A program made the position numbers and the translations under genes. Of a stretch of DNA of 64,000 nt, positions 1-64,000 are shown one piece after another (the first letter of the stretch is position 1; each line of letters starts with the position of its first letter). Below the pieces are notes generated by a model. It saw only the letters and a program-made list of their open reading frames with translations. It ran no database searches and had not been told where the DNA came from. The stretch covers positions 62,001-126,000 of the forward strand of contig JAGTXO010000015.1 of NCBI GenBank assembly GCA_019448385.1. The letters run 5' to 3'. This DNA is from Diacronema lutheri. Its lineage: Eukaryota > Haptophyta > Pavlovophyceae > Pavlovales > Pavlovaceae.

Positions 1-216
1 CGCACGGCGTTTGGTCGCGTAGACGTGGACGAGCAGGGCGCGCTCACGCTCGCGCAACTGCGCGAAGCCTTCTTGCACATCGGCATGGACCCGACCAATT
101 ACGAGCTGGAGACGGTGCTCGGCAACTTCAGGTCAGAACCTGCGAGCGACGACACGCGCTTCACGTTCGCTGACTTTGCGCAGGCGTGCGACCTGCTCTC
201 GCCCATTGATTCGTAG
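1..216 (+). CDS. EF-hand protein, C-terminal end only (cut by window start)
   Basis: The reading frame is open from base 1 and stops at 214-216, so only the last 71 residues are seen. Near the start is an EF-hand-like loop DVDEQGALTLAQ: acidic residues at loop positions 1 and 3, Gly at 6 and a hydrophobic residue at 8, but Gln instead of Glu at 12. The following LREAF and the later DTRFTFADFAQACDLL look like the flanking helices of a degenerate EF-hand pair. Calcium binding is plausible for the first loop, weak for the second. A calmodulin/centrin-like or EF-hand accessory protein is possible. The gene is convergent with the TIM14 gene, 24 bp away. Confidence 0.6.
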   Translation, partial: RTAFGRVDVDEQGALTLAQLREAFLHIGMDPTNYELETVLGNFRSEPASDDTRFTFADFAQACDLLSPIDS

Positions 217-240
217 AGACGTGTCTTGCTACGCACACGG

Positions 241-761
241 TCAGAAAGCTGAACTGCGCCGCGACCGGTTGGAGAGCGCCTCAAGGGCCTCGTTGATCTT
301 CGTCGCGATGAACGGAGAACCACCCTTGTCCGGGTGGTTGAGCAACATCATCTTGCGGTGCGCCTCCTTGAGCTCCGTCTTCTGGACGCTCTCCCTGCGG
401 CCCGAGCGGGTGGGGCGACGGCGCACGTCGCGCGTGTCGCGTGAGCGCGCGTGCGCCACGCGCGCAGGCCGCAGAGCGCGCGCGCGAGCACGGCGCGGCG
501 CGCGCACTTGACGCCGAGGATCATCGCCGCCTCGCGTCGCGTCATCGTCTTCTCAAAGCCTCCGGGATGCCCTCCGGCCACGCGCGACGTTGCGTCCTGG
601 AAGAGCTTCTGCGCGGCGGCGGCGGCGGCCTCCATGTTGGGCGCGGCGGCACCCAAGTTTGGCATCGCGGGCGCCTTCACGTGCTTCGCCGCGAGCAGTC
701 CCGCGCGGAGCGTCCAGCAGCCCGCGGCGACGCCGCATCCCACGAGGAAGGCGGACGCCAT
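241..761 (-). CDS. PAM18: Mitochondrial import motor J-protein TIM14/PAM18
   Basis: Two exons, 761-508 and 394-241, code for 135 residues. The 113-bp intron begins GTGCGC and ends CGCAG, and joins the frame exactly at the start of the J domain. The N terminus has a hydrophobic membrane segment (about residues 3-22). The C-terminal J domain carries MTRREAAMILGVK, then LKEAHRKMMLLNHPDKGGSP with the HPD tripeptide that stimulates mtHsp70, and ends ATKINEAL. This is the diagnostic PAM18/TIM14/DNAJC19 pattern. The protein would sit in the mitochondrial inner membrane and drive matrix import through the presequence translocase motor. It is divergent from the HECT gene, with start codons 70 bp apart. 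Family assignment is strong; the intron boundary is inferred from frame and consensus. Confidence 0.93.
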
Positions 762-831
762 TTCTGGTCCTCTCCGGCCCTTGTCCGCCGCCGGGCGCGG
801 GTGTCCAACCGCGCGGGCACGCGTGCGCTTC
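762..831. promoter_or_regulatory. 70-bp divergent promoter interval between TIM14 and HECT ligase
   Basis: Only 70 bp separate the two start codons (761 minus, 832 plus), so both promoters and 5' leaders must lie here or overlap coding DNA. No TATA box is visible; the stretch is GC-rich. The call rests on gene positions. Confidence 0.5.
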
Positions 832-3800
832 ATGTTCCTGGCTGGGCACGACGGGCATGCCGCCCGTTCGGCCGAGGCGCAGCGGCCTCACGGCCTCGCT
901 CAGCTCGTGCTCGACAGCACGCTCTTTCTCAACGTGAGTGACGTTGGCGCGCACGAGCTCGCGCTGCCCGAGCTGAGCGACCGGTACACGGCGCACCTGC
1001 CGCCGCCGCAGCTGCCCGTCGGCTTTGAGCAGCGCGTGCACGAGGCGTCGGGCCGATTCTTCTTCGTCGATCACACGTGCCGCTCCACCACCTGGGCCGA
1101 CCCGCGCGAGCATGCCGCGCGCGCCGGCGAGATGCCGATCGCCGATGCGTCCGCTCACGAGGACGACGACGCGTCGGCGGCGGGCACATGCCGCGAGGTC
1201 GTGCTGCCGAGGCCACGCGACCCGTCCGAGCTCGGCGTGCGCTTTGCGACGGTGCCTCTCCCCGGCGCGGGCACGCTGCGCGCGGCCGATGGCGCCGAGG
1301 CGTCCGTCCAGCCGTCTGGGGGCGTTTTCGCCGTCGTCGCCGAGCTCGACCCGCTCGCGCTCGACGCGCTCGACGGCGCGCTGGTGGTGGGCGACGTGCT
1401 GCTCGCTGTAGACGGCGAGGCGGTGCGCTCAGCCTCGGAGGCCGTCGCGCTGCTCGCCAACGGACGTGAGTCCTTTGTCCGCCTGACCATGTGCACGCCT
1501 GGCGAGCTCGAGCGCAAGGCGGCGCCCGACGAGCCCTTCGCCGTCGCCGCCGCAGCCGCAAGCCGCGCGCAGCTCGGCGGTAGCCGATCCGCGTTGAGCG
1601 ACGCGCTTGCGCTCGAGCTCGAGGCGAGCTCGTCGCTGCTTGTGGCGCGGCCGCACTCCTCCGTGCGCACGGGCACACTTGTACATGCCGACCAGCCGCC
1701 CGCCGCGCCCGCCGCGCCAGCGTCGGACAAGGCCGCGCTGCACGCGCGTGGTGTGGCCGCCGCGGCCGCGCGCGCGCGCGCGCTCGCGCACGCGCACGCG
1801 CGCTTGCTCTTCGCCGCGCACTCGCACGCGCTCCTCGCCGCGCCCGACGGCGCGGACGCACCGGACTCTGCGCGAGCACCGGACGGCGGCGTTGGGCGCG
1901 GCGCGTCGCCGGACGGCGACGGCGCTGGCGACGGCGCCGGCGCAGAAAATGCACCCGGCGTTCACGACGCGGGATTTGAGCGGCGGTTGCGCTTGCGGAT
2001 GCGCGTGCTGCAGCGCGTTGTTGCCGAGCACAACGCCGAGCGTGCGTCGCGCGCGCGCGCGGCCGAGGCGAGCGCCGCTCGACTGTCGCTACCAACGCAC
2101 TTGGCGCGCGCGATCTCGCCGCCGCTGCGCGCGGGTGGCGCGGGCGGCGTGCGCGCGCGTGGGCCGAGCGCTGCCAACTGGTTGGGCGGCGCGGCGCACG
2201 CGGCGGACACGCTGCGCATGCGCGCGACGAGCGCACTGGGCCATGGCAGCGCGGGCGGCGGCGGCGGTGACGGCGGCGGCGACGGCAATGGGAGCGGCTT
2301 TGGCGGCGGCAACGGCGGCGGCGGCGCGGGCCTTGGTGGCAATGGCGGCGGTGGGAGCGTTGGCGGCGGCGGCGCACACGCGAGCACGAGCACGTCACAG
2401 CTCGTGGGCACGCTCGCCGCGCTCGCGGGCGCGGGCGATTTGACGGAGGTGCAGGTGAAGTGGTTCCGACAGACGACGCGCCTCGCGCGCCTCGCGAGCG
2501 CACTGAACGGCGCGGCGGCCCTCAGCCTCGCCGGCGCCAACCGCGAGGCGTTCGGCGCGAGCGCGCTCGTCGAGCGGCTGCGTGCAATTGTCGCGCATGG
2601 GCCGGTCGTGCACGCGCCGCTCGCCGCGCGCGCGCTCTGCCAGCTGAGCCTCGCGACCGGCTCGCCCGTGGACTTGGTCAGCGCCGCGCACGCGCTCTGC
2701 TCGGCGGCCGTCCGCTCGTCGACCGGCGCGGCCGAGATTGGACGGCGAGGAGGCGGCGCAGCCGGCGGCGCACCGGCGGTGTGCGGCGGCATGGCCTCGG
2801 CTGATCGCGCCGCGCCGCGCGCGGTCGGCGCGGCGCGCGTGGACGCGCGCGCCGCGACGGCTGTCCCGACGGTGCCCGTTGGCGATGTCCTTGCCGTCCT
2901 GCACGCCACTGTGTCGGCAGAATTGCCAGGTTCTGCGCCGCCCGCGGGCGGCGGTGGCGGCGGCGGCGGCGGGTGTGGCGGTGGCGGCAACGGCGGCAAC
3001 GGCGGCAACGGCGGCAACGGCGGCAACGGCGGCAGCGGAGGCGGCGTTGGCGGCCTGCCGCCTGAGCTGTCCACGACGATGCTCGCCGGGTTGATCGCCA
3101 TCGCGCAGCTGCCTGCGCCGCCGGGCTCCGAACCGCATGCCGTCCCGCCAATCGCCGCAGCAGCCTCCCTCATCATTGCCGCGCTCACGCAGGTCCTGCA
3201 GCACATCCCGGACGCGCTCGCGACGGATCGCGAGCGCGCGGCGCGCTCGAGCGCCCAGCCGCTGAGCGGCGACACGGCGGCGGCCGCCGCGTCCGTCGGC
3301 GCGGGCGGAGGCGGCGTGGACGGCCGCGGCAGGCGCAGCGGCGAGCCGGGCGGCTGCGCGGGCGCCGGGCTCGCCGACGCTGCGAGCGCGGCATCGGCAC
3401 GCATGTCCAGTGCGATCGGCAGCGCGGGCGGAACGGCGGTTGGCGCGGTTGGCGGCGAGCTCGACGCGGTCCGCTCACTCCCCTACGGCTTCGAGCTCAG
3501 CGCCGATTGCCTCGCCGCCATGGCGGGGCTCGCGCGCGACGCGCTCGCGCAGCTGGGCGGCGCGAAGGGCACCGCTGCGCCCGCGCTGCACGTCGCGCTG
3601 GGCGCGTTGCGGCTGTTGCGAGCGCACGCGAGGTGCGCGATGGCGTGCGGAATTTCGCTGCGGGCGCTCGTCGTGCCCGAGCCGGCGGCGCGCGCGCGCG
3701 ACGCGCTCGCGCAGCTGCGCGCGCGGCTGCTCGCGCTGCGCGACGCGCGCGCGGCGGATGGCGGCGGTGGTGGCGGCGGGTGCGATGCGCGTAACGACCG

Positions 3801-6800
3801 GAACGCGCGCGCCGACGCCGCCGGCGGCGATGGCGACGGGGCGCTTCGCATCTCGGGCCTTCTTGACGTCGCGCTCCAGCCCTTGTGCGCGGAGGTTGAG
3901 CAGACCATGTGCGCGCTCATCGATGTGCTCTGGCCGACGGCCGCGGCGCGCGGCGCGCAGCTCCTCCGGCTGCTCGACGCGGCCGACGACGCGAGCGCCG
4001 CCGCGGCGATGCGCGCCAAGCTCGCGGGCGCGGCCGCGCCCGCCGCGGCCGCGGCCGCAGCCGCGGCCGCGCTCGACGCCGTGTCGATGGCAGAGGCCTA
4101 CGCGCGCGCGCTGCTCGACGGCGAGGACGTCGCAGGCGTGCTGCACGCGCCCGCGCCCACGCCGCCAAGCGACGGGCGCGATGGCGCGGTACCGCTGCCA
4201 GTCGCGCCGGCGGCAGCCGGCGCGCGCGCGCCCGACTCAACGCCGTCGGCGCATCGGCCGCCGCCGCCGCCTTCGCTGCCGCAGCCCGCGACGGCGGGTC
4301 GGGTCGGTGCGGGTGGTGCCGCGTCGGTTCATCCGGCGCCCCTGTCCCCGCTTGCCGCGCGCCTGCTTGAGATTGCGCTCGGCTCAGCGGCACGCGCGCG
4401 CGCCGCGCCGCCATGGACCGCGACGCTCGCGTCGGCCGCGGACGCCCTGCTGTGCGCCGCGTGGGTCGAGGAGCTCTCGGCCGCGGCGCGATCTACGGAG
4501 TTCCACGCGCCGCCCTGCGCGCACCTCGTCGCGCTCGCCGCGGCGGTGCTCAACGGGCTCGCCGAGCGGCCGTTGGCCGCGCGCGCGCGCGGCGGCTCGC
4601 CCTTACCCCTCGTCGTGCTCACGAGTCTGCGCGCCTTTGGCAATTTCAACCTCGAGCTTGGCTCGCGGCTTCTTCCGAGCGTGCTCCGGCTCACGCGCGC
4701 GTTGCACGCGTCCGCCAGCGCGACCGCCGCCGCCGCCGGCGACGGTGCGCGGCGCGAGGCGATCGGCGCGCCGGGGCCCCGCGCGCCCGGCGCGGCGTTG
4801 CCGCTCGCGCCTAGCAGCGCGGCGCGTGCAGAGTCTACGCATCCGTTGTCGGCGGACGGCGGCCGCGTCGGCGGCAGCGCCGGCGCGTCATCGCGTCCGC
4901 AGCTCGTCGAGATCAGCGGCGCGCGCATGATCGAGGTCACGTTCGACGAGCGGTGCGATCTGCCGCGCGGCGCGCGCCTACTCGTCAAAGGTTGCGGAGG
5001 TGCAGTGCGCTACCTGTGCGGCGGGCCGCGAGGGCGGTGGCCCGCGCGCGCGCTGCCCGTGCCGGGCAACAGCGTCCGTTTCGCCATCGTGCACGCGCAG
5101 CCGCCCGCCGGCGCCGGCGCGGCGCGCGCGCGCGGCGAGGCGGACGCGCCCACGTGGGGCTGGCGCGCGACGTTGCGCGCGGCGGACGCGGCGACGGACG
5201 GGCACGAGCTCCAGCGGACCGCTGGCGCGCTCGCGGGCCTCTACGCCGCAACGCTCCTCCTGCGGCCGGGCGTGTCGGCGGAGGAGGTGGAGTGCCACGG
5301 GTTGCTTGCCTCGCGCCTCACGCAGCAGTGCGGCGGGCTCAAGTCGGGCTCCGTCGACGAGTCCGCGCCGCTCGCGGCGCTCGCGCGCGCGCTCGGCGCG
5401 CGCGGCGCCGCTGCGGCGGCCGCTGCGGCCGTGCAGCGCGCGTCCGAGCCCGCCGCCGCGAGCGACGGCGCGGCCGACCCCGCCGATGACGACGATGACG
5501 ACGACGACGACGATGCGTGGCTGGACCAATGCCTCGTCCACCTTGGCCTGCTCACGCCGCCCGCGCGCGCCGCCGACGGTGCGGACGGCGCCGGCGGCGC
5601 GCGCGCCGGGCGCACCGGCGCGGGCGTTGGCAGCTGGGTCGCGGCCGCGAACCGCAGCATGGCGCTCGTCGCTCGCGCGCGCGCGTCGTCCGCGTCGGCC
5701 GCGCGCGCGGAGGCCGCAGTGCGCGCGTCCCTCCTGTACCACACGGGCCTTGGCCCGCAGCTCTGCGCCGGCGAGCTGCCGGGCGACGCGCCGACCGCGC
5801 GCGCTGTTTGGAACGCAGCGCGCCTCTTTGCAAATCGTCTGTGCGAGGCTGTAACGGCAATGGAGCGCGCGGCGGCGAGCACGGAGGAACGATCAGCCGG
5901 CGGCACGGGTGGCGCGCGGCCGAGCGGCGGAGTCGTGGGTGGTTCGGCCGCGGTCAGGTCCACAGCGGGCTCGGCCGAGGCCGTGGGCGACGGCGACGGT
6001 GACGACGACGGGCGCGCTCTCTCCGCGGCGATCGAGAGGCGGCTTGCCGACGTCCTGCCGCGGTTGCTCGAGCGCGTTGACCTCTCCCTCACGCTCCGCC
6101 CGCTGTGGCAAGCTGCGGCGCACGCGGCGCCGCCCGAGCGGTCCGCCGTCGTTGCCGGGCGGTCCGTCGGACCGCCATCGTTGCCGGGCAGTCCGTCGGC
6201 GCAGCATCCGGGCGGCGCCGGCAACGGCACACATGTCGGCGCTTCTGTCCCCCCCTCTTCCTCCCTCTCATCCCCTTCCGGCGCACATGTCGGCGCTCCG
6301 CCGGCGGGCACGAACGCGCGCGCGGCCGCGCCGCCGCCCGCAGCGGCGTCGCTCGCGGTCGTGCACGCCAGGTGCGAGATCGCATGCGAGTTCCTCGAGC
6401 TCGGGCTGCTGCCCGAGGCCGTCGACGCGGCCGTCGACGGCGACGAGCGCGGCGGCGCGCCAGAGGCTGCCGCGGCGCGCGCGGGCGCGGCGCGCGAGGG
6501 CGCGCGCGGCGGCGCCGCCAGCGGCCGCGCGGGCCTTCGCCCGCCGCCTGCGCTCCGACTGAGCGAAATGTGCGCCGCGCTGTCCGCGGGGCACAACCGC
6601 GCACTCTCGCGCACGGCGGCGCTGCGCGCCGTCTCCGCCCTCCTCCGGCTGCGCGCGCGCGTGCCGTCCGTCGCTCTGCCCCCAATCCTCGCCGCGCTGC
6701 GCGCGACACACGCGCGCGCAGCGACAATTGCGTCGCGCGCGCCGGCGCTCGTGCCGTTCGGCGCGCCGCGCGCGCGCGCGCGCGCGCCGGCCGAGTGCGC

Positions 6801-9800
6801 CGGCGCGCGCTCGGCGCTGCGGCGAGCGCAGACGGCCGTCGTGACCGTCGTCGCGATCGCGCCGGCGCTCGGGCGCGCGCTGCGCGAGAAGCTGCGCGAG
6901 TGCGCCGACGAGCTCGCCGCCGCGCTCGCGGCCATGTGCGTCGAGTACACCGGCGCGGTGCGCGAGCTCGTCACGACGACTCGCGCGCACGCCGCCACCG
7001 CCGCCGTGGCCGGCGCAGCGACCACCGACGCGCCGACCGGCGCGCAGCCGTCGGCGCAGCCGGCCGGGCGCGCGCGCGCGCGCGCGCGGCGCGCGCGCGA
7101 GCAACTCCGCCTTCTGGGGTCGGTTACTCTTCTGCTGCTCGGTCCGGATGACAACGCGCCGGTGGTGAGCTCCGGACTGCTCGACGCGGCGCACGTCTTC
7201 GCGCGCGCCGCGCGCTCGGCGAGCGCTGACCTGAACGCCGCGCACGCGGCGGCGGGCGCGGCTGCGCGCGGCGTTGCAGCGCGCGCTACATTGGCCGGTG
7301 GCCAGGGCGCGAGCGGCGCTGGCGGCGGCGGCGGCGGCGCTGCCGCTGCCGCTGCCGCCGCCGTGCCCGGAGGCGCGAGCGCCGCGGCGCTCGCGCGCCT
7401 CGCGCTTAGCGTGCTGCTATCCGCAAGCATGCTCACGACAAACGACGCCGACGACGCCGACGGCGCCGAGGCGCGCGCGCGCTCGCTCGCCGCGCCGCGC
7501 GTCATCGGTTGGCTCGCACAGCTGCTGAGCGAGCGGGCAGCGGAGCTCACGGCCGGCGCGCCGCTCGCGTGCGCGCTCGCGCTTGGCGCGGCGGACGGGA
7601 GCGGCGCGGACGCCCGCGTGGCGCCCGACGCGGACGCGAGGCGAGCGCCCGCGTCCGTCGCCGCCGCACTCTGCCATGCCGAGGCGGACAGCGCGGCGAT
7701 CCTCGGGTGTCTGCTGCACCTGAACGCGGTTTGCGGCAAATCGGCGCTGTCGGGCGGTGGCGCGCACAGTGGCGCGCTCGGGCCTGCCGCCTTTGAACTC
7801 CGCGCTGAGGAACGCGTCGACGGCGCTGCGGCGCGCCACGCGGGCGGCGGGTCCTGCGCGGGCATCGGCGGCGCGAGCGGCGCCGTTGACGCGGCGCTCG
7901 GCCTCGCCAAGATGCAGCGCTCGACGTCCGAGACGTCCGAGACGCGCTCCTCGTCCAGCGTGCCTGGCGGCGGCGTGCCCGCCACGTCGCCGCTCGGCAT
8001 TGCGTGCACGCTCGCGTGCGTCGCGAGCGTCGGATCGGCGCGGTGCGCGTTGCGCGCGCTCTCGCTCTTGCAGACGCTGCTCGTCTCGTCGGGCGGCGCG
8101 CGCGCGGCGCCGGGCGGCGACGTGCCTGCAGGCTACGAGGTGTGCGCCGCGCTGCTCGCCGGCCTCGGCGCGCTTCTGCTCGACACGGCCGCCGGCGAGC
8201 ATGTCACGCGCGACGGCGCGCGTGCGCGCGCGGACGGAGCCGACGCGGACGCGCGCGTCGTCGCGGTCGTTGCCGGCGGCGGGAGCGACGTCGAGCGGCA
8301 CGTTGCGCAGCGCGGCGGGCCGCTGTGCGCGCAGCTGCGCGCGCCGCGTGCCGCGTGCGCCGCCGCCTTCTCCGCCTCGGCCGCCGCGTGCGCGGCGCAC
8401 GTCGTCGCGTCAGAGTACGTCGCGCTGGCGCGCGCGCTGCTCGACAACGAGGGCTGGCATGTTGCGATGGCGCGCGCGCTCGTCGACGCGCTCTCAGCCT
8501 CGCCTTTCGCCGCCGAGCCGGGCGGCGTCGCGGGCGCAGGCGACGCAGCCGCGGCCCTCGCCGCCGCAGCCGCCGTCCTTGGCGGTTACGCCGAGCCGCT
8601 GCGATGCGGCGCGCGCGTGCTCGTCGGCGCGGCGCTCGGGAGTGCGGAAGCCATCGTGTGCCGCGTGTCGGCGCCTCCGTTCGTCTTGCCAACGTCGCCG
8701 GCCGCGGGCACGGACGGCTACGGCGCGGAGGAGGGCGAGGACGTTGCGGACGCGGGCGATGAGCGCGCCGCCGCCGCGTGCGCATACGCGGCCGCCTCGG
8801 CCGCTGCGGGTTGGGCTGTGCCTGCGCGCGCGCGCGCGCCCGCACCGCTGGCGACGCCGATCGCCGCGCACGCATCAACCAACCGGCCGGCAGCCATCGT
8901 GCCAATCGCCGCTGTGCCGCTGCGGCCGTTACCCGCCGCCGTTACAGGCGCGTGCATCGTTCGGCTTGCGGAGCTTGCGGCGGCCGAGCGCGCGCCGTTG
9001 CGGCGGGCGCTCGCCGCCTCGGGCCCTCCGCCGCGCGCTCGCCTCGCCGCGGGCGTGATCGCCGCGAGCGCGGCGCGCGCGCTCCGCACGCTCCTCGCCG
9101 TGCAGCCGCTACCTGCGCTCAGCGCGCCACCCTTTCTCGCGAGCACGGCACCAGCCCACGAGCCGCGCGGCGCGCGCGCTGAGCGCGCCGTGGCGATCGC
9201 CGGGCCGAGCTGGCAGCCGCCCGCGAGTGCTGTTGAATCCCGCGCCGACGGCGCTTCGCAATCTGCGGGCGGCACCGCGCTCGTGAGCGAGCGCGCGCGC
9301 GCCGCGCTCGGCGAGCTCGTCGCCCTCGCCGCCGGCGGTGGCGGTGGTCCCGTCGGCGACGACGACGTCGGCGAGCTTCGTGCCGCGCGCGGCGAGCTGT
9401 GCGAGCTCGGCGTGCGCGCGGCCGAAGGCACGCTCCGCGCTTTGCGCGACGCGTGCGCGGGCGGTTGGGCCGCCGAGCTCGGGGCCAAGCTCGCGCCGCG
9501 CGCGCGCGCGCTCGCGGCCGCGCGCGCCGGCGCGGCCTTCGGCTTTGCGGCGGGTGACGGCGGTGCGCCCTCCGGACTGCGGCCGTCCGAGTTCCGAGGT
9601 TCCGTTGAGATGCTCGAGCAGCTCGGATTCCCGACATTGGCGTGCGAGCGCGCGTTGTGGGCCACCTCGAGCTTCGAGGCCGCGGCCGAGGCGCTGGCCG
9701 AGGGGCTCATCGACGAGCTGCCGCCGTCGGACAGTCGGGATTCCGACAGTCACGCGTCGGACGATGAGGCGGACAACGCCTTCTCCGAAGCCGAGGACGT

Positions 9801-12800
9801 GGCGGGCGCGAGCAGTGCGAGTGCCGGCGTTGGCGACCGCGGCGGCGCTGCTGGCAGCGTCCTGCACGTCGCAGGCGGCAGGGGCGGCGGCCGTGGCGTC
9901 GGTGCAGACGAGGACGGACGCGCGGCGGGCGCGGCGGGCGCGGCGGGCGGCGGCGGCGACAGCGCGCGCCAATTTGAACGGCCGCACGCGTCGGCGGCCG
10001 CTGGCTCGATGTCCGACGCGGCCGCCGAAAGTCGGCACGCCGTCGCGCGCGGCGCGGCGGCGTCGCCGGTGCGCCGCTCGCCGGCGCACGGCGCGCGGCG
10101 CGACACGGCGAGCGGCTCGCGCGCCGGCGGGAGCGGCGGCGGGAGCGCGCGCGGCGGGCGCGGGGGTACGCCGTCTATGCCTCGCTCGCCGTCGTGGGCG
10201 ACGGCGGAGGAGCTTGCGGCGGCGCTTGGCTTCTCCGCGCGCCTGTGTCACGACGCGCTCCGCCGCGCCGGCGGCGATGGCAACATCGCGGCGACGTGGC
10301 TCCTTGCCGCTGACCCAGGCGAAATCGCGCTGCTGGAGGCCGAGATACAAGTCATGCGCTCGCGCGGCGGTGGCGACTTGGCGCGCGGCGGCGTGGCGGG
10401 CGAGTCGGACGGCGAGTCGTCGGACGGCGCGCGCGCGGCCGGCGCAGCGGAAAGCGACGGCGACGGTTACGACGGTTACGACGGTTACGAATCGGGCGGC
10501 TCACCAACGGCGGGCCGGGTGCGCGGCGGCGCCGAGGGCAGCGGCGGGGGCGGTGGCCGCCGCGCGCAGCAGCTGCAGCCGCCTCGCCGCGTGGTCGCCG
10601 CCTTTCACGACGAGAGCGAGCAGCAGCAAACGCTCCCCTTGTGGGGCGCGGCGGCGAGCGCCGTCGCGGCCGTCGCCGCGCGGAGCGATGGGCGCGAGGC
10701 GTGCAACGCTCCGAGCTCGGCCGCCGCTGCGTCCGACCCGCTCGACGCGTTCACCGCCCTCGGCTCTGCGCGCAGCGCGGGCGCGCGCGCGGACGCGCGG
10801 TCGCCTGGCTCGGCGATGCGCACACCATCGGCCAGCGCCGCGCGCCGGCGGCCGGCGAGCGAGGGGCGCGGCGGCGATGCAACCCCGCAGACGACGACCG
10901 CGCCCGCGCCAAGCGGCAGCATCGAGCTCGTCGCCGGCTGCACGGCGCTGCGCGTCGCGCCGGCTGCGTCCGCGACGCTCGGCGGCGTGCTCTTCATGCC
11001 GTGCGCGCCGTCGCGCGCGCCCACGCCACGCCACTGCGACACCCTCTCCTTTGGCGCGCACGGCGGCGCGGCGCGCGTGGCGTGCGCCGGCGCGGACCCG
11101 GATACGGGCGCGCCGCTGCTGCTGCTGCTCGCGGGCGGCGAAATGGCGGATGCGGCGGCTGAGCTGTGCGCGGTCATCCCGGACGCCATGCTCCTCGACG
11201 CGTGCGTCGACGCGGCGTCGCGAGACGACGGCGACGGTATCGACGGCGATGGCGGCGGCGACGGCGGCGGCGGCCGCCGCCGCGTGGCGAGCAACGCAGC
11301 CGAGAGCGCGCGCGTCGAGCGCGCGCTCGTCGCGTCCCTCGTGGCCGTGTACACCGACGCGATTTGGCGAGCGCATGTCCGGCTCGCGGCCGCTCGACTT
11401 TTAATCTGCGCGGCGCCGTGCTCGTCGGGCGCGGACGCGGCTGCGCGATGGCGCGCGATGGGGCACGTGGCGGGCTGGCGCGCCGCGTCTGCGCCTGCGC
11501 GTGGCGCGCACGCGGCGCGCGACGGCGCGCGGCTGGCGGATGCGCTGCCCGCGCCGCTGGTCTCGCGCTGCGTCCTGGCCCTCGTCTCCTCGCTCCTGCC
11601 GCCGCCGGCCGGCGCGCAGGCGAACACGGCGGCGGCGCTCGCGGCCGCTGCGCTGCCGTTCACGCCGCCGGCCCTTCCGCCCCCCGCAGCGCGCGTTGCG
11701 GAAGCTGCAGAGGGCCTTCAAAGGATGGGCGCGCGCGCACACGTGCCGCCTGCGGAGTGCGCGGTCGAGGAGGACTGCACCGCTGAGGCGGGCGCGTGGC
11801 AGGCGCTGTGGGAGTCCGCCATTGCTGACCTCGGCCTGTGCGCTGCGAGCCACGATGGCGGCGGCGGTGGCGCTGGCGGCGGCGCTGAGGCGTCGGGCGC
11901 GCGCGCGGACCACCGCGCCGCCTTGGGCGTGGCGATGCGCGACGCTGCGGTCGAGTCGCTGCGCGCGCTACGCTCGAGCTGTGCGTTACGTCACTCGCGT
12001 CACCCGCTCGGGAACGACGCTGAGCCCGCCAAGCTCGTGTGCGTGCCGAACGCGGCGGCGCTTGAGCTCGTCGTGGATAGCCGCACGGACATTGGCGAAT
12101 CGGGCTGCCTTCTCCTCGCACTCGACGAGGCGTGCGAGCTGCCGCTCCTTCGCATCGGCGGGCCGAGCGCGCTGCCGTGCGCCGCGCGCCTCCTCGTGCC
12201 GGGCAGCTGCGCATGGCTTCACTACCTCGGCGCCGGCTCGGGCTCATGGGGCTTCGCACTCTCCGTGACGCCAGTCGGTTGGTGCACGTCCGCCAACGGC
12301 TCCGCGCCGCCCATCCCGCCGGCGCTCGCGTGGGCGTTGTGCGAAGTCTGCGCACGTGCCGTGCTCAGCGCCGGGGCGCGCCGGCGGCACGCCGCGGCCT
12401 CGACGGCGGCGCGGCCGAGCGGGGCGGCGTCCGAAAGCGCGCATTCTGCCGCGAACGCCACTGCGGCGTCTGAAGGCCCGCAGTGGGGCGCGCCGCTCGC
12501 CGCGGCGCTCGTCGAGCTCGCGTGCTGCGCGGACGCGCCGGGCCGAGAGCGCGAGCGCGCGGCGGCGCTCGCCGACGCGCTTTTACGACCGCTCGCGCAC
12601 TCGCCGCGCGCGCTCGCGTCCGCGCTGCCGGACCGTGCGATCGCCCGGATGGTTGGGCTCGTCGAGTGGCACATGGCGACAGTTGACCCGCGCTTGCCGC
12701 CGCAGCTCTTCCCACGGCCAGTGGCCGGTTTCGTCAGCCTGCTCTGCCGGCACTGGCGCCCGCGCGGCGCGATCGCCCTCGAGGCGCGCGCCGCGCTTGA

Positions 12801-15800
12801 GCCGGCGCGCGGCGCGCGGGCGCGCATGGGCGCGGACGGCGGCGCGTGGGCTGAGTTGCTGGCGCCGGGCGCGCTCGACGAGGAGGACGGGGTGGCGCTG
12901 GCGGTGGTGGCTGCAGCCGATCCGCAGGCGGAGGCGGAGGCGGAGGCGGAGGCGGAGGCGGAGGCGGAGGCGGAGGCGGAGGCGGAGGCGGAGGCGGAGG
13001 CGGAGGCGGAGGCGGAGGCGGAGGCGGAGGCGGAGGCGGAGGCGGAGGCGGAGGCGGATGGGCGGATTTTGCGAGTGCAAAGCAGGGGCGGGGCGGAAAG
13101 CAGGGCTGGCGCGCAGCGCTTGGCGGATGCTGATTCTGACGCGATAGCCGACGCGGCGGTCATCGACGAGGTGGAGGCGCTGGAGGTGGAGGCGCTGGAG
13201 GTGGAGGCGCTGGACCAGGTGGAGACGGAGGTTGGACCGCAGGACGACGGGCCGAGCCGCTCGCTCGGGGTAACGGACGCGGATGCGGAGGAGACGGGGG
13301 CGGACGCGGAGGAGACGGGGGCGGAGGATACGGGGGCGGGGGCGGAGACTGTGGCAGTGGCGCACGCACAGGTGCAGGGCGTGGCAGATCGCTCGATGCA
13401 CGCTCAGGTGCAGGGCGTGGCAGATCGCTCGATTGTCGCACCTTTGCGCGCGCCAATCATCGGCGACGCGCCCGAGGCCTTGGGTGCGCCTGCAGCGTGC
13501 AGCGAAGCGCTGGACACCGCCGCGCGTCCCGCGCCGACGGGGCGTGCCGACCCCGGCGCGGCCGTCGCTGCCACGGCCCAGTCTCACGGGGCTTCGCAGC
13601 AGCTGGCGGCAGCTCGCACGGCGGTTGCGGACGGGTTGCGCTCGTCATCGACTGCCGAGCGCGCGCAGCCGCCACCGCCACCGCCGCCGCCACCGCCGCC
13701 GCCGCCCGCACGCCCGCTGCCCGCACCGTCTACGACCGCACCGTCTACGACCGCACTGCGCGCCATTCGCGCCGACGCGCGCAAGGCGCGCGGCTCGCAG
13801 CCGCGGCCGGTCTGGCTTACAAAGTGCTCGGAGGTCGCCAAGCTCGCGTCGTACCTGCTGCACGCGAGCGGCAGCATGGCGCACGCGCACGACGCACCGC
13901 CGCGCGAGCTGCCCGTCACATGGCTCGAGGCAACGACGGACGTGCTCGTTGACATTCAGCATGGCGGCCAGCATGGCGGCCAGCATGGCGACGACGAGGA
14001 CGAGGCCGATGCGCCGGCACGGCGCCGCGCACGCGCCGCTGCGTGCGTGCGCCATCCGCCAACGGCTGGGTGGGGGCTCGACGACGACGCGCAGCTCGTT
14101 GCCGCGCTCGATGACGCCCGTGAGCGTCATCCGTCCATGCTGGTGGGCGCCGCCCCTTTTGAAAAGGCGCCCGCCTGCGTGCCTGCGTGCGCCGCCCCTT
14201 TTCAAAGGCGCCGTGCCGCCCTCGCACGCGCCGGCTGCGCAGTTCGCACGCGCACCCGCGCTTGCTCACCGCGCGCGTCACCGCGTCGCGCTCACACTCG
14301 CAACTGCCCCTCCGTCGCGCTCACACTCGCAACTGCCCCTCCGTCGCGCTCACACTCGCAACTGCCCCTCCGTCGCGCTCACACTCACACTACACGCTCC
14401 CAAATTCCGCGCACACGCGCTGTGCGCGGCGCCCGTGCCCTCGCCTCCGCCTCCGCCTCCGTCACCACCCCTTCTCCCCCCTCCCCACCTTGGCCTGCCC
14501 CTCCTCGCTCGCGCTCGCCACCTTCCCTCCGCGCAGTCCATGCCCACAGCGCGCGCGCTCGCAAGGCTGTCGCTCAACCAAACGGCAGCCCGGCTCGGCG
14601 CGCGCGACAGCGAAGCAGCGCGCGCTCGTCTCGCTCTTCTCCTCGGCTTCGGCGACGCGGTCGGTGAACTCGCGCCACTCGTGTGGGCGGGCGACGCGCA
14701 CGGCTTCGGGTGGACGCTCGGCGCACGCCTGTGCGCCCTCGCGTGCGTGCTGCCGCGGCTGGTGCGGCAAAAGCTTTGGGGTCGCGCCGTGCTCTCCTCG
14801 CAGCTCGCAGGCGCGCACACGCCCACCGCGACGCTCGACCGCGTGCGCGCGGCGGAGGCGCGCGAGCGCGCGCGCGTCGACCCCGTCGGCGCGGCGCGCT
14901 CGACTGTGTTGCTCCAGATGGCGGCGCAGCTCTGTGTCGAGATGGGACACTCGCTCCGACAGCGCACGCGTCCGTTTCGCGTGCGCCTTGCGGGTGAGGC
15001 GTCCGACGATCTTGGCGGGCCGTTTCGGGAGGCGATCGCTGAGGCGTGCATGGACCTCGCGTATGGCCCCGCCGCGCTGCTTTCTCCAACGCCCAACAGC
15101 GCGAACGCGACGGGCTCGCACCGCGACTGCTGGCTGCCAAAGCCGGAGGCGACGTCAGCGCGGGAAATGAAGCTGTTTGAACTGATTGGTGCGCTGATCG
15201 GCACGGCGCTACGGCACGACGAGCCGCTCATCGACTTGCAGCTCGCGCCGTCCGTCTGGCGCGCGCTGCTCTTCGGGCCCCTGGTGCGTCCGCGCCGCGC
15301 GCACACACCTCCGCACCCCCGCACCGTCCGCACGGCGCGCCGCGCGCGCGACAGCGGCCCAAAGGGGCAGCACGCGCTAGCGCTCGTACGGATGGGCCGC
15401 GCCCGGCCCACGATCCGGACGGTGGGCCGCGCGGCACCATCCGGACGGATGGCGCCATCCGGACGCGAAGCCCGGCCCACCCAGGAAGCTCGTACGGTGG
15501 GCCGGGCTTCGCGTACCGCGCCCGCGCGAGGCGATTCGTCGACGGTGAGCTCCCGCTCGACCATCCACCCGTCGACGCGCCGCTTTCGCGCGCGCCCGCG
15601 CCCGCGCCGAATTTCAAACAGGCCTCGTCCGACGCTGCACTCCGCGAGAATGATTCGCGCCTTTTCGAGTCGCTCGCGCAGCTGCGCGCGCTGGCCGAGC
15701 GCGGTCTGACGGACGACGAGCTCGCCGCGCTCGCAGTCGTAGATGGGCACGTGACCACGCTCTCGTCGGGCGAGAAGGTGCGTGGCGCGTCGCTCCCGCC

Positions 15801-16599
15801 GCTCCGCGCGCCCGTCGGCTGGCCGCCGCCCCGCGCGCCCATCGGCTGGCCGCGCCGCGCAGCCGCAGCAGCTGCGGGCACGCGCCAACCCCGCCGCCTT
15901 TGCTTGCTTGCTTTCTCAGCCTCTCTCCTCGCCTGCCCCTCGCGTCCGCGCCCGCCCGTCTCCCAGGTCGAGCTGCACCCTGGCGGTGCGCGCGAGCGTG
16001 TACGCGCCGACCAGCTCAGCGCCTACTGCGTGCGCGTCGCGGCGGTCCGCGCGGCGGAGGCGATGCCGCAGCTTGCCGCTCTGCGCGCGGGGCTGCTGCA
16101 GTGCGTGCCCGCGCGCGCGCTCGCCCTCTGGCTACCCTCCGAGCTCGAGCGCATGGCGTGTGGCTCCGCGGACGTGTCCGTCGACGCGCTGCGCGCGCAC
16201 ACACGCTACGGCGAATCTGTCGGCGCGAGCGAGCCGCATGTGCGCTATTTTTGGCAGGCGATGCACGCGTTCAGTGGCGCGGAGCGCGCCGCGTTTTTGC
16301 GCTTCGTCTGGGGCCGCTCGCGGCTGCCGTCGGGCGCGGCTGCATGGAAGGACCAGTGGTTCCGGATTCACACGATGGAGGCGGCGCAGCCGGACTCACG
16401 CCTGCCTGTCGCGCACACGTGCTTCTTCTCGATGGAGCTGCCCCGCTACTCGACGGCGCGCGTGTGCCAGGAGCGCCTGCGCTACGCGGTGATGAACTGC
16501 GTCGACATTGACGCGGACACGAGCGGCGAGGGCGTCGCCAACGCGCAGCTGCAGCGGCTCGACTCGACGACGTCAAGCGATTCGGAGGGCGTCGCGTAA
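832..16599 (+). CDS. Giant HECT E3 ubiquitin ligase (WW, PDZ, two UBA, HERC1-like HECT)
   Basis: About 4,980 residues. Exon 1 runs 832-14142; later exons are 14537-15283, about 15485/15531-15777, and 15967-16599; the third exon's 5' edge is uncertain. Visible domains are a WW domain at residues ~61-93 (two Trp-type positions, VDHTCRSTTWADP), a PDZ-like domain at ~122-221, UBA domains at ~2920-2960 and ~3121-3160, and a C-terminal HECT domain. The HECT end (WFWxxx-like VRYFWQAMHAFSG, FVWGRSRLP, HTCFFSMELPRYST, QERLRYAVMNC) closely resembles human HERC1; the acceptor cysteine codon is 16420-16422, about 59 residues from the end. No RCC1 repeats are visible, so it is not a standard HERC. The long middle is Ala/Gly-rich with helical stretches, perhaps an armadillo-like scaffold. 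The frame is open upstream to 451 but would overlap TIM14, so ATG 832 is preferred. Role: ubiquitin transfer through a Cys thioester in nucleus or cytosol. Confidence 0.88.
12927..13058 (+). repeat. GAGGCG hexanucleotide array inside the HECT gene
   Basis: About 22 nearly perfect copies of a six-base unit encode an alternating Glu-Ala run. Related Glu/Asp-rich imperfect repeats follow to about 13340. The unit keeps frame, so length changes would alter protein length only. Confidence 0.95.
14284..14388 (+). repeat. 29-bp tandem repeat in HECT intron 1
   Basis: About 3.6 copies of a 29-base unit starting CGTCGCGCTCACACTC lie in the 394-bp first intron (14143-14536). The acceptor is preceded by a long pyrimidine tract and ends GCGCAG at 14536. 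Confidence 0.9.
15464..15513. repeat. 18-bp perfect inverted repeat in HECT intron 2
   Basis: Arms 15464-15481 and 15496-15513 are exact reverse complements with a 14-base loop. They sit just upstream of, or overlap, the uncertain acceptor of exon 3, amid further GATCCGGACG-like repeats. Confidence 0.85.
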
Positions 16600-16724
16600 G
16601 GCGTGGGGCGTCGCGCGGCAACTCTTTTTTGCTGGGCCGCACGGCGGCTCGAGGCGACGGCTTTGGTCAAGGTCAAAGGTGCACGCAAACTAGGTGCGTA
16701 CTTCCTCAACAAACATTTCAGAAC

Positions 16725-18473
16725 TCATTGTAGCCGGCGCGCGTAGAAGGCCGCTCGGTTGGCCCGTGGCACTCCCTTGGCAACCCATCCATCGCGCTCA
16801 CACCAGACGAGGTCGTTGGTCGGAGGGTCGACGAGGGTGAACGACGGTTCAAGCGGGGACCGAGCCGCACCGCGTGCGTCGCCCACCACGGTCGGCTGCA
16901 CCGCTTTGCGCTCGTCGCGCGAACGCGCGCCAGTGATCGGGTTTGCGTACGCGAGCGCAAGCTGTGTCTCCGTCGCCTCCTCACGCCGCGCGGCGATGGC
17001 CGCCACGGCCGCCTCGCGGAGCGCGTCAGAGCGCGCCGTGCCGAGCTCGAAGATCCGCGCCGCCTGCCGGCGGTGCGCGTCGTCCCCGTCAGGTACAGAG
17101 CGCGCTTTGGACTGCGCGCGCGGTGCGTTGGCCGTGCCGACGCGGCCAAGCGCGTGGCGCCCAGCCTCCGGGTTGACGGCGCGCATTCCCTCGAGCCAGA
17201 GCGCGCGCTGCGCCTCGTGCGCGCGCTTCGTCTGTCGCCGCGCCAGCTCGCGCGCGGCCGCGCCTGGCGCGCACGCGCGCTCCTCCGCGTCGGCACGCGC
17301 GAGCGCGGCGCGGTGCCACGCAGCGCCGTCGAACCCAATCAAGTGGTCGAACTGCGCGGGCTTCTGAGGGACGGTCGGGTCGACGGCGCGGCGGCACTCA
17401 AGCTCGCGCCGGCGGAGCGCGTCGAAGGCGCGCGCCTCCGCCACGCGCTCCTCGTCCGCGCGCGCGAGCTCGAGTGCCTCGCGCCGCCGCGCGATGGCGC
17501 CGGCCGCGGCGTCGGCGACGCGCGCGCTCACGACGGCCGCGCGCTTCCCCGCCGCCGTTGGCATTTCATCATCGAGAAGGATCTGCGCGATGCGCATGTC
17601 GGCCTCGCTGCGCCACGGCCCATCCATGCGCTCGGGCACGACGACGCCCGCCAGCGCCGCGTGCCGTCCCCACCGGTCGAGGTGCGCGACGCGCGCGCCC
17701 GCGGCCACGAGTGCCTCGACGACCGCCGCGTGCTGGCCGGCAGACGCCTCGGCGAGCGGCGTGCGACCGAGCGTGCTCGCAACGTCGAGCTCGGCGCGAG
17801 CGTCGAGCAGCCGCTCGACAATAGTGCGCGAGCCGCAGCGCGCCGCCATGTGCAGCGCCGTGCACCCAAACTCATCACGGTACGCATCGGGCGACACGCC
17901 GGCGCCGAGCAGCGTCTCGACGCCCTCGCGCTGCCCGTGGAGCGCGGCGGCAAAGAGCTGCTGCGCGCCATTTCGCACGCGGAGGAGGCGGTCTGGTGCA
18001 CCCGTGCCCGGCTCGAAGCGGTCGACAGGCGCGGCGGGGAAGCGCTGGCCCTCCCATCGCGCGCGAAAGTTGCGCGCGCCAGCGATCGTTTCAAACGTGA
18101 GCACGGCGAGCAGGCCATGCCGCTCGCTTCGACGCAGAGCGCACGCGAGCGGCGGCGGTGCGGACGACTGCGAGAGTGCCTCGGCAATCGAGCCGGCCGG
18201 GTGCTTTGGAAAGCCGTGCATCAGCACATGGTAAGGGCCGACACTTCGGTGGTCCCATGTGGCGGAAGCGGCAACGTCGTCCGCCATGGAAATCGTTGTC
18301 GGTTCGAAAGGAGAGCGGCGATGGCTGTCCGCGGACGTGGGTTGTACGCGCAGTGGCGACACGCGGGCAGCTGCTCCAGCTGAGCTGGCTGCGCACACGC
18401 GCGTTCCATCGGTCGGTGAGGACATGGATGCATGCTGCGATGCCGCCTCACGTGCACGCTTCCGGCGAGTCAT
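16725..18473 (-). CDS. Ankyrin-repeat protein with coiled-coil tail
   Basis: A single open frame of 582 residues from ATG 18473; in-frame ATGs at 18425 and 18287 (MADDVAASATWDH) are alternative starts, and the last gives a more protein-like N terminus. Residues ~165-280 hold about three ankyrin repeats with FGCTALHMAARCGS and LGRTPLAEASAGQHAAVVEAL patterns. An upstream segment (VLMHGFPKHPAGSI ... LLAVLTFETIAGARNFRARW) resembles a small alpha/beta domain not identified. After the repeats comes a long Ala/Arg/Glu-rich helical region, then a C terminus with aromatic residues (WCERDGWVAKGVP). Function beyond protein-protein interaction is unknown. It is convergent with the HECT gene (125 bp) and tandem with the next gene. 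Confidence 0.8.
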   Translation of the reverse strand: MTRRKRAREAASQHASMSSPTDGTRVCAASSAGAAARVSPLRVQPTSADSHRRSPFEPTTISMADDVAASATWDHRSVGPYHVLMHGFPKHPAGSIAEALSQSSAPPPLACALRRSERHGLLAVLTFETIAGARNFRARWEGQRFPAAPVDRFEPGTGAPDRLLRVRNGAQQLFAAALHGQREGVETLLGAGVSPDAYRDEFGCTALHMAARCGSRTIVERLLDARAELDVASTLGRTPLAEASAGQHAAVVEALVAAGARVAHLDRWGRHAALAGVVVPERMDGPWRSEADMRIAQILLDDEMPTAAGKRAAVVSARVADAAAGAIARRREALELARADEERVAEARAFDALRRRELECRRAVDPTVPQKPAQFDHLIGFDGAAWHRAALARADAEERACAPGAAARELARRQTKRAHEAQRALWLEGMRAVNPEAGRHALGRVGTANAPRAQSKARSVPDGDDAHRRQAARIFELGTARSDALREAAVAAIAARREEATETQLALAYANPITGARSRDERKAVQPTVVGDARGAARSPLEPSFTLVDPPTNDLVWCERDGWVAKGVPRANRAAFYARRLQ

Positions 18474-18637
18474 AGACAAAGGGTTGGCAGCGGCTCACTC
18501 GGCTGTCGACTTGCCTGCGCGTTTGGCAACGGCCCATGGCCAAGACGAGCGGCGGCCCGGCGCGAATACCGGCGATGCGGATCGGCGCAACTTATTCTCG
18601 TCTGCGTGGTAACCCACCCCTACGCCAGCAGCCTACG

Positions 18638-21600
18638 TCACACCAGCTCGCCGAGGAGGCTCTCCGCGGGCCGCAGCGCCACGCGCAGAATCTGCGCAAA
18701 CGCGCCATCTCCGCGCGCGTCCGGGCCGCAGAGCTTGTGCGCGTCCTCGAGCGCCCACGCGATCCCCCCGCCACGCTCGCCGGCGCGCTCCGGGTCGAGG
18801 TGTCGCGCGAAGCGCAGACGGCCGCAGAGGACAAAGGAGCCTCGGCCGATGCGCGCGAAGAGCAGCCGCTCGCGCTTGCCGTCGGCCGGCTCAACCAATT
18901 CGCCGTACAGTGGGTGTCCGGCGCCGACGGCGGCCGGAAGCCACCATGCCAGCTCGAGCCGCTGCACGCGCGCCGCACCGCCTTGTTGCGAGGCCGACGC
19001 GTGCGTCGCCCAGCTCAGCGCGTTCGGGTACTTCCTGTCGAAGTACGTGCGCCCGGCCGACGGCGGGAAGCTGACGAAGATCGCGAGCGCGTCCGCCATC
19101 TCCACGAGCCCAGAGCGACGATCGTACGCGCGGACAGAGGCCGCGGGTGGTACCCACAGCTCGGCAGACAGTGGCCAGGCGGAAGGTGCTGGTGCTGTGG
19201 TGGTGGGCGCGGGGAACGCGGCGAGCAGGAGCGCAGCGTCCTTGGCGTGCATCGCGCCGGCAGGGCCGGACCGCGGCACGCGGCAGCCGAGCCAGTGCTC
19301 GAGCAGAAAAGGGAGCGATGAATGCACTTTGAGCTCAGCTGCGCCAGGCGCCGCCACGGCGTGTGCGGCGGACTCGCCGAGGCTGTCGGCTGCCGCCAGT
19401 TGCGCACGCGCGCGCCAACGGCTGGCTCCCACATTGCCCACAGGGCGCGCCTTGGCAAGCGCGGGCGCACGCGTGAGCTGCTCGCCTTGTGCGAGCGGCT
19501 GATTGCACTCGCCGTCATCAGCGCTTTGCGCGTCACCGTCCGGACCGTCCGGCTCGCTGGTCGGCTGAGCGGGGCTGCGCTCGCCCTCCAAGAGACGGTC
19601 GTACACGCTGGTCAGCACGTGGGCGTCCAACGCCGCGTACTCGAGCATCGAGGGCGACAGCGGCCGCGCGCCCCACGGCGCGCACTGGAGGCGCTTGTCG
19701 AGCGCGACGCCGAGCAGGCGTGCGCTCAGCTTGGCGAGGCCTTCGAGGGCGCCGCGCTTGTCGGCCGGTTTGAGCGCGCGCGCAAGCTCAGCGACGTCCA
19801 CGAAGGCAGCCGAACCGGCTGCTGGGGCGAAGGCGCGCTCGTCTGGGTAGCCATCGTGTAACCGTCGCAAGTCTGAGCCGCCGCCAAGGCCCAGCTTCAC
19901 CAGCGCGTCGCTGTTGAGCGCGCGCGCGAGCGCGCGCGAGAGGGGCGCAGGCAAGAGGCCCGTGGAGCCAGGCGCCCACGCCGCCGAGCCGCTAGCCTCC
20001 GTCGTGGCCGCGTCGGACGCGACGGAACGATCCGGCATCGGAACGCATAGCGCGAGGAGATCGATGAGCAGCACCGTGTCGCGCGTCGCGAGCTGCAGCA
20101 GCGCAGGCCGGTGCCGCATGCGCACGCCGCTCGCGTCGCGTCTCTCGGGCTGCCACTCGACGTCCACGCCAAGGACGTGAGGCGGCGAGCGCCGCGCGCG
20201 CGCAATGCCCGCGCCCGTGTCGCCGCCCGCGCCGCGCGTCGCCGCGTCCTCGGCCGAGCGCACGATGGCGTCGAGCGCAACGGCGGCCTCGGTGGCCGTG
20301 GCTGCGTCGTCTGCGAGCACGAACCGCGTCTTCGGCGGCAGCGTGAGCCGCGCGGCCGGCGCGGCGTTCGTGCGCGCCGTCCGGTCGCTGTTCGCACCCG
20401 CCCGCGCACGGAGCGCGCCAGACGACTGCGGCGCCAACCGGTTCGCCGCAGGCGCAGCGGCGGCGGCTGTGCTGAGCCCGCTGCGCGAGCTCACGCGCAC
20501 CACCTCGAGCACCTTCAGATCGACCTGGCGCGCCGAGAGAGCGCGCGCGCGGGCGCGCCGGCGCGCCCACCACTCGCCAACGCGCGCCGCGGTGCGCCGC
20601 AGCGCGGTGGCGGGCGCAGCGTGGCGCGGCGCGGCCGCGCTGTTGGCGGGCGCGGCAACGACGAGCAGCTCGCTCCCCACCTTGAGCTCGCGGATCAGGC
20701 TGGCGAGCTCACTCGCGCCGATCGCGCCTTCGAGCGAGCGCCCGAGCACCAGCTGGACGCCGACGGACAACGCCCCGCGGCCGATGCCGCACCCTACCGG
20801 GCGCCAGAGCGCGCGCGGCGCGTCCCAGCCATACGACAAGCGCACGTGCGGCGGGAGCAGGCTCGGGTGCGGCAGCAGCGTGACGAAGCACAGCGTTCGC
20901 GCCATTGGCCGCTTGGCCACAACAATTCCCCAAAGCTGCACGCGCGCGCCGTCGACGTCGACCGCGGGCAGCTCGCGCGCGCCGCCCCGCCGGAGCACCG
21001 ACGCGACGTCGGGCGCGGCGATATCCACGCACGCGCACGCAGCTTCCGCTCGTTCCATCGCGATCGGAGCGACAATGGCGCGCGTACCGCCGGCGGACGC
21101 GAGGCGGCTCAATTCGGCTGCACAGGCGACGACCAGGCGCGTGCTGGTGCGTCCACCGCCCGCGACGAGGGGCCGCGCGCACGAAGCGAGCTGCGCATCA
21201 ATCACCGTCGGCACGTGCGCGCAGCGCGAGCCGCACGGCGGGAGCGTGCCCATCTCAAAGCCGGTGAGCTCCTCCGCTACCTTGCGCGGCGCGAGCGCAA
21301 CGCGGCGCACACCCAGCGCCGCGGCGAGCCGCTCCTCGTCGACACGGTCCACATCGGCCAGAATGGCGAGCGCATGGCCATCCGGGCCGTCGCAAGTAAA
21401 CACGAGCGTCTTAACGTCGGTCGCGCGCGCGCACTGCGCGTCATTTGCGGGCAGCAGCCGCGCGTCCGCCGCGTGCGCGGCGAGGAAGTCGTCGAGCTGC
21501 GGAGCGCGTGCATACCGCGCGTGCGTGGTGGCCATCGCGTGCGTTCGTCGAGCACCAAGCGCGTGCACACGCCGCGTTCGCCCGCGCCCGGTTGTACGTG

Positions 21601-21679
21601 TGCGCGAGGCGTGCAGCGCGGCCAGCAGCATGAGCGCCACGGCCACGATCCCATCGCACAAGCGCCGTTCTCGCGCCAT
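18638..21679 (-). CDS. YbaK-type deacylase domain fused to DEDDy 3'-5' exonuclease
   Basis: One uninterrupted frame of 1,013 residues. A hydrophobic N terminus (GIVAVALMLLAALHAS) followed by an Arg/Thr-rich stretch fits a signal plus transit peptide for a secondary plastid. Residues ~60-190 match the YbaK/aminoacyl-tRNA-deacylase fold (QLDDFLAAHA, KTLVFTCDG, ELTGFEMGTLPP). Residues ~230-330 include VQLWGIVVAKRPM, OB-fold-like. Residues ~500-690 form an RNase D/Mut7-like exonuclease: Exo I GVDVEWQPE, Exo II LGGGSDLRRLH, Exo III EYAALDAHVL, so all DEDDy residues are present. The last ~200 residues are unrecognised but conserved-looking. Known families suggest editing of misacylated tRNA plus RNA trimming, likely in an organelle; the joint role is inferred. 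It is divergent from the 21750 gene with a 70-bp gap. Confidence 0.85.
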   Translation of the reverse strand: MARERRLCDGIVAVALMLLAALHASRTRTTGRGRTRRVHALGARRTHAMATTHARYARAPQLDDFLAAHAADARLLPANDAQCARATDVKTLVFTCDGPDGHALAILADVDRVDEERLAAALGVRRVALAPRKVAEELTGFEMGTLPPCGSRCAHVPTVIDAQLASCARPLVAGGGRTSTRLVVACAAELSRLASAGGTRAIVAPIAMERAEAACACVDIAAPDVASVLRRGGARELPAVDVDGARVQLWGIVVAKRPMARTLCFVTLLPHPSLLPPHVRLSYGWDAPRALWRPVGCGIGRGALSVGVQLVLGRSLEGAIGASELASLIRELKVGSELLVVAAPANSAAAPRHAAPATALRRTAARVGEWWARRRARARALSARQVDLKVLEVVRVSSRSGLSTAAAAAPAANRLAPQSSGALRARAGANSDRTARTNAAPAARLTLPPKTRFVLADDAATATEAAVALDAIVRSAEDAATRGAGGDTGAGIARARRSPPHVLGVDVEWQPERRDASGVRMRHRPALLQLATRDTVLLIDLLALCVPMPDRSVASDAATTEASGSAAWAPGSTGLLPAPLSRALARALNSDALVKLGLGGGSDLRRLHDGYPDERAFAPAAGSAAFVDVAELARALKPADKRGALEGLAKLSARLLGVALDKRLQCAPWGARPLSPSMLEYAALDAHVLTSVYDRLLEGERSPAQPTSEPDGPDGDAQSADDGECNQPLAQGEQLTRAPALAKARPVGNVGASRWRARAQLAAADSLGESAAHAVAAPGAAELKVHSSLPFLLEHWLGCRVPRSGPAGAMHAKDAALLLAAFPAPTTTAPAPSAWPLSAELWVPPAASVRAYDRRSGLVEMADALAIFVSFPPSAGRTYFDRKYPNALSWATHASASQQGGAARVQRLELAWWLPAAVGAGHPLYGELVEPADGKRERLLFARIGRGSFVLCGRLRFARHLDPERAGERGGGIAWALEDAHKLCGPDARGDGAFAQILRVALRPAESLLGELV

Positions 21680-21749
21680 CGACGCGGAGAAAATTCGGTC
21701 TTATTTGTTCGCACCACGTCGAGACGACCGGGAGGAGCGGAGGAAGTAA
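21680..21749. promoter_or_regulatory. 70-bp divergent promoter interval
   Basis: Start codons at 21679 (minus) and 21750 (plus) are separated by 70 bp, the same spacing as at 762-831. The interval is less GC-rich, with an ATTCGGTCTTATTTGTTCG stretch. No firm core-promoter motif. Confidence 0.45.
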
Positions 21750-22157
21750 ATGAGCCGCGCGCTCATGGTGTGGATGGCGCTGATCGGGGCCGGCGCGGCC
21801 GTGGCGTTGCAGCCGCGCACCGCCTTTGCGCGCTCGCTCGCGCGCCGTGCGCCCGTCGTCGCCCGTGCTGGCTGCCGCCTCTCCGAGTCGGCCGACGCGC
21901 TCGCGGACAAGCCCGACCTGGACGAGTACCTCGCGAGACTATGGGGCTCGACGGAGGAGGAGCTCGACCAGGACGTGCAGCGGCATCACAGTATTTTCGC
22001 GAAGGAGTCCGTGGTTGGCGCGGTGGAGGAGGAGCGTGACGAGTTCGCGCTCATGCTCAAGCTGCGAAGGGAGCTCGGCGACGCCGACTTCAAAGCCATC
22101 TTTGGCACGGCCAAAGTCTCGGGGCCGTCGCTCGACGGTGGCGTGGTCGGCAGATGA
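21750..22157 (+). CDS. Small plastid-targeted protein of unknown function
   Basis: 135 residues, single exon. The N terminus (MSRALMVWMALIGAGAAVAL) is a clear signal peptide, followed by QPRTAFARSLARRAP, a basic Ser/Ala-containing stretch like a haptophyte transit peptide. The mature part is acidic and helical (DLDEYLARLWGSTEEELDQD, EERDEFALMLKLRRELGD) and has no motif I recognise. Nothing indicates a membrane segment after targeting. Neighbours are the divergent YbaK-exonuclease gene, also plastid-like, and the convergent DCAF13 gene 142 bp downstream. Confidence 0.75.
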   Translation: MSRALMVWMALIGAGAAVALQPRTAFARSLARRAPVVARAGCRLSESADALADKPDLDEYLARLWGSTEEELDQDVQRHHSIFAKESVVGAVEEERDEFALMLKLRRELGDADFKAIFGTAKVSGPSLDGGVVGR

Positions 22158-22299
22158 GCGACGTCAGGCTCGGTTCTGACACTGCATGCGCTCGCGCCGG
22201 AGCGCGGCTGAGCGGCCAGCATGACAGTCTGGGCAAGGCGCCAAGCCACGGCACCTGCAGTCAGCGCGCCCACCCAGCCCGCCGCCCCCCGTAAGAGCA

Positions 22300-23785
22300 T
22301 TATTGCTCCACCTGCCAGATGCGCGCTTCTCTGACGGACTTACGCACGACCGAGCCCGGCTTGGAGTGCGCGCGCCGGTGATCGTCCTTGCGCTGCGCGG
22401 CCTTCTTCATCACCTCCTTGGCACGCTTCGCCTTGAGGATCGCCTTTGGCACGTGCTGCTTGCGCGCGATCCGGCGCACCTCGGGCAGCTGCTTGTGCCG
22501 CTCGACCAGCGCCTCCGAGTATTGCAGCTTGGCCTTCTCGCGAGGGACGAGCGCGCCCAGCTTTGCATTCGGCTTGGCCTTCCAGATCCTGCGAGCGGCG
22601 CATGCGCGAGAGAGCGGCGTGCGCGCGACGAGTAGCGCGATGTGAGATACGACGCCGAGCGTCTTCGCCTGCCAGAGCGCAAGCTGCGCGCGCTGCGCGC
22701 GCTCGGCGCGCGCGCGCGGCCTCGACGCCAGCCGCGCCCCCGGCGACTCACCTTACGTTCGTGTCGTCGCTGCCCGTGAGCACGAAGCTGGCGTCGGCGC
22801 TGACGCGCACGCAGAAGATGCGCTGCATCCGCCGCGTGTGGTAGCACTGCCGTGAGCGCCCGTCCTGCGAGCCCCACAGCCGGACTGACCGGTCGTACGA
22901 GCCGGACGCAAACTCGGTGCCCGTCGGCGAGAAGTCGACGTCAAGCACGGGCGCGACGTGGTCCTCGTGGACCATGAGCGCGCGGTCGGGCTTGCGCATG
23001 TCGAATGAGTACAGGTTGTGGTCCTCGCTCGCAAGCACAAAATTGAAGGCCTCCATCGGGTTCCACGCGCACGCGTTGGCGCGCGTCTGCGTTGTGATCT
23101 TGCGCAGCGCCGAGCCCGCACGCAGGTCGTGCAGCGTGATGCCGCGGTCGGAGCTGAGGCCAAGCACGACCGAGCGCTCGACCGGGTTGAAGCGCAGCCG
23201 CGTGAACGAGCCCGAGCCCCACGCGAACGAGTGCGTCGGCTTGGCGCGCGCCAAGTCCCAAATCTGCAGCTCGGTGCCCGCCGTCGCGAAGAGCTCGCCG
23301 TCCCAGTGCGCGTCAATGTCGACGACGGTGTGCGCGGAAAGGTAGGTGGTGCGCACGTCGCGCGACTCGGCCGGCGCCCACAGCTTCACCACCTTGTCGT
23401 CGCCGCACGAGAGGAGCGCGCGCCCGTCGGGCGAGTAGGCGACGCCGCGGCAGAAGCCGCGGTGTGCACGCACGCGCCAGGACGGCTCGCGCTGAGAGAG
23501 GCGCCACTGGATGAGCTCGCCATCGCACCCACCCGTCGCGAGCACGTTGAGCGTCGCCGTGCACTTTGCCATCGCGCACACGCCGTCCACGTGCCCCTCG
23601 AGCGACGCGAGGAACGGCTTGGAGAAGTGCTTGTCGAGCTTCACCGCGTTGAGCGCGCGCGCGTACTCGCGCGCCTTCTCAAACGGGTGGAGCGACGGCT
23701 TGGTCGAGCGTGCCACGGGCTGCAGGTCCGTAGGCTTCTCCCTCGTAAAGTCCTCCGCCTTTCGGCTCAGCGTCTTGACCTTCAT
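22300..23785 (-). CDS. SOF1: DCAF13/SOF1 WD40 protein of the small-subunit processome
   Basis: Two exons, 23785-22752 and 22588-22300, give 440 residues, matching the usual ~445. The intron starts GTGAGT and ends CTCGCAG. ATG 23785 begins MKVKTLSR, as in DCAF13; the upstream in-frame codon is GTG. Seven-bladed WD40 features include DGVCAMAKC, GDDKVVKLW and the paired FASGSYDRSVRLW and VLTGSDDTNVRIW. The C terminus after splicing (KAKRAKEVMKKA, HRRAHSKPGSV) is the basic SOF1 tail. The family binds U3-containing pre-ribosomes and acts in 18S rRNA maturation in the nucleolus; DCAF13 can also bind CUL4-DDB1. Confident by whole-length pattern. Confidence 0.94.
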
Positions 23786-23870
23786 GTCGTGCACTCCCGC
23801 CGGGCGGCCGACACGGCCGTCCTCGTGGGAGGGATGCGGGACGCGAAGTTTCGTGCCGGAATGTATCGGA

Positions 23871-23903
23871 CTCCGACAGGGCCTGACTCAGGCCCTGTCG
23901 GAG
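23871..23903. repeat. 16-bp perfect palindrome between DCAF13 and PSMB4
   Basis: Arms 23871-23886 and 23888-23903 (CTCCGACAGGGCCTGA and its complement) flank a single C. It lies in the 264-bp gap between the end of PSMB4 and the DCAF13 start. It could be a transcript hairpin or a miniature element; the rest of the gap shows nothing. Confidence 0.9.
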
Positions 23904-24049
23904 ACAGTCGCCTGAGGGCCATGGTGGAGCTGAACCGTCCAGTGCGGAGCACTTCAAGGCACACGTGGAGCGCATTCCCCGCTGTACTACTGCCATTCGT
24001 GGCTGCAAGCGGCGCAGCGCGCCGCCCCAAGGCTGAAGGCCCAAATCGT

Positions 24050-24794
24050 TCACCAGCCGCCGTCGCCCGACTTGGCGCCCCCCTCGACGAAGCGTGCGTG
24101 ATTCCACTCGCCCTGCAGCGTGATCGGCTCGTCGATATGCACGCCGCTCGCGTCCACGCGCGCGATCTGCACCTGCGCGCCAACGGCCGCAACGGCAACA
24201 GGCAGCGTGCAGCTGTGAGCGCATGGTGTATACGTCCGGCAGGCGCGCGTGCCGCCACTGCGCGGGGTCCGCACGCCGCACGCCGCACGGCCAGCCGTAG
24301 AGAGCGCGCGCAGCGCACCTTGTTGGACGCGCGCGTGTCGCGATAGTAGCAGATCTTGAGCGCCATTTGGAGGAGCGCGCGTGCATCGGCTTCGCTCATC
24401 TCGGGCGTCCACTGGTTGCGCATGAGCGGGAGGGCCATGTACATGCCGAGGCCGGTGGCGAGGAAGTTGTCCTCAAAGTGCGTACCGTACAGGTCAGTGT
24501 ACCCGAGGTACGCCTCGCCGTTGCGGAAGCCGCCGACGAGGAGCATGTTCCACAGCGGGTCGAACTTGCACCGCTTCTGGTACATGACGCGCGTGAGGTA
24601 CGAGTGGAGCTCGGCGCTGGTCTGCGTCGAGCCGTCGTCAACGCAGTACTCAGCAAGCCGCTTTTGCTCGAGAATCTGCAGCACCTTCTGGTAGTCGGAC
24701 ATCTCGCCGTTCATCGCGATGAGCGTGTCCTTCGACACCGCGTGTATCCGCTGCACGTCCTTGTACCGAATCCAGTTGCCGTAGCACGCTGCGA

Positions 24795-24831
<37 letters not shown>

Positions 24832-25091
24832 GTCGCCGAGCAAATTACTCAGCGAGACGCGCGAGCGCGCATGCGTGGGCGCGCGCGCGCGCCCAGCCGT
24901 GCGCGGCGGCGGCGCGCGGGTGGCGCGCACGGCGGCAACCGGTGATCGCGCGCGGGCGCGCGTGCGCGCGCACCGATCGTGTCCGTCGCGACCATCACCC
25001 CGCCCTTGTACTTGATGCCGATTGCACTCGTGCCCGTGACCATCGGTCGCAGCGTGTTCTTGCGCGGGTCGTCCGCTGGCTGTGCAAACAT
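24050..25091 (-). CDS. PSMB4: 20S proteasome subunit beta type-4 (beta7)
   Basis: Three exons, 25091-24974, 24788-24319 and 24172-24050, code for 236 residues. Introns begin GTGCGC and end CGCAG. The N terminus is a short propeptide (MFAQPADDPRKNTLRP) then MVTGTSAIGIKYKGGVMVAT, the beta7 signature, in the known inactive beta subunit. Central strands and helices include KRCKFDPLWNMLLVGG, LGYTDLYGTHFEDN and ICYYRDTRASNK; the last exon supplies VQIARVDASGVHID. Partners are the other beta-ring subunits in nucleus and cytosol. Start chosen as the ATG giving the expected length; it is divergent from the 25226 gene by 134 bp. Confidence 0.94.
24795..24829 (+). repeat. GGC trinucleotide run beside the PSMB4 intron 1 acceptor
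   Basis: About 11 GGC units on the plus strand, so GCC units in the transcript, lie a few bases upstream of the TCGCAG acceptor (intron 24789-24973). The run partly replaces the expected pyrimidine tract. Confidence 0.9.
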
Positions 25092-25225
25092 GGCGCGATA
25101 CCAAGAGGGCCTTCGCGGCGCAGTCCGCCCTCGCCTCAGCGCGCTCGAGCGCCCGTTCCGGCTGCTCAGTGGGAAAAGTCCGGTTGCGAGGCGGCCGCTC
25201 TCGGCTGCGAGGACACAGGCCGTCG
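25092..25225. promoter_or_regulatory. 134-bp divergent promoter interval (PSMB4 / poly-Ser gene)
   Basis: Defined by the start codons at 25091 (minus) and 25226 (plus). GC-rich, with no recognisable TATA or proteasome-associated control element. Confidence 0.4.
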
Positions 25226-26017
25226 ATGGCGGAGCCAGCTCCGGTGAACCGGTGGGCGCAGCGGCGCGCGGAGCGCGCGGCGCTCTACGCGTCGTCGACT
25301 GAGCAGGCGCAGCGCATTGATGTGCGCCGCTCGCGGCCGGACGAGCGGCCAAAGTACGATCCGGGGTACGTGGCGGGCTGGAAGGGCAAGGCGTGGGGCC
25401 TCGCGTCGACCAAGGTGCAGGGGCGGCAGAACGAAAAGACGACGCGCTTTAGCGCGGGTGGGCGCGGCGAGCTCTACTACGGCCAGAAGCGCCAATTCAA
25501 TCTCGACGCGCCGCCCGAGGACCCGGCCGGCGGCTATTTGCAGCGCGTCGCAAAACCGAAGCCCGCACCCGCGCCGCCATCCGCGCCCGCCGCAGCGGAG
25601 CCGCGTGGCTCGCGCGAGAGGCGGAGAAGGCGCGACGCGTCGTCGTCGTCGTCCTCCTCATCCTCTTCCTCGTCCTCGTCATCCTCGAGCGGCAGCGGCA
25701 GCGACAGTAGTAGCACCTCGAGCTCGGCGTCGGACTCGTCGAGCGGCAGCGGCAGCAGCACCGGTTCGTCTGCATCGTCGGGCTCGTCCTCGGACAGCAG
25801 GCGCGGCGGCCGACGCCGGCGCGGCGGCCGGCGTCGTTCGAGCGGGAGCAGCGGCAGCTCGCGCACATCCTCGTCGACGAGCGGGCGCAGCGGCTCGTCG
25901 GGCGGCAGCTCGGGCTCGTCGACCACGAGCGGCGACAGCAGCGGCAGCTCTGGCAGCGGCGGCAGCTCCGATGTCAAGCAGCGGCCGACCAAGAAGCGGC
26001 GTGCTGAGAGCCATTGA
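25226..26017 (+). CDS. Basic poly-serine protein, probably nuclear
   Basis: 263 residues from ATG 25226. The first ~125 residues look conserved: NRWAQRRAERAALYASS, then RPKYDPGYVAGWKGKAWGL and RGELYYGQKRQFNLD. From ~residue 130 the protein becomes Ser-rich with a 17-Ser run and Ser/Gly/Arg blocks (RRGGRRRRGGRRR), ending KKRRAESH. The basic ends suggest nuclear localisation signals and the Ser/Arg composition is like splicing-associated or nucleolar phosphoproteins, but it lacks true RS dipeptide arrays and an RRM. I do not recognise the N-terminal domain. Confidence 0.75.
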   Translation: MAEPAPVNRWAQRRAERAALYASSTEQAQRIDVRRSRPDERPKYDPGYVAGWKGKAWGLASTKVQGRQNEKTTRFSAGGRGELYYGQKRQFNLDAPPEDPAGGYLQRVAKPKPAPAPPSAPAAAEPRGSRERRRRRDASSSSSSSSSSSSSSSSSGSGSDSSSTSSSASDSSSGSGSSTGSSASSGSSSDSRRGGRRRRGGRRRSSGSSGSSRTSSSTSGRSGSSGGSSGSSTTSGDSSGSSGSGGSSDVKQRPTKKRRAESH

Positions 26018-26682
26018 GCCGTGCGCCCGCGCCTTGCGCCGACTGCCTCGCGGGCGCACGCCGGCGGTGGCGTCCGCCCGCTGGGCGCCGCGCGCGACAC
26101 GACCAACGGCGCTGCGCTCAACGCAGCGTTGGCCGCCGCCGGCCTCGCCGCGCCTCCCGTAATTGTGCGCGCTCTGCGTTCGGCGGCCCACTCGATTGTC
26201 AACGCGCACGCCGGCGGCGGCCTGCACGTGCTTGGCGGCACGACCGACGGGGGCACGGACGGCCGTGACGTGCGTTAGCGCCTGGCATCGACTGGCGCGC
26301 ACGCGCCTGCGCGCGGCGGCGGCGCGCGGCGCGCGCTGGGCGCGGTAGGCGACGCGGCTGACACGACCGGCATCGCCGTGCCTGGCGCCAGCACCTCCCG
26401 CGCCGCAACGCATGCTCCCGCCGCCGACGCCGCCGGTCGACTCGAGCGTGCCCTCGGCCGGGCGCAGTACGCGACTCTGCGCGCATGCCTCTCCAGCCTG
26501 CGCCATTCGCACAACCACACCGCCATGCGCCTGCACCTCCCGGACTTGCGCCTCGCGCACGGCGAGGGCATGGGCGACTTGCCTGCGGTGCGACCGTACG
26601 CAAGCTCGCGGGCGCGCTGCCCGCCGACGGCGGCGGTACGCAGAAGCTCGCCGACGGCGAAGACGGCGGCGGCGACGCTCCG
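26018..26682 (+). other. Gap with a weak possible two-exon gene, no start codon found
   Basis: Between the poly-Ser stop and the light-harvesting gene, one plus frame reads protein-like (TTNGAALNAALAAAGLA, RALRSAAHSIVNAHAGG at ~26100-26260, and LRACLSSLRHSHNHTAMRL at ~26480-26540). A 75-nt GT...TAG intron near 26272-26346 would join them, but there is no ATG and no family match. It may be coding, an unannotated small gene, or chance in GC-rich DNA. Confidence 0.25.
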
Positions 26683-26688
26683 TATATA
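26683..26688 (+). promoter_or_regulatory. Possible TATA box of the light-harvesting gene
   Basis: TATATA in CTCCGTATATAGAG stands out in this GC-rich sequence and lies 177 bp before the ATG at 26865. The stretch just before the ATG is also AT-richer (AACCAAATTCTGAATTTC), as expected for a leader. Confidence 0.4.
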
Positions 26689-26864
26689 GAGAGATCGAAA
26701 GGAAGAGTCAAGGCCAGGCCCTCGCTTTTTGACTTGTCGGGCGCTGTCAGGTCGCGGCTCACACGGATGCCAGGCGGCCGCCCCATGGAGCCGTAACGCC
26801 CCCCCGAACCAAATTCTGAATTTCACCCAGCTTAATTTAGTGTGCGTGATCCCGCAGAGCCATC

Positions 26865-27714
26865 ATGTTTGCGCAGCTCCTCGTGTCCGCGCTCGCCTTC
26901 AACGGCCCCGCGGCGCTCATGACGCGCGGCGCGCCGGGCTCGTCGATCACCATGGCGGCGAAGAAGGCCGTGAAGCCCGTCAAGGCCGTCAAGGCCGTCA
27001 AGGCGTCCAAGCCCGTCAAGGCGACCAAGGCCCCGAAGCCGCAGGCGGACTACGGCATCAGCGGCGGTGCGCGCCTGCACCGCCTCCGCGGGCGCACGCC
27101 GGCTGGGCTTTCCTTGCGCGCGAGCGCGTGTGGCGCTGCGCGCGTAGGGATGCCATAGAGCCATGCGGCCGCTCTGCGCCACCCTCCGCTCACCAGCGCC
27201 GATTGTCCGCGCAACGGCACGCGCCCGCGCGCGACGATGCGCCCGGCGCGCAGGCTTCCTCGAGTCGGGCGGCGTCTATGACCCGCTCAACTACGCGGCG
27301 GGCAAGGACATCAACCGCCTTCGCTCGGTCGAGCTCAAGAACGGCCGCATCTGCATGCTCGCCACCCTCGGCTACGTTGTGCAGGAGGTGTACAGCTGGC
27401 CCAACGACCAGGGCTACTTTGATGGCTCCAACCCGATCACCACGTTCGCGACCGTGCCGGTCTTCGGCGTGCTTCAGATCCTTCTCGTGTGCGGCCTCAT
27501 CGAGATCAACACGGGCAACGAGTGGCAGACTCGCGAGCCGGGAGACATTGGCTTTGACCCGCTCGGCCTCGCCAAGAACGGCATCAACCCGGCGTACGCT
27601 GACGCCGAGCTCAAGCACGCGCGCCTCGCCATGGTCGGCTGGCTGGGCTTTGTGACGCAGTCGCTCGTGACTGGCAAGGGCGTGCTCGCGACCACCTTTG
27701 ACAAGTTCTCGTAA
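26865..27714 (+). CDS. Chlorophyll a/c (fucoxanthin-type) light-harvesting protein
   Basis: Two exons, 26865-27066 and 27254-27714, encode 220 residues; the 187-bp intron starts GTGCGC and ends GCGCAG. MFAQLLVSALAFNGPAAL is a signal peptide with an ALAF|NGP-like junction for secondary-plastid import. Residues ~31-60 are an unusual Lys/Ala/Val/Pro repeat. The LHC core follows: helix 1 RLRSVELKNGRICMLATLGY, a middle helix TVPVFGVLQILLVCGLIEI, the EPGDIGFDPLGL loop, and helix 3 AELKHARLAMVGWLGFVTQ. Conserved Glu and Asn/His in helices 1 and 3 would bind chlorophyll. It acts in the thylakoid as antenna. It is convergent with the gene near 28 kb. Confidence 0.93.
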
Positions 27715-28009
27715 ATCTACGGCGGCAGCTGGCACGCCGAGAAGGGGACGGCGGGCGGCGCCGTGGCTGCATAAGCAGGGCCTCGCGTGGTCCCGGCCCC
27801 TGCGCGCACACGGGGACTCGGTGACGGGTCTCTCCCTCCCGCCGTCCACAGCCATATGTAGCGGGGCCTGTCGGTTTTAGAAGAATTCTCACCGGCGGGT
27901 TGGTTTCGCCGGGCGCGTGATGGACGGCACTCGACAGCGGCGACGGCGGCGGCGGCGGGGACGATGATTTCGACGGCACGGCGGCTGTCATAGCCTAAAG
28001 GCGGCGTCG
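27715..28009. other. Convergent gap, nothing recognised
   Basis: This stretch lies between the light-harvesting stop and the possible end of the minus-strand gene. No ORF with family features, repeat or RNA gene is seen. A CGGCGACGGCGGCGGCGG run at about 27937-27957 is low complexity. Confidence 0.5.
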
Positions 28010-28647
28010 TCAGTTGAGATACCGCGCGTCCAAGGGCAACTTGCGCTCCTTGCACTGCACGCTCGCCTTGTACGCCGTCGGCATGGTGCGCTCGGCGAGT
28101 CAATGCGGCCTTCGCGCCGCTGCTGCGGCAGCTGCATCGCACGTGCGCAGTGTCGCTGCGATGAAAAAAGCGCCGGGCGAGGCGCTCGGCCGCGCGGCGC
28201 TCAGAGTTTTTCGTTTGCGGCACGCGGTCGGTCCGGTCAAGGTGGCCTTGCCACCTCAGCCGCCAGGCCAAATGCTTGCATCCCGCCTTGTGCGCCGCCG
28301 CGACGGTCGTCGCGACCATCATGACGATGTGCGGTTCAATCAACGCGGCCGTCTCGATCGAGTGCTTGATCATGAACTCGTCGAGCAGCGATTCGAACTG
28401 CAACCGGATGGACGCCTGCGTCGTCGCGCCGAGCCCGGCGAGCTTGAGCTTGAGCGGGGTGCAGTACGCGGACGCGTGCTCGAGGCCGTACATCGCCGCA
28501 ACGAAGCCGAGCCTCGCCGGCCTGAGCGATCGGGCGGGGCCCTTCCGCACGCGAGCTGCTGCTCAATGTGGTGCACCTTGTGGAGTAGCTCGATGCGCGC
28601 CGTGCGCACGCAGAAAGGGCGCCAAAAATCGAAACCCCCCAAACCAT
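28010..28647 (-). CDS. Hypothetical gene with possible 29-nt intron; structure uncertain
   Basis: Minus-strand frames are clearly protein-like but I recognise no family. One segment reads FDFWRPFCVRTARIELLHKV (about 28630-28560). A 29-nt gap, 28550-28522, with GTGCGG at its start and CTCAG at its end then links to ARLGFVAAMYGLEHASAY and FESLLDEFMIKHSIETAALI, down to about 28260. A possible last exon ends KERKLPLDARYLN with stop at 28010-28012. No ATG is in frame for the first segment, and the 28260-28080 joint is unresolved. The 5' end overlaps or abuts the helicase start at 28690. Confidence 0.4.
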
Positions 28648-28689
28648 CTCTGCGCGTGTTCAACACGGAGCTCAACGCGAACAGTTGGG

Positions 28690-31600
28690 ATGCAGCACGA
28701 CCTCGACGGCGCGCAAGCGGAAGCGCTCAACACAAGCTACATCGCGCGCGTCACCGAAGCGCTCGGCGCAAGCTTTCGCGTGCTCAACAGCGCCGGCGGC
28801 GCGCTGCCCAACGCGCTCGTGGACGCGGCGTCCGACGCGCCCGCATACCTGGCCGGCGTCTCGCGCGACTGCACGCGCGAGCTCTATGCGCTCGTCAGCG
28901 ATTGGCGCGTACCGAGCGGCGACGAATGGAGCGCGTGGCCGCCTGACGACGATGCATCAAAGAACGAGCTTCCGAATTGTCTCATCGCCTTGGCGGACGT
29001 AAGCTCGCGCGACGGATTTAAGATCCGGCTCGTCGTCAAGGCGGCAGGCGGAGGGCTGTACGCCCTGCAGCCCGCCCTCGAGCTTTCGAGCGCGCTTGGA
29101 GGCAGTGCGCGAGCGTGCCGCGTCGCAGCCGGCCTTCACATCCGCATGGGCAGCTTTTGCCTTGTCTCGTACGTCGGCGATCTCGTCTCAGCGCTCGTCG
29201 CCGCGCGCGAGCTGCGCACGGCCAACTCGCCGCTCGTCGACGTGCTCCGTCCGCACGCCCCCAACCCTTTGGCGCGTTGGGAGGCGCCGCGCGCATGGGA
29301 TGCACCACGCATTTTTGCGCTGAATACGCTGCAGCTCGCCGCCCTCTGCGGCCTGCGGCACCGCGTCGAGCTCATTGTTGGTCCACCCGGCACGGGCAAG
29401 TCGACGACGATCCTGAGCCTGGTGCAAGAATGCCTGCTGCCGGGCGAGGCCGCCATTGTCACGGCTGTGCAGAACCGCGCGATCGAGGCGCTCACCGACA
29501 AATTTGCGCGCGCGCGCCTCCCATTTGTCGTCGTCGGCAGCCGCCTCACTGGCGATGTGGCCGATTGGACCCTCGAGGAGCAGATTGAGCGCCACGGCGG
29601 CGTCGCCGCCGCCAAGCTGTGGATAAGGCGGCTCGCGCTCACAAAGGAGCTTCTGCGCGCGGGCCTGCGCGTCAAGGCAAGGCAATGTTTCGCGGAGATG
29701 GAGACCGAGCGGCGGCGGGAGTATCGCGCCGACCTCAGCAGCCGTATCGCAGCGCGCGTGCTCGCCTTTGCGCGCGGCCGCGAGTCTGGCGGTGGCACGC
29801 TCGGCTTCGAAAAGACCGAGATTTACCGCACGTGGGCGGAGGAGCAAGGAGGCGGGCGGCATTTGTGTGACGAGTTTGTGCTGCCGCGCCTCAAGCGCCT
29901 GACGGCCGAGTACGTCGCCTCCGCTCCGCTCCGCTTCTGGCGCCGCGCGGCAACAGCGCTCACGCGAGCGCGCTACGCGGCGGCGTATTCCATGCTCGCG
30001 CACGTCGAGCAGACGGCAATTTACGACGCGCCGCGCGCGCTCAACACGATGCGCTGCACAGCGAGCGACAGCATTGTTTTGGGAGCGCGCGCATTGCTCT
30101 GCACGACGGCCTCGGTCGGCCCCGCAATTCCGGATGCAGATCTTCACGCCGCTGTGCGCTCGCGTGACTGCGATCGTAGGCGACGAGGCCGGCTGCATCG
30201 CCGATCGGCACTTGCTGCCAATCGCCAGCGCGTGCCCTACGGTCCATCGCTGCGCGCTGGTGGGCGACACGGCGCAGCTCCCACCCTTCTCGCGCGTCCG
30301 AGACGACGCGGGTTCGCTCATGCTGCGCCTCGAGCGGTCGGGTCACGCGTCGAGCCGGATGCTCGTCGAGCAGTACCGCATGCCTGGCGCTCTCGCCGAC
30401 GTCGTCTCCGCCTGCTTTTACCGCGGGCTGCTGCGCACGTCGCAATCCAAACTCGACTCATCGCCGCGCACGCCGGGCACGCTCGGCCTGATCGAGGTGC
30501 CTGGGCAAGCAGAGACGCATGGCGAGTATGGGACTTCTGCCTTCAACGTGCTCGAGGCGGAGGCCGTGGTGCACAAGGCGCGCGAGCTGCGCGTCGCCTA
30601 CCCTGCCGATACCATCGCCGTGCTTACGACGTACCGCGCGCAGGAGAAGCTCGTGCGCACACTGCTCGACGAGGCCCGCATCGATGCTGTCGAGGCGCTC
30701 TCGATTGACGCTGCGCAAGGGCGTGAGTGGGACCCAGGGAATGAGGCGAAATTTCGGGGCGAAACGTTTCGCCCCCGAATTCGCCCCGAAACGAAATGCC
30801 GGTTTTGGGCTCCGTTTCGGGGCGAAATTCGGGGGGCGAAATTTCGGGCGAAATTCGGGGCGAAATGTCCATTTCGGGGCGAAATTTCGGGGGGCGAATT
30901 TCGGGGGGCGAAATTTCGGGGGGCGAAATTTCGGGGCGAAATTTCGGGGCGATATGGCGGACCGTCATACATGTTGAGTCTTGAGTTACAAATACTAACG
31001 GCGCTTACGTCAGGACAGCGGGGTCAGCACCAGCTGCGGGGGAATCGAGTAGCCACCAATGTCGTCGATCCCCGCGCATCCCGGTCACCAGCGAGCGGGC
31101 AGCGAGGCCCGAATTCAGTGTCATGCTGCATACTCGAAGTTGTCAATCACGACGCGCCCCGCGTCAGCGCTCCGAAGGGTCCCGAGCGCGATCGGCGAGC
31201 GTGGGACGAGGGCCCAGAGCCGCCCACCGGTGACGCCGTAGGTGTCAGCCTCGAGGCAGCAGCGGCACATTCCGTCCTCAAACAAGACCTTGACCGGCAG
31301 GCTGCCCGACTTGAAGATCTTCTGCACGGTGCTCCGTCGCGCTGCCGATTAGTCGCGCTTCTGCGAGTCGACTGTGACTCGCAGGTGGCGGCTTCATTTC
31401 GCCCACGCCGCCTTGAGCATGACAACATGAACATCGCGCGCACGTTAATATGTGTGCATATGGGCCGTCGCTGCCGGGCAAAATTCGCCCGAAATTTCGC
31501 CCCCCGAAAGAAAACCGAAATAATTCGCCCCATTTCGGGGCGAAATTTCGGGGGGCGAAATGGCAAATCTGCATTTCGCCCCGAAATCTCATTCCCTGGT

Positions 31601-31977
31601 GGGACCACGTGCTCGTCAGCTTGGCCGTCTCCAATCCGACTCGACTTGGCTTCGTCACGGACAAACGGCGGCAGTGCGTGGCAATGAGCCGGGCCAAGTG
31701 CACAGCCACGCTCGTCGCGCACAGTGCCGTCGTCCGCGCGCTGCCCGCCTGGGGGGCGTTTGGCGCTGCGTGCCGCGAGGATGAGGGCGAGATGCTGCAG
31801 CTCGCCGGGCAGCTCGCGGCTGTGCGCTTGGATCCTAGGCCGCGCGCGCCGGCCGGCGGACGGGGCGGACAGGCTGGCGGACGGGGCGGACGTGCCGGCG
31901 GACGGGGCTACTTGCAGGGCGGCGCACGGGGCACTCGTGGCACCATCGTTCGAGGGCGCGGGCGTGGGAACTTTTGA
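28690..31977 (+). pseudogene. UPF1-like SF1 helicase with RGG tail, split by a transposon
   Basis: ATG 28690 begins MQHDLDGAQAEALNTSYI. Motif I is IVGPPGTGKSTTI; a DEAG box (VTAIVGDEAGC) is motif II; LVGDTAQLPPF is motif III; RMLVEQYRMP is motif IV-like; LSIDAAQGREWD is motif V; RRQCVAMSRAK is motif VI; the C terminus is an RGG box (GGRGGQAGGRGG). This fits the UPF1/DNA2-type helicases acting on RNA or DNA. Two features disrupt it: an 864-bp element (30735-31598) between motifs V and VI, and a one-base frame change near 30115-30139, which a 25-nt GT-AG intron could explain. With the element and one 8-bp duplicate copy set aside, the frame across the insertion is continuous. Either a recent pseudogene or an allele with the insertion. 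Confidence 0.75.
30735..31598. mobile_element. Non-autonomous hAT-like DNA transposon, 864 bp
   Basis: Terminal repeats CAGGGAATGAG ... CTCATTCCCTG are perfect inverted repeats of 11 bp, extended by ATTTCGGGGCGAAA-type subterminal repeats. The element is flanked by an exact 8-bp duplication GTGGGACC (30727-30734 and 31599-31606). An 8-bp duplication plus CAGGG ends is the hAT superfamily pattern. The left 220 bp and right 120 bp are dense arrays of a GGGGCGAAATTTC unit in opposite directions; the middle (30958-31470) is more AT-rich and unique. No transposase is seen; a 68-residue minus frame at 31121-31327 is the only protein-like content. Perfect ends and duplication imply recent insertion. 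Confidence 0.9.
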
Positions 31978-32163
31978 GCAGTGGATCAGCAATTTGCGCG
32001 GTGAGTGGGGCAGTGTGCGGGATGACGCGGGCGTGCTGACAAGCTGGACGATCGGCCGCGACGGCCATGACGCGTGCGGCGGGCATCTTCAGCCTCAGCA
32101 CATGAAACACTGACGTGTAGGACGGACCAGAAAAAAAGGAAATGACGCAGGCCGGTCTCGCGA

Positions 32164-34417
32164 TTAGAGTAGCTGCAAGCAAGCAGGCGTGCCCCTGGCT
32201 CCAGCAGCCGTGTCGCTCACGTCGGCCGCCGGCGTAGCCCCCAAACCCAGCCTGAGCGGCGCCTGAGGCAGCCACGCGGCGCGTCTTCTCAGTCTGCGCC
32301 TTTGGGTGTTCCGCAGCACGAGCCCGACGAGGGCGACGAGCGAGCCACCCACGACGCCAAACGCCGCGCAGCCAAGCAATGCCCCACGTGGTCGTCGCCC
32401 TTCGCGTCCGAGCGGCGCTGCGGCAACGCCGTCGTCGCGCAGCGCGTGGCTCCCGCCTGCACCGCCATGCTGCGCGCTCACGCGCGCGCTGTACTGGCGC
32501 AGCACGGTGCGAGTGTCGTATATGCTGTACTCCGTGTTGGCCGTGCGGCGGAGCGCCTGCGCGCTCCACAAGGCGGCGAAGCGTGGGTGCAGGCGCGCGG
32601 GGTCGCACGAGTCGGTGCGTGCGGTCGCCTTGGAAGGGGGACACGTAGGGCACAGCTCGCCCGTGCACGCGCGGCTGACGCGCCTCGCCGCCACGTCCAC
32701 CACACCGCGCAGCCGAGCCGGCCCATGGACCCGCCACGCTCGCACGAAATACCACGCGCGCGCAGCTTCACGACGGTATGCGCGCGTGCACGAGCGCAGC
32801 GGCGCGCCGAGCGCAGCGCGTGCACCTGCTCGCGCGTGCAGCCGAAGCAATAGTGCGTTGAGAATGAGTAGGCGAATGCCGGCGGAAGAGGCGAGTCGGC
32901 CGGGCGCCCGAGCGCGCGCGCGCAGTGCTCCGTGTCCCACACGCCCATGCGCAGGCCGGTCTCGAGGCTGCCGCACGCGAAGCCCGCGAAGAGAAGACCC
33001 TCGCCTCTGCCCGGCGGCGATGGCGGCGCGTGCGGCGGCGGCGGCGAGCGCGCGGCCGGGTGCGGCGGCCGCGACGGTGTGGGCGGCGGAGATGGCGAGC
33101 TCGGCGGGGGGCGAGGCGAGCCGGGCGGCGCGTGCGGCGGGCGGTGCGGCGGCGCGGCGGGGTGCGTCTCGTAGATGTCGAACGCGTTGTTCTTCACGCG
33201 CCGGTTCACCTCGCCTTGCGTGCACCCGAAGCACGTCCGTTGCACGGGCGACAGGGCAAAATACGGCTTGTTCACTGTCGATGCGACCGCGTGCTGACAC
33301 TCGAAGGGCGACGAGATGCGGATCTGCACGGGCGAGCCGCAGGCGAAGCCAGAGTAGATGGCCGTCACGAAGAAGGGCGGCGCCGGAGGCGGAGGCTCGG
33401 GCGGGCTCGGCGCCGCCGGCGGTGGGCGCGGCGGCGACGGCGCTGCGCGCGGCACGCGGCGCGGGCGCGGCGTGCGACCGAGCGGCGCGGGCGCAATGTA
33501 ACCGTCGCAGCGCGTGCAGCAGGGGCCTGGCGCGCGCGCGTTCGCGCGCTCGGTACGCTCGCCGTCCGGACACGTCCGGAACCGACGCGGCGCTGTGGCA
33601 CCGCACGCGCCAAGTGCGCGCGGAGGGTCGGACGACGGCGGGCGAGGGCGGACAGCAATGGCGCCTATGGCGGCACGGCGGCGCATCGAGGGGCGCAGCT
33701 GCGGCACGCACGGGCGCGCGCGCGACCGGCGCGCGCGCGACGGGCACGAAGGCGTGGCCTGCCGTTCCCCAGCGCTCGCGTGCCCGCTGCCGCGCGCCGC
33801 GCGCGCGCCGCGCGCGTACAGGTTGGCGCGCCTCGCCGGCGGCCAAATGAGGCACCGAACCATGCGTCCGGAAGGTGACGCGCGAGCTCGGCAAAGTGGG
33901 CGTGGGAGGCGGGCGCGGGCGCGGCGCAAGACGTGGCGAGCTGGACCAATGCGGCGGGTAGCGGCGCGCGGAACGAGTTGCACGCGCTCAGGTGCGCGAC
34001 GAGCGACTGGAAGGCGGCGGTGCACGGCTGAGACGCACACGCCGCGCCGCGCAGCATGCCGCCGAGGTCCGCCGCGTCGCCGCTCTCGACGACGGGCCAG
34101 AGCGGCTTGCCGCATTCGGAGCAGAGCACGTTCATCAGCATGCCGCCGAGCTCCATCGACGAGCACTCTGGCTGCGTGTCGACAAGCGAGCGCATCACGT
34201 CGTAGAAGCTCTGGCACGTCGGATGGCACAGCTCCGCGATGCTGACGCGCGCGGGTGGCGTCTCGTATCCGGAGGGATGCTCATACGGCGACATGCAACG
34301 CGGCGCTCCCGCCGCCGCGCGCGCGCGCCGCGGCGCGAGCTCGCCGCTCAGCAGCAGCAACAGGACAGGAAGGCGTGCGTGCCGCCAACCCGATCCCGAC
34401 TCGCGCCCTGCCGCCAT
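32164..34417 (-). CDS. Secreted/type I membrane protein, two Cys modules on proline-rich linkers
   Basis: ATG 34417 opens a signal peptide (LPVLLLLLSGELAPRRARAA). Exon 1 ends at 33856; intron 33855-33527 (GTGCCT ... CCAG); exon 2 starts at 33526. The last exon ends at 32164 and its 5' edge, near 32670-32690, is unsure. The N-terminal domain has LCHPTCQSFYDVM, PECSSMELGG and VLCSECGKPLWP. Two related modules follow, each with GFACGS and, about 50 residues on, CFGCT (SPVQRTCFGCTQGEV; STHYCFGCTREQ), separated by PPSSPSPPPTPS-like hydroxyproline-type spacers. Near the C terminus ALLGCAAFGVVGGSLVALVG is a membrane span followed by a basic tail. It resembles cell-wall or scale-matrix proteins; function unknown. 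Confidence 0.7.
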
Positions 34418-34511
34418 CCCGCCTTTGAAAGCTGGAACTGCGGAAGGGAACAGGCGGAAAAACACGCGCCTCTCTTCCCCATTATTATTATTCTATTCCA
34501 CGGCGACATTA

Positions 34512-34949
34512 CTGCCCGTTGGGTCTGAGTTCGCGGACGAAGGAATAGGAGAGACCCGCGCGCGAAAAAGCGAAAATGGCCGCGAGAGGTGCGCGCGCGC
34601 GTCGCGTCGGCCCCGCGGGAGGTGGCGCGGTGCGTGTCGCGCTATGCGTGTCGCCGCTGCGAGTGGGGGTTCCTGACATACCCGGGAACCCCGCTCTCAT
34701 AACCGCGACACGTGCAGGCGGCGCGGCCGCAGCGCCGCGAGCGGCGTCATCATCGGCGTCGGTCGCGGGCACCGGCTCTCGGTCGAGGTCATGAAGATCA
34801 TCCTGCGGCGGCTATTTTCTCGGCAGGAGCGCGGTGAGGATTGCGGATGACCTCCACACATCCACCGACACGCTCACGGAGTCGATCGTCCGCGCCACCA
34901 TCGAGCGGTACGAGGCCACCGGCATCGTCGATTCCCAGCCGAACAAGCC
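34512..34949 (+). repeat. Left terminal inverted repeat of the Tc1/mariner-type element
   Basis: Reverse complement of 36816-37252 with few differences (for example TTGGG against TTTGG near the tip). It carries the same HTH-coding stretch in the plus direction. Confidence 0.92.
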
Positions 34950-34954
34950 ACACG

Positions 34955-36538
34955 CTCGGTGAGCCGGCAGCGGACGGCGGCGTCGCGGACGGTGTCGCCG
35001 TGCCGGCCCCGGGTTCCCAAAATGGCCAGGACCCCGCCGCCGCAGCTGCGACATCCGCCGCGCCCGGCCCGCCGGCCGGCGCAGGCGCGCTCGCGGCCCT
35101 CCGCTTGGACGCGGACGCCGGCGCGCGCGCTGGCCTTGGTCGCGTCAAGGTCGCGCGCGCCGGTTCGTTGGACAAGGCGATAGCCGACAAGATGACGCGA
35201 GCGAAGCGCAAGGCCGACCAAGACGAGGCCGATCGCGCGCGCGAGACCTCGGCGCCGGCTGGCGCGCGACCCCGCGTGCCGAGGGTTACCATGTACTCGC
35301 CTACAACAATTGGCGCGCTGCCGCAGCGCTCGTCTCGCAAGCCCAGCGCTGGCGCAACGAAGCCGCCCGAGAAAGCGGCTCCAGTGCGCGCCCTCGCCGG
35401 CGGCGGGGCCGGCGCGAAGGCCGGTAGCTCGAGCGCGCTGCCACGAGCACGAGCCGGACGAGCACGAGCCGGCGCGTGGGCTTGCGGCGGTGCCCGCGCA
35501 GGATTCGCTCAAGTCGTGGCGGACGACTCCGAGGAGGAGGGGAAGGCTTTGGAGACGCTGCGCGTGTACCTCGTGTCCTTTGACGCGTACGTTGATGCCC
35601 TCTACGTTGATGCCCTCAAGCCGGGCGAGCCATTGTGCGTCAAGCTGGGCGCCAACTCGGGGGACAACGATGCGATCACTCGCGTGCAAGCTTTAAAAAG
35701 GGCCAAGCTCCTCGTCAGTATAGCGCGGAGGCCGCGGAGCTCGCCAAGTCGGAGGCCGCGCGCACGCAGAGGAGAACAAGGTGCACTTTGCGCCTGCGCT
35801 CGGGGAGAAGGCGCAAGCGCAGGCCCGGTCGGCTGAGACGCGCGCCAACAAGGACGAGGCGGCCGCAAAGGCGGCGGAGATCAAAGCCGCGCAGCTTGAG
35901 GAGCGCACGGCGGAGACGAGCGATGTGTCGGCGCGCCGGCCCGGCGCGCGAGACGCGTCGCGCCGCTAATCGCGCTCGACCGGCGAAGACGGTGAGGATG
36001 ACGAAGCAAGCGCTTCCGCGCCGCTACGCGCTCTCGTTGGTCTACAAGCAGCCGACGGCTTTTACGCGCTGGTCGAGAGCCGCGACGTGCTCACCACGCT
36101 CCTACGCTCGACGCACGACTCGGCTCACGGCAACCTGCCGCAGCCGCCTCACTCCCTTCGGCTCTACCGGATCGGCATCAGCGAGAGGTCGGCGCGCCCG
36201 CAGTGTTCGTCCGCCTGACGCTGATCACCGACGATGCCGACGTGGCGTGCAGGTTTTACGCGCCGAGCGGCGCGCAGCAGGACTTGGACATCTGCATTCT
36301 TTACCTTGTCGTCGAGGTGACGCCCCCGCCCAAGCACCCTGGCAAGGTCGGTGGCGGCGGCCTCGTGGCGTCGGGCGGCTGGGCCGGCGCGTTCGGTGCC
36401 TGCTCCGCGCCTGTGCCGGCGCCGCAGTCCATTGCTCCCACTATGCCGGCCGCTCAGAGCGTGGCGCTCGCGCAGCAGGTCGCGCAGGCGCTCGAGTTGT
36501 GCAAAGTTGGCTGGGATGCGACCGCGCAGGCGTGAATC
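34955..36538 (+). other. Interior cargo of the transposon, coding-like, unidentified
   Basis: Plus-strand frames are protein-like: KVARAGSLDKAIADKMTRAK and GARPRVPRVTMYSPTTIGAL (~35140-35310), LETLRVYLVSFDAYVDALY (~35550-35600), a helical AETRANKDEAAAKAAEIKAA (~35840-35900), and VFVRLTLITDDADVACRFY with LDICILYLVVEV (~36200-36320). Frames change between these parts, so introns or decay must intervene. A 15-bp direct repeat TACGTTGATGCCCTC occurs twice at ~35588-35617. No family recognised; a captured host gene is possible. Confidence 0.45.
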
Positions 36539-36610
36539 AAGGCTGCTGAGCACATCAACAGCAGCGTCGAGCGCGCGCAGCTGTTCCTCAGCATGCCCGA
36601 GGTGTTCTTC

Positions 36611-36975
36611 TTCGTCGCGGGCCGCTTGGACGCGCTGCATCTTCTTGAGCGAGAGGCCGGCGGCGCAGAGGTTGTAGTGAATGTACTCGCGCGTGAACGC
36701 CTTGAGCGTGACGGCCTGCAGCTCGGCCGCAATCTCGCTTAAGTAAAGTCACGGTTGCTCCGCCATGATCGCGAGCATCAGCTCCTGGTCGAGCTCGCTC
36801 ATGAGCTTCGCGCACGGCTTGTTCGGCTGGGAATCGACGATGCCGGTGGCCTCGTACCGCTCGATGGTGGCGCGGACGATCGACTCCGTGAGCGTGTCGG
36901 TGGATGTGTGGAGGTCATCCGCAATCCTCACCGCGCTCCTGCCGAGAAAACAGCCGCCGCAGGATGATCTTCATG
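36611..36975 (-). pseudogene. Tc1/IS630-type transposase DNA-binding remnant
   Basis: One minus frame reads SAVRIADDLHTSTDTLTESI, then RYEATGIVDSQPNKPCAKLM and SELDQELMLAIMAEQP, a stop codon, and in the same frame LYLSEIAAELQAVTLKAFTR, NLCAAGLSLKKMQRVQAARD. This is the two-part HTH region of Tc1/mariner/IS630 transposases (LxLxEIAxEL, GLSxKKxQ). The in-frame TGA lies at about 36753-36755. A DDE domain does not follow; downstream minus coding (to 36164) is unlike it. Not a working transposase. Confidence 0.75.
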
Positions 36976-37252
36976 ACCTCGACCGAGAGCCGGTGCCCGC
37001 GACCGACGCCGATGATGACGCCGCTCGCGGCGCTGCGGCCGCGCCGCCTGCACGTGTCGCGGTTATGAGAGCGGGGTTCCCGGGTATGTCAGGAACCCCC
37101 ACGCGCAGCGGCGACACGCATAGCGCGACACGCACCGCGCCACCTCCCGCGGGGCCGACGCGACGCGCGCGCGCACCTCTCGCGGCCATTTTCGCTTTTC
37201 GCGCGCGGGTCTCTCCTATTCCTTCGTCCGCGAACTCAGACCAAACGGGCAG
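36816..37252 (-). repeat. Right terminal inverted repeat of the Tc1/mariner-type element
   Basis: Mirror of 34512-34949. On the minus strand it encodes the first HTH and leads directly into the transposase remnant. The outer edge lies only 20 bp from the start codon of the FBP1-like gene (37274). Confidence 0.92.
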
Positions 37253-37273
37253 TACGTATTGCCGACGACGAAT

Positions 37274-39009
37274 ATGCTCGCTCTCAAGGTGCGCTCGAGC
37301 GCAGCGTGCGAGCGCCGCGCGCCAGCCCGCCAACGCAGCGCCCCCGTTACGCGCTGCCTGATCGCGCTCGCGCGCGCGCCGTGCCGTTCGAGCAGCTCGC
37401 CGCTCTGCTCGCGCTCGCCACGCGCGCGCGCGCGGCGGTGTGCGGCACGTTCCCCGAGTATGAGGACATGCCAATCGAGCACGCGACCCGATTCAACCTG
37501 ACGTGGGCTCGGGATGCCAACGGCGGGCAATTTGCCAAGATCGACACGGCCGCGTTTGGCACGCCCGTCTCGTACATCCTCACCAAGTGCGCGAGCACGT
37601 CGCACTTTGCGACGTCGCACCCGGGCACGAACGTGTTCACCGTGCCGGTCCGCGGCCTCTTCCTGCAGGACACGGTGCAGGTTGCCCTCCTCGACGAGCT
37701 CGGCGCAGTCGACGCGCTGCGCGCCTACGCGGACACCCAGTACATCTCCTCCGCCGCGGTTCGCCGGCACATTCGCGAGAACAACGTCGTCGACGTCGTG
37801 ATGACGACGTCGCCCTTCTATGGCACAGACTACGCGCTCCTCGCGACTTTGCCGGGGATCGGCGCGTACGTCGTCAACACGTACGGCCATGCGTCGACCG
37901 TGACTCAGCTTAACGCGAGCGGCCTCGACGGCAAGGTCCTCCTCATCGACGAGCTGAGCGAGGGCACGCCGCTTGGCCGCGCAGAATGGATCAAGGTGAT
38001 GGGCCTCGTAACGGGCAAGGAGGCCCGCACAAAGTTCACGCAGATCGTGGTCCTTTACGAGTCAGCCAAGGCGTCCGCGATGGCGCAGAGCACGCCGACG
38101 GTCTGGTGGGGCGGGTGAGCGCGCCCCATCCCCCTCTCGAGCGCGCGCGCCCCCACGCCCAGCCGCTGCGCCCGAGCTTCCGCGGCGAACGCAGAGCGCG
38201 CCGGTCGGCACAGAGGCGCCGTGCCGCGCGCGCGCGCGCGCGTGCGCGCGGTCGACAGACGAGCGTTGACGTGCTCCCGCGCGCCGTGCGCGCGCGCGCT
38301 GCCCCCCCTCCCCCCCCCCCACACCGCGCGCGCTCGCGCGCGCAGCTGGTATTTGGACACATGGTATCCACCGGTCGACAACTCGTTCGTCGCCGCGCTG
38401 CTGCGCGACGCCAACGCGCAGCCCATCACGTCCGCTCCGCTCCCGTTCGCCGACGGCCTCGCGCTGGCGAAGACGGCGGAGTATTGGCTCGCCAACGGCA
38501 ACGGGTGGGGCGCGCTCGTCGACGCGATGCGCGACCAGCCCGCCATCGCTGACTTCGCCTCGGTGCGCGCCGATAAGGTCTGGGACAACGACGCGTCGGT
38601 CGCGGACACCTCGTCGGCGAACGATTGGTTCGAGTCCGCCATCGTCCGCCCGGACCGCGCGCTGCGCGAGCTGGCGGCGATTACGCACCCGGAGCTCGCG
38701 GTGCTGGTTGACGAATTCCGCTATTTTCGCCAGGTCAAGGCGGCTGACGCTGTCGACTCGTCGGACGACGACGACGACGACGATGACGGCAAGGGCAGCA
38801 CGTCGACCGGCGAGCGCGCGCCTCCGGCCAAGGTGGACGACGCCGCCGGCAGGCCCATCCTCACAGGCCTCAGCCTCGGCCTCACAGTCGGGATTGTCGT
38901 GCTCGGCGCCGTGCTCATCGCGCTCGTCGTCGGCTTGTTCTACGTGCGCGGCCGCTCGCTCGGAGCCGGCGCGAAGGTGGAGCTGACGGCGCTGGCCATC
39001 ACGGCCTAG
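37274..39009 (+). CDS. FBP1/FhuD-like iron-siderophore binding protein with C-terminal anchor
   Basis: Three exons, 37274-37288 (15 nt), 37396-38114 and 38346-39009, give 465 residues; introns start GTGCGC and GTGAGC. The tiny first exon plus exon 2 makes a signal peptide, MLALK-LAALLALATRARAAV. The body is a periplasmic-binding-protein fold of the FhuD/BtuF type: NNVVDVVMTTSPFYGTDY, LPGIGAYVVNTYGH, ELSEGTPLGRAEWIKVMGLV, then WYLDTWYPPVDNSFVAALL after the second splice. A D/E-rich linker precedes LGLTVGIVVLGAVLIALVVG, one membrane span. Diatom FBP1 has this layout and takes up ferrichrome at the cell surface; the ligand here is inferred. Start codon is 20 bp from the adjacent transposon. Confidence 0.82.
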
Positions 39010-39035
39010 GGCTCACGCGTGGGTGTTCGACGCTT

Positions 39036-39819
39036 TGTTGGGATAAAGTAGCAGACTATACGAGTCAGCTACTCCGACGTCGGAGTAGCTGACACGTATA
39101 GTCTGCTACTTTATCCCAACATAACCCGAGTTCGATCTGGGAAGTTTGTGACGGAGTTGGCTCTCTCCGCTCGGGCACAGCATGACAGCATGTCACCCGA
39201 GACGCCCGAGCTACCTAGCACCCGGCGCTCGTCGCCGCCGTCGCGCAGCCACCGGGAAACTAAGTCGCCCGCCGGCCGGTCCAAGCGAGGAGGAGCTTCG
39301 GGTATGGTCGATCAGAGCGGGCACAACGGACAAGAACCTCCTGCTGCGTACGATGGCGCGAGTTCGAATCTTGGGACACGCATGTCTTTGGGATCAGTCC
39401 GGCGGGGCGGGACCGGTGCTTTCCCGGGAGATAGGAAAGCATGGCGTCCCACACGTTCAGTGTGGGACGCGTGGCCGCGTAGGTGACTGGTGCACACAGT
39501 ACCTGGCGGTGACGAACGTGCCGAGTGCTAGGTAGCTCGGGCGTCTCGGGTGACATGCTGTCATGCTGTGCCCGAGCGGAGAGAGCCAACTCTGTCACAA
39601 ACTTCCCAGATCGAACTCGGGTTATGTTGGGATAAAGTAGCAGACTATACGAGTCAGCTACTCCGACGTCGGAGTAGCCGACTCGTATAGTCTGCTACGC
39701 CCTGATTTCGGCCTGATGTTGCGTGCGCCCTTTCGCTCGCTCCGTTTGTCCAGCCTCGGCCCCGTGCGCGCCCCTCCTGCTGACCCGCCTGTAAGCGTCG
39801 TTAGTACTTTATCCCAACA
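39036..39819. mobile_element. Foldback element with 186-bp arms, each tipped by an 86-bp palindrome
   Basis: Left arm 39036-39221 and right arm (39525 to about 39819) are inverted copies. The outer tip is itself a palindrome, 39036-39121, of two 43-base arms with one mismatch beginning TGTTGGGATAAAGTAGCAG. The right-hand copy (39625-39819) is split by a 106-bp insert, 39699-39804, flanked by TAC. The centre (39222-39524) is unique and holds an 11-bp hairpin (39444-39470) and a GAGTTCGAATCT box-B-like motif. No transposase. The arms encode identical peptides on opposite strands, which are not genes. Confidence 0.85.
39699..39804. mobile_element. 106-bp nested insertion in the foldback element
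   Basis: It interrupts the right palindrome between GTCTGCTAC and TTTATCCCAACA, sequences contiguous in the left copy (39093-39121). TAC appears on both sides (39696-39698, 39805-39807), suggesting a 3-bp target duplication. No terminal repeats are evident. Confidence 0.7.
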
Positions 39820-40232
39820 CGTATAGATGGTCAAGCCAAATCCGATCAGGGGCACGATCGGCGATCGCGCCCCGAGTGCAGCGCGGGCCATTCGGAAGGA
39901 CGTCCTTGTGAGGGAGCTCTTCGCGTTTGGCGAGCGGGGGAGCACGACGCGCAGCGTTGCTGCGGCGGCGTGCGGGCGGCGAGCAGCGGTCGGGCTGCTC
40001 GCGACGAGGCCGGAGCAGACGGCGCCGTGGCCGCCGGCGCAGGTGACGCGCGCCGACGAGCCGTAGCAAGCGTCCGTGATCCGCACGGCGGTTGGAGCGG
40101 GCCGGCTGGTGCGGCGCGCTCGGCCACGGGTGGCGGCGTGCACGGGCGTGCCGAATGCGGTACGCGTCGCCAGCCGCGCGCGACCTGGGCAGAGCCCGCA
40201 AAGCGTCGACCGCTGCGCGGCTCGGCCGTGCG
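39820..40232 (-). other. Region 3' of the Fanzor-ended gene; candidate guide-RNA/3' UTR zone
   Basis: 413 bp between the foldback element and the stop codon of the giant gene. A minus frame is open through it (ITDACYGSSARVTCAGGHGA) but has no recognised domain. In Fanzor and TnpB systems the guide RNA often overlaps the nuclease 3' end, so this stretch deserves RNA folding; I could not identify a scaffold by eye. Confidence 0.3.
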
Positions 40233-40419
40233 TCAACGCCGGCCGCGCTTCGGCCCGCGCGCGATGCCGCCGCCGGCACTGGCGCTGGCAGCTCCGCGGG
40301 CGGGGGTGCGGGCGCGAGAGCCGCCGCCGCCACCGCCGCCGCGCCCGCCGCCGTCGTCGCCACCGCCGTCGCCGCCGCCGCCTCCCCCGCCGTCATCGTC
40401 GTCGTCGCCGCCGCCGCTT

Positions 40420-40452
<33 letters not shown>

Positions 40453-42960
40453 TCGCCGCCGCCGCCGTCGCCGCTGCCGTCGTCGTCGTCGTCGCCCTCG
40501 TCGTCGCCCTCGTCGTCGCCGTCGCACTCGTCGTCGCAGTCGTCGCCCTCGCCGTGCACCATGCGCTCCTCACGCTCCCACACCTCGCCGCGCGCCCACC
40601 AGGCGAGCACGAGGGCAAAGCGCTCAGGCGTCGACGTGGTGTCGCGCCCGGCCGCGTGCGCCGCCATGTCGTGCACGTCGTAGAAGATGTTGCGCGCGGC
40701 GTTGTAGTCGCGGTGCACGGGCTTCTTGCCGCCGTTGCACGCCGGGCAGATGACGAGCGCGTGCACCGTGCGCGTGCCGCCCTTTGCCACGGGCAGGCGC
40801 GGGTTCTGCGCGAGCTCCGCGCCGCAGCGCTGCAGCCTGCCGCCCTTGGCGAGCCGCGGCATCGAGCAGTGCATCGACGTGTACGGCTCGGGCACGAAGA
40901 CGGCCGCGACGCCGCGCCGCCGCAGCTCGCGCAGCAGCCCCACCTGGAAGGCGGGCGGCGCGCCCTTGGGCTGCGCGCCCTTGTGGTCGCGCAGCCACTT
41001 GCCCACGCACACGAGCAGCCGGTCGCGCGTCACGCCGTCGACACAGTGCGCCGCGATGAGCGCCTCGGCGACGCGCGCCGCGTTGGACCGCCCGCCGCTG
41101 TCGCGCCGCCAGCGCTCCTTCCGGCGCGCCGGCGCGTCGTACACGTGCTCGGCGGCGCGCTCGCGCACCCGCGCGCTCTCGCGGTGGAAGGCGTGGAACT
41201 CGCCCTCGCCGAGCACCTTGGCGCTGTGCGCCTCGCCAAGCCGCGCCTCGTCCGCCTCCACGCTGAACTCCTCGCCGCGCCCGTCCTTGCGCACGCGCCG
41301 CCGCGCCGCGTTGGTCTTGGCCGTCTCGCGCGCAAAGCCCGCGGCGCGCGCGCGCGCGCGCTGCGTGAACTGCCGCCAGACGGCCGCCCGCCCGACGTGC
41401 GCAGAGTAGGTGGTGATGTTGCCCATGTTCGGGTCGGCCGCGACGACGACCGCCGCCTCGACGTCGATCGCCCGCCGCAGCTCGGAGCCGAGCGCGACGG
41501 CGATGCGCCCGTCCGGCCGGCGCCAGCGGTGCAGGACGCCCGAGCCGCCGGCCGGCGCCTGCGCCTTCGGCACGAGGACGGTCCCGACGGCGTGCACGGC
41601 GACGCCATCTGTCACCACCGACTTGACGGGCTGCCGGCCCGGGAGCGGCACGCGCGGCAGCGGCGCGAGGCCAACCCACGAGCGCCGCGCGTGCCACGGC
41701 AGATCGGCCGGCGGCCGCTCGCGCCCGGTGTAGTCGAAGACGCGGTTGGAGATGTCGAAGCGCGTCGCAAAGACCGCGTACCTGACACGCACGTCCGGCA
41801 TCGGCGGGGTGTTGCCGTTTGTGCCTGTCCACTTGATCGGCTCGCCATCGTGGTCGCGCAGGTCCAGCGCCTTGAGCCGCGCGCGCAGCTCCTTGCGCTC
41901 GTCATCCGAAAGCGTCACCCAGATGGCGCTCGCGGTGAGGCGCACGTGCACGATGCGCGGCACCTGCGCGCAGCGCGCGGCGCGCGAGCGCGCGGGCGCG
42001 TGACCAACCTGGCCGCGGGGCGGCGCGCACGGCGGCGGCGCGCGCGCGCTTGGGCCCTCGGCGGCGGCAGCGGCAGCCACGCCTCGCGCGCACATTGTGC
42101 GTGCGCAGCGGCGCCACATTGTACCGCGGCGGCCGTCCGGTCAGCTGCGTGTGGATGTGCGCGAGCCGGCAGAGCAGCGCCTGCCCCTCGGCCACGTGCT
42201 GCAGGGTGCGGATCTGCACGAGGAAGTAGCGCGTCGTGTGCCGGTCGTAGTTCCACCTATCCGTGGGCGTGCACTTGTAGTCGATCTTGTGGAGGACCAT
42301 GTCGGGCAGGTGGCGGTCGAGTGCGGCGGGGCAGCCGACGCGCGCGCCCGCCACGTCGCCGCGCAGCAGCCGCTCGCACAGCTCGCGCACGCGCGCGTTT
42401 CGCTGCATCTCGGGCAGCGCGACGAGCGCCTCGTCGCGCTCGACTGCCGCGCGGACGACGTCGCGGAGCAGCCCGTTCACGACGCGCGATGGGTGCATCA
42501 GGCACGCGGTGGACACCTGCGTCGCCTCCTCATTGAGGATCTCCGTGAGGCCCACCGCGCAGACGGGCTGGACGCCCTCGGCCATCTCGCCGACGGCGCG
42601 CGCCGTCGCCGCCTTGGTCTGCGCGGCGGCTTGCTCGGCGGGCTTGCCTCGCGGCGCTGCACCGTACGTGCTCTCGTCCTTGTGCCAGCCGATGGCCGAG
42701 AAGATCGCACGGACGGTTCCCTTGTCCATCGTGGTCGACGTGTGCACGCTGGTCGACGGGCCGCCCGACGCCGCGCCGGCGGCCTGCGCGCTCGCCACCG
42801 CAGCCTCGTCGCGCACCACCTTGTTGATGACGCGGTACGCCTGTGTCGTGAGCCTGTGCACGGCCGCCGCGATGCGCCGCAGCTCCTTCCGCGCACCGGG
42901 CTGCGCCGTCACCGCCTGCGGCCCCGCGTTGAGCGTCGAGCGCTTGACGACGAAGCCCGG
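40233..42960 (-). other. Fanzor (eukaryotic TnpB-like) RNA-guided nuclease module
   Basis: C-terminal part of the giant protein. The N-terminal helical region includes ELRRIAAAVHRLTTQAYRV and DMVLHKIDYKCTPTDRWNYD; a 130-bp intron (42093-41964) precedes VPRIVHVRLTASAIWVTLSD. RuvC-I is EAAVVVAADPNMGNITTYS (Asp codon 41433-41435), RuvC-II VFVPEPYTSMHCSMP (Glu 40887-40889), RuvC-III PVHRDYNAARNIFY (Asp 40707-40709). Zinc-ribbon cysteines are MHC, QRC and CPAC. The family uses a guide RNA to cut DNA. All three acidic residues are present, so catalysis is plausible. A ~120-residue Asp/Glu/Gly tail is unusual. Confidence 0.85.
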
Positions 42961-45900
42961 GAGCACGCTGCCGCGCGTGCGCGCCGTCGCGCCGCCGGCG
43001 GCGCGCGCGCTCGGCGCAGCGGGCTCGTCCACGCGCGCGCGCTCGACGCCGCGCGCGCGTGGAACGCTCGGCGCGCGCGCGCCCGCGGCGTCGCGCGCGC
43101 TCGCGGCGGCACCCGCCGCGGCGCGCTTGCCCGCGGCGCCCGACACGCCGTGCGCGCGAAGCGGCGCCGACGCCAATGCCGACGCCGCGCCCGCGCCGCC
43201 GCTGCCGCTGCCCGATCCGCCCGCGCGCCGCTTCTGCTCGTCGCGCGTCTTGCGGAACTGGGCGACGAGGTCGCTGCTCACGTTGGCCTCAGGCTCCCAC
43301 GTGTCGGCGCTCTCGTCGTAGCCCCGCCACCTGATCCGGAACTCGAACGTCACCTTCTTGCCCGCCTTGCGGCGCTCGTCGACGACCGCCTCGACCTCGT
43401 ACGTGCGCGCCTCCTCGTCGACGCTCGCTCCCGCCGCGCTCGCGCCCGTGTCCGGCCACCCAGCGACCGTGCCGCCCAGCCTCTCGGCGGCCGCGCGCAG
43501 CTGCCGCTCGCGCTGGGCGGCCGCGGCGCCTCGCGCGACCAGCGCGGGCAGCATGCCCGCGCCGCCCGCGAGGCCGTGCGCGCCGACGCTGGCGGTCATC
43601 AGCGCGTCGAGGCACGCGAACGTTGCGAGCGCACGCGCGCCATCGTCGCCGCCGCGCGGCTGCGAGCGCACGACGGGCGATGGCCGCGGCTCCCCCTCGG
43701 CCGCGAGCAGCGGCCAGATCGCATTGGCCAGCGCGACGGCATGCGCGCCGACCGCGACGGCCACGTCCGCGTCGAGCGGCGCAAAGTCGTAGCGCACGAG
43801 CGCGGCCGGGCGCGAGTCGTCCGTCGGCCGGTCGGCGACGAGCAGCCCGACCGGGCGCGGCGGCTCGCCGGACGGCGCGGCGACGGGCACGCAGAGGAGC
43901 ACGACGAGCAGGCGCGGCGTGCCGCCGAGCAGCGCGCGCGCGGCATCCGCCCCGTCGGCTCCGCCGCGCGCGGCCGCGGCGAGCAGCTCGGCCGCGCGCG
44001 TCGGGCCCAGCGCCGTGCGCGCGTCCTTGCGCGCGCGTGCGCGCGCCGTGTACGCGGCGCAGGCGTCGTCGAGCACCGCCGCGCTGGGCGCGGTGCCAGT
44101 CGTCGCCCACGCGCGCAGCGCGTCGCGCACCCGCGCGACGATCGCCTGGTCGACCGCCGCCTCGCCGGCAGCGTGCGCCGGCGCGCACGCCGGCGGTGCG
44201 GCGGCAGGCGCGAGCGCGGGCGCGCCGTCGGCGCCGTCAACGCCGACGGCGCCGTCGGCGCGCCGCCACGCGAGCTTCGCCTCGATCTGCTGCCGGACGG
44301 CGTGGCAGTGATGGTCGATGCCGCGCGCGTCGTCGAGCGCGGCCAGCGCGTCCTCAGCGGCGGGACGGCCGCTCGCGTCCGCGACGGCCTGCAGGCAGAG
44401 CAGCGCGGCCGCACGCGCGTTGCACGCGCTCTGCGGCTCGGGCGCGAGCGCGAGCTCGAGCTCGAGCGGCGACGCGCCTCGCGCCGCGGCGATCGCGTCC
44501 ATCAGCACGTCCAACCGCTGCACCAGCGCCCTGTGCGCGTCGCGCGGCGCGCCCGTCGACGGCGCGCGCGAGCGCGTCGCCACGAGCCCGAGCGCGCGCG
44601 CCGGCGCGCCCGCCGGCGTGTGCAGCACGAGCAGCGCCGCGCCCGCCAAGCTCGCGTTGCGCGTGACGAGCGCGAAGATGCGCGTCGCCTCGTGCGCGCC
44701 CACCGACGCCCAGATCGCAGCGCGATCGGCGTCCGTCTGCGCGTCGCACAGGTCGCGCACGTCGTCCGGCGCGAGCAGCGCGCCGCCGCCGGCGGAGCGC
44801 GCGACGATCGCCCGCGCCTCCGCCACGAAGACGGCCTGCGGCAGGTCGGCGTGGCGCGCGTCGACGATGGCGCGCGTCGCGTGCACGCCGAGCTCCACGC
44901 CGCGGTAGAAGGCGCGCGCGTTGGCCGCGCGCGCGTGCGCCGGCCGTCCGTCCGCGTTGCGCCTCGCGCGCGCCTGCTTGCTCGTGCGCGCGAGGCCGTC
45001 GCGTGGCGGTGGCGGCAGCGTGGCGAGGAAGCGCGCGGCGGGCGGCGGCGCGCGCACGCCGCGCTGCCGCCGTGCGATGGCCGCGAGCCGCCGGCCCGCC
45101 GCGCTGCCGCCCGCGCCGACGTGCTGCCAGCGGTTGAGCGCCGCCGGTGGCGGCGGCGGCGGCGGCGCGGCGGCGGGCGGCGGCGCGACGGCGGGCGGCG
45201 GCGCGGCGGCGGGCGGCGGCGCGGCGGTGGGCGGCGGCGCGGCGGCGGGCGGCAGCGGCGGCGGCGCGGCGGCGACGGCAGCACCAGTCGGCTTGTCCGC
45301 CCACGCACCCGAGACGCTGTCCCAGGCCTTGCCCGGTGGCGCGCGCCCACGCGGCCGCGGGTGGCGGGCTCGAGCGGCGGGGGGCGGGCGGCCGGCGCGC
45401 CAGTCGAAGACAGGTGCAACCGTGGCGGCAGGCGCCGAGTGCCGCGCGTCGGTCACAGAGCGCGTGGTGCGCGCGGCGACCGTGGCGCGCATGGCGGGCG
45501 GGCGGTGAGCAGCGCCCGCCGGCGCGCCGGCGGGCGCGGCAGCCGGCGCGCCGGCGGGCGCGGCCGCCTCGAGCCCGGCGGAGGCGCCGCGCTTGCGCTT
45601 GCGCGTGCCGCCGCGCGTGCGCCTGCGCGCGCGCCCGCCGCGCGCCCGCTCGGCCTGCGCGTCGCCAGCCGCGTCGCCGGCCGCGTCGCCGCGCCGCACG
45701 TAGACGACCGCGAACGCCTCCTCGCCGGTCCCGTCGACGCCGCCGCGCGCGCGACGCAGGACCGACCGCCACTGCAGCCGCCGCGCGCGGCCGGGCTCGC
45801 ACGCAAACCAGCGCCCACCGCGCCTGACGACGGCCACAAAGTCGTCGTCGCGCCGCCCGCGCCGGCGCGTGCGCAGCAGCACGCACTGCACGTCGAGCCA

Positions 45901-48900
45901 GCCCTCGTGCCAGTCGGCCGTGCTGGGGGCGACGCGAATCGACTGCGGGAGCTCGACGCCAAAGCCGGCGAGCCGCACGATGTGCGCGACGATGACGCTC
46001 GAAATGGCGGGGGCGCTCGACGGGTCGCCCGCTGCAGCGAGCACCGCCCCGCCCCAGTGCTCACGCGTGACGCAATCCGCGTCCTCGACGTGCACGTGCG
46101 CCACGCTCGCGCCGAGCTGGTGCAGCAACGCGCAGATGTCGGCGTCGACCGTCCTCTCCTCCTCGGCCGCCTCGGCCGTGCCGCGGGCGGCGGCGTCGCC
46201 CGCCGGCTGCCCGAGGTACGCGATCGCCCGCTTGACGGCCGCGCCCTCCGCACGCGCTGCGCTGTCGATCGCCGCATTGCCGACGGGCGCGCGCAGCGCC
46301 GCGATCGCGTCTTGCAACGCCGTCGCGTCGCCCGTCGCCGCCGCCGCCGTCACCGCCGCCGCGCTCGCGGTGCCGTGCGCGACGGCGTGCAGCGCGGCGG
46401 CGCGCGCGGCGGGGATGCGCCCGTCCAGCGCGAGCACGAGCGGCGGCCCGGCCGGCGTCTGCTGCCGCCGGTGCCGCCGGCTCGCAGCCGGGTGGTCGGC
46501 GCGCGCGCGCTCGAGCCGCGCGCGCCGCTCGACGACGCGCGCCCAGAAGGCCTGCACCCTCGGCTGCGCGAATGCAAGCCAGCCGGCGCCGCGCGTCACG
46601 ACGTGCACGACGATCCGGTCCTCGTGCCTGAGGTACTGCACGTAGAGCGCTTTGCTCACGCCGAGGACGTGCATGCCGAGCTGCAGCTGATCGCGGTGCG
46701 GCTGCGGCGGCCCGTCCTCGTGCGCCGTGGCGCCCGCCTTGGTGAGCGTCTTCACCTCGACGAGGACCTGCTCGTTGTTTTCGGGGAGGATGGCGAGCCC
46801 GTCCGGCGAGAAGGCGAACGGCGCGCTCTTGTCGTGCGGGTCCGCACGCACCATCGGCAGGTTGCACACGACGGTGATGCCGTACGCGGCCGCCAGCTTG
46901 CGCAGCGCGACGGCCTCGCCGAGGATGCCCGCGGTCGTCGCCTTGGTCCGCACCTCGCGCCGCCGCCGGTGCACGTACTCGTCGGTGAGCGTCTCGTGCG
47001 CGACGCCGGCGTTGTCGTTCACGACGTCGCCAACCTTGCTGCCCGTGACCTCCTCCCATCGCTCGTCGTGCCAGCGCGGGCTGCGCTGCGCGGGCGCGCC
47101 CGCGCCGACGGCGTCGAGCACGCGGCGCAGCGCTGTGCCGTCGGGCGCAGCAGGCACGCGCGCGCGGTCCTGGGCCTCGCGAGCGTCGAGGACGCGGCCC
47201 GTAGTGGAATCTTGGGGTAGGTCGAGCTTGCTCGCCTCGCCGTAGCGGCTCTCCAGCTGGCGCGGTGCGTCGGCAGGGCCGCCGTCCGTGCGCGCACCCG
47301 ACGCGCCCGCCAGTGCACGGGGCGCAGCGTCCGAGGCGCCCGCCGCGCCCGCGCCGCCGCCAATCGCGCCGGCGCACGCGCGCGCCGCGACCTGCGGACG
47401 GCCAGCCGCAGGGGCCTCGTCCGCTCGGCCGGCCGCTGCGTCGGCCGTCCGCTTGGCCACCTCGCGCACGTCTCCGAGCGCGAGCGTGGCTGGCGCCGTC
47501 CAGCTCCCGTTGCGTTTGTCCCAAAATTTGAGCAGCCCGCCAAGGAAGGGCGTGCCCGTCGGGCGGTCCTCGGGCACCTCCGCCAGGATCGCGTCGACGC
47601 GCAGCGCGGCCGCCACATCGCAGAACGCGCGCGCGGCGCGCGCCATCCGCTCGGCGCGCGCGCCGCCGTCGTCCGCTGCGCGGCGGATGGCGTGGCTCAC
47701 GTGCGCGACGCGGAGCGAGACGACGGCGTGCGCCGGCGCGTCGGCGCCCGTGCCGAGCGTGTGCCGCCGGATGGCCAGCTGCCCATCGCCCATGCGCGGC
47801 GGCAGCGACGCGCACGCCGCGACGGTCGTCGTGCCGGCCGCGCTGTCGCACAGCCAGCTCGCCTCGCCGCCGCCCGCAAACTCAAAGGTCGCGAAGCCCT
47901 CGCGGCCGAAAAGCGCGACGAAGTGGTCGAGCACCGCCTTGTTGATCGCGCGCGCCGCCGGCCGCGTCGATGCGCCGCGGGCAGCGCCACCCGCCGCGCC
48001 GCGCGCATCGCTGCACGTCGCTGGGCAGGTGCAGCCGGACGCGCGCACGCCGTCCGACCGCGTCCGCGGCAGCTCGAGCTCGCGCACCTTGGGGCAGAAC
48101 CAGAGCGGGTTGGACGCCTCGAGGCACAGCACGACGAGCCGCCCGTCCGTGCCGGCCAGCGCGCGCGCGTCGCGCAGCAGCTCGACGGCGAGCTCGGACG
48201 TCGCCGCGTGCACCGCCGGCTCGCCCGTCGCGCGGTCGGGCGGGAAGAGGCCGCCGCCGACGAGCGGGCTGGGGCAGCGGCCGAGCATCACGAGAAGCGG
48301 CGGCGGCGGCGTCTGCGGCGCCTGCTGCCCGACCGCAGCCGCCGTCAGCCCGGCCAGGTCGGAGCTCGTGCGGAGGGCCTTGAGCGCGACGCGCGAGCCG
48401 GTGCCCGCCTGCTCGGAAAACGTGGCGAGCATGGCGCACGTGCTCGCCCTCGCGCCGCACTGCCAGCTGACGCGCGCGAGGAGGCCTTCCAGCGTGTCGT
48501 TTTCGCGCGGCCGCGTGACCGCGTCGAGCGCCGCCGGGCCGAGCTGGAGGCTGCCGGGCGTGACGCACAGCACCGCCTCGTGGTAGGCGCGCAGCAGCTC
48601 CCTCGGCAGCTGCTCGGCGGGCGTCGCCGCCTGCCCGCCCACCCACCGTGCACCGTGGCCGCCGTCGCCCGCGCCCGCGAGCCGGACCGCCGGCCCGCCC
48701 GTGATCGCCGAGGTCGGTGGCGTGCCGAGCGCGTCGACGAGCGCGCGCACGGGCGCGACACGCCTGCGCGCAGCGTCCGCGCCGACGGCGAGCGCGGCGA
48801 TCTGAGCGCCCTCCCATGCGCGCTCCCTCGCGTCGTCCCGCGCGGCCGCCGGCGCGGCGCCCGGCCGCGCGCCGGGCGGCACCGCGCACGCCGCCGCGAC

Positions 48901-50787
48901 GACCTCCGCGCGCGCGCCGGCGGCGTCGGGCGCGTGCAGCTGCGCGAGCGCGCCAAAGAGCGCGGCGGCCGAGCGGTAGCGGCCGTGCGCCGCGACGAGC
49001 GCGTAGAGCACGCGCAGCGCGGCCACGCCCGCCTGGTCGGGCGCGTCGCCAGCGATTTGCTCGACCTCCCACGTGCGCGTGGGCGGCGGGCTGCCGTCGG
49101 CCGGGTCCGGACGCAGCGCCCACGCGCGCTCGACGATCGCGTTGAACACGCCGCGCGCGGCGCCCTCGTCAAACTCGGCGGCGCCCGCCGCGTGCGCGCA
49201 CCACCCGTGCACGCGCGACGTGGGCGCGTCCACGGCGCGCTGCACGACGAGCACCGCCGGCCGGTCGACGCAGCCGAGGCTCACCGCCGCGTGCTTGCCC
49301 TCGAGCAGCGCCGCCGCCGCAGCCTCGACCAAGGCGTCATCAGGCGCGTCGCCGACGACGACGGCACAGCCGTCGCCGTACTCGGCCTGCATCGCGGCGA
49401 CGCACGACGCGACAAAGTCGCCGCCCGCGGCCGCCGCGTGTCGCGCCGCCAGCATCCGGCGCGCGATGGCAAGCCAGACGTACTCGGCCGGCGCGCGCGC
49501 GGCGCGCGCGCGAGGCGCGCCGGCCGCGCCGCGTGCGCCCGCGCGTGCGCCTCCAGCGGCCGCAACGGCCGAGGCGGCTGGAGCGGCGGTGAGCGTGCGC
49601 CGCGCGCGCTTCGCCGGCCGCGTGATGGGCGATGCACCCGCCATCGCACCGCCCGCAGCAGCCGGTGCGGCCGCCACAGCGCCCGCCGCAACGCCACTCG
49701 TCACGACGCCCGTGGCGGGCGGCGCGGCGGCGGACGCGGCCGCCTCGACGGGCGTCGCGCAACTACCGCCAGCGGTCGCGGACGCGCCCGGCGACGCGTC
49801 GGCGAGGAGGTGGCGCAGCACGCCGCGCGCGAGCGCGACTGGCACGGCGAGCGTCAGCGCGCGCAGGCGGTCGGAAGGCGAGGCGTCGCGCTCGGCGTCG
49901 GCGGACGTGGCGGCAGCAGGCGGGGCGGCGGGCGGCACGGCGGCGGGCTGGGCGGCCGCCGGCGCAACCTCGTCGGCCTTGGCCAGCCAGACGAGCCCGG
50001 CGACTGCGAGCACGACGCTGTACGCGCCGACATCGTCACCCGCAACGCGCGCCAGCCGGGCGTGGGCGTCGGCCTCGGACACGGCGACGTGGAAGAGCAC
50101 GTCGTCGCGGGCAGCTTGCTCGGCAAACTGACGCAGCTGCTTGGCCATCGTCACGCCGGCGACGCACGCCTCGCCCGCCTCTGCCTCGACCTGCTCGTCC
50201 TGGCCGATGGCGGACGCGCCGGCCTCGGCGCCAGCGTCGAGTGTCCGGCGGCGCTCGAGGGCGAAGCCACGCACACAGACGCGCCGGAGGCCGCCGAGCG
50301 CGCCCGCCTTCTCGTGCAGCGCGCACGACAGCTCGACCACCGAGTCCACGCGCCTCGCGGCGGCGCCCCCCCGCTCGCCGCGCGTGGCCGCGCGCACGAC
50401 GAACACCGTGAATTGCGCGCGCTTCGCCGCGCGCGCCGACGCGCACGCGTGCTTCAGGAGCCGGCAAAGCGCGGGCCTTTGCGCCGCTGCGCCCCGCGTG
50501 CACAGCAGCAGTTGGCCGCGCTCGTCGCCCAGCTCCTGCTCGACGGCGGCCTCGAGCGCGTCGTCCGTCAAATCGCCGTGCTCCGTCGAGGCGAGCGCGC
50601 GCGCAGCCGCGAGCGCCAGCTCGCCTGCGCCCGCGCGCCGCCGGCGGCGCGCACCGGCGGGCGCGTGCGGCGCCGACGCGTGTGACGACGCCGCCGCGTC
50701 CGCGCGCGCACACGCGGCGCGCAACGCCTCACGCGCCGAGGCGGCCGCGCGCGCCCTGGGCGCGAGCTTCAAGAACGTGCGCGCGGC

Positions 50788-50863
<76 letters not shown>

Positions 50864-53800
50864 TCGCCCGCGTCGCCGGCCGGCGGCGGCGGTGGCGGCG
50901 GTGGCGGCGCGGCCACGGCGGCGGCAGCAGCGGCGGCGGCGGCGGTGGCGGCGGCGGCGGCGCCCAGCGCGGGCGGCGGCGGCGTGGCGGCGGCGGTGGC
51001 GGCGGCGGTGACGCCAGCGGCGGCCTTGGCGCCGCGCGTCTGCGGCGGCGTTTCGGCGCGATCGGGGCTGCCCCCGCCACGCACCGCGCTCGTGACCGCG
51101 CAGACGCCGCCCGGCGCACGATCGCTGGCCGCGCCGGTCAGCGCGACGCGGAGGCGCTCGCCGACAGCGTACATGTCCGCCACGCTGAACGTGCGCGGCG
51201 CGGACGAGCAGCCCGCCGCGGCGAGCGCGTCGTTGAGCGCGCCCACTATCGCGAGGCCGCACGTCGCGCCACGCTGCGCCGCCTCGTTGAGCAGCAGCGC
51301 GCGGCGCACGCGCGAAATGTCGAGACCCGCCGCGTGCAGCGTGGCAGTTATCGCCTTGGCGAGCATGAGCGCCTGCCTGCAGGGCGACGCGAGCGTGTCG
51401 ACGAGCACCGCGTCGTAGCGATGCTCGCCCGCGCGCGCGACGCGCACAAGGCGCAACGCGGTGAAATGGCCGGAGGCGAGCTGCGCGCCGTCGTCACCGC
51501 CCGCGCCGCCGCGCTCGTCCGACGGGCTCCACACGCCGATGACAGCCTGCGTTGTCGCCTCGCTGCGCAGGCGGTGCAGCAGCGCGGCGCGCTCGGCGTC
51601 GTCCTGAAACACCGCGGGTTGCGCGGCGAGCGGCACGTGGCAGACATGCCCGCCGCCGGCCTGCCCGTGCACGCGCAGCACGACCTCGCAGCACGCGTCG
51701 ACGGTTGAGGCGAGCATGTCGCCGCTGGCGATGCGCTCCACCTCTGCCTGCGGGAGGCCGGCGCTCGCGGCGGCGGCGGCCAGCCGGCGCGCAGCCGCGT
51801 CGCCCGCCCACGCAAGCAGCGCCGAGTTGGCGGGTTGGAGGGGAAGCTCAAGGGCGGCTGGTTCGGTGGCGGTAGCCTCGTTGGCAACGGGCACGTTGGC
51901 GGTGCGCGCGTTGGCGGCGGGCGCGGCGGCGATGGCTGGTGGGGCGGAAGACGCGCCCGCGGCGGCGGGCGCGGACGCGGCAGCGGCAGCGGCTAGTGGG
52001 GCGGGGAAAACGCCGTCGGTGGCAGGCGCGGAGGCGAATGCAGGAGCAACTAGTGGGGCGGGAAAATCGGCGGCAGGCGCGAAGGCGGATGCAGCAGCGG
52101 CTAGTGCGGCGGGGAAAACACCGTCGGCGGCAGGCGCGAAGGCGGATGCAGGAGCGCCCAGCGGGGCGCAGAAAACACCGTCGGCGGCAGGCGCGAAGGC
52201 GACAGCAGCAGCGGCCAGTGGAGCGGAGGCGCAGGGCCACGCGCGCGCCAGCCGTGCAAGCCCAAGCCGCGCGCGAGCGACGCACGCGCCGATGGCCGAG
52301 GCGGCGGCGCAGGCCACGACGTGGCCTGGCACCGGTGTGGCCAGCCGCTCGCGGGTGTGCACGTCGAGCCGCGCCCCACGCCAAGAGCGGCGGCGCGCTG
52401 AACGGAGGCGCGCGACCCCGATCGATCCGCCCGCGCACGCGCGCGCCGGCTCAGTGTGGCCAACGCGCGCCGCTATGCAAGGCGCGCGCGCGATAACGGC
52501 GGCTGTCGGCCGTGGCGTGCGCGTGGCGGCGCCGCGGCGACGGGCGCGGCACACGAGCCGCTCGGGCGCGCCGCCGCCGCGCGGCACGATGTCGAGCAGC
52601 ACGGTCACGCCGCGCGCGCGCGCGACCGCCGTGCACGCGAGCCGCACGGGCAGCGGCGGCCCGTCCGGGCGCGCGAGCGCCGCCACCTCGGCGTCGGTGA
52701 GGCTGTGCAGCTCGCGGCGCGCGCGCGCGAACGCGGCGATGTCCGCGCGCAGCTCCGCGTCCGTGCCGAGCGCGGCACGCGCGTGCACGGGGAGCGACGC
52801 GCGCAGCGCGTGGAGCACGCCGCCGCGCGCGCCGCGCGGCGCCGGCGCGCGCTCGCGCTCAGCGCGCGCGGCGCGCGTGAGCTCGCGCACCGCGCGCGCG
52901 AGATTGCGCCGCGCGGCCGCGACGGGAGGGCTAGGTGCGCGCGCGCGCCGGTTGTAGCGCGGCCGCGCCGAGTCGAGGGGCGGCGGACGCGGTGCGTACG
53001 CCGCGGCGCGGCCCGCGCGCCAAAAGGCCGGCGGCGGGCGCAGCTCCGTCGCGTCGACCGCGGCCGCGAGCGCGCCGAGCGCGGCGTCGCTGTCGCCCGC
53101 CGCGTCGGCCGCGTCGACGAGCACGAAGAGCGCGCCGAGCGCGCGCGACGCGGCCGCCTGCGCGGCGGTGGGGCGGGCGCAGGCAGCGACGCATGCGGCC
53201 GCCATGCCGCGCGCCGCGGCGAACGCCGGTGACGTGACGGCCGCGCCGATGGCAACGGCGGCGGCGGCGACGGTGGAGGCGGCAGCGCCGGCGATGGAGG
53301 TGGCAGCGGCGGCGGCGCTTGCCATCGCGCGGCGCGCGAGACGCGAGGCGCCACCGACCGCCGCCGCCGCAGCGCGCGCTGCGCGCGCGCCGGTGGCGCG
53401 CATCGTCGCCGCGCCAGGCGCCGCCGCGCCGACGCCGCCGGCGCCCGCGCCGTCGCCGCTCTCGGCCGTGCAGGGCTCCGATGGCGAACCCGGCGTGCGC
53501 TGGCGCGTGATGCGCGCGCCGAGGCGCGCGCTCCGCGCCGCGCGGCCGGCGACGTCGAGGAAGCGCCGTGCGCGCGCCGCGCGCAGGCCACGCGCGCGCG
53601 GCGGCGCACCGACAGGCGCCGAGCGCCGCGGCGCGCACGCCGGCGCGTCGCTGTCGGGTTGCGCAGCGCGCGCGCGGGAACTCGGCGCGGCGTGTGCGGG
53701 CGGCGGGCGCGCGCCCGCGCGGCGCAGAGGCGCGAGGCGCCGGCCGCAGACGAGGCGTGTGCGCAACCAGGACGGCGAGGGCCGCAGGGCGCCGTCGACG

Positions 53801-56800
53801 TCGCGCATCGGCGGGCCGCGAGCCCGCCGCGCAGCCGTGCGGCGCGCGCGAGGCGCTCGGCGGCGCGCGCGCCGCACGGCGCGCGCGGCGGCGCGCACGC
53901 CAGCGACGGCTGCGGCCACGCCGCGCGCCAACACGGCCGCGGCGTGCGCCATCGCACCGAGCACGGCGCGTGGCGCGCCGAGCAAGCGCAGCAAGCGCGA
54001 CGCCGTCGCGCGCGCCGGCGCACCGTGTGCAGGGGCCTCGCCAGCGCCAGCACCGACGCCGCCATCGCCGCAGCCGCAGGTGGCGTCGCCGCCGCCGCAG
54101 GCGTCGCGACGGACGCCGCCGCCGCCGAAACAACCGCCGCACACGTCGCCGCCGACGTTGCCACCCCAGCCGCCGTTGCGTGCGCAGGTGGCTGCGGCGC
54201 GTGCGTGCGGGAGGCGTGCCGTGCGGCGCGCATCACACGGGCTGCGCGACGCGAGCGACGCCGCCGGGGTCCCCGCTGCGCCAGGCGCGCCGTGCGCGCC
54301 AGCCTCGCCGGCCTCGCCGGCGCGCGGTCGCGCGCTCGCCTCGACGTGGCCGCCTCCGCCGCCATCGCCGCCGTCGAACCGGGCGGCGGAGGGCTGCCGC
54401 TCGAACCGCTCGTCGGCGTCGGCCGCCACCGCCGCCTCGCGCTCCGCCGCCGCGGCGGCCGCACGGCGCGCGTGGCGGAGCGCGCGGCCGCCGTCCGCTG
54501 CGCGGCGTGGCGGCGCGGGCGCGGGCTTCGGCGCGCGCGGCCCCTCGGCGCGCTCGCGGAGCACGGCGAGCGGCGTGCCCGTGGCGACGCTCGTGCAGAC
54601 GCGCCGCAAGGCGGCGCTTACGCACGCGTGGACGACGCGCGCCGTCCGCTTGTCGGCGGCGCGCGCGGCGCGGCGCGCGGCCTTGGCGGCGGCCTTTTTG
54701 GCGCGCCTCTGCTCCGCCTGCTCCGACAGCGCGCGCGCCTGGCGCTCGGCTGCGAGCGCGTCCTCGGGCGAAACGGTCGGCCTCGGCGGCCGCGCGCGCG
54801 CGCTGCGACGCTGCGCGCTGCGGCGGTCGGACGGCGGCTGCCGCGGCGGCGAGGACGGCGAGCGCGAGCTCGGCGTGGGCGACCAATCGCCGCTGACGGT
54901 TGCGAGCGGCGCAAACGGGTTGTCGTCCCCGCGACCCGCGGCGTGCGACAGTGCACGCGGCGTCGGGCGCCGGCCGACCGCTGGCGGGCCCCACTCGGAC
55001 GGCGGCTCCGAGGGCGAGCGCGCCGTCGGCGCCGCGCGTTGCGCGGCCGGCGGCGCCTCCCGGTCCAGCGCCGCCTGCTCTCTCGCCGCGGCCTGCTCGT
55101 CACCCTCCGGCACGCCACGCGGCGCGAGCACCGCGGTGGCGCAGCGCGTCGCGTTGAGCAACGCCGCCTCCATCTGCCGCACGCTGGCCTTGGCGCACGC
55201 CACACCCTCTCTCGCCCGGCGCAGCACCTCGTGCGCGCGGCGCACATCCGCGTCGGCATCTTCGCGCATGCCAAAGTGCGCCTGTTGCAGCCGCAGGTCC
55301 GCAGGGCGCCCCTGCGCGCGAGGGGCACGGGCGCGGCGGCGCGCAGGTGACGGAGCTGGCGCGCCGTTCTGCGCTGCGCGCACGCCAATCGACGGGCGCG
55401 CGCGCGGCGGGGCGCGCGCGCGCGCGCGCGCGCGCGCTGCCTACCCAGCCGCCGGCCGGCTCGCGCGAGCGCGCCAGCTGCTCCGCCGCCTCGGCGTCGA
55501 GCACGCGCTGCTGCGCCTCCTCCTCGCCCAGTGCAGCGAGGTGCAGCCGGCGGGCTGCCTTGCGGCAGTTGCCCTCCGCCTTGCCCACGGCCTTGCGCGC
55601 CGCGTCGACGGGGTCGTCGTTGGCTCTGGCGCGCCTGCGCTTGCCCTTGTCGGCGGGCGGCGGCTTGGCGCGCTGCAGCGTGCCGAGCGCGTCGTCGGCT
55701 CCGCGCGCGGCCGCCCGCGGGCGGCGGGCCCCAAAAAGCGCACCGGTCGCCGTGCGCGCCGCGCAAGCAACGACCAGCGCTGACATGCCGGCGAAGACCG
55801 CACCGCCCAGCGCCACGGTTGCCACGATGCGCAGCGTCCCGTGCGCAAGCTGCGCTGCCTCCGCCGCTTTGGCGGCCTCGCGCGCGCGCGCATCGGCGGC
55901 TCTCATCTCGTGCAGCAGCCCGGCCGCGCCGCTCGCGCCGTCGCGGCCGCGCGCGAGCTCGCACAGCACCGCCGCCGCGCGCCGCGTGGGCTCGCGCGCG
56001 AGCAGCTGCGCGCCGCCGTCGGGGCGCAGCTTCTCAACGAACTCGACAAACGTCGCGTCGCGCCAGAGGGACATGCGGAAGGCCCTGTGCACCGCCCCCT
56101 CCTGCTCGCGCATCCGCCGTGCCGCCCGCCTGCCGTCGCGCGCGTGCGCGTGCGCGGCCGCGTCGAATCCCGCGACGCCGCGCTGCGCGTCGCGCGCGGC
56201 CGACGACGGCGCCGCCGCGCTGCCCGCCAAGGGCGCCGCAGCGGCGACGCGCGCGTGCGGAGCGACGGGATCGCCGGCGGCCGGCGGCTCGGCGCGCTGC
56301 GGCGTGCCGTTTGCTCCGCGCGCGGCCGTCCCGGGGGAGATGGCCGCGATGGCGCCGCCAGCCGCGCCGCGCGCCAGCCACGCGCATAGGCTGCCGACGA
56401 GCTCGCCGAGACCCCCGACGGTCGCCGCGGCGGCGAGTGCGCCGGGCTTGCCGGCCGACAGCGGCTCGCGAGCGTCGTCGTCGCAGCCGCCGGCACCCGT
56501 CTTGGCGAGTGCGTCGCGCTCGCCCTCGACGCCCGCCACGACCGCCGCCCCTCCGTCGTCCGCCGCGCCGGCCGCGCGCGCGGCCGGGCGCAGAGGAGGC
56601 GTGCCGGTGCAGCCGTCGCCGCTCGTCTTCGCCGTTTCCTCCACTTTGGTCACTTCGTCGCCACCTGCGCCATCTCCGACGCCGGGGCCCTTGGTCACGC
56701 TTGCCGCCATGCGCGCCGTGCCCGCCGGCCAGCCCGCCGACTGCTCGAGCGCGGCGGCGAGCGGCGCGACGCGCGTCGACTCGGGCGCGCTCTCGTCATC

Positions 56801-59119
56801 GGGCTCGAGCGCGTTGTGCAGGCGCGCGAGCGCGCGCTCGACGGCCGCGGCGCCACTGCCGGGGGCGCGGCTCGCCGCGCGCACCGCGCGCCGCCAGGCC
56901 GGCGCGAACATGAGCGCCGGCTCGAGCGCCGCGAGCGCGCGCGCCTCGCGCGCGTCGCTCGCGCCGAGGCGCGGCGGCACGCGCGCGGCTCCGCGCGGCG
57001 CGGTGCCTCGGAAGCGTGGGCTCAGCGTGTAGGCGAGGTGCTGCGGCACGCCGCGCGCCTCCGCGCGCGCGCGTCCGTCCTCGACCTCGCGCCGCGCCTT
57101 CGCGATCGCCGGCGTGGCGCGCGCGAGCCAGTCGGGGTCGGCGGGCAGGTGGATCACGACGAGAATCGGCGCCCAGTCCAGCCGCGGGTTCTTGTGACGG
57201 TCGGGCACGACCCACACGAGCAGCACCGTGCCCTCCGCGCCGCACGCCGCCTCGTAGATCCTGGGCTGCGAGCGCCAATCGGGCCTGACGCGCAGCGCCC
57301 GCGCGTGGTCGATGGCGGCGGCGCGGTCGCCATTGAAGTGAACCGTCGTCACCTCGCCGATGACGGACCGGCCGGACCGCCAGCAGAACACCGCGTCCGC
57401 CGACCCGCCGGCGATGGCCGCGAGCGATTCGGGCGCGGCGAGCCGCGGCAAGCCCTCGAAGGCGGCAAAGTCCTCGTGCGCATTGTACACGCCGCCCCAG
57501 CCGTCGTGCGCGTACGCGCGCGCGGCCGCTCGTACCGCGCGCGGCTGGTTCTCCACGCCCGACGTCATGTGCCATGTCGTCCCCGCGAAGCCGGGCTCGC
57601 CCAGCTCGGCCCGCACGACGGTACCGTACCCCGCGCCCTGCGTCGGGGCGGCGAGGTGGTGCATGCCCGCGCCGGTCACGCCCTCCGTGCGCTGCCGCGT
57701 GACGATCGTGCCCGTCGCGTGCGCGAAAAGCGTGTCGACCACGGCGGGCGCGCGCCCGCTGTTCGCCCGTAGCCGCGCCCTGCCCGCTTTTAGCTGCTCG
57801 GGGTCCTTGGCGTCGTACACGCGCGCGTCCGCGTCGCCCTCATCAGGCGCAGTGTAGACGCAGCGGCGTTCGAGCGGCGCCGAGCCACCGCCGTCCGCCG
57901 CCGCCGGCGAGGTTGGCGCCGCGCCCGCCGCCACCGCGCTCGTCGCCGCCGTGCCCGTCGCCACCGCCGCAGCCGCCGCGCCCGCGGGGTCGTCGTCCCC
58001 GTCCTCCGCGCCCTCCCCGTCGTCAGCGGTGGTGGCGTCGCCATCGTCCCCGTCGCCCTCGCCCCCGCCGAGGCTGCTGAATGGTCGGGGCCCCCACGCC
58101 GAGGCGGCGCGCCGCTGCGGCGCACGCGGCGGTGGCGCTCGCGACGGCGGCCTTGGCGCCGCCGCGCCGCGCGGCCTGGCCGCCGTCGACAGCGCGCGGC
58201 CTGCAGCGCCCGTGAGCGCGTCGAGCGCGGCCGTGCGTGCGATGCGGTCGTCGGGCGCGCGCAGCGCCGCCTCGACGGCCTGCAGCAGCCCGTCGGGCGC
58301 GGATCCGCCGACACTGGCATCGCACGCCTCGGCGAGCCGCGCGGCCTCGGCGAGCCGCGCGGCCTCGCGGGTGAACGGGCCGAAGCGCCTGGCGCGGTCG
58401 CCGAGCAGAGCGCCGATGGCGGCGCGGAGCGTGCGCGCGCGGGTCTCCTCGTACGCGGCCGTCGTGAGGCGCGCGAGGCGCGCGTCCAAAGCCTTCTTGA
58501 TGTCGACAAGGACACTCGCGCGGCGGCCGTAGAGCGTCGATGCGCTCGCCACGACCTCGGCCGCGACTGTTGCCGCGGCGAAGCAACACGCGGCCCCACT
58601 CTGCGGGGGCGCCTTGAAGGCATCGATGGGCGGCGCTGTTCTGCCGATGCGCTGCGCAAGCTTCTTGATGAGCACGCCGGCCGCCGTGGCGTACGCCGAT
58701 TCGCCGTTGCCCAAGGTGCGCGAATCGGCGAGCAGGGCGAGCGCGGCGCCGGGCGGCGCGCCGCGCTGCGCGGGCGGCGCGAGGAGCAGGTACGCCGCCG
58801 TCCAGTGCACGAGGCCGCTGGACGCGCGGAGGCAGAGCGGTAGCACGACCACGAGCACCTGCCCAAACCGGTCCGCATCCGCGCATGCTTTGCGCAGGTT
58901 GCGCAGCGCCACCTTGAGCGCATGCTGCGAGCACCCCGTGTCGCCCACCCTAACCCTGCTCGTGCCGAAATCCGCGTAACGCAGCAGGGCGATGAGGCAA
59001 GTGGATGGGACCACGTGGGGGTGGGTATCTCCCGGCGACAGAATGGTGCTGAGGGCCAGCGAGAAACTGTCCGAGCCGCCCCGCCCGCCGGGCAAAGCGT
59101 CCTTCACGGAGTCCTCCAT
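40233..59119 (-). CDS. Giant ~6,207-aa polydomain protein: C48 proteases, YqaJ nuclease, chromodomain, Fanzor
   Basis: Exons 59119-55445, 55311-42094 and 41963-40233 join in phase 0 (donors GTAGGC, GTGCGC; acceptors GCGCAG). Exon 2 alone is an open frame of 13.2 kb. N to C: a C48/Ulp1-like protease (H105, D132, Q173, C178/179); a PD-(D/E)XK-like segment with SADAVFCWRSGRSVIGEVTT (~575-595); a membrane-type helix (~1096-1122) and coiled coil across intron 1; a second C48 domain (H2507, D2530, Q2571, C2576); a poly-Ala run; degenerate C48-like modules at ~3320, ~4850 and ~5120; a YqaJ nuclease (E4024, D4062, E4077, K4079); a chromodomain (~5195-5250); Fanzor RuvC nuclease (~5340-6060) with D5808, E5990, D6050; an Asp/Gly tail. 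Whether it is cleaved, and whether it is host or mobile, is unknown. It looks whole. Confidence 0.7.
43225..43404 (-). other. Chromodomain within the giant protein
   Basis: TYEVEAVVDERRKAGKKV, then FEFRIRWRGYDESADTWEPE and ANVSSDLVAQFRK show the aromatic-cage Tyr/Trp positions and the WRGY..S..TWEP core of chromodomains. In transposons such domains steer integration to methylated histones. It lies just before the Fanzor part. Confidence 0.88.
46560..47130 (-). other. YqaJ-type exonuclease/recombinase domain within the giant protein
   Basis: SPRWHDERWEEVTGSKVGDV opens the domain; GILGEAVALRKLAAAYG, AFSPDGLAILPENNEQVL, VEVKT and RDQLQLGMHVLGVSKALYV supply the E, D, ExK and Q motifs of YqaJ/lambda-exonuclease PD-(D/E)XK nucleases. 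Found widely in phages, large DNA viruses and eukaryotic transposons. Confidence 0.85.
50789..50862 (+). repeat. GGC array encoding poly-Ala in the giant gene
   Basis: About 24 uninterrupted GGC units; on the coding strand they read GCC, a 24-Ala run. Shorter GGC-rich blocks continue to about 51010. Confidence 0.95.
51244..51720 (-). other. C48/Ulp1-like cysteine protease module in exon 2
   Basis: SGHFTALRLVRVARAGEHRY provides the His, YDAVLVDTLAS the Asp, and NEAAQRGATCGLAIVG the oxyanion Gln and nucleophile Cys, in the order and spacing of SUMO-protease-type C48 peptidases. No substrate can be told from sequence. Confidence 0.65.
51960..52225 (-). repeat. Degenerate protein-level tandem repeat in the giant gene
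   Basis: Five to six imperfect copies of a unit like ASAFAPAADGVFPAPLAA, about 20 residues each, precede the second C48 module. It probably forms a flexible linker. Confidence 0.75.
58580..58830 (-). other. C48/Ulp1-like cysteine protease module at the N terminus
   Basis: GLVHWTAAYLLL carries the His-Trp pair, LALLADSRTLG the Asp, and APPQSGAACCFAAATVAAE the Gln and Cys. The preceding residues (SFSLALSTILSPGDTHPHV) fit the substrate-side helix region. Two adjacent Cys make the nucleophile ambiguous. Confidence 0.6.
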
Positions 59120-61829
59120 CTGCAGACTGTGGGCACGTCAGTGTCCGGATGGCGGCCCGGATGATACTTGGGAGAATTTACATGATGCCCTGGAGAATGC
59201 CCCGCTCTCCCACAACCAGGACCCGCCAGCGCGCCGAGCCTACTCGTTTGCCCGCGCCGCCTCTCTTTGCGCGCCCGAGCGCGGCCTCCGAGCGCGGCCA
59301 ACGTCCTCCGGGGGCGTGCATCGTGGCTGCTCGGAGGGGCTGCGACGCGGCGAAAGCTCGCTGCGCGGCCGCAACGTGAGCGCGCGCGCGCGGCCGCGCG
59401 CCGGCCTGCGCTGCTCTGCACGGCCGCGCGCCGGCCTGCGCAGCCTCGTCGCGCAGCGTGAGCGCGAGCGCGCGCGAGGTGAGCTCGGCGGATGGGTGCG
59501 CGGCGGCGTTGGCGGCGGGTGCGGCGGCAGGCTGGGCGGCGGGTTTGGACGGAGAGTGTCGGGGAAGAACGGGGCGCATCCTGGCTGGGAGTTGGACGGC
59601 GCCCACCACGCGCTGGCGGATCCTGGTTGCCACCACCACCCCCCCCCCCCCCCGGAGACGAGGACCAGGGGCATGGCCGACTCGCTGCGCCGCACAGCGC
59701 GCGGCGCGCGGCATGCTGCGCGACCTCAAGCACATCCAGCCGCGCTCCGCTCACGCAACGCGCGCAATGCCGCGTTGCACTGCAGGTGTGCACGTGCGGC
59801 TCTCACGCGCACTGTGTTGCACGAACGGCATCACGCCACCGAGCTGCGTCCGGACCACGCGCCGCGCGCAGGCGACCACACAGGGGCGCGCCGCGCCGCG
59901 CGTGCGCGCCCTCGCAACCGTTGCAGCACGCTCTGCCTTGCACTGCGCCGAGCCGCCGCGCGCTGTGCGCGTGCATGCAGGGCGCACGCGTGCGACGAAG
60001 CGCGCGCGCGGCGAGGCGCGCGGGCGGCTCGCTGCGCGGGCGGCAACGCGCCCAGCTGCGCCCAGGCCAGGCGCGCGCCCGCGAGTGCCACCGGGACGCA
60101 CTGCCCCCGCCGGGGTCGCCGCGCGCTCTGTGTGTGCGCTCGCGCGCTGCGAGCGCGGCGGAACGTTCGTGCATGGCGCGAAGAGCGCGGCACCCGAAGA
60201 CGGCTGCCCCGAGCCCGCGCCGGGTGGCAGCGAGCGGCGGCACCTCCTCGGCGAGCCCGCCCCGCGCCTTCCCCTCCACGTGGCGTTTTGAGGCAGACGG
60301 ACACGCGCCCACACTGCGACTGGGCACGCTGCTCGAGGCAGACACGCACCCAACGCGCGCGCACCACGCGCCCGCGTCGGCGGGCCGGTGTGAACGAGCG
60401 AGAGCTCGGTGTCGCCAACGAGGGCACGGGCGCGACTTCGGTCCGCCTCTCGACGGACGCAAGCGACGCTGCCGGGAACTTCCCCGACGCCTGCACATCC
60501 AGGGCTTCGAGGTACAGAGCTGGGCAACAGTGCCGCTCGTCACCGATGAGGCGGCCAAGCTCGCTATCCTTGCTGCCCTCGGCTCCACCAAACAGCCGGG
60601 CGACCCAACGGTTCGTGATCGCCTGGCCGCCAGGTGCGAACCGCGCCCGTGCAAGCGCTTCACCCGCATTCTCCGCCCCGCTGCGGACGTCCGCCTGCCG
60701 GCCGCGAACACGGCCGGTGCGCGTTGCCGCCTGGCCCAACACGAAAACCCGCCCGCCCCCGAGGCCGCAGGTCCTACCTGCCCAAGCGCAGCCCAACGGC
60801 ACGCAGACAGCCCGCCTTGGCAACCGACTCGTGCGCGAGCGCTCCGCCCTCCACAAGAGCCTGCCCCACGCCACCGCCGACGCGGAGCCAGCGCAGCCGA
60901 CGCCCCTCCGCGACGCTCGCGCCGCAAGGCGCAAGGGCCCCGGCGAGACGGCGTCAACCAAGCCCGCCGCTGGCACAGCGCCGGCACCCGGAGCCCACCC
61001 CAAGCCCCCGCGCACGCCTCGCCCCCCCCCCCCCCCCCCCCCCCCCCGATCGGCGGACCGATTGCGTTTTGGTGCGCCAGGCTCAATGCGCCATCGCAGT
61101 GGCGGGCCCGCAGACGCAGACGCTGACATGCCCAACGCTGGGCACTGAGGCCGCAGGCCGGCCCTCCTGGACCTGGCGGGCGAGCTGCCCGCGCAGCGGC
61201 CACGCGAGCCTCGCACTGACCGTGGCGGTCGCTGCCACCGTGATAGCTGCGGGTGCGGCGGCCTTGGCCCCAACCCCATCATCCGTCTTCATCCCCGCCC
61301 TGCTCGCGCTCGCGGCCTACGTCGGCAATCCCTGCACCGGGATCCGCCCCGCGAAGTCCACACAAGACTTATCCGTGCTGCACGCCAGCCGCGCGCGCCG
61401 ACGCGCGCCGCTCCCACACGCTCACCTCCGTTTCCGCGGGCGGCCCAACGCCCCCCCCCCCCCCCCCCTCCCCCCCCCCCCCCCCCCCCCCGGCAGGCGG
61501 CCATCGAGCCGCATTAGCACACCCGCCCGGGGCCTCCCGCCGCACCCGCAGCGGCTCGGCGCCTTGAATCCTCCCGTCCCCCGGGGTGAGGCCTTCAACC
61601 CGGGCCCAGCGCGCTCCGACTGCCTCACGCGCGCCAGCGCCAACCTCGGCGGCATGGTAGACCCCGAGCGAAAAGCCGCACTTCTCGCCGTCCTCGTCAG
61701 GCGCAAGTACGTTATCCTGCTCCTACTGCCGACGCGGCTCCCGCGCGCGCGGACTACTACGCCGGGCAGATCGCCGCAGACGCACGTGAGTGCACACGTG
61801 CGGACAAGGCGCACACGCTCGACGTCCAG
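59120..61829. other. 2.7-kb stretch with poly-C tracts, no confident gene
   Basis: This lies between the giant gene's start and the USP gene's end. Homopolymer C runs occur at about 59638-59657, 61022-61047 and 61452-61493 (with a T). Frames on both strands are open but compositionally driven. A plus frame near 61650-61740 (LGGMVDPERKAALLAVLVRR) faintly recalls the start of an APE-type endonuclease of LINEs, too weak to call. A plus frame at ~60490-60640 (GFEVQSWATVPLVTDEAAKL) is also protein-like without a match. Confidence 0.4.
59214..59629. repeat. 21-bp inverted repeat pair upstream of the giant gene
   Basis: Arms 59214-59234 and 59609-59629 (CAACCAGGAYCCGCCAGCGCG in consensus, 20/21 matching) are inverted and about 375 bp apart, with the inner arm edges GC-rich. 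They may bound a small element or pair in RNA. No target duplication is apparent. Confidence 0.7.
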
Positions 61830-62046
61830 TTAGCGCACGTGCACGTGCGCGCCACTGGTCACATTTGAGCGTCCGTGCTCGCCCACAGCGTCGCCATCCA
61901 CAAGATGCGCGCTGGAGCCATCCAAGCAGGGCTCTGCCTGCTCGGCTTCCGCAAGGCAATTTGGGCCGCGGACAGCGGACAGCGGACGGCGTGCGCGTGC
62001 GAGGTGCGAAAGGAGGAAGAAGGTAGGGAGAGTTGTGTGTGTGTGT

Positions 62047-62083
<37 letters not shown>

Positions 62084-63507
62084 CGGCCGCCGGAGACGAG
62101 GACGCACTCACCGCTGTTGGCAATGCGCGCGTCACGGAGACAACTTGGCGGGCCTCGCACGCAGCTGGGCCGATCGCCGCCGTAGAGATGTCTGCAGCCG
62201 TCTCCGCGATGCCGATCGTCGCATCTGTTGGCACCGCTGCCATCTGCCGCACCCGCGGCCAGGCTGCCGGCAAGGTCGGCGCGTCGGGCTCCGAGCTCGG
62301 CCACGCAGGCGATGCGGCCGACGGCGGTGACGCTGAGCCCAGCGCCGGGTCCAACGGCTCCACGTCGAGCCGGCTGTGAACGAGCATGCTCGCACCACTT
62401 GCCCACGCCAGCGCGTCGGACTCAGGCACGTTGTAGATCTGCGCGGGCAACGCGCGTGCGTGCGGCAGGCGCGCGCGCGAGCTTTCAGGCCACGCGCGCG
62501 TGCCGCGCGGGAGGACGGGGCGGTCGCGGCTGCGCTCGACCGCCGGTCGCGGCACCGAGCGACCGTGCGCGCCGCCGCACGTTGTAGTCGTCGCACGGAA
62601 ACCAAGCCTCGTTGCGGAGCACGATGGCGACAAGGTGCCCGCTCATCGGCCCCTCGCCCACGTGCACCACGCCGGCGACGGGGAGGTGGTCGCGCCCGCC
62701 GAGCAGCAGCCGCGGCGCGCACACGAGCGCGCGGTTGTTCTTGCACTGCGAGCCATTGCCGCGCGTCGTGCGCGGCGCCTCGACAGCAATGCTGGCTGGC
62801 GTGAGCACGCCCGAGTGGCCCGCGTTCGTGTGGCGATCCCGCGGCGGCCCAGCGGCGCCCCCCAGAGCGTGTGCAAGCGCGCGCGCCGCATCGCCGCCGA
62901 CGCTGACGAGTACGGCGATGCCCTCGCCGGCCTCTGAAGGCACGGCGATCTGCTCGAGCACTGGCCCGACGCGTGTGTCGGCTTCAAAGGCCGCAGCGAG
63001 CCCGGGCACTCGGCCGAGCAGCAACCGGAAGAACTCAGCGGCATCCTGCGGCGTCCTTCGCGCGCCACGGCCCGAGATGACGTCGATGACGGACACAAGA
63101 CACAGCCGTGTCGGCGCCCTGGTGTCCTCGATCAGCGTGCCAAAGTCCCGAAAACGCGCCCTCTCGACGCTGTTGGCACGGCGCGAAGCGGAGCGAAGCA
63201 TCGCACGGAGCATGTTCAGGGCGAAGAGCGATTGCATAAGGACGGTCGTGTAGCACGCGCTGCCCTCGTTTTTCGCGCCTGCGCCGCGCCGCGCAGCGCC
63301 GGGTGTGCGGGGTGCGCACGCACGGTTTGCGGCGGGATGGAGGGAGGCTGGCTGGGCGCGCGCCGAGCCCGGCAAGCCGTGCAGGCGCTCACCACGCGGC
63401 ACGCCGGGCACTCTCACCGGCCACATCGGGCCGTCAAACGCGTCTTCCACAGGCTGCCGACCGACGACGTAAAACTTGCTCAAGGCGCCGCGCCGTGCAC
63501 GCGCCAT
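61830..63507 (-). CDS. Compact USP-type (C19) deubiquitinase
   Basis: Exons 63507-63393, 63278-62581 and from 62438; introns begin GTGAGC and GTGCGG and end CGCAG, and the frame joins exactly. The Cys box is AKNEGSACYTTVLMQSLF, the QDAxEF motif is RTPQDAAEFFRLLL, and the His box is VAGVVHVGEGPMSGHLVAIV followed by EAWFPCDDYN. Exon 3 supplies the last strands (YNVPESDALAWASGASMLVH). The catalytic domain is only ~300 residues, small for the family. The C terminus after ~residue 300 is Ala/Pro-rich; a strong GTGAGT donor at 62111 suggests a further intron containing the poly-C tract, so the 3' end is uncertain (unspliced stop at 61830). Role: removal of ubiquitin from unknown targets. Confidence 0.8.
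62046..62079 (+). repeat. Poly-G tract (poly-C in the USP transcript)
   Basis: A run of roughly 34 G preceded by GTGTGTGTG. On the minus strand it is a C run downstream of the GTGAGT donor at 62111, consistent with an intronic pyrimidine tract. Exact length may be unreliable in assembly. Confidence 0.9.
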
Positions 63508-63703
63508 GCGCGCGCTGTTGCGGGCTGCGCAGCAGGGACGACGGGGGAATTGGCGAGCGAGGGTTGGGCGCAGATCAGCGTGGTGGCGCGGCAAGACGAG
63601 CGCGCGCCGGGCGCCTGGCGCGGAGGCGCCCCGCGCGAGGACGCGAGCCGCTTCTCGCACCGGACGGGCGCCCACGCGCAAGCCGGCTTTCGAGGGCTGG
63701 TGG

Positions 63704-64000
63704 ATGGTGGCAGATGCCGAAACGGACACATGGAATGATGCGTCGGCGGCGCGAGCGCGGGACGATCTTGCCCGGGCAATTTTGCGCACGCTGCCAGCGC
63801 GCGTATGCGTGCGCATGCAGCGGGCGGCGCGCACGTTGCGCGTGACGGGGCGCCGAGCGGCACACCGGCGGGGACGCGCTCGCCGCTGCCGTGGCATCGT
63901 ACGCTGCCTGCGTGCTGGCCCGCACGCACGTTGCCGGCGCGAGGGGACGGCGAGTGCGCCTCGGCCGAACAGGCGCGAACGTTACGCCCGAGCGCGTGGC
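63704..64000 (+). CDS. Possible gene start running off the window
   Basis: From ATG 63704 the frame stays open to the window end (99 codons): MVADAETDTWNDASAARARD, DLARAILRTLPARVCVRM, then an Arg-rich stretch. The first ~35 residues look coding; the later part looks compositional, so a donor may lie near 63805. It would be divergent from the USP gene with a 196-bp gap. No family recognised. Confidence 0.3.
   Translation, partial: MVADAETDTWNDASAARARDDLARAILRTLPARVCVRMQRAARTLRVTGRRAAHRRGRARRCRGIVRCLRAGPHARCRREGTASAPRPNRRERYARARG

Follow-up and report, generated by a model that had tools for sequence, protein, structure and literature searches.

Closest described systems

The described systems closest to the locus analyzed here are Fanzor1-bearing transposons of eukaryotes (Bao and Jurka 2013; PMC3627910), with which it shares, judging from the excerpted text of that paper, the C4-finger/RD motif and a place inside a multi-copy mobile element. 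Unlike those transposons as the excerpts describe them, the locus has its Fanzor at the C terminus of a protein of 6,207 residues, within an element of 31 kb, together with a YqaJ exonuclease, a chromodomain, a USP-like frame and a PIF1 helicase, and with no recognized transposase. As for TnpB of IS200/IS605 and IS607, the expected role of the nuclease would be cutting of the empty site, with recombination then restoring or copying the element; unlike these bacterial systems, the element shows no match to a TnpA-type transposase, is eukaryotic and holds a large cargo. With Helitron and Helitron2 elements it has in common a PIF1 helicase, the absence of long terminal inverted repeats and the possible carriage of a Fanzor, but it differs from them in having no Rep domain, other ends and roughly equal end counts. 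Starships are giant cargo elements, and Starships and Cryptons have short direct repeats at their ends; the element likewise ends in short direct repeats, although no tyrosine recombinase was detected in it and its host is not fungal. Its exonuclease domain is like the phage RecE/YqaJ recombination exonucleases (it matches phrog_434 and, weakly, TIGR03033) but, unlike these, is one part of a giant fusion that also contains a Fanzor. Replitrons are given sizes of 0.9 to 4 kb in the excerpted text of PMC10741241. In the open-license literature, we found nothing that links Fanzor with YqaJ or with the term "giant transposon."

A giant gene with three exons

The window, by which we mean the whole stretch of DNA analyzed, comprises 64,000 nt of Diacronema lutheri contig JAGTXO010000015.1 (positions 62,001 to 126,000 of the forward strand; assembly GCA_019448385.1). 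D. lutheri is a pavlovophyte haptophyte, a small alga that serves aquaculture and has been sequenced with PacBio; repeats make up 22.9% of its published genome, with LTR and LINE elements accounting for 36.5% of the masked bases (PMC8379373, excerpt). An Rfam search of the window returned 0 matches. The window also holds a second giant exon, a 4,740-codon frame (445 to 14667) that looks HECT-type by eye.

Three minus-strand exons and two GT-AG introns join into 6,207 codons (6,208 counting the stop). Exon 1 (55445 to 59119; 1,225 codons) is followed by intron 1 (55312 to 55444; 133 nt, GTAGGC...GCGCAG, phase 0), exon 2 (42094 to 55311; 4,406 codons), intron 2 (41964 to 42093; 130 nt in the window, GTGCGC...GCGCAG, phase 0) and exon 3 (40233 to 41963), which encodes the RuvC half of the Fanzor and then an acidic, Gly/Asp-rich tail. 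This arrangement of long frames and phase 0 introns, proposed in the first-pass annotation, is confirmed on the sequence. Exon 2 contains no stop in its 4,406 codons, against 8, 20, 48, 34 and 20 stops in the other five frames of the same DNA, from which about 26 would be expected, and it is longer than the longest frame in all 100 of 100 second-order Markov simulations (maximum, 2,366 codons). GC content at third codon positions is 0.90 in exon 1, 0.91 in exon 2 and 0.95 in exon 3, compared with 0.56 to 0.66 at position 2. The stop-free frames thus exceed chance expectation, which confirms that they are real. Only in a few stretches, e.g., 51601 to 52200, does the codon-position signal weaken.

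That exons 1 and 2 form one gene, and not two, is a prediction. Their join consists of the predicted intron 1 alone, inside a low-complexity region, and a methionine at codon 15 of exon 2 is a possible start of a separate gene. Exon 2 alone encodes, without a stop, the YqaJ domain, the chromodomain and the N-terminal half of the Fanzor, with intron 2 lying inside the Fanzor.

Exon indels found in more than one locus all preserve the triplet frame, with lengths of 6 nt (20 loci) and 18 nt (6 loci), and intron 2 shows 2-nt length differences (13 and 6 loci), being 2 nt shorter in other copies than in the window's. Since three pairs among the 20 loci overlap, which leaves 17 different copies, and each difference may be one event, we regard the in-frame indels as moderate coding evidence. 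A further 15 exon indels, each in a single locus, break the frame, through either decay or sequencing error. A diverged relative of the segment termed module B, compared over an overlapping stretch (51397 to 51823), is 88% identical over 142 codons, gapless and stop-free, with a pN/pS of 0.49. Among near-identical copies, the 224 changes comprise 58 silent, 165 replacement and 1 nonsense (28 to 34% silent expected), and those present in at least five loci (18 silent, 40 replacement) are likewise neutral looking, so that changes among recent copies look near neutral; the single nonsense change in 224, with about 1.5 to 1.8% expected, proves nothing either way. The pN/pS values of 1.4 to 1.8 for exons 2 and 3 in one locus (L025) and PIF1 in another (L034), as well as the 0.78 of a USP piece (54 codons), are as expected of decaying copies.

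Domains of the predicted protein

The first-pass annotation described one protein joining Ulp1-like protease modules, a YqaJ nuclease, a chromodomain and an apparently catalytic Fanzor. Profiles and motifs place the last three in one spliced frame, and the protease part found no support. The C-terminal part contains a Cas12f1-like TNB domain (zinc finger plus RuvC-III; 40686 to 40925, minus strand) that matches PF07282 at 2e-6 (28.3 bits; cut-off, 26.3). The Fanzor pattern D-X(125,275)-[TS][TS]-X-X-C4 zinc finger-X(5,50)-RD, as given in the excerpts of PMC3627910, is found here as D5808, a TS 185 residues on, cysteines 5997, 6011, 6037 and 6040, and RD at 6049 to 6050. According to the excerpted text of PMC10711439, Fanzors have a rearranged catalytic glutamate six residues ahead of the zinc finger, and E5990, with C5997 as the first finger cysteine, holds this position here. 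The same source describes RuvC-I as near exclusively DPG, whereas the motif here is DPN; this weakens the Fanzor assignment but does not disqualify it, because the rule holds only near exclusively. With the rearranged glutamate, the C4 finger and the RD (D6050) in place, these residues predict a catalytic Fanzor, as had been claimed. The N-terminal half of the Fanzor (42094 to 42957, minus strand; approximately residues 5344 to 5631) is assigned by position and by reading of the sequence, with no profile match of its own, and a phage tblastn search with the Fanzor gave one weak zinc-finger match. By position, the 3' untranslated stretch (39821 to 40232, minus strand) is a candidate guide-RNA scaffold; its folding relative to shuffles gives a z of −1.5, and in another copy the final 175 nt give −2.0, both weak signals.

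The YqaJ/RecE-like exonuclease (46522 to 47097, minus strand) was identified by its match to phrog_434 (6.2e-15), with PF09588 just under its cut-off (0.00037, 21.2 bits versus 22) and TIGR03033 below its curated cut-off (3.2e-5, 24.1 bits versus 68.05). PD-(D/E)xK is the active-site motif of YqaJ/RecE exonucleases, and residues of this kind, read by eye, are kept here (SPDG...VEVK). Apart from that weak zinc-finger match, tblastn against phage genes matched this domain alone (1e-5), in 57 records, with at most 28% identity among the best 20 of the 57. The chromodomain (43249 to 43401, minus strand) matches PF00385 well above its cut-off (6e-12, 45.7 bits versus 25.1). Both domains thus stand as first annotated.

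Two segments were read by eye as protease-like, namely, module A (58520 to 59119, minus strand; HW...DS...PQS..CC) and module B (51187 to 51669, minus strand; GHF...VDT...QRGATCG), neither of them with database support, and these two alone show an H...D...Q...C pattern by eye. In a Pfam search at E values of up to 10, no C48 match came up for any of the submitted pieces, modules A, B, G and H among them. Across the segments, profile checks support the chromodomain and the Fanzor TNB domain above their cut-offs, leave PF09588 just below and find no C48. Searches of PDB with phmmer returned nothing for module A and one unrelated weak match for module B. AlphaFold models had a pLDDT of 64.5 for module A and 43.2 for module B, the latter too poor for use; Foldseek with the weak module A model found no named C48 protein among the best 50 of 621 PDB matches, nor among the best 50 viral matches out of 937, a set that includes nameless entries. 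Alignment of the modules was discarded as Ulp1 evidence after the motifs failed to align, and pairwise comparison of ten chosen segments against shuffles gave no convincing relation (top score, C to D, z of 3.7, in alanine-rich sequence). The claim of multiple Ulp1-like modules therefore lacks Pfam, PDB and fold support.

The gene belongs to a ~31-kb mobile element

The giant gene does not stand alone. It accounts for roughly 60% of a mobile element some 31.05 kb long, with about 220 end pairs in the genome. At the 3' side of the gene, homology between copies breaks off sharply at ...GATTTGGCTTGACCATCTATAC (39821 to 39842, minus strand); this right end reads ...GACCATCTATAC, with CTATAC as its last letters. 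The left end reads TATATA[G/C]GGCGCGG..., where the base next to the TATATA varies between G and C, and lies at ~70850 on the window's scale once a retrotransposon insert is left out. Across the genome (43.49 Mb, 103 contigs), we found 221 right and 225 left ends, with 0 for the reversed-pattern control in each case. Of 68 left ends examined, 43 have a partner right end in the same orientation on their contig, and in 17 of these pairs the two ends are 30,993 to 31,083 bp apart. Shorter classes, of 26 kb and 21.5 kb, also recur. In the left-end search, 22 of 40 scored matches stop at query position 448 to 450 (16 exactly at 448); of the 39 other scored matches, 17 overrun the left end, in five cases by ~100 to 142 nt, which indicates that some left flanks share a repeat. 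The 11 other copies with sequence past the right end all have different flanks. A repeat beside the right end (39036 to 39819), considered as the element's own end, is missing from these 11 copies and was rejected. The element has no long terminal inverted repeats, and a comparison of the window's flanks, with the true left end lying outside the window, gave low-complexity matches only. A telomere-associated element was set aside, many copies being internal; contigs that start or stop at element ends fit assembly breaks.

The copies are near-identical, with all 150 scored YqaJ matches (237 candidates) and all 93 scored Fanzor matches (417 candidates) at 98 to 100% identity, 148 and 92 of them, respectively, without a stop (window copy included in each). 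Upstream of the giant gene, an apparently mostly noncoding part with little codon-position signal (59120 to 62487) is 97.6 to 99.9% identical in other copies. It is followed within the same element by a USP/UCH-type deubiquitinase-like frame (62488 to 63981, minus strand; PF00443 4.3e-8, 33.5 bits versus 23.9) and, past the element's last stretch in the window (63982 to 64000), by a PIF1 helicase at window-scale ~64800 to 67400 (PF05970 1.8e-24; Pif1_2B 6e-13). We estimate that the element occupies ~6 Mb, or ~14%, of the genome.

Competing explanations and a proposed mechanism

Mobility of the element is shown, and its mechanism is inferred. We consider it reasonably probable that the locus represents the principal gene of a giant transposable element, one that recently multiplied to ~220 places by a Fanzor-driven mechanism. 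Counting against this explanation, the element frames tested have no profile match to transposase, HUH or tyrosine recombinase families.

A giant element of the Crypton or fungal Starship type, with TATAC direct repeats and a tyrosine recombinase that escaped detection, is unlikely. The short TATA(C) common to both ends, with the neighboring G/C base at the left end, the missing long inverted repeats and the large cargo would all suit it, and a partial Crypton transposase is described within one Fanzor family (PMC3627910, excerpt). Yet no profile match to such an enzyme was found in the giant protein, USP, PIF1 or nine left-end frames, with the proviso that diverged enzymes can escape profiles.

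Homing-like copying, in which the RNA-guided nuclease, YqaJ and PIF1 are the spreading machine and no transposase is involved, appears improbable. It draws on the cutter, exonuclease and helicase being the only DNA enzymes recognized and on the numerous, near-identical copies; most flanks read differ, however, whereas RNA-guided homing alone requires a matching target, and a transposase could hide in the large uncharacterized share of the giant protein.

That a Helitron or Helitron2 captured the Fanzor as a mere accessory and moves by Rep-helicase rolling-circle transposition is quite improbable and, because Rep is absent, mostly refuted. The PIF1 helicase and the missing inverted repeats are compatible with it, as are the reports that Fanzor1 occurs in Helitrons and that Helitron2 ends begin with T and bear hairpins (PMC3627910, excerpt). 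But the sole genomic match to Helitron_like_N (PF14214), on contig C63, lies outside all copies of the element, and the first ~330 residues of the PIF1 Walker-motif frame (462 aa) match no Rep family. Furthermore, the ends are TATATA... and ...CTATAC, not TC...CTRR, and left and right ends are about equal in number (225/221), in contrast to the 3' excess of the Fanzor elements CRe-1, CRe-2 and CRe-3 (PMC3627910, excerpts for both).

A remnant of an endogenous large DNA virus is very improbable, with virion and polymerase genes missing among the profile matches, no relative found in scans of viral contigs, and numerous integrations whose ends are precise. Giant viruses of algae do have YqaJ, PIF1, Fanzor and proteases, so that gene content overlaps, and Fanzors are reported in algal viruses (PMC3627910, excerpt). 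The idea that these are chance frames of GC-rich DNA, or belong to an ordinary family of host genes, is already refuted by the precise ends repeated at ~220 dispersed places, in addition to the frame statistics, even if other giant exons such as the 4,740-codon frame exist in this genome.

Under the Fanzor-driven explanation that we favor, the putative insertion target is TATA(C), judged from the right flanks of the 11 other copies and from three copies in which the flanks on either side were read; no empty site was seen among the flanks read. The Fanzor transcript would run off the right end of the element and take its guide from the flank, so that the nuclease would recognize and cut the empty site, made up of the right flank and TATA(C), the latter serving as the target-adjacent motif. 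Resection by YqaJ, with PIF1, may then aid recombination with an occupied copy, by which the element is kept or copied; the chromodomain may tether the giant protein to chromatin, and the proteases could cut the polyprotein or strip ubiquitin-type marks. Promotion of spread by RNA-guided cutting has been described for TnpB, and the same has been suggested for Fanzor (PMC10432273, excerpt). The bolder proposal, that the element spreads without a classical transposase, its nuclease, exonuclease and helicase opening TATA(C) sites and driving copying via host recombination, is speculative, and we would give it a low probability.

The natural role of Fanzors is an open question, and an abundant, recent family with known ends and many long frames open makes this role, the target-adjacent motif and the guide source directly testable. 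At its estimated ~14% of the genome, the element could explain a large share of those repeats in the published genome that are not named LTR or LINE. An RNA-guided nuclease and a RecE-type exonuclease in one protein would mean cutting joined to recombination, which engineers now try to combine by hand. If the bolder proposal is true, D. lutheri would harbor a natural RNA-guided self-copying system that holds about one-seventh of its genome, with two of its three enzymes in one protein.

Genomic distribution of the element

A search of the organism's own genome (43.49 Mb, 103 contigs) altered the first reading of the giant gene, which is not a lone gene but part of a dispersed multi-copy unit. 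Matches at 98 to 100% identity number 93 for the Fanzor exon (92 of them stop-free) and at least 150 for the YqaJ part, 148 of the 150 scored, from 237 candidates, being stop-free. Homology stops on the right, the 3' side of the gene, at ...CTATAC (window 39821), beyond which the flanks differ in the 11 other copies with sequence there. On the upstream side it leaves the window, with all 33 scored matches spanning the next 4.5 kb, and reaches a left end reading TATATA[G/C]GGCGCGG. Here, 22 of 40 scored matches end at query positions 448-450 (16 precisely at 448), and the remaining ones, bar the query's own copy, extend 6-142 nt further because some left flanks have a common repeat.

Scanning the genome for the sequence of each end, at most 2 mismatches being allowed, gave 221 right ends and 225 left ends (reversed controls, 0), of which some are not separate copies, as seen from two left ends 53 bp apart on contig C82. 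Pairing took in 100 of these right ends and 68 of the left ends (contigs C1 to C48, with right ends reaching C50) and gave 43 of 68 left ends a right-end partner; one right end serves two pairs, which makes the 37.8-kb pair doubtful. Seventeen pairs lie 30,993-31,083 bp apart, with further clusters near 29.2, 26.3, and 21.5 kb. The mean pair length of ~28.0 kb (doubtful pair left out), multiplied by 221, yields an estimate of ~6.2 Mb, or ~14% of the genome, assuming that the remaining ends represent similar copies. For the published assembly of D. lutheri NIVA-4/92 (43.50 Mb, GC 73.25%), 22.9% repeats are reported, with LTR and LINE elements making up 36.5% of masked bases, and the stem "transpos" is absent from the main text of that paper (PMC8379373). 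Contigs C1, C8, C12, C13, C26, C29, and C32 start or stop a few to some ten bases from element ends, so the element also limits the assembly.

Diverged copies are older lineages of the element: a PIF1-region relative at L034 (C27:144500-151800; 91-96% identity) and a relative of module B, one of two stretches of the giant gene that look protease-like by eye, at L025:5224-6212 (88% identity, stops further along).

The giant gene and its product

The three minus-strand frames that the first-pass annotation had joined through two phase-0 introns of ~130 bp are present in the sequence as exon 1 (59119-55445), exon 2 (55311-42094; 4,406 codons), and exon 3 (41963-40233), separated by two phase-0 GT-AG introns, the first 133 nt and the second 130 nt long, and together giving a predicted product of 6,207 residues. 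That these are more than chance frames also holds, since exon 2 contains no stops against ~26 expected from its other frames, and the longest frame in 100 simulated sequences was 2,366 codons; a chance origin is ruled out. Third-codon-position GC is 0.90-0.95. In other element copies, intron 2 is shorter by 2 nt, and the exon indels found in more than one locus measure 6 and 18 nt, a pattern that agrees with splicing, although each difference may reflect a single event; 15 more exon indels, in one locus each, are frame-breaking. Exon 2 alone holds YqaJ, the chromodomain, and half of Fanzor, placing all of them in one open frame regardless of intron 1. Elsewhere in the window, a plus-strand exon at 445-14667 (4,740 codons stop to stop; HECT-type ubiquitin ligase by eye, continuing in frame 13274-15709) indicates that giant exons are not confined to the mobile element.

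Profile searches recovered most of the proposed domains. The chromodomain (6e-12) and a Cas12f1-like TNB domain (2e-6) score above Pfam cut-offs, and YqaJ matches phrog_434 (6.2e-15), falling under the cut-off of TIGR03033 (3.2e-5) and marginally below that of Pfam. Fanzor shows its defining D...TS...C4...RD pattern plus the rearranged glutamate, with DPN instead of DPG. The Ulp1-like proteases gained no support: modules A (58520-59119, exon 1) and B (51187-51669, exon 2) resemble Ulp1 by eye, and no C48/Ulp1 match was obtained from Pfam or PDB sequence search, nor any so named among the listed fold matches of a predicted model of module A. A stretch over module B has probably been under selection, whatever its fold, given a pN/pS of 0.49 over 142 codons against a 12%-diverged relative; other pieces, from older or decayed copies, show no comparable constraint (1.4-1.8; USP piece, 0.78).

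Among TNB-domain matches, 31 of 150 scored (306 candidates; e.g., C1:154701, C9:378667, and C85:60775) reach 31.8-44.5 bits, above the element family's usual 31.3, with 14 at 43.9-44.5; several lie in open frames of 1,500-1,800 aa. These are other Fanzor families of the same genome, perhaps fusions too.

Upstream cargo and shortened copies

Upstream of the giant gene, also on the minus strand, lie a UCH/USP domain (62488-63981; 4.3e-8) and, beyond the window, a PIF1 helicase (1.8e-24; Pif1_2B, 6e-13) spread over more than one frame. A ~0.85-kb palindrome follows toward the left end, and nine frames around it gave no family above chance in profile searches. The window's copy carries, ~0.4 kb inside its left end, an LTR retrotransposon (copia-type by eye; L048:2423 to C29:137251) common in part to five more genome places (3.3-4.5 kb, 97-100%).

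In C34 and C46, both of the 26-kb class, the stretch at window-scale 56711-64440 is missing and ~2 kb of other sequence stands in its place; the lost part includes the N-terminal ~800 residues of the giant protein as well as the USP frame. As this size recurs, shortened copies seem to be spreading, perhaps aided in trans.

Element ends and proposed mechanism of mobility

TATA(C) is found at each end, and no long inverted repeats were seen there. In the C4, C30, and C34 copies, for which both flanks were read, the outside sequence differs, bar a short GCGTCGTTA ending that C4 and C34 have in common on the left. Adjoining the right end is a composite of small repeats (39036-39819) with 15-nt ends TGTTGGGATAAAGTA (4 matches within the window) and 98 mostly partial genome matches, its own included. 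A short repeat ending GCGTCGTTAG or GCGTCGTTAC (L049:446-590, window 39697-39806, and L051) borders element ends in several copies; it may be a favoured target or else a small element that is related. A separate ~2.6-kb element (34566-37199) has 384-nt terminal inverted repeats that are 99% complementary.

The guides of TnpB and Fanzor extend from an element's right end into the flank, so that the site rebuilt on excision, TATA(C) plus the right flank, would be the Fanzor target. Once cut, this site would recombine with an occupied copy, and the element would be kept or copied. For TnpB, such cutting followed by recombination has been described, and a similar role has been suggested for Fanzor (PMC10432273). 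YqaJ and PIF1 would fit the recombination step, the chromodomain could provide chromatin access, and the proteases protein processing; beyond the ends and domains, this mechanism is a proposal only.

As for how insertion occurs, it may be carried out by a diverged tyrosine recombinase or by a transposase within unassigned parts of the giant protein, readings that overlap with a Fanzor-aided giant transposon because the latter leaves the insertion enzyme open. In a profile search, no copy of the element contained a Helitron Rep; the search could have worked, as one Rep turned up elsewhere in the genome. The lack of a recognized transposase is the strangest and least secure point.

Fanzor-bearing transposons are already known, whereas here Fanzor sits within the giant protein of a large cargo element. 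In line with the earlier statement that no described protein so arranged was known, our searches of the open-licence literature turned up no account of this architecture. Its unusual features are the combination of parts, the element's size, and how much of the genome it takes up.
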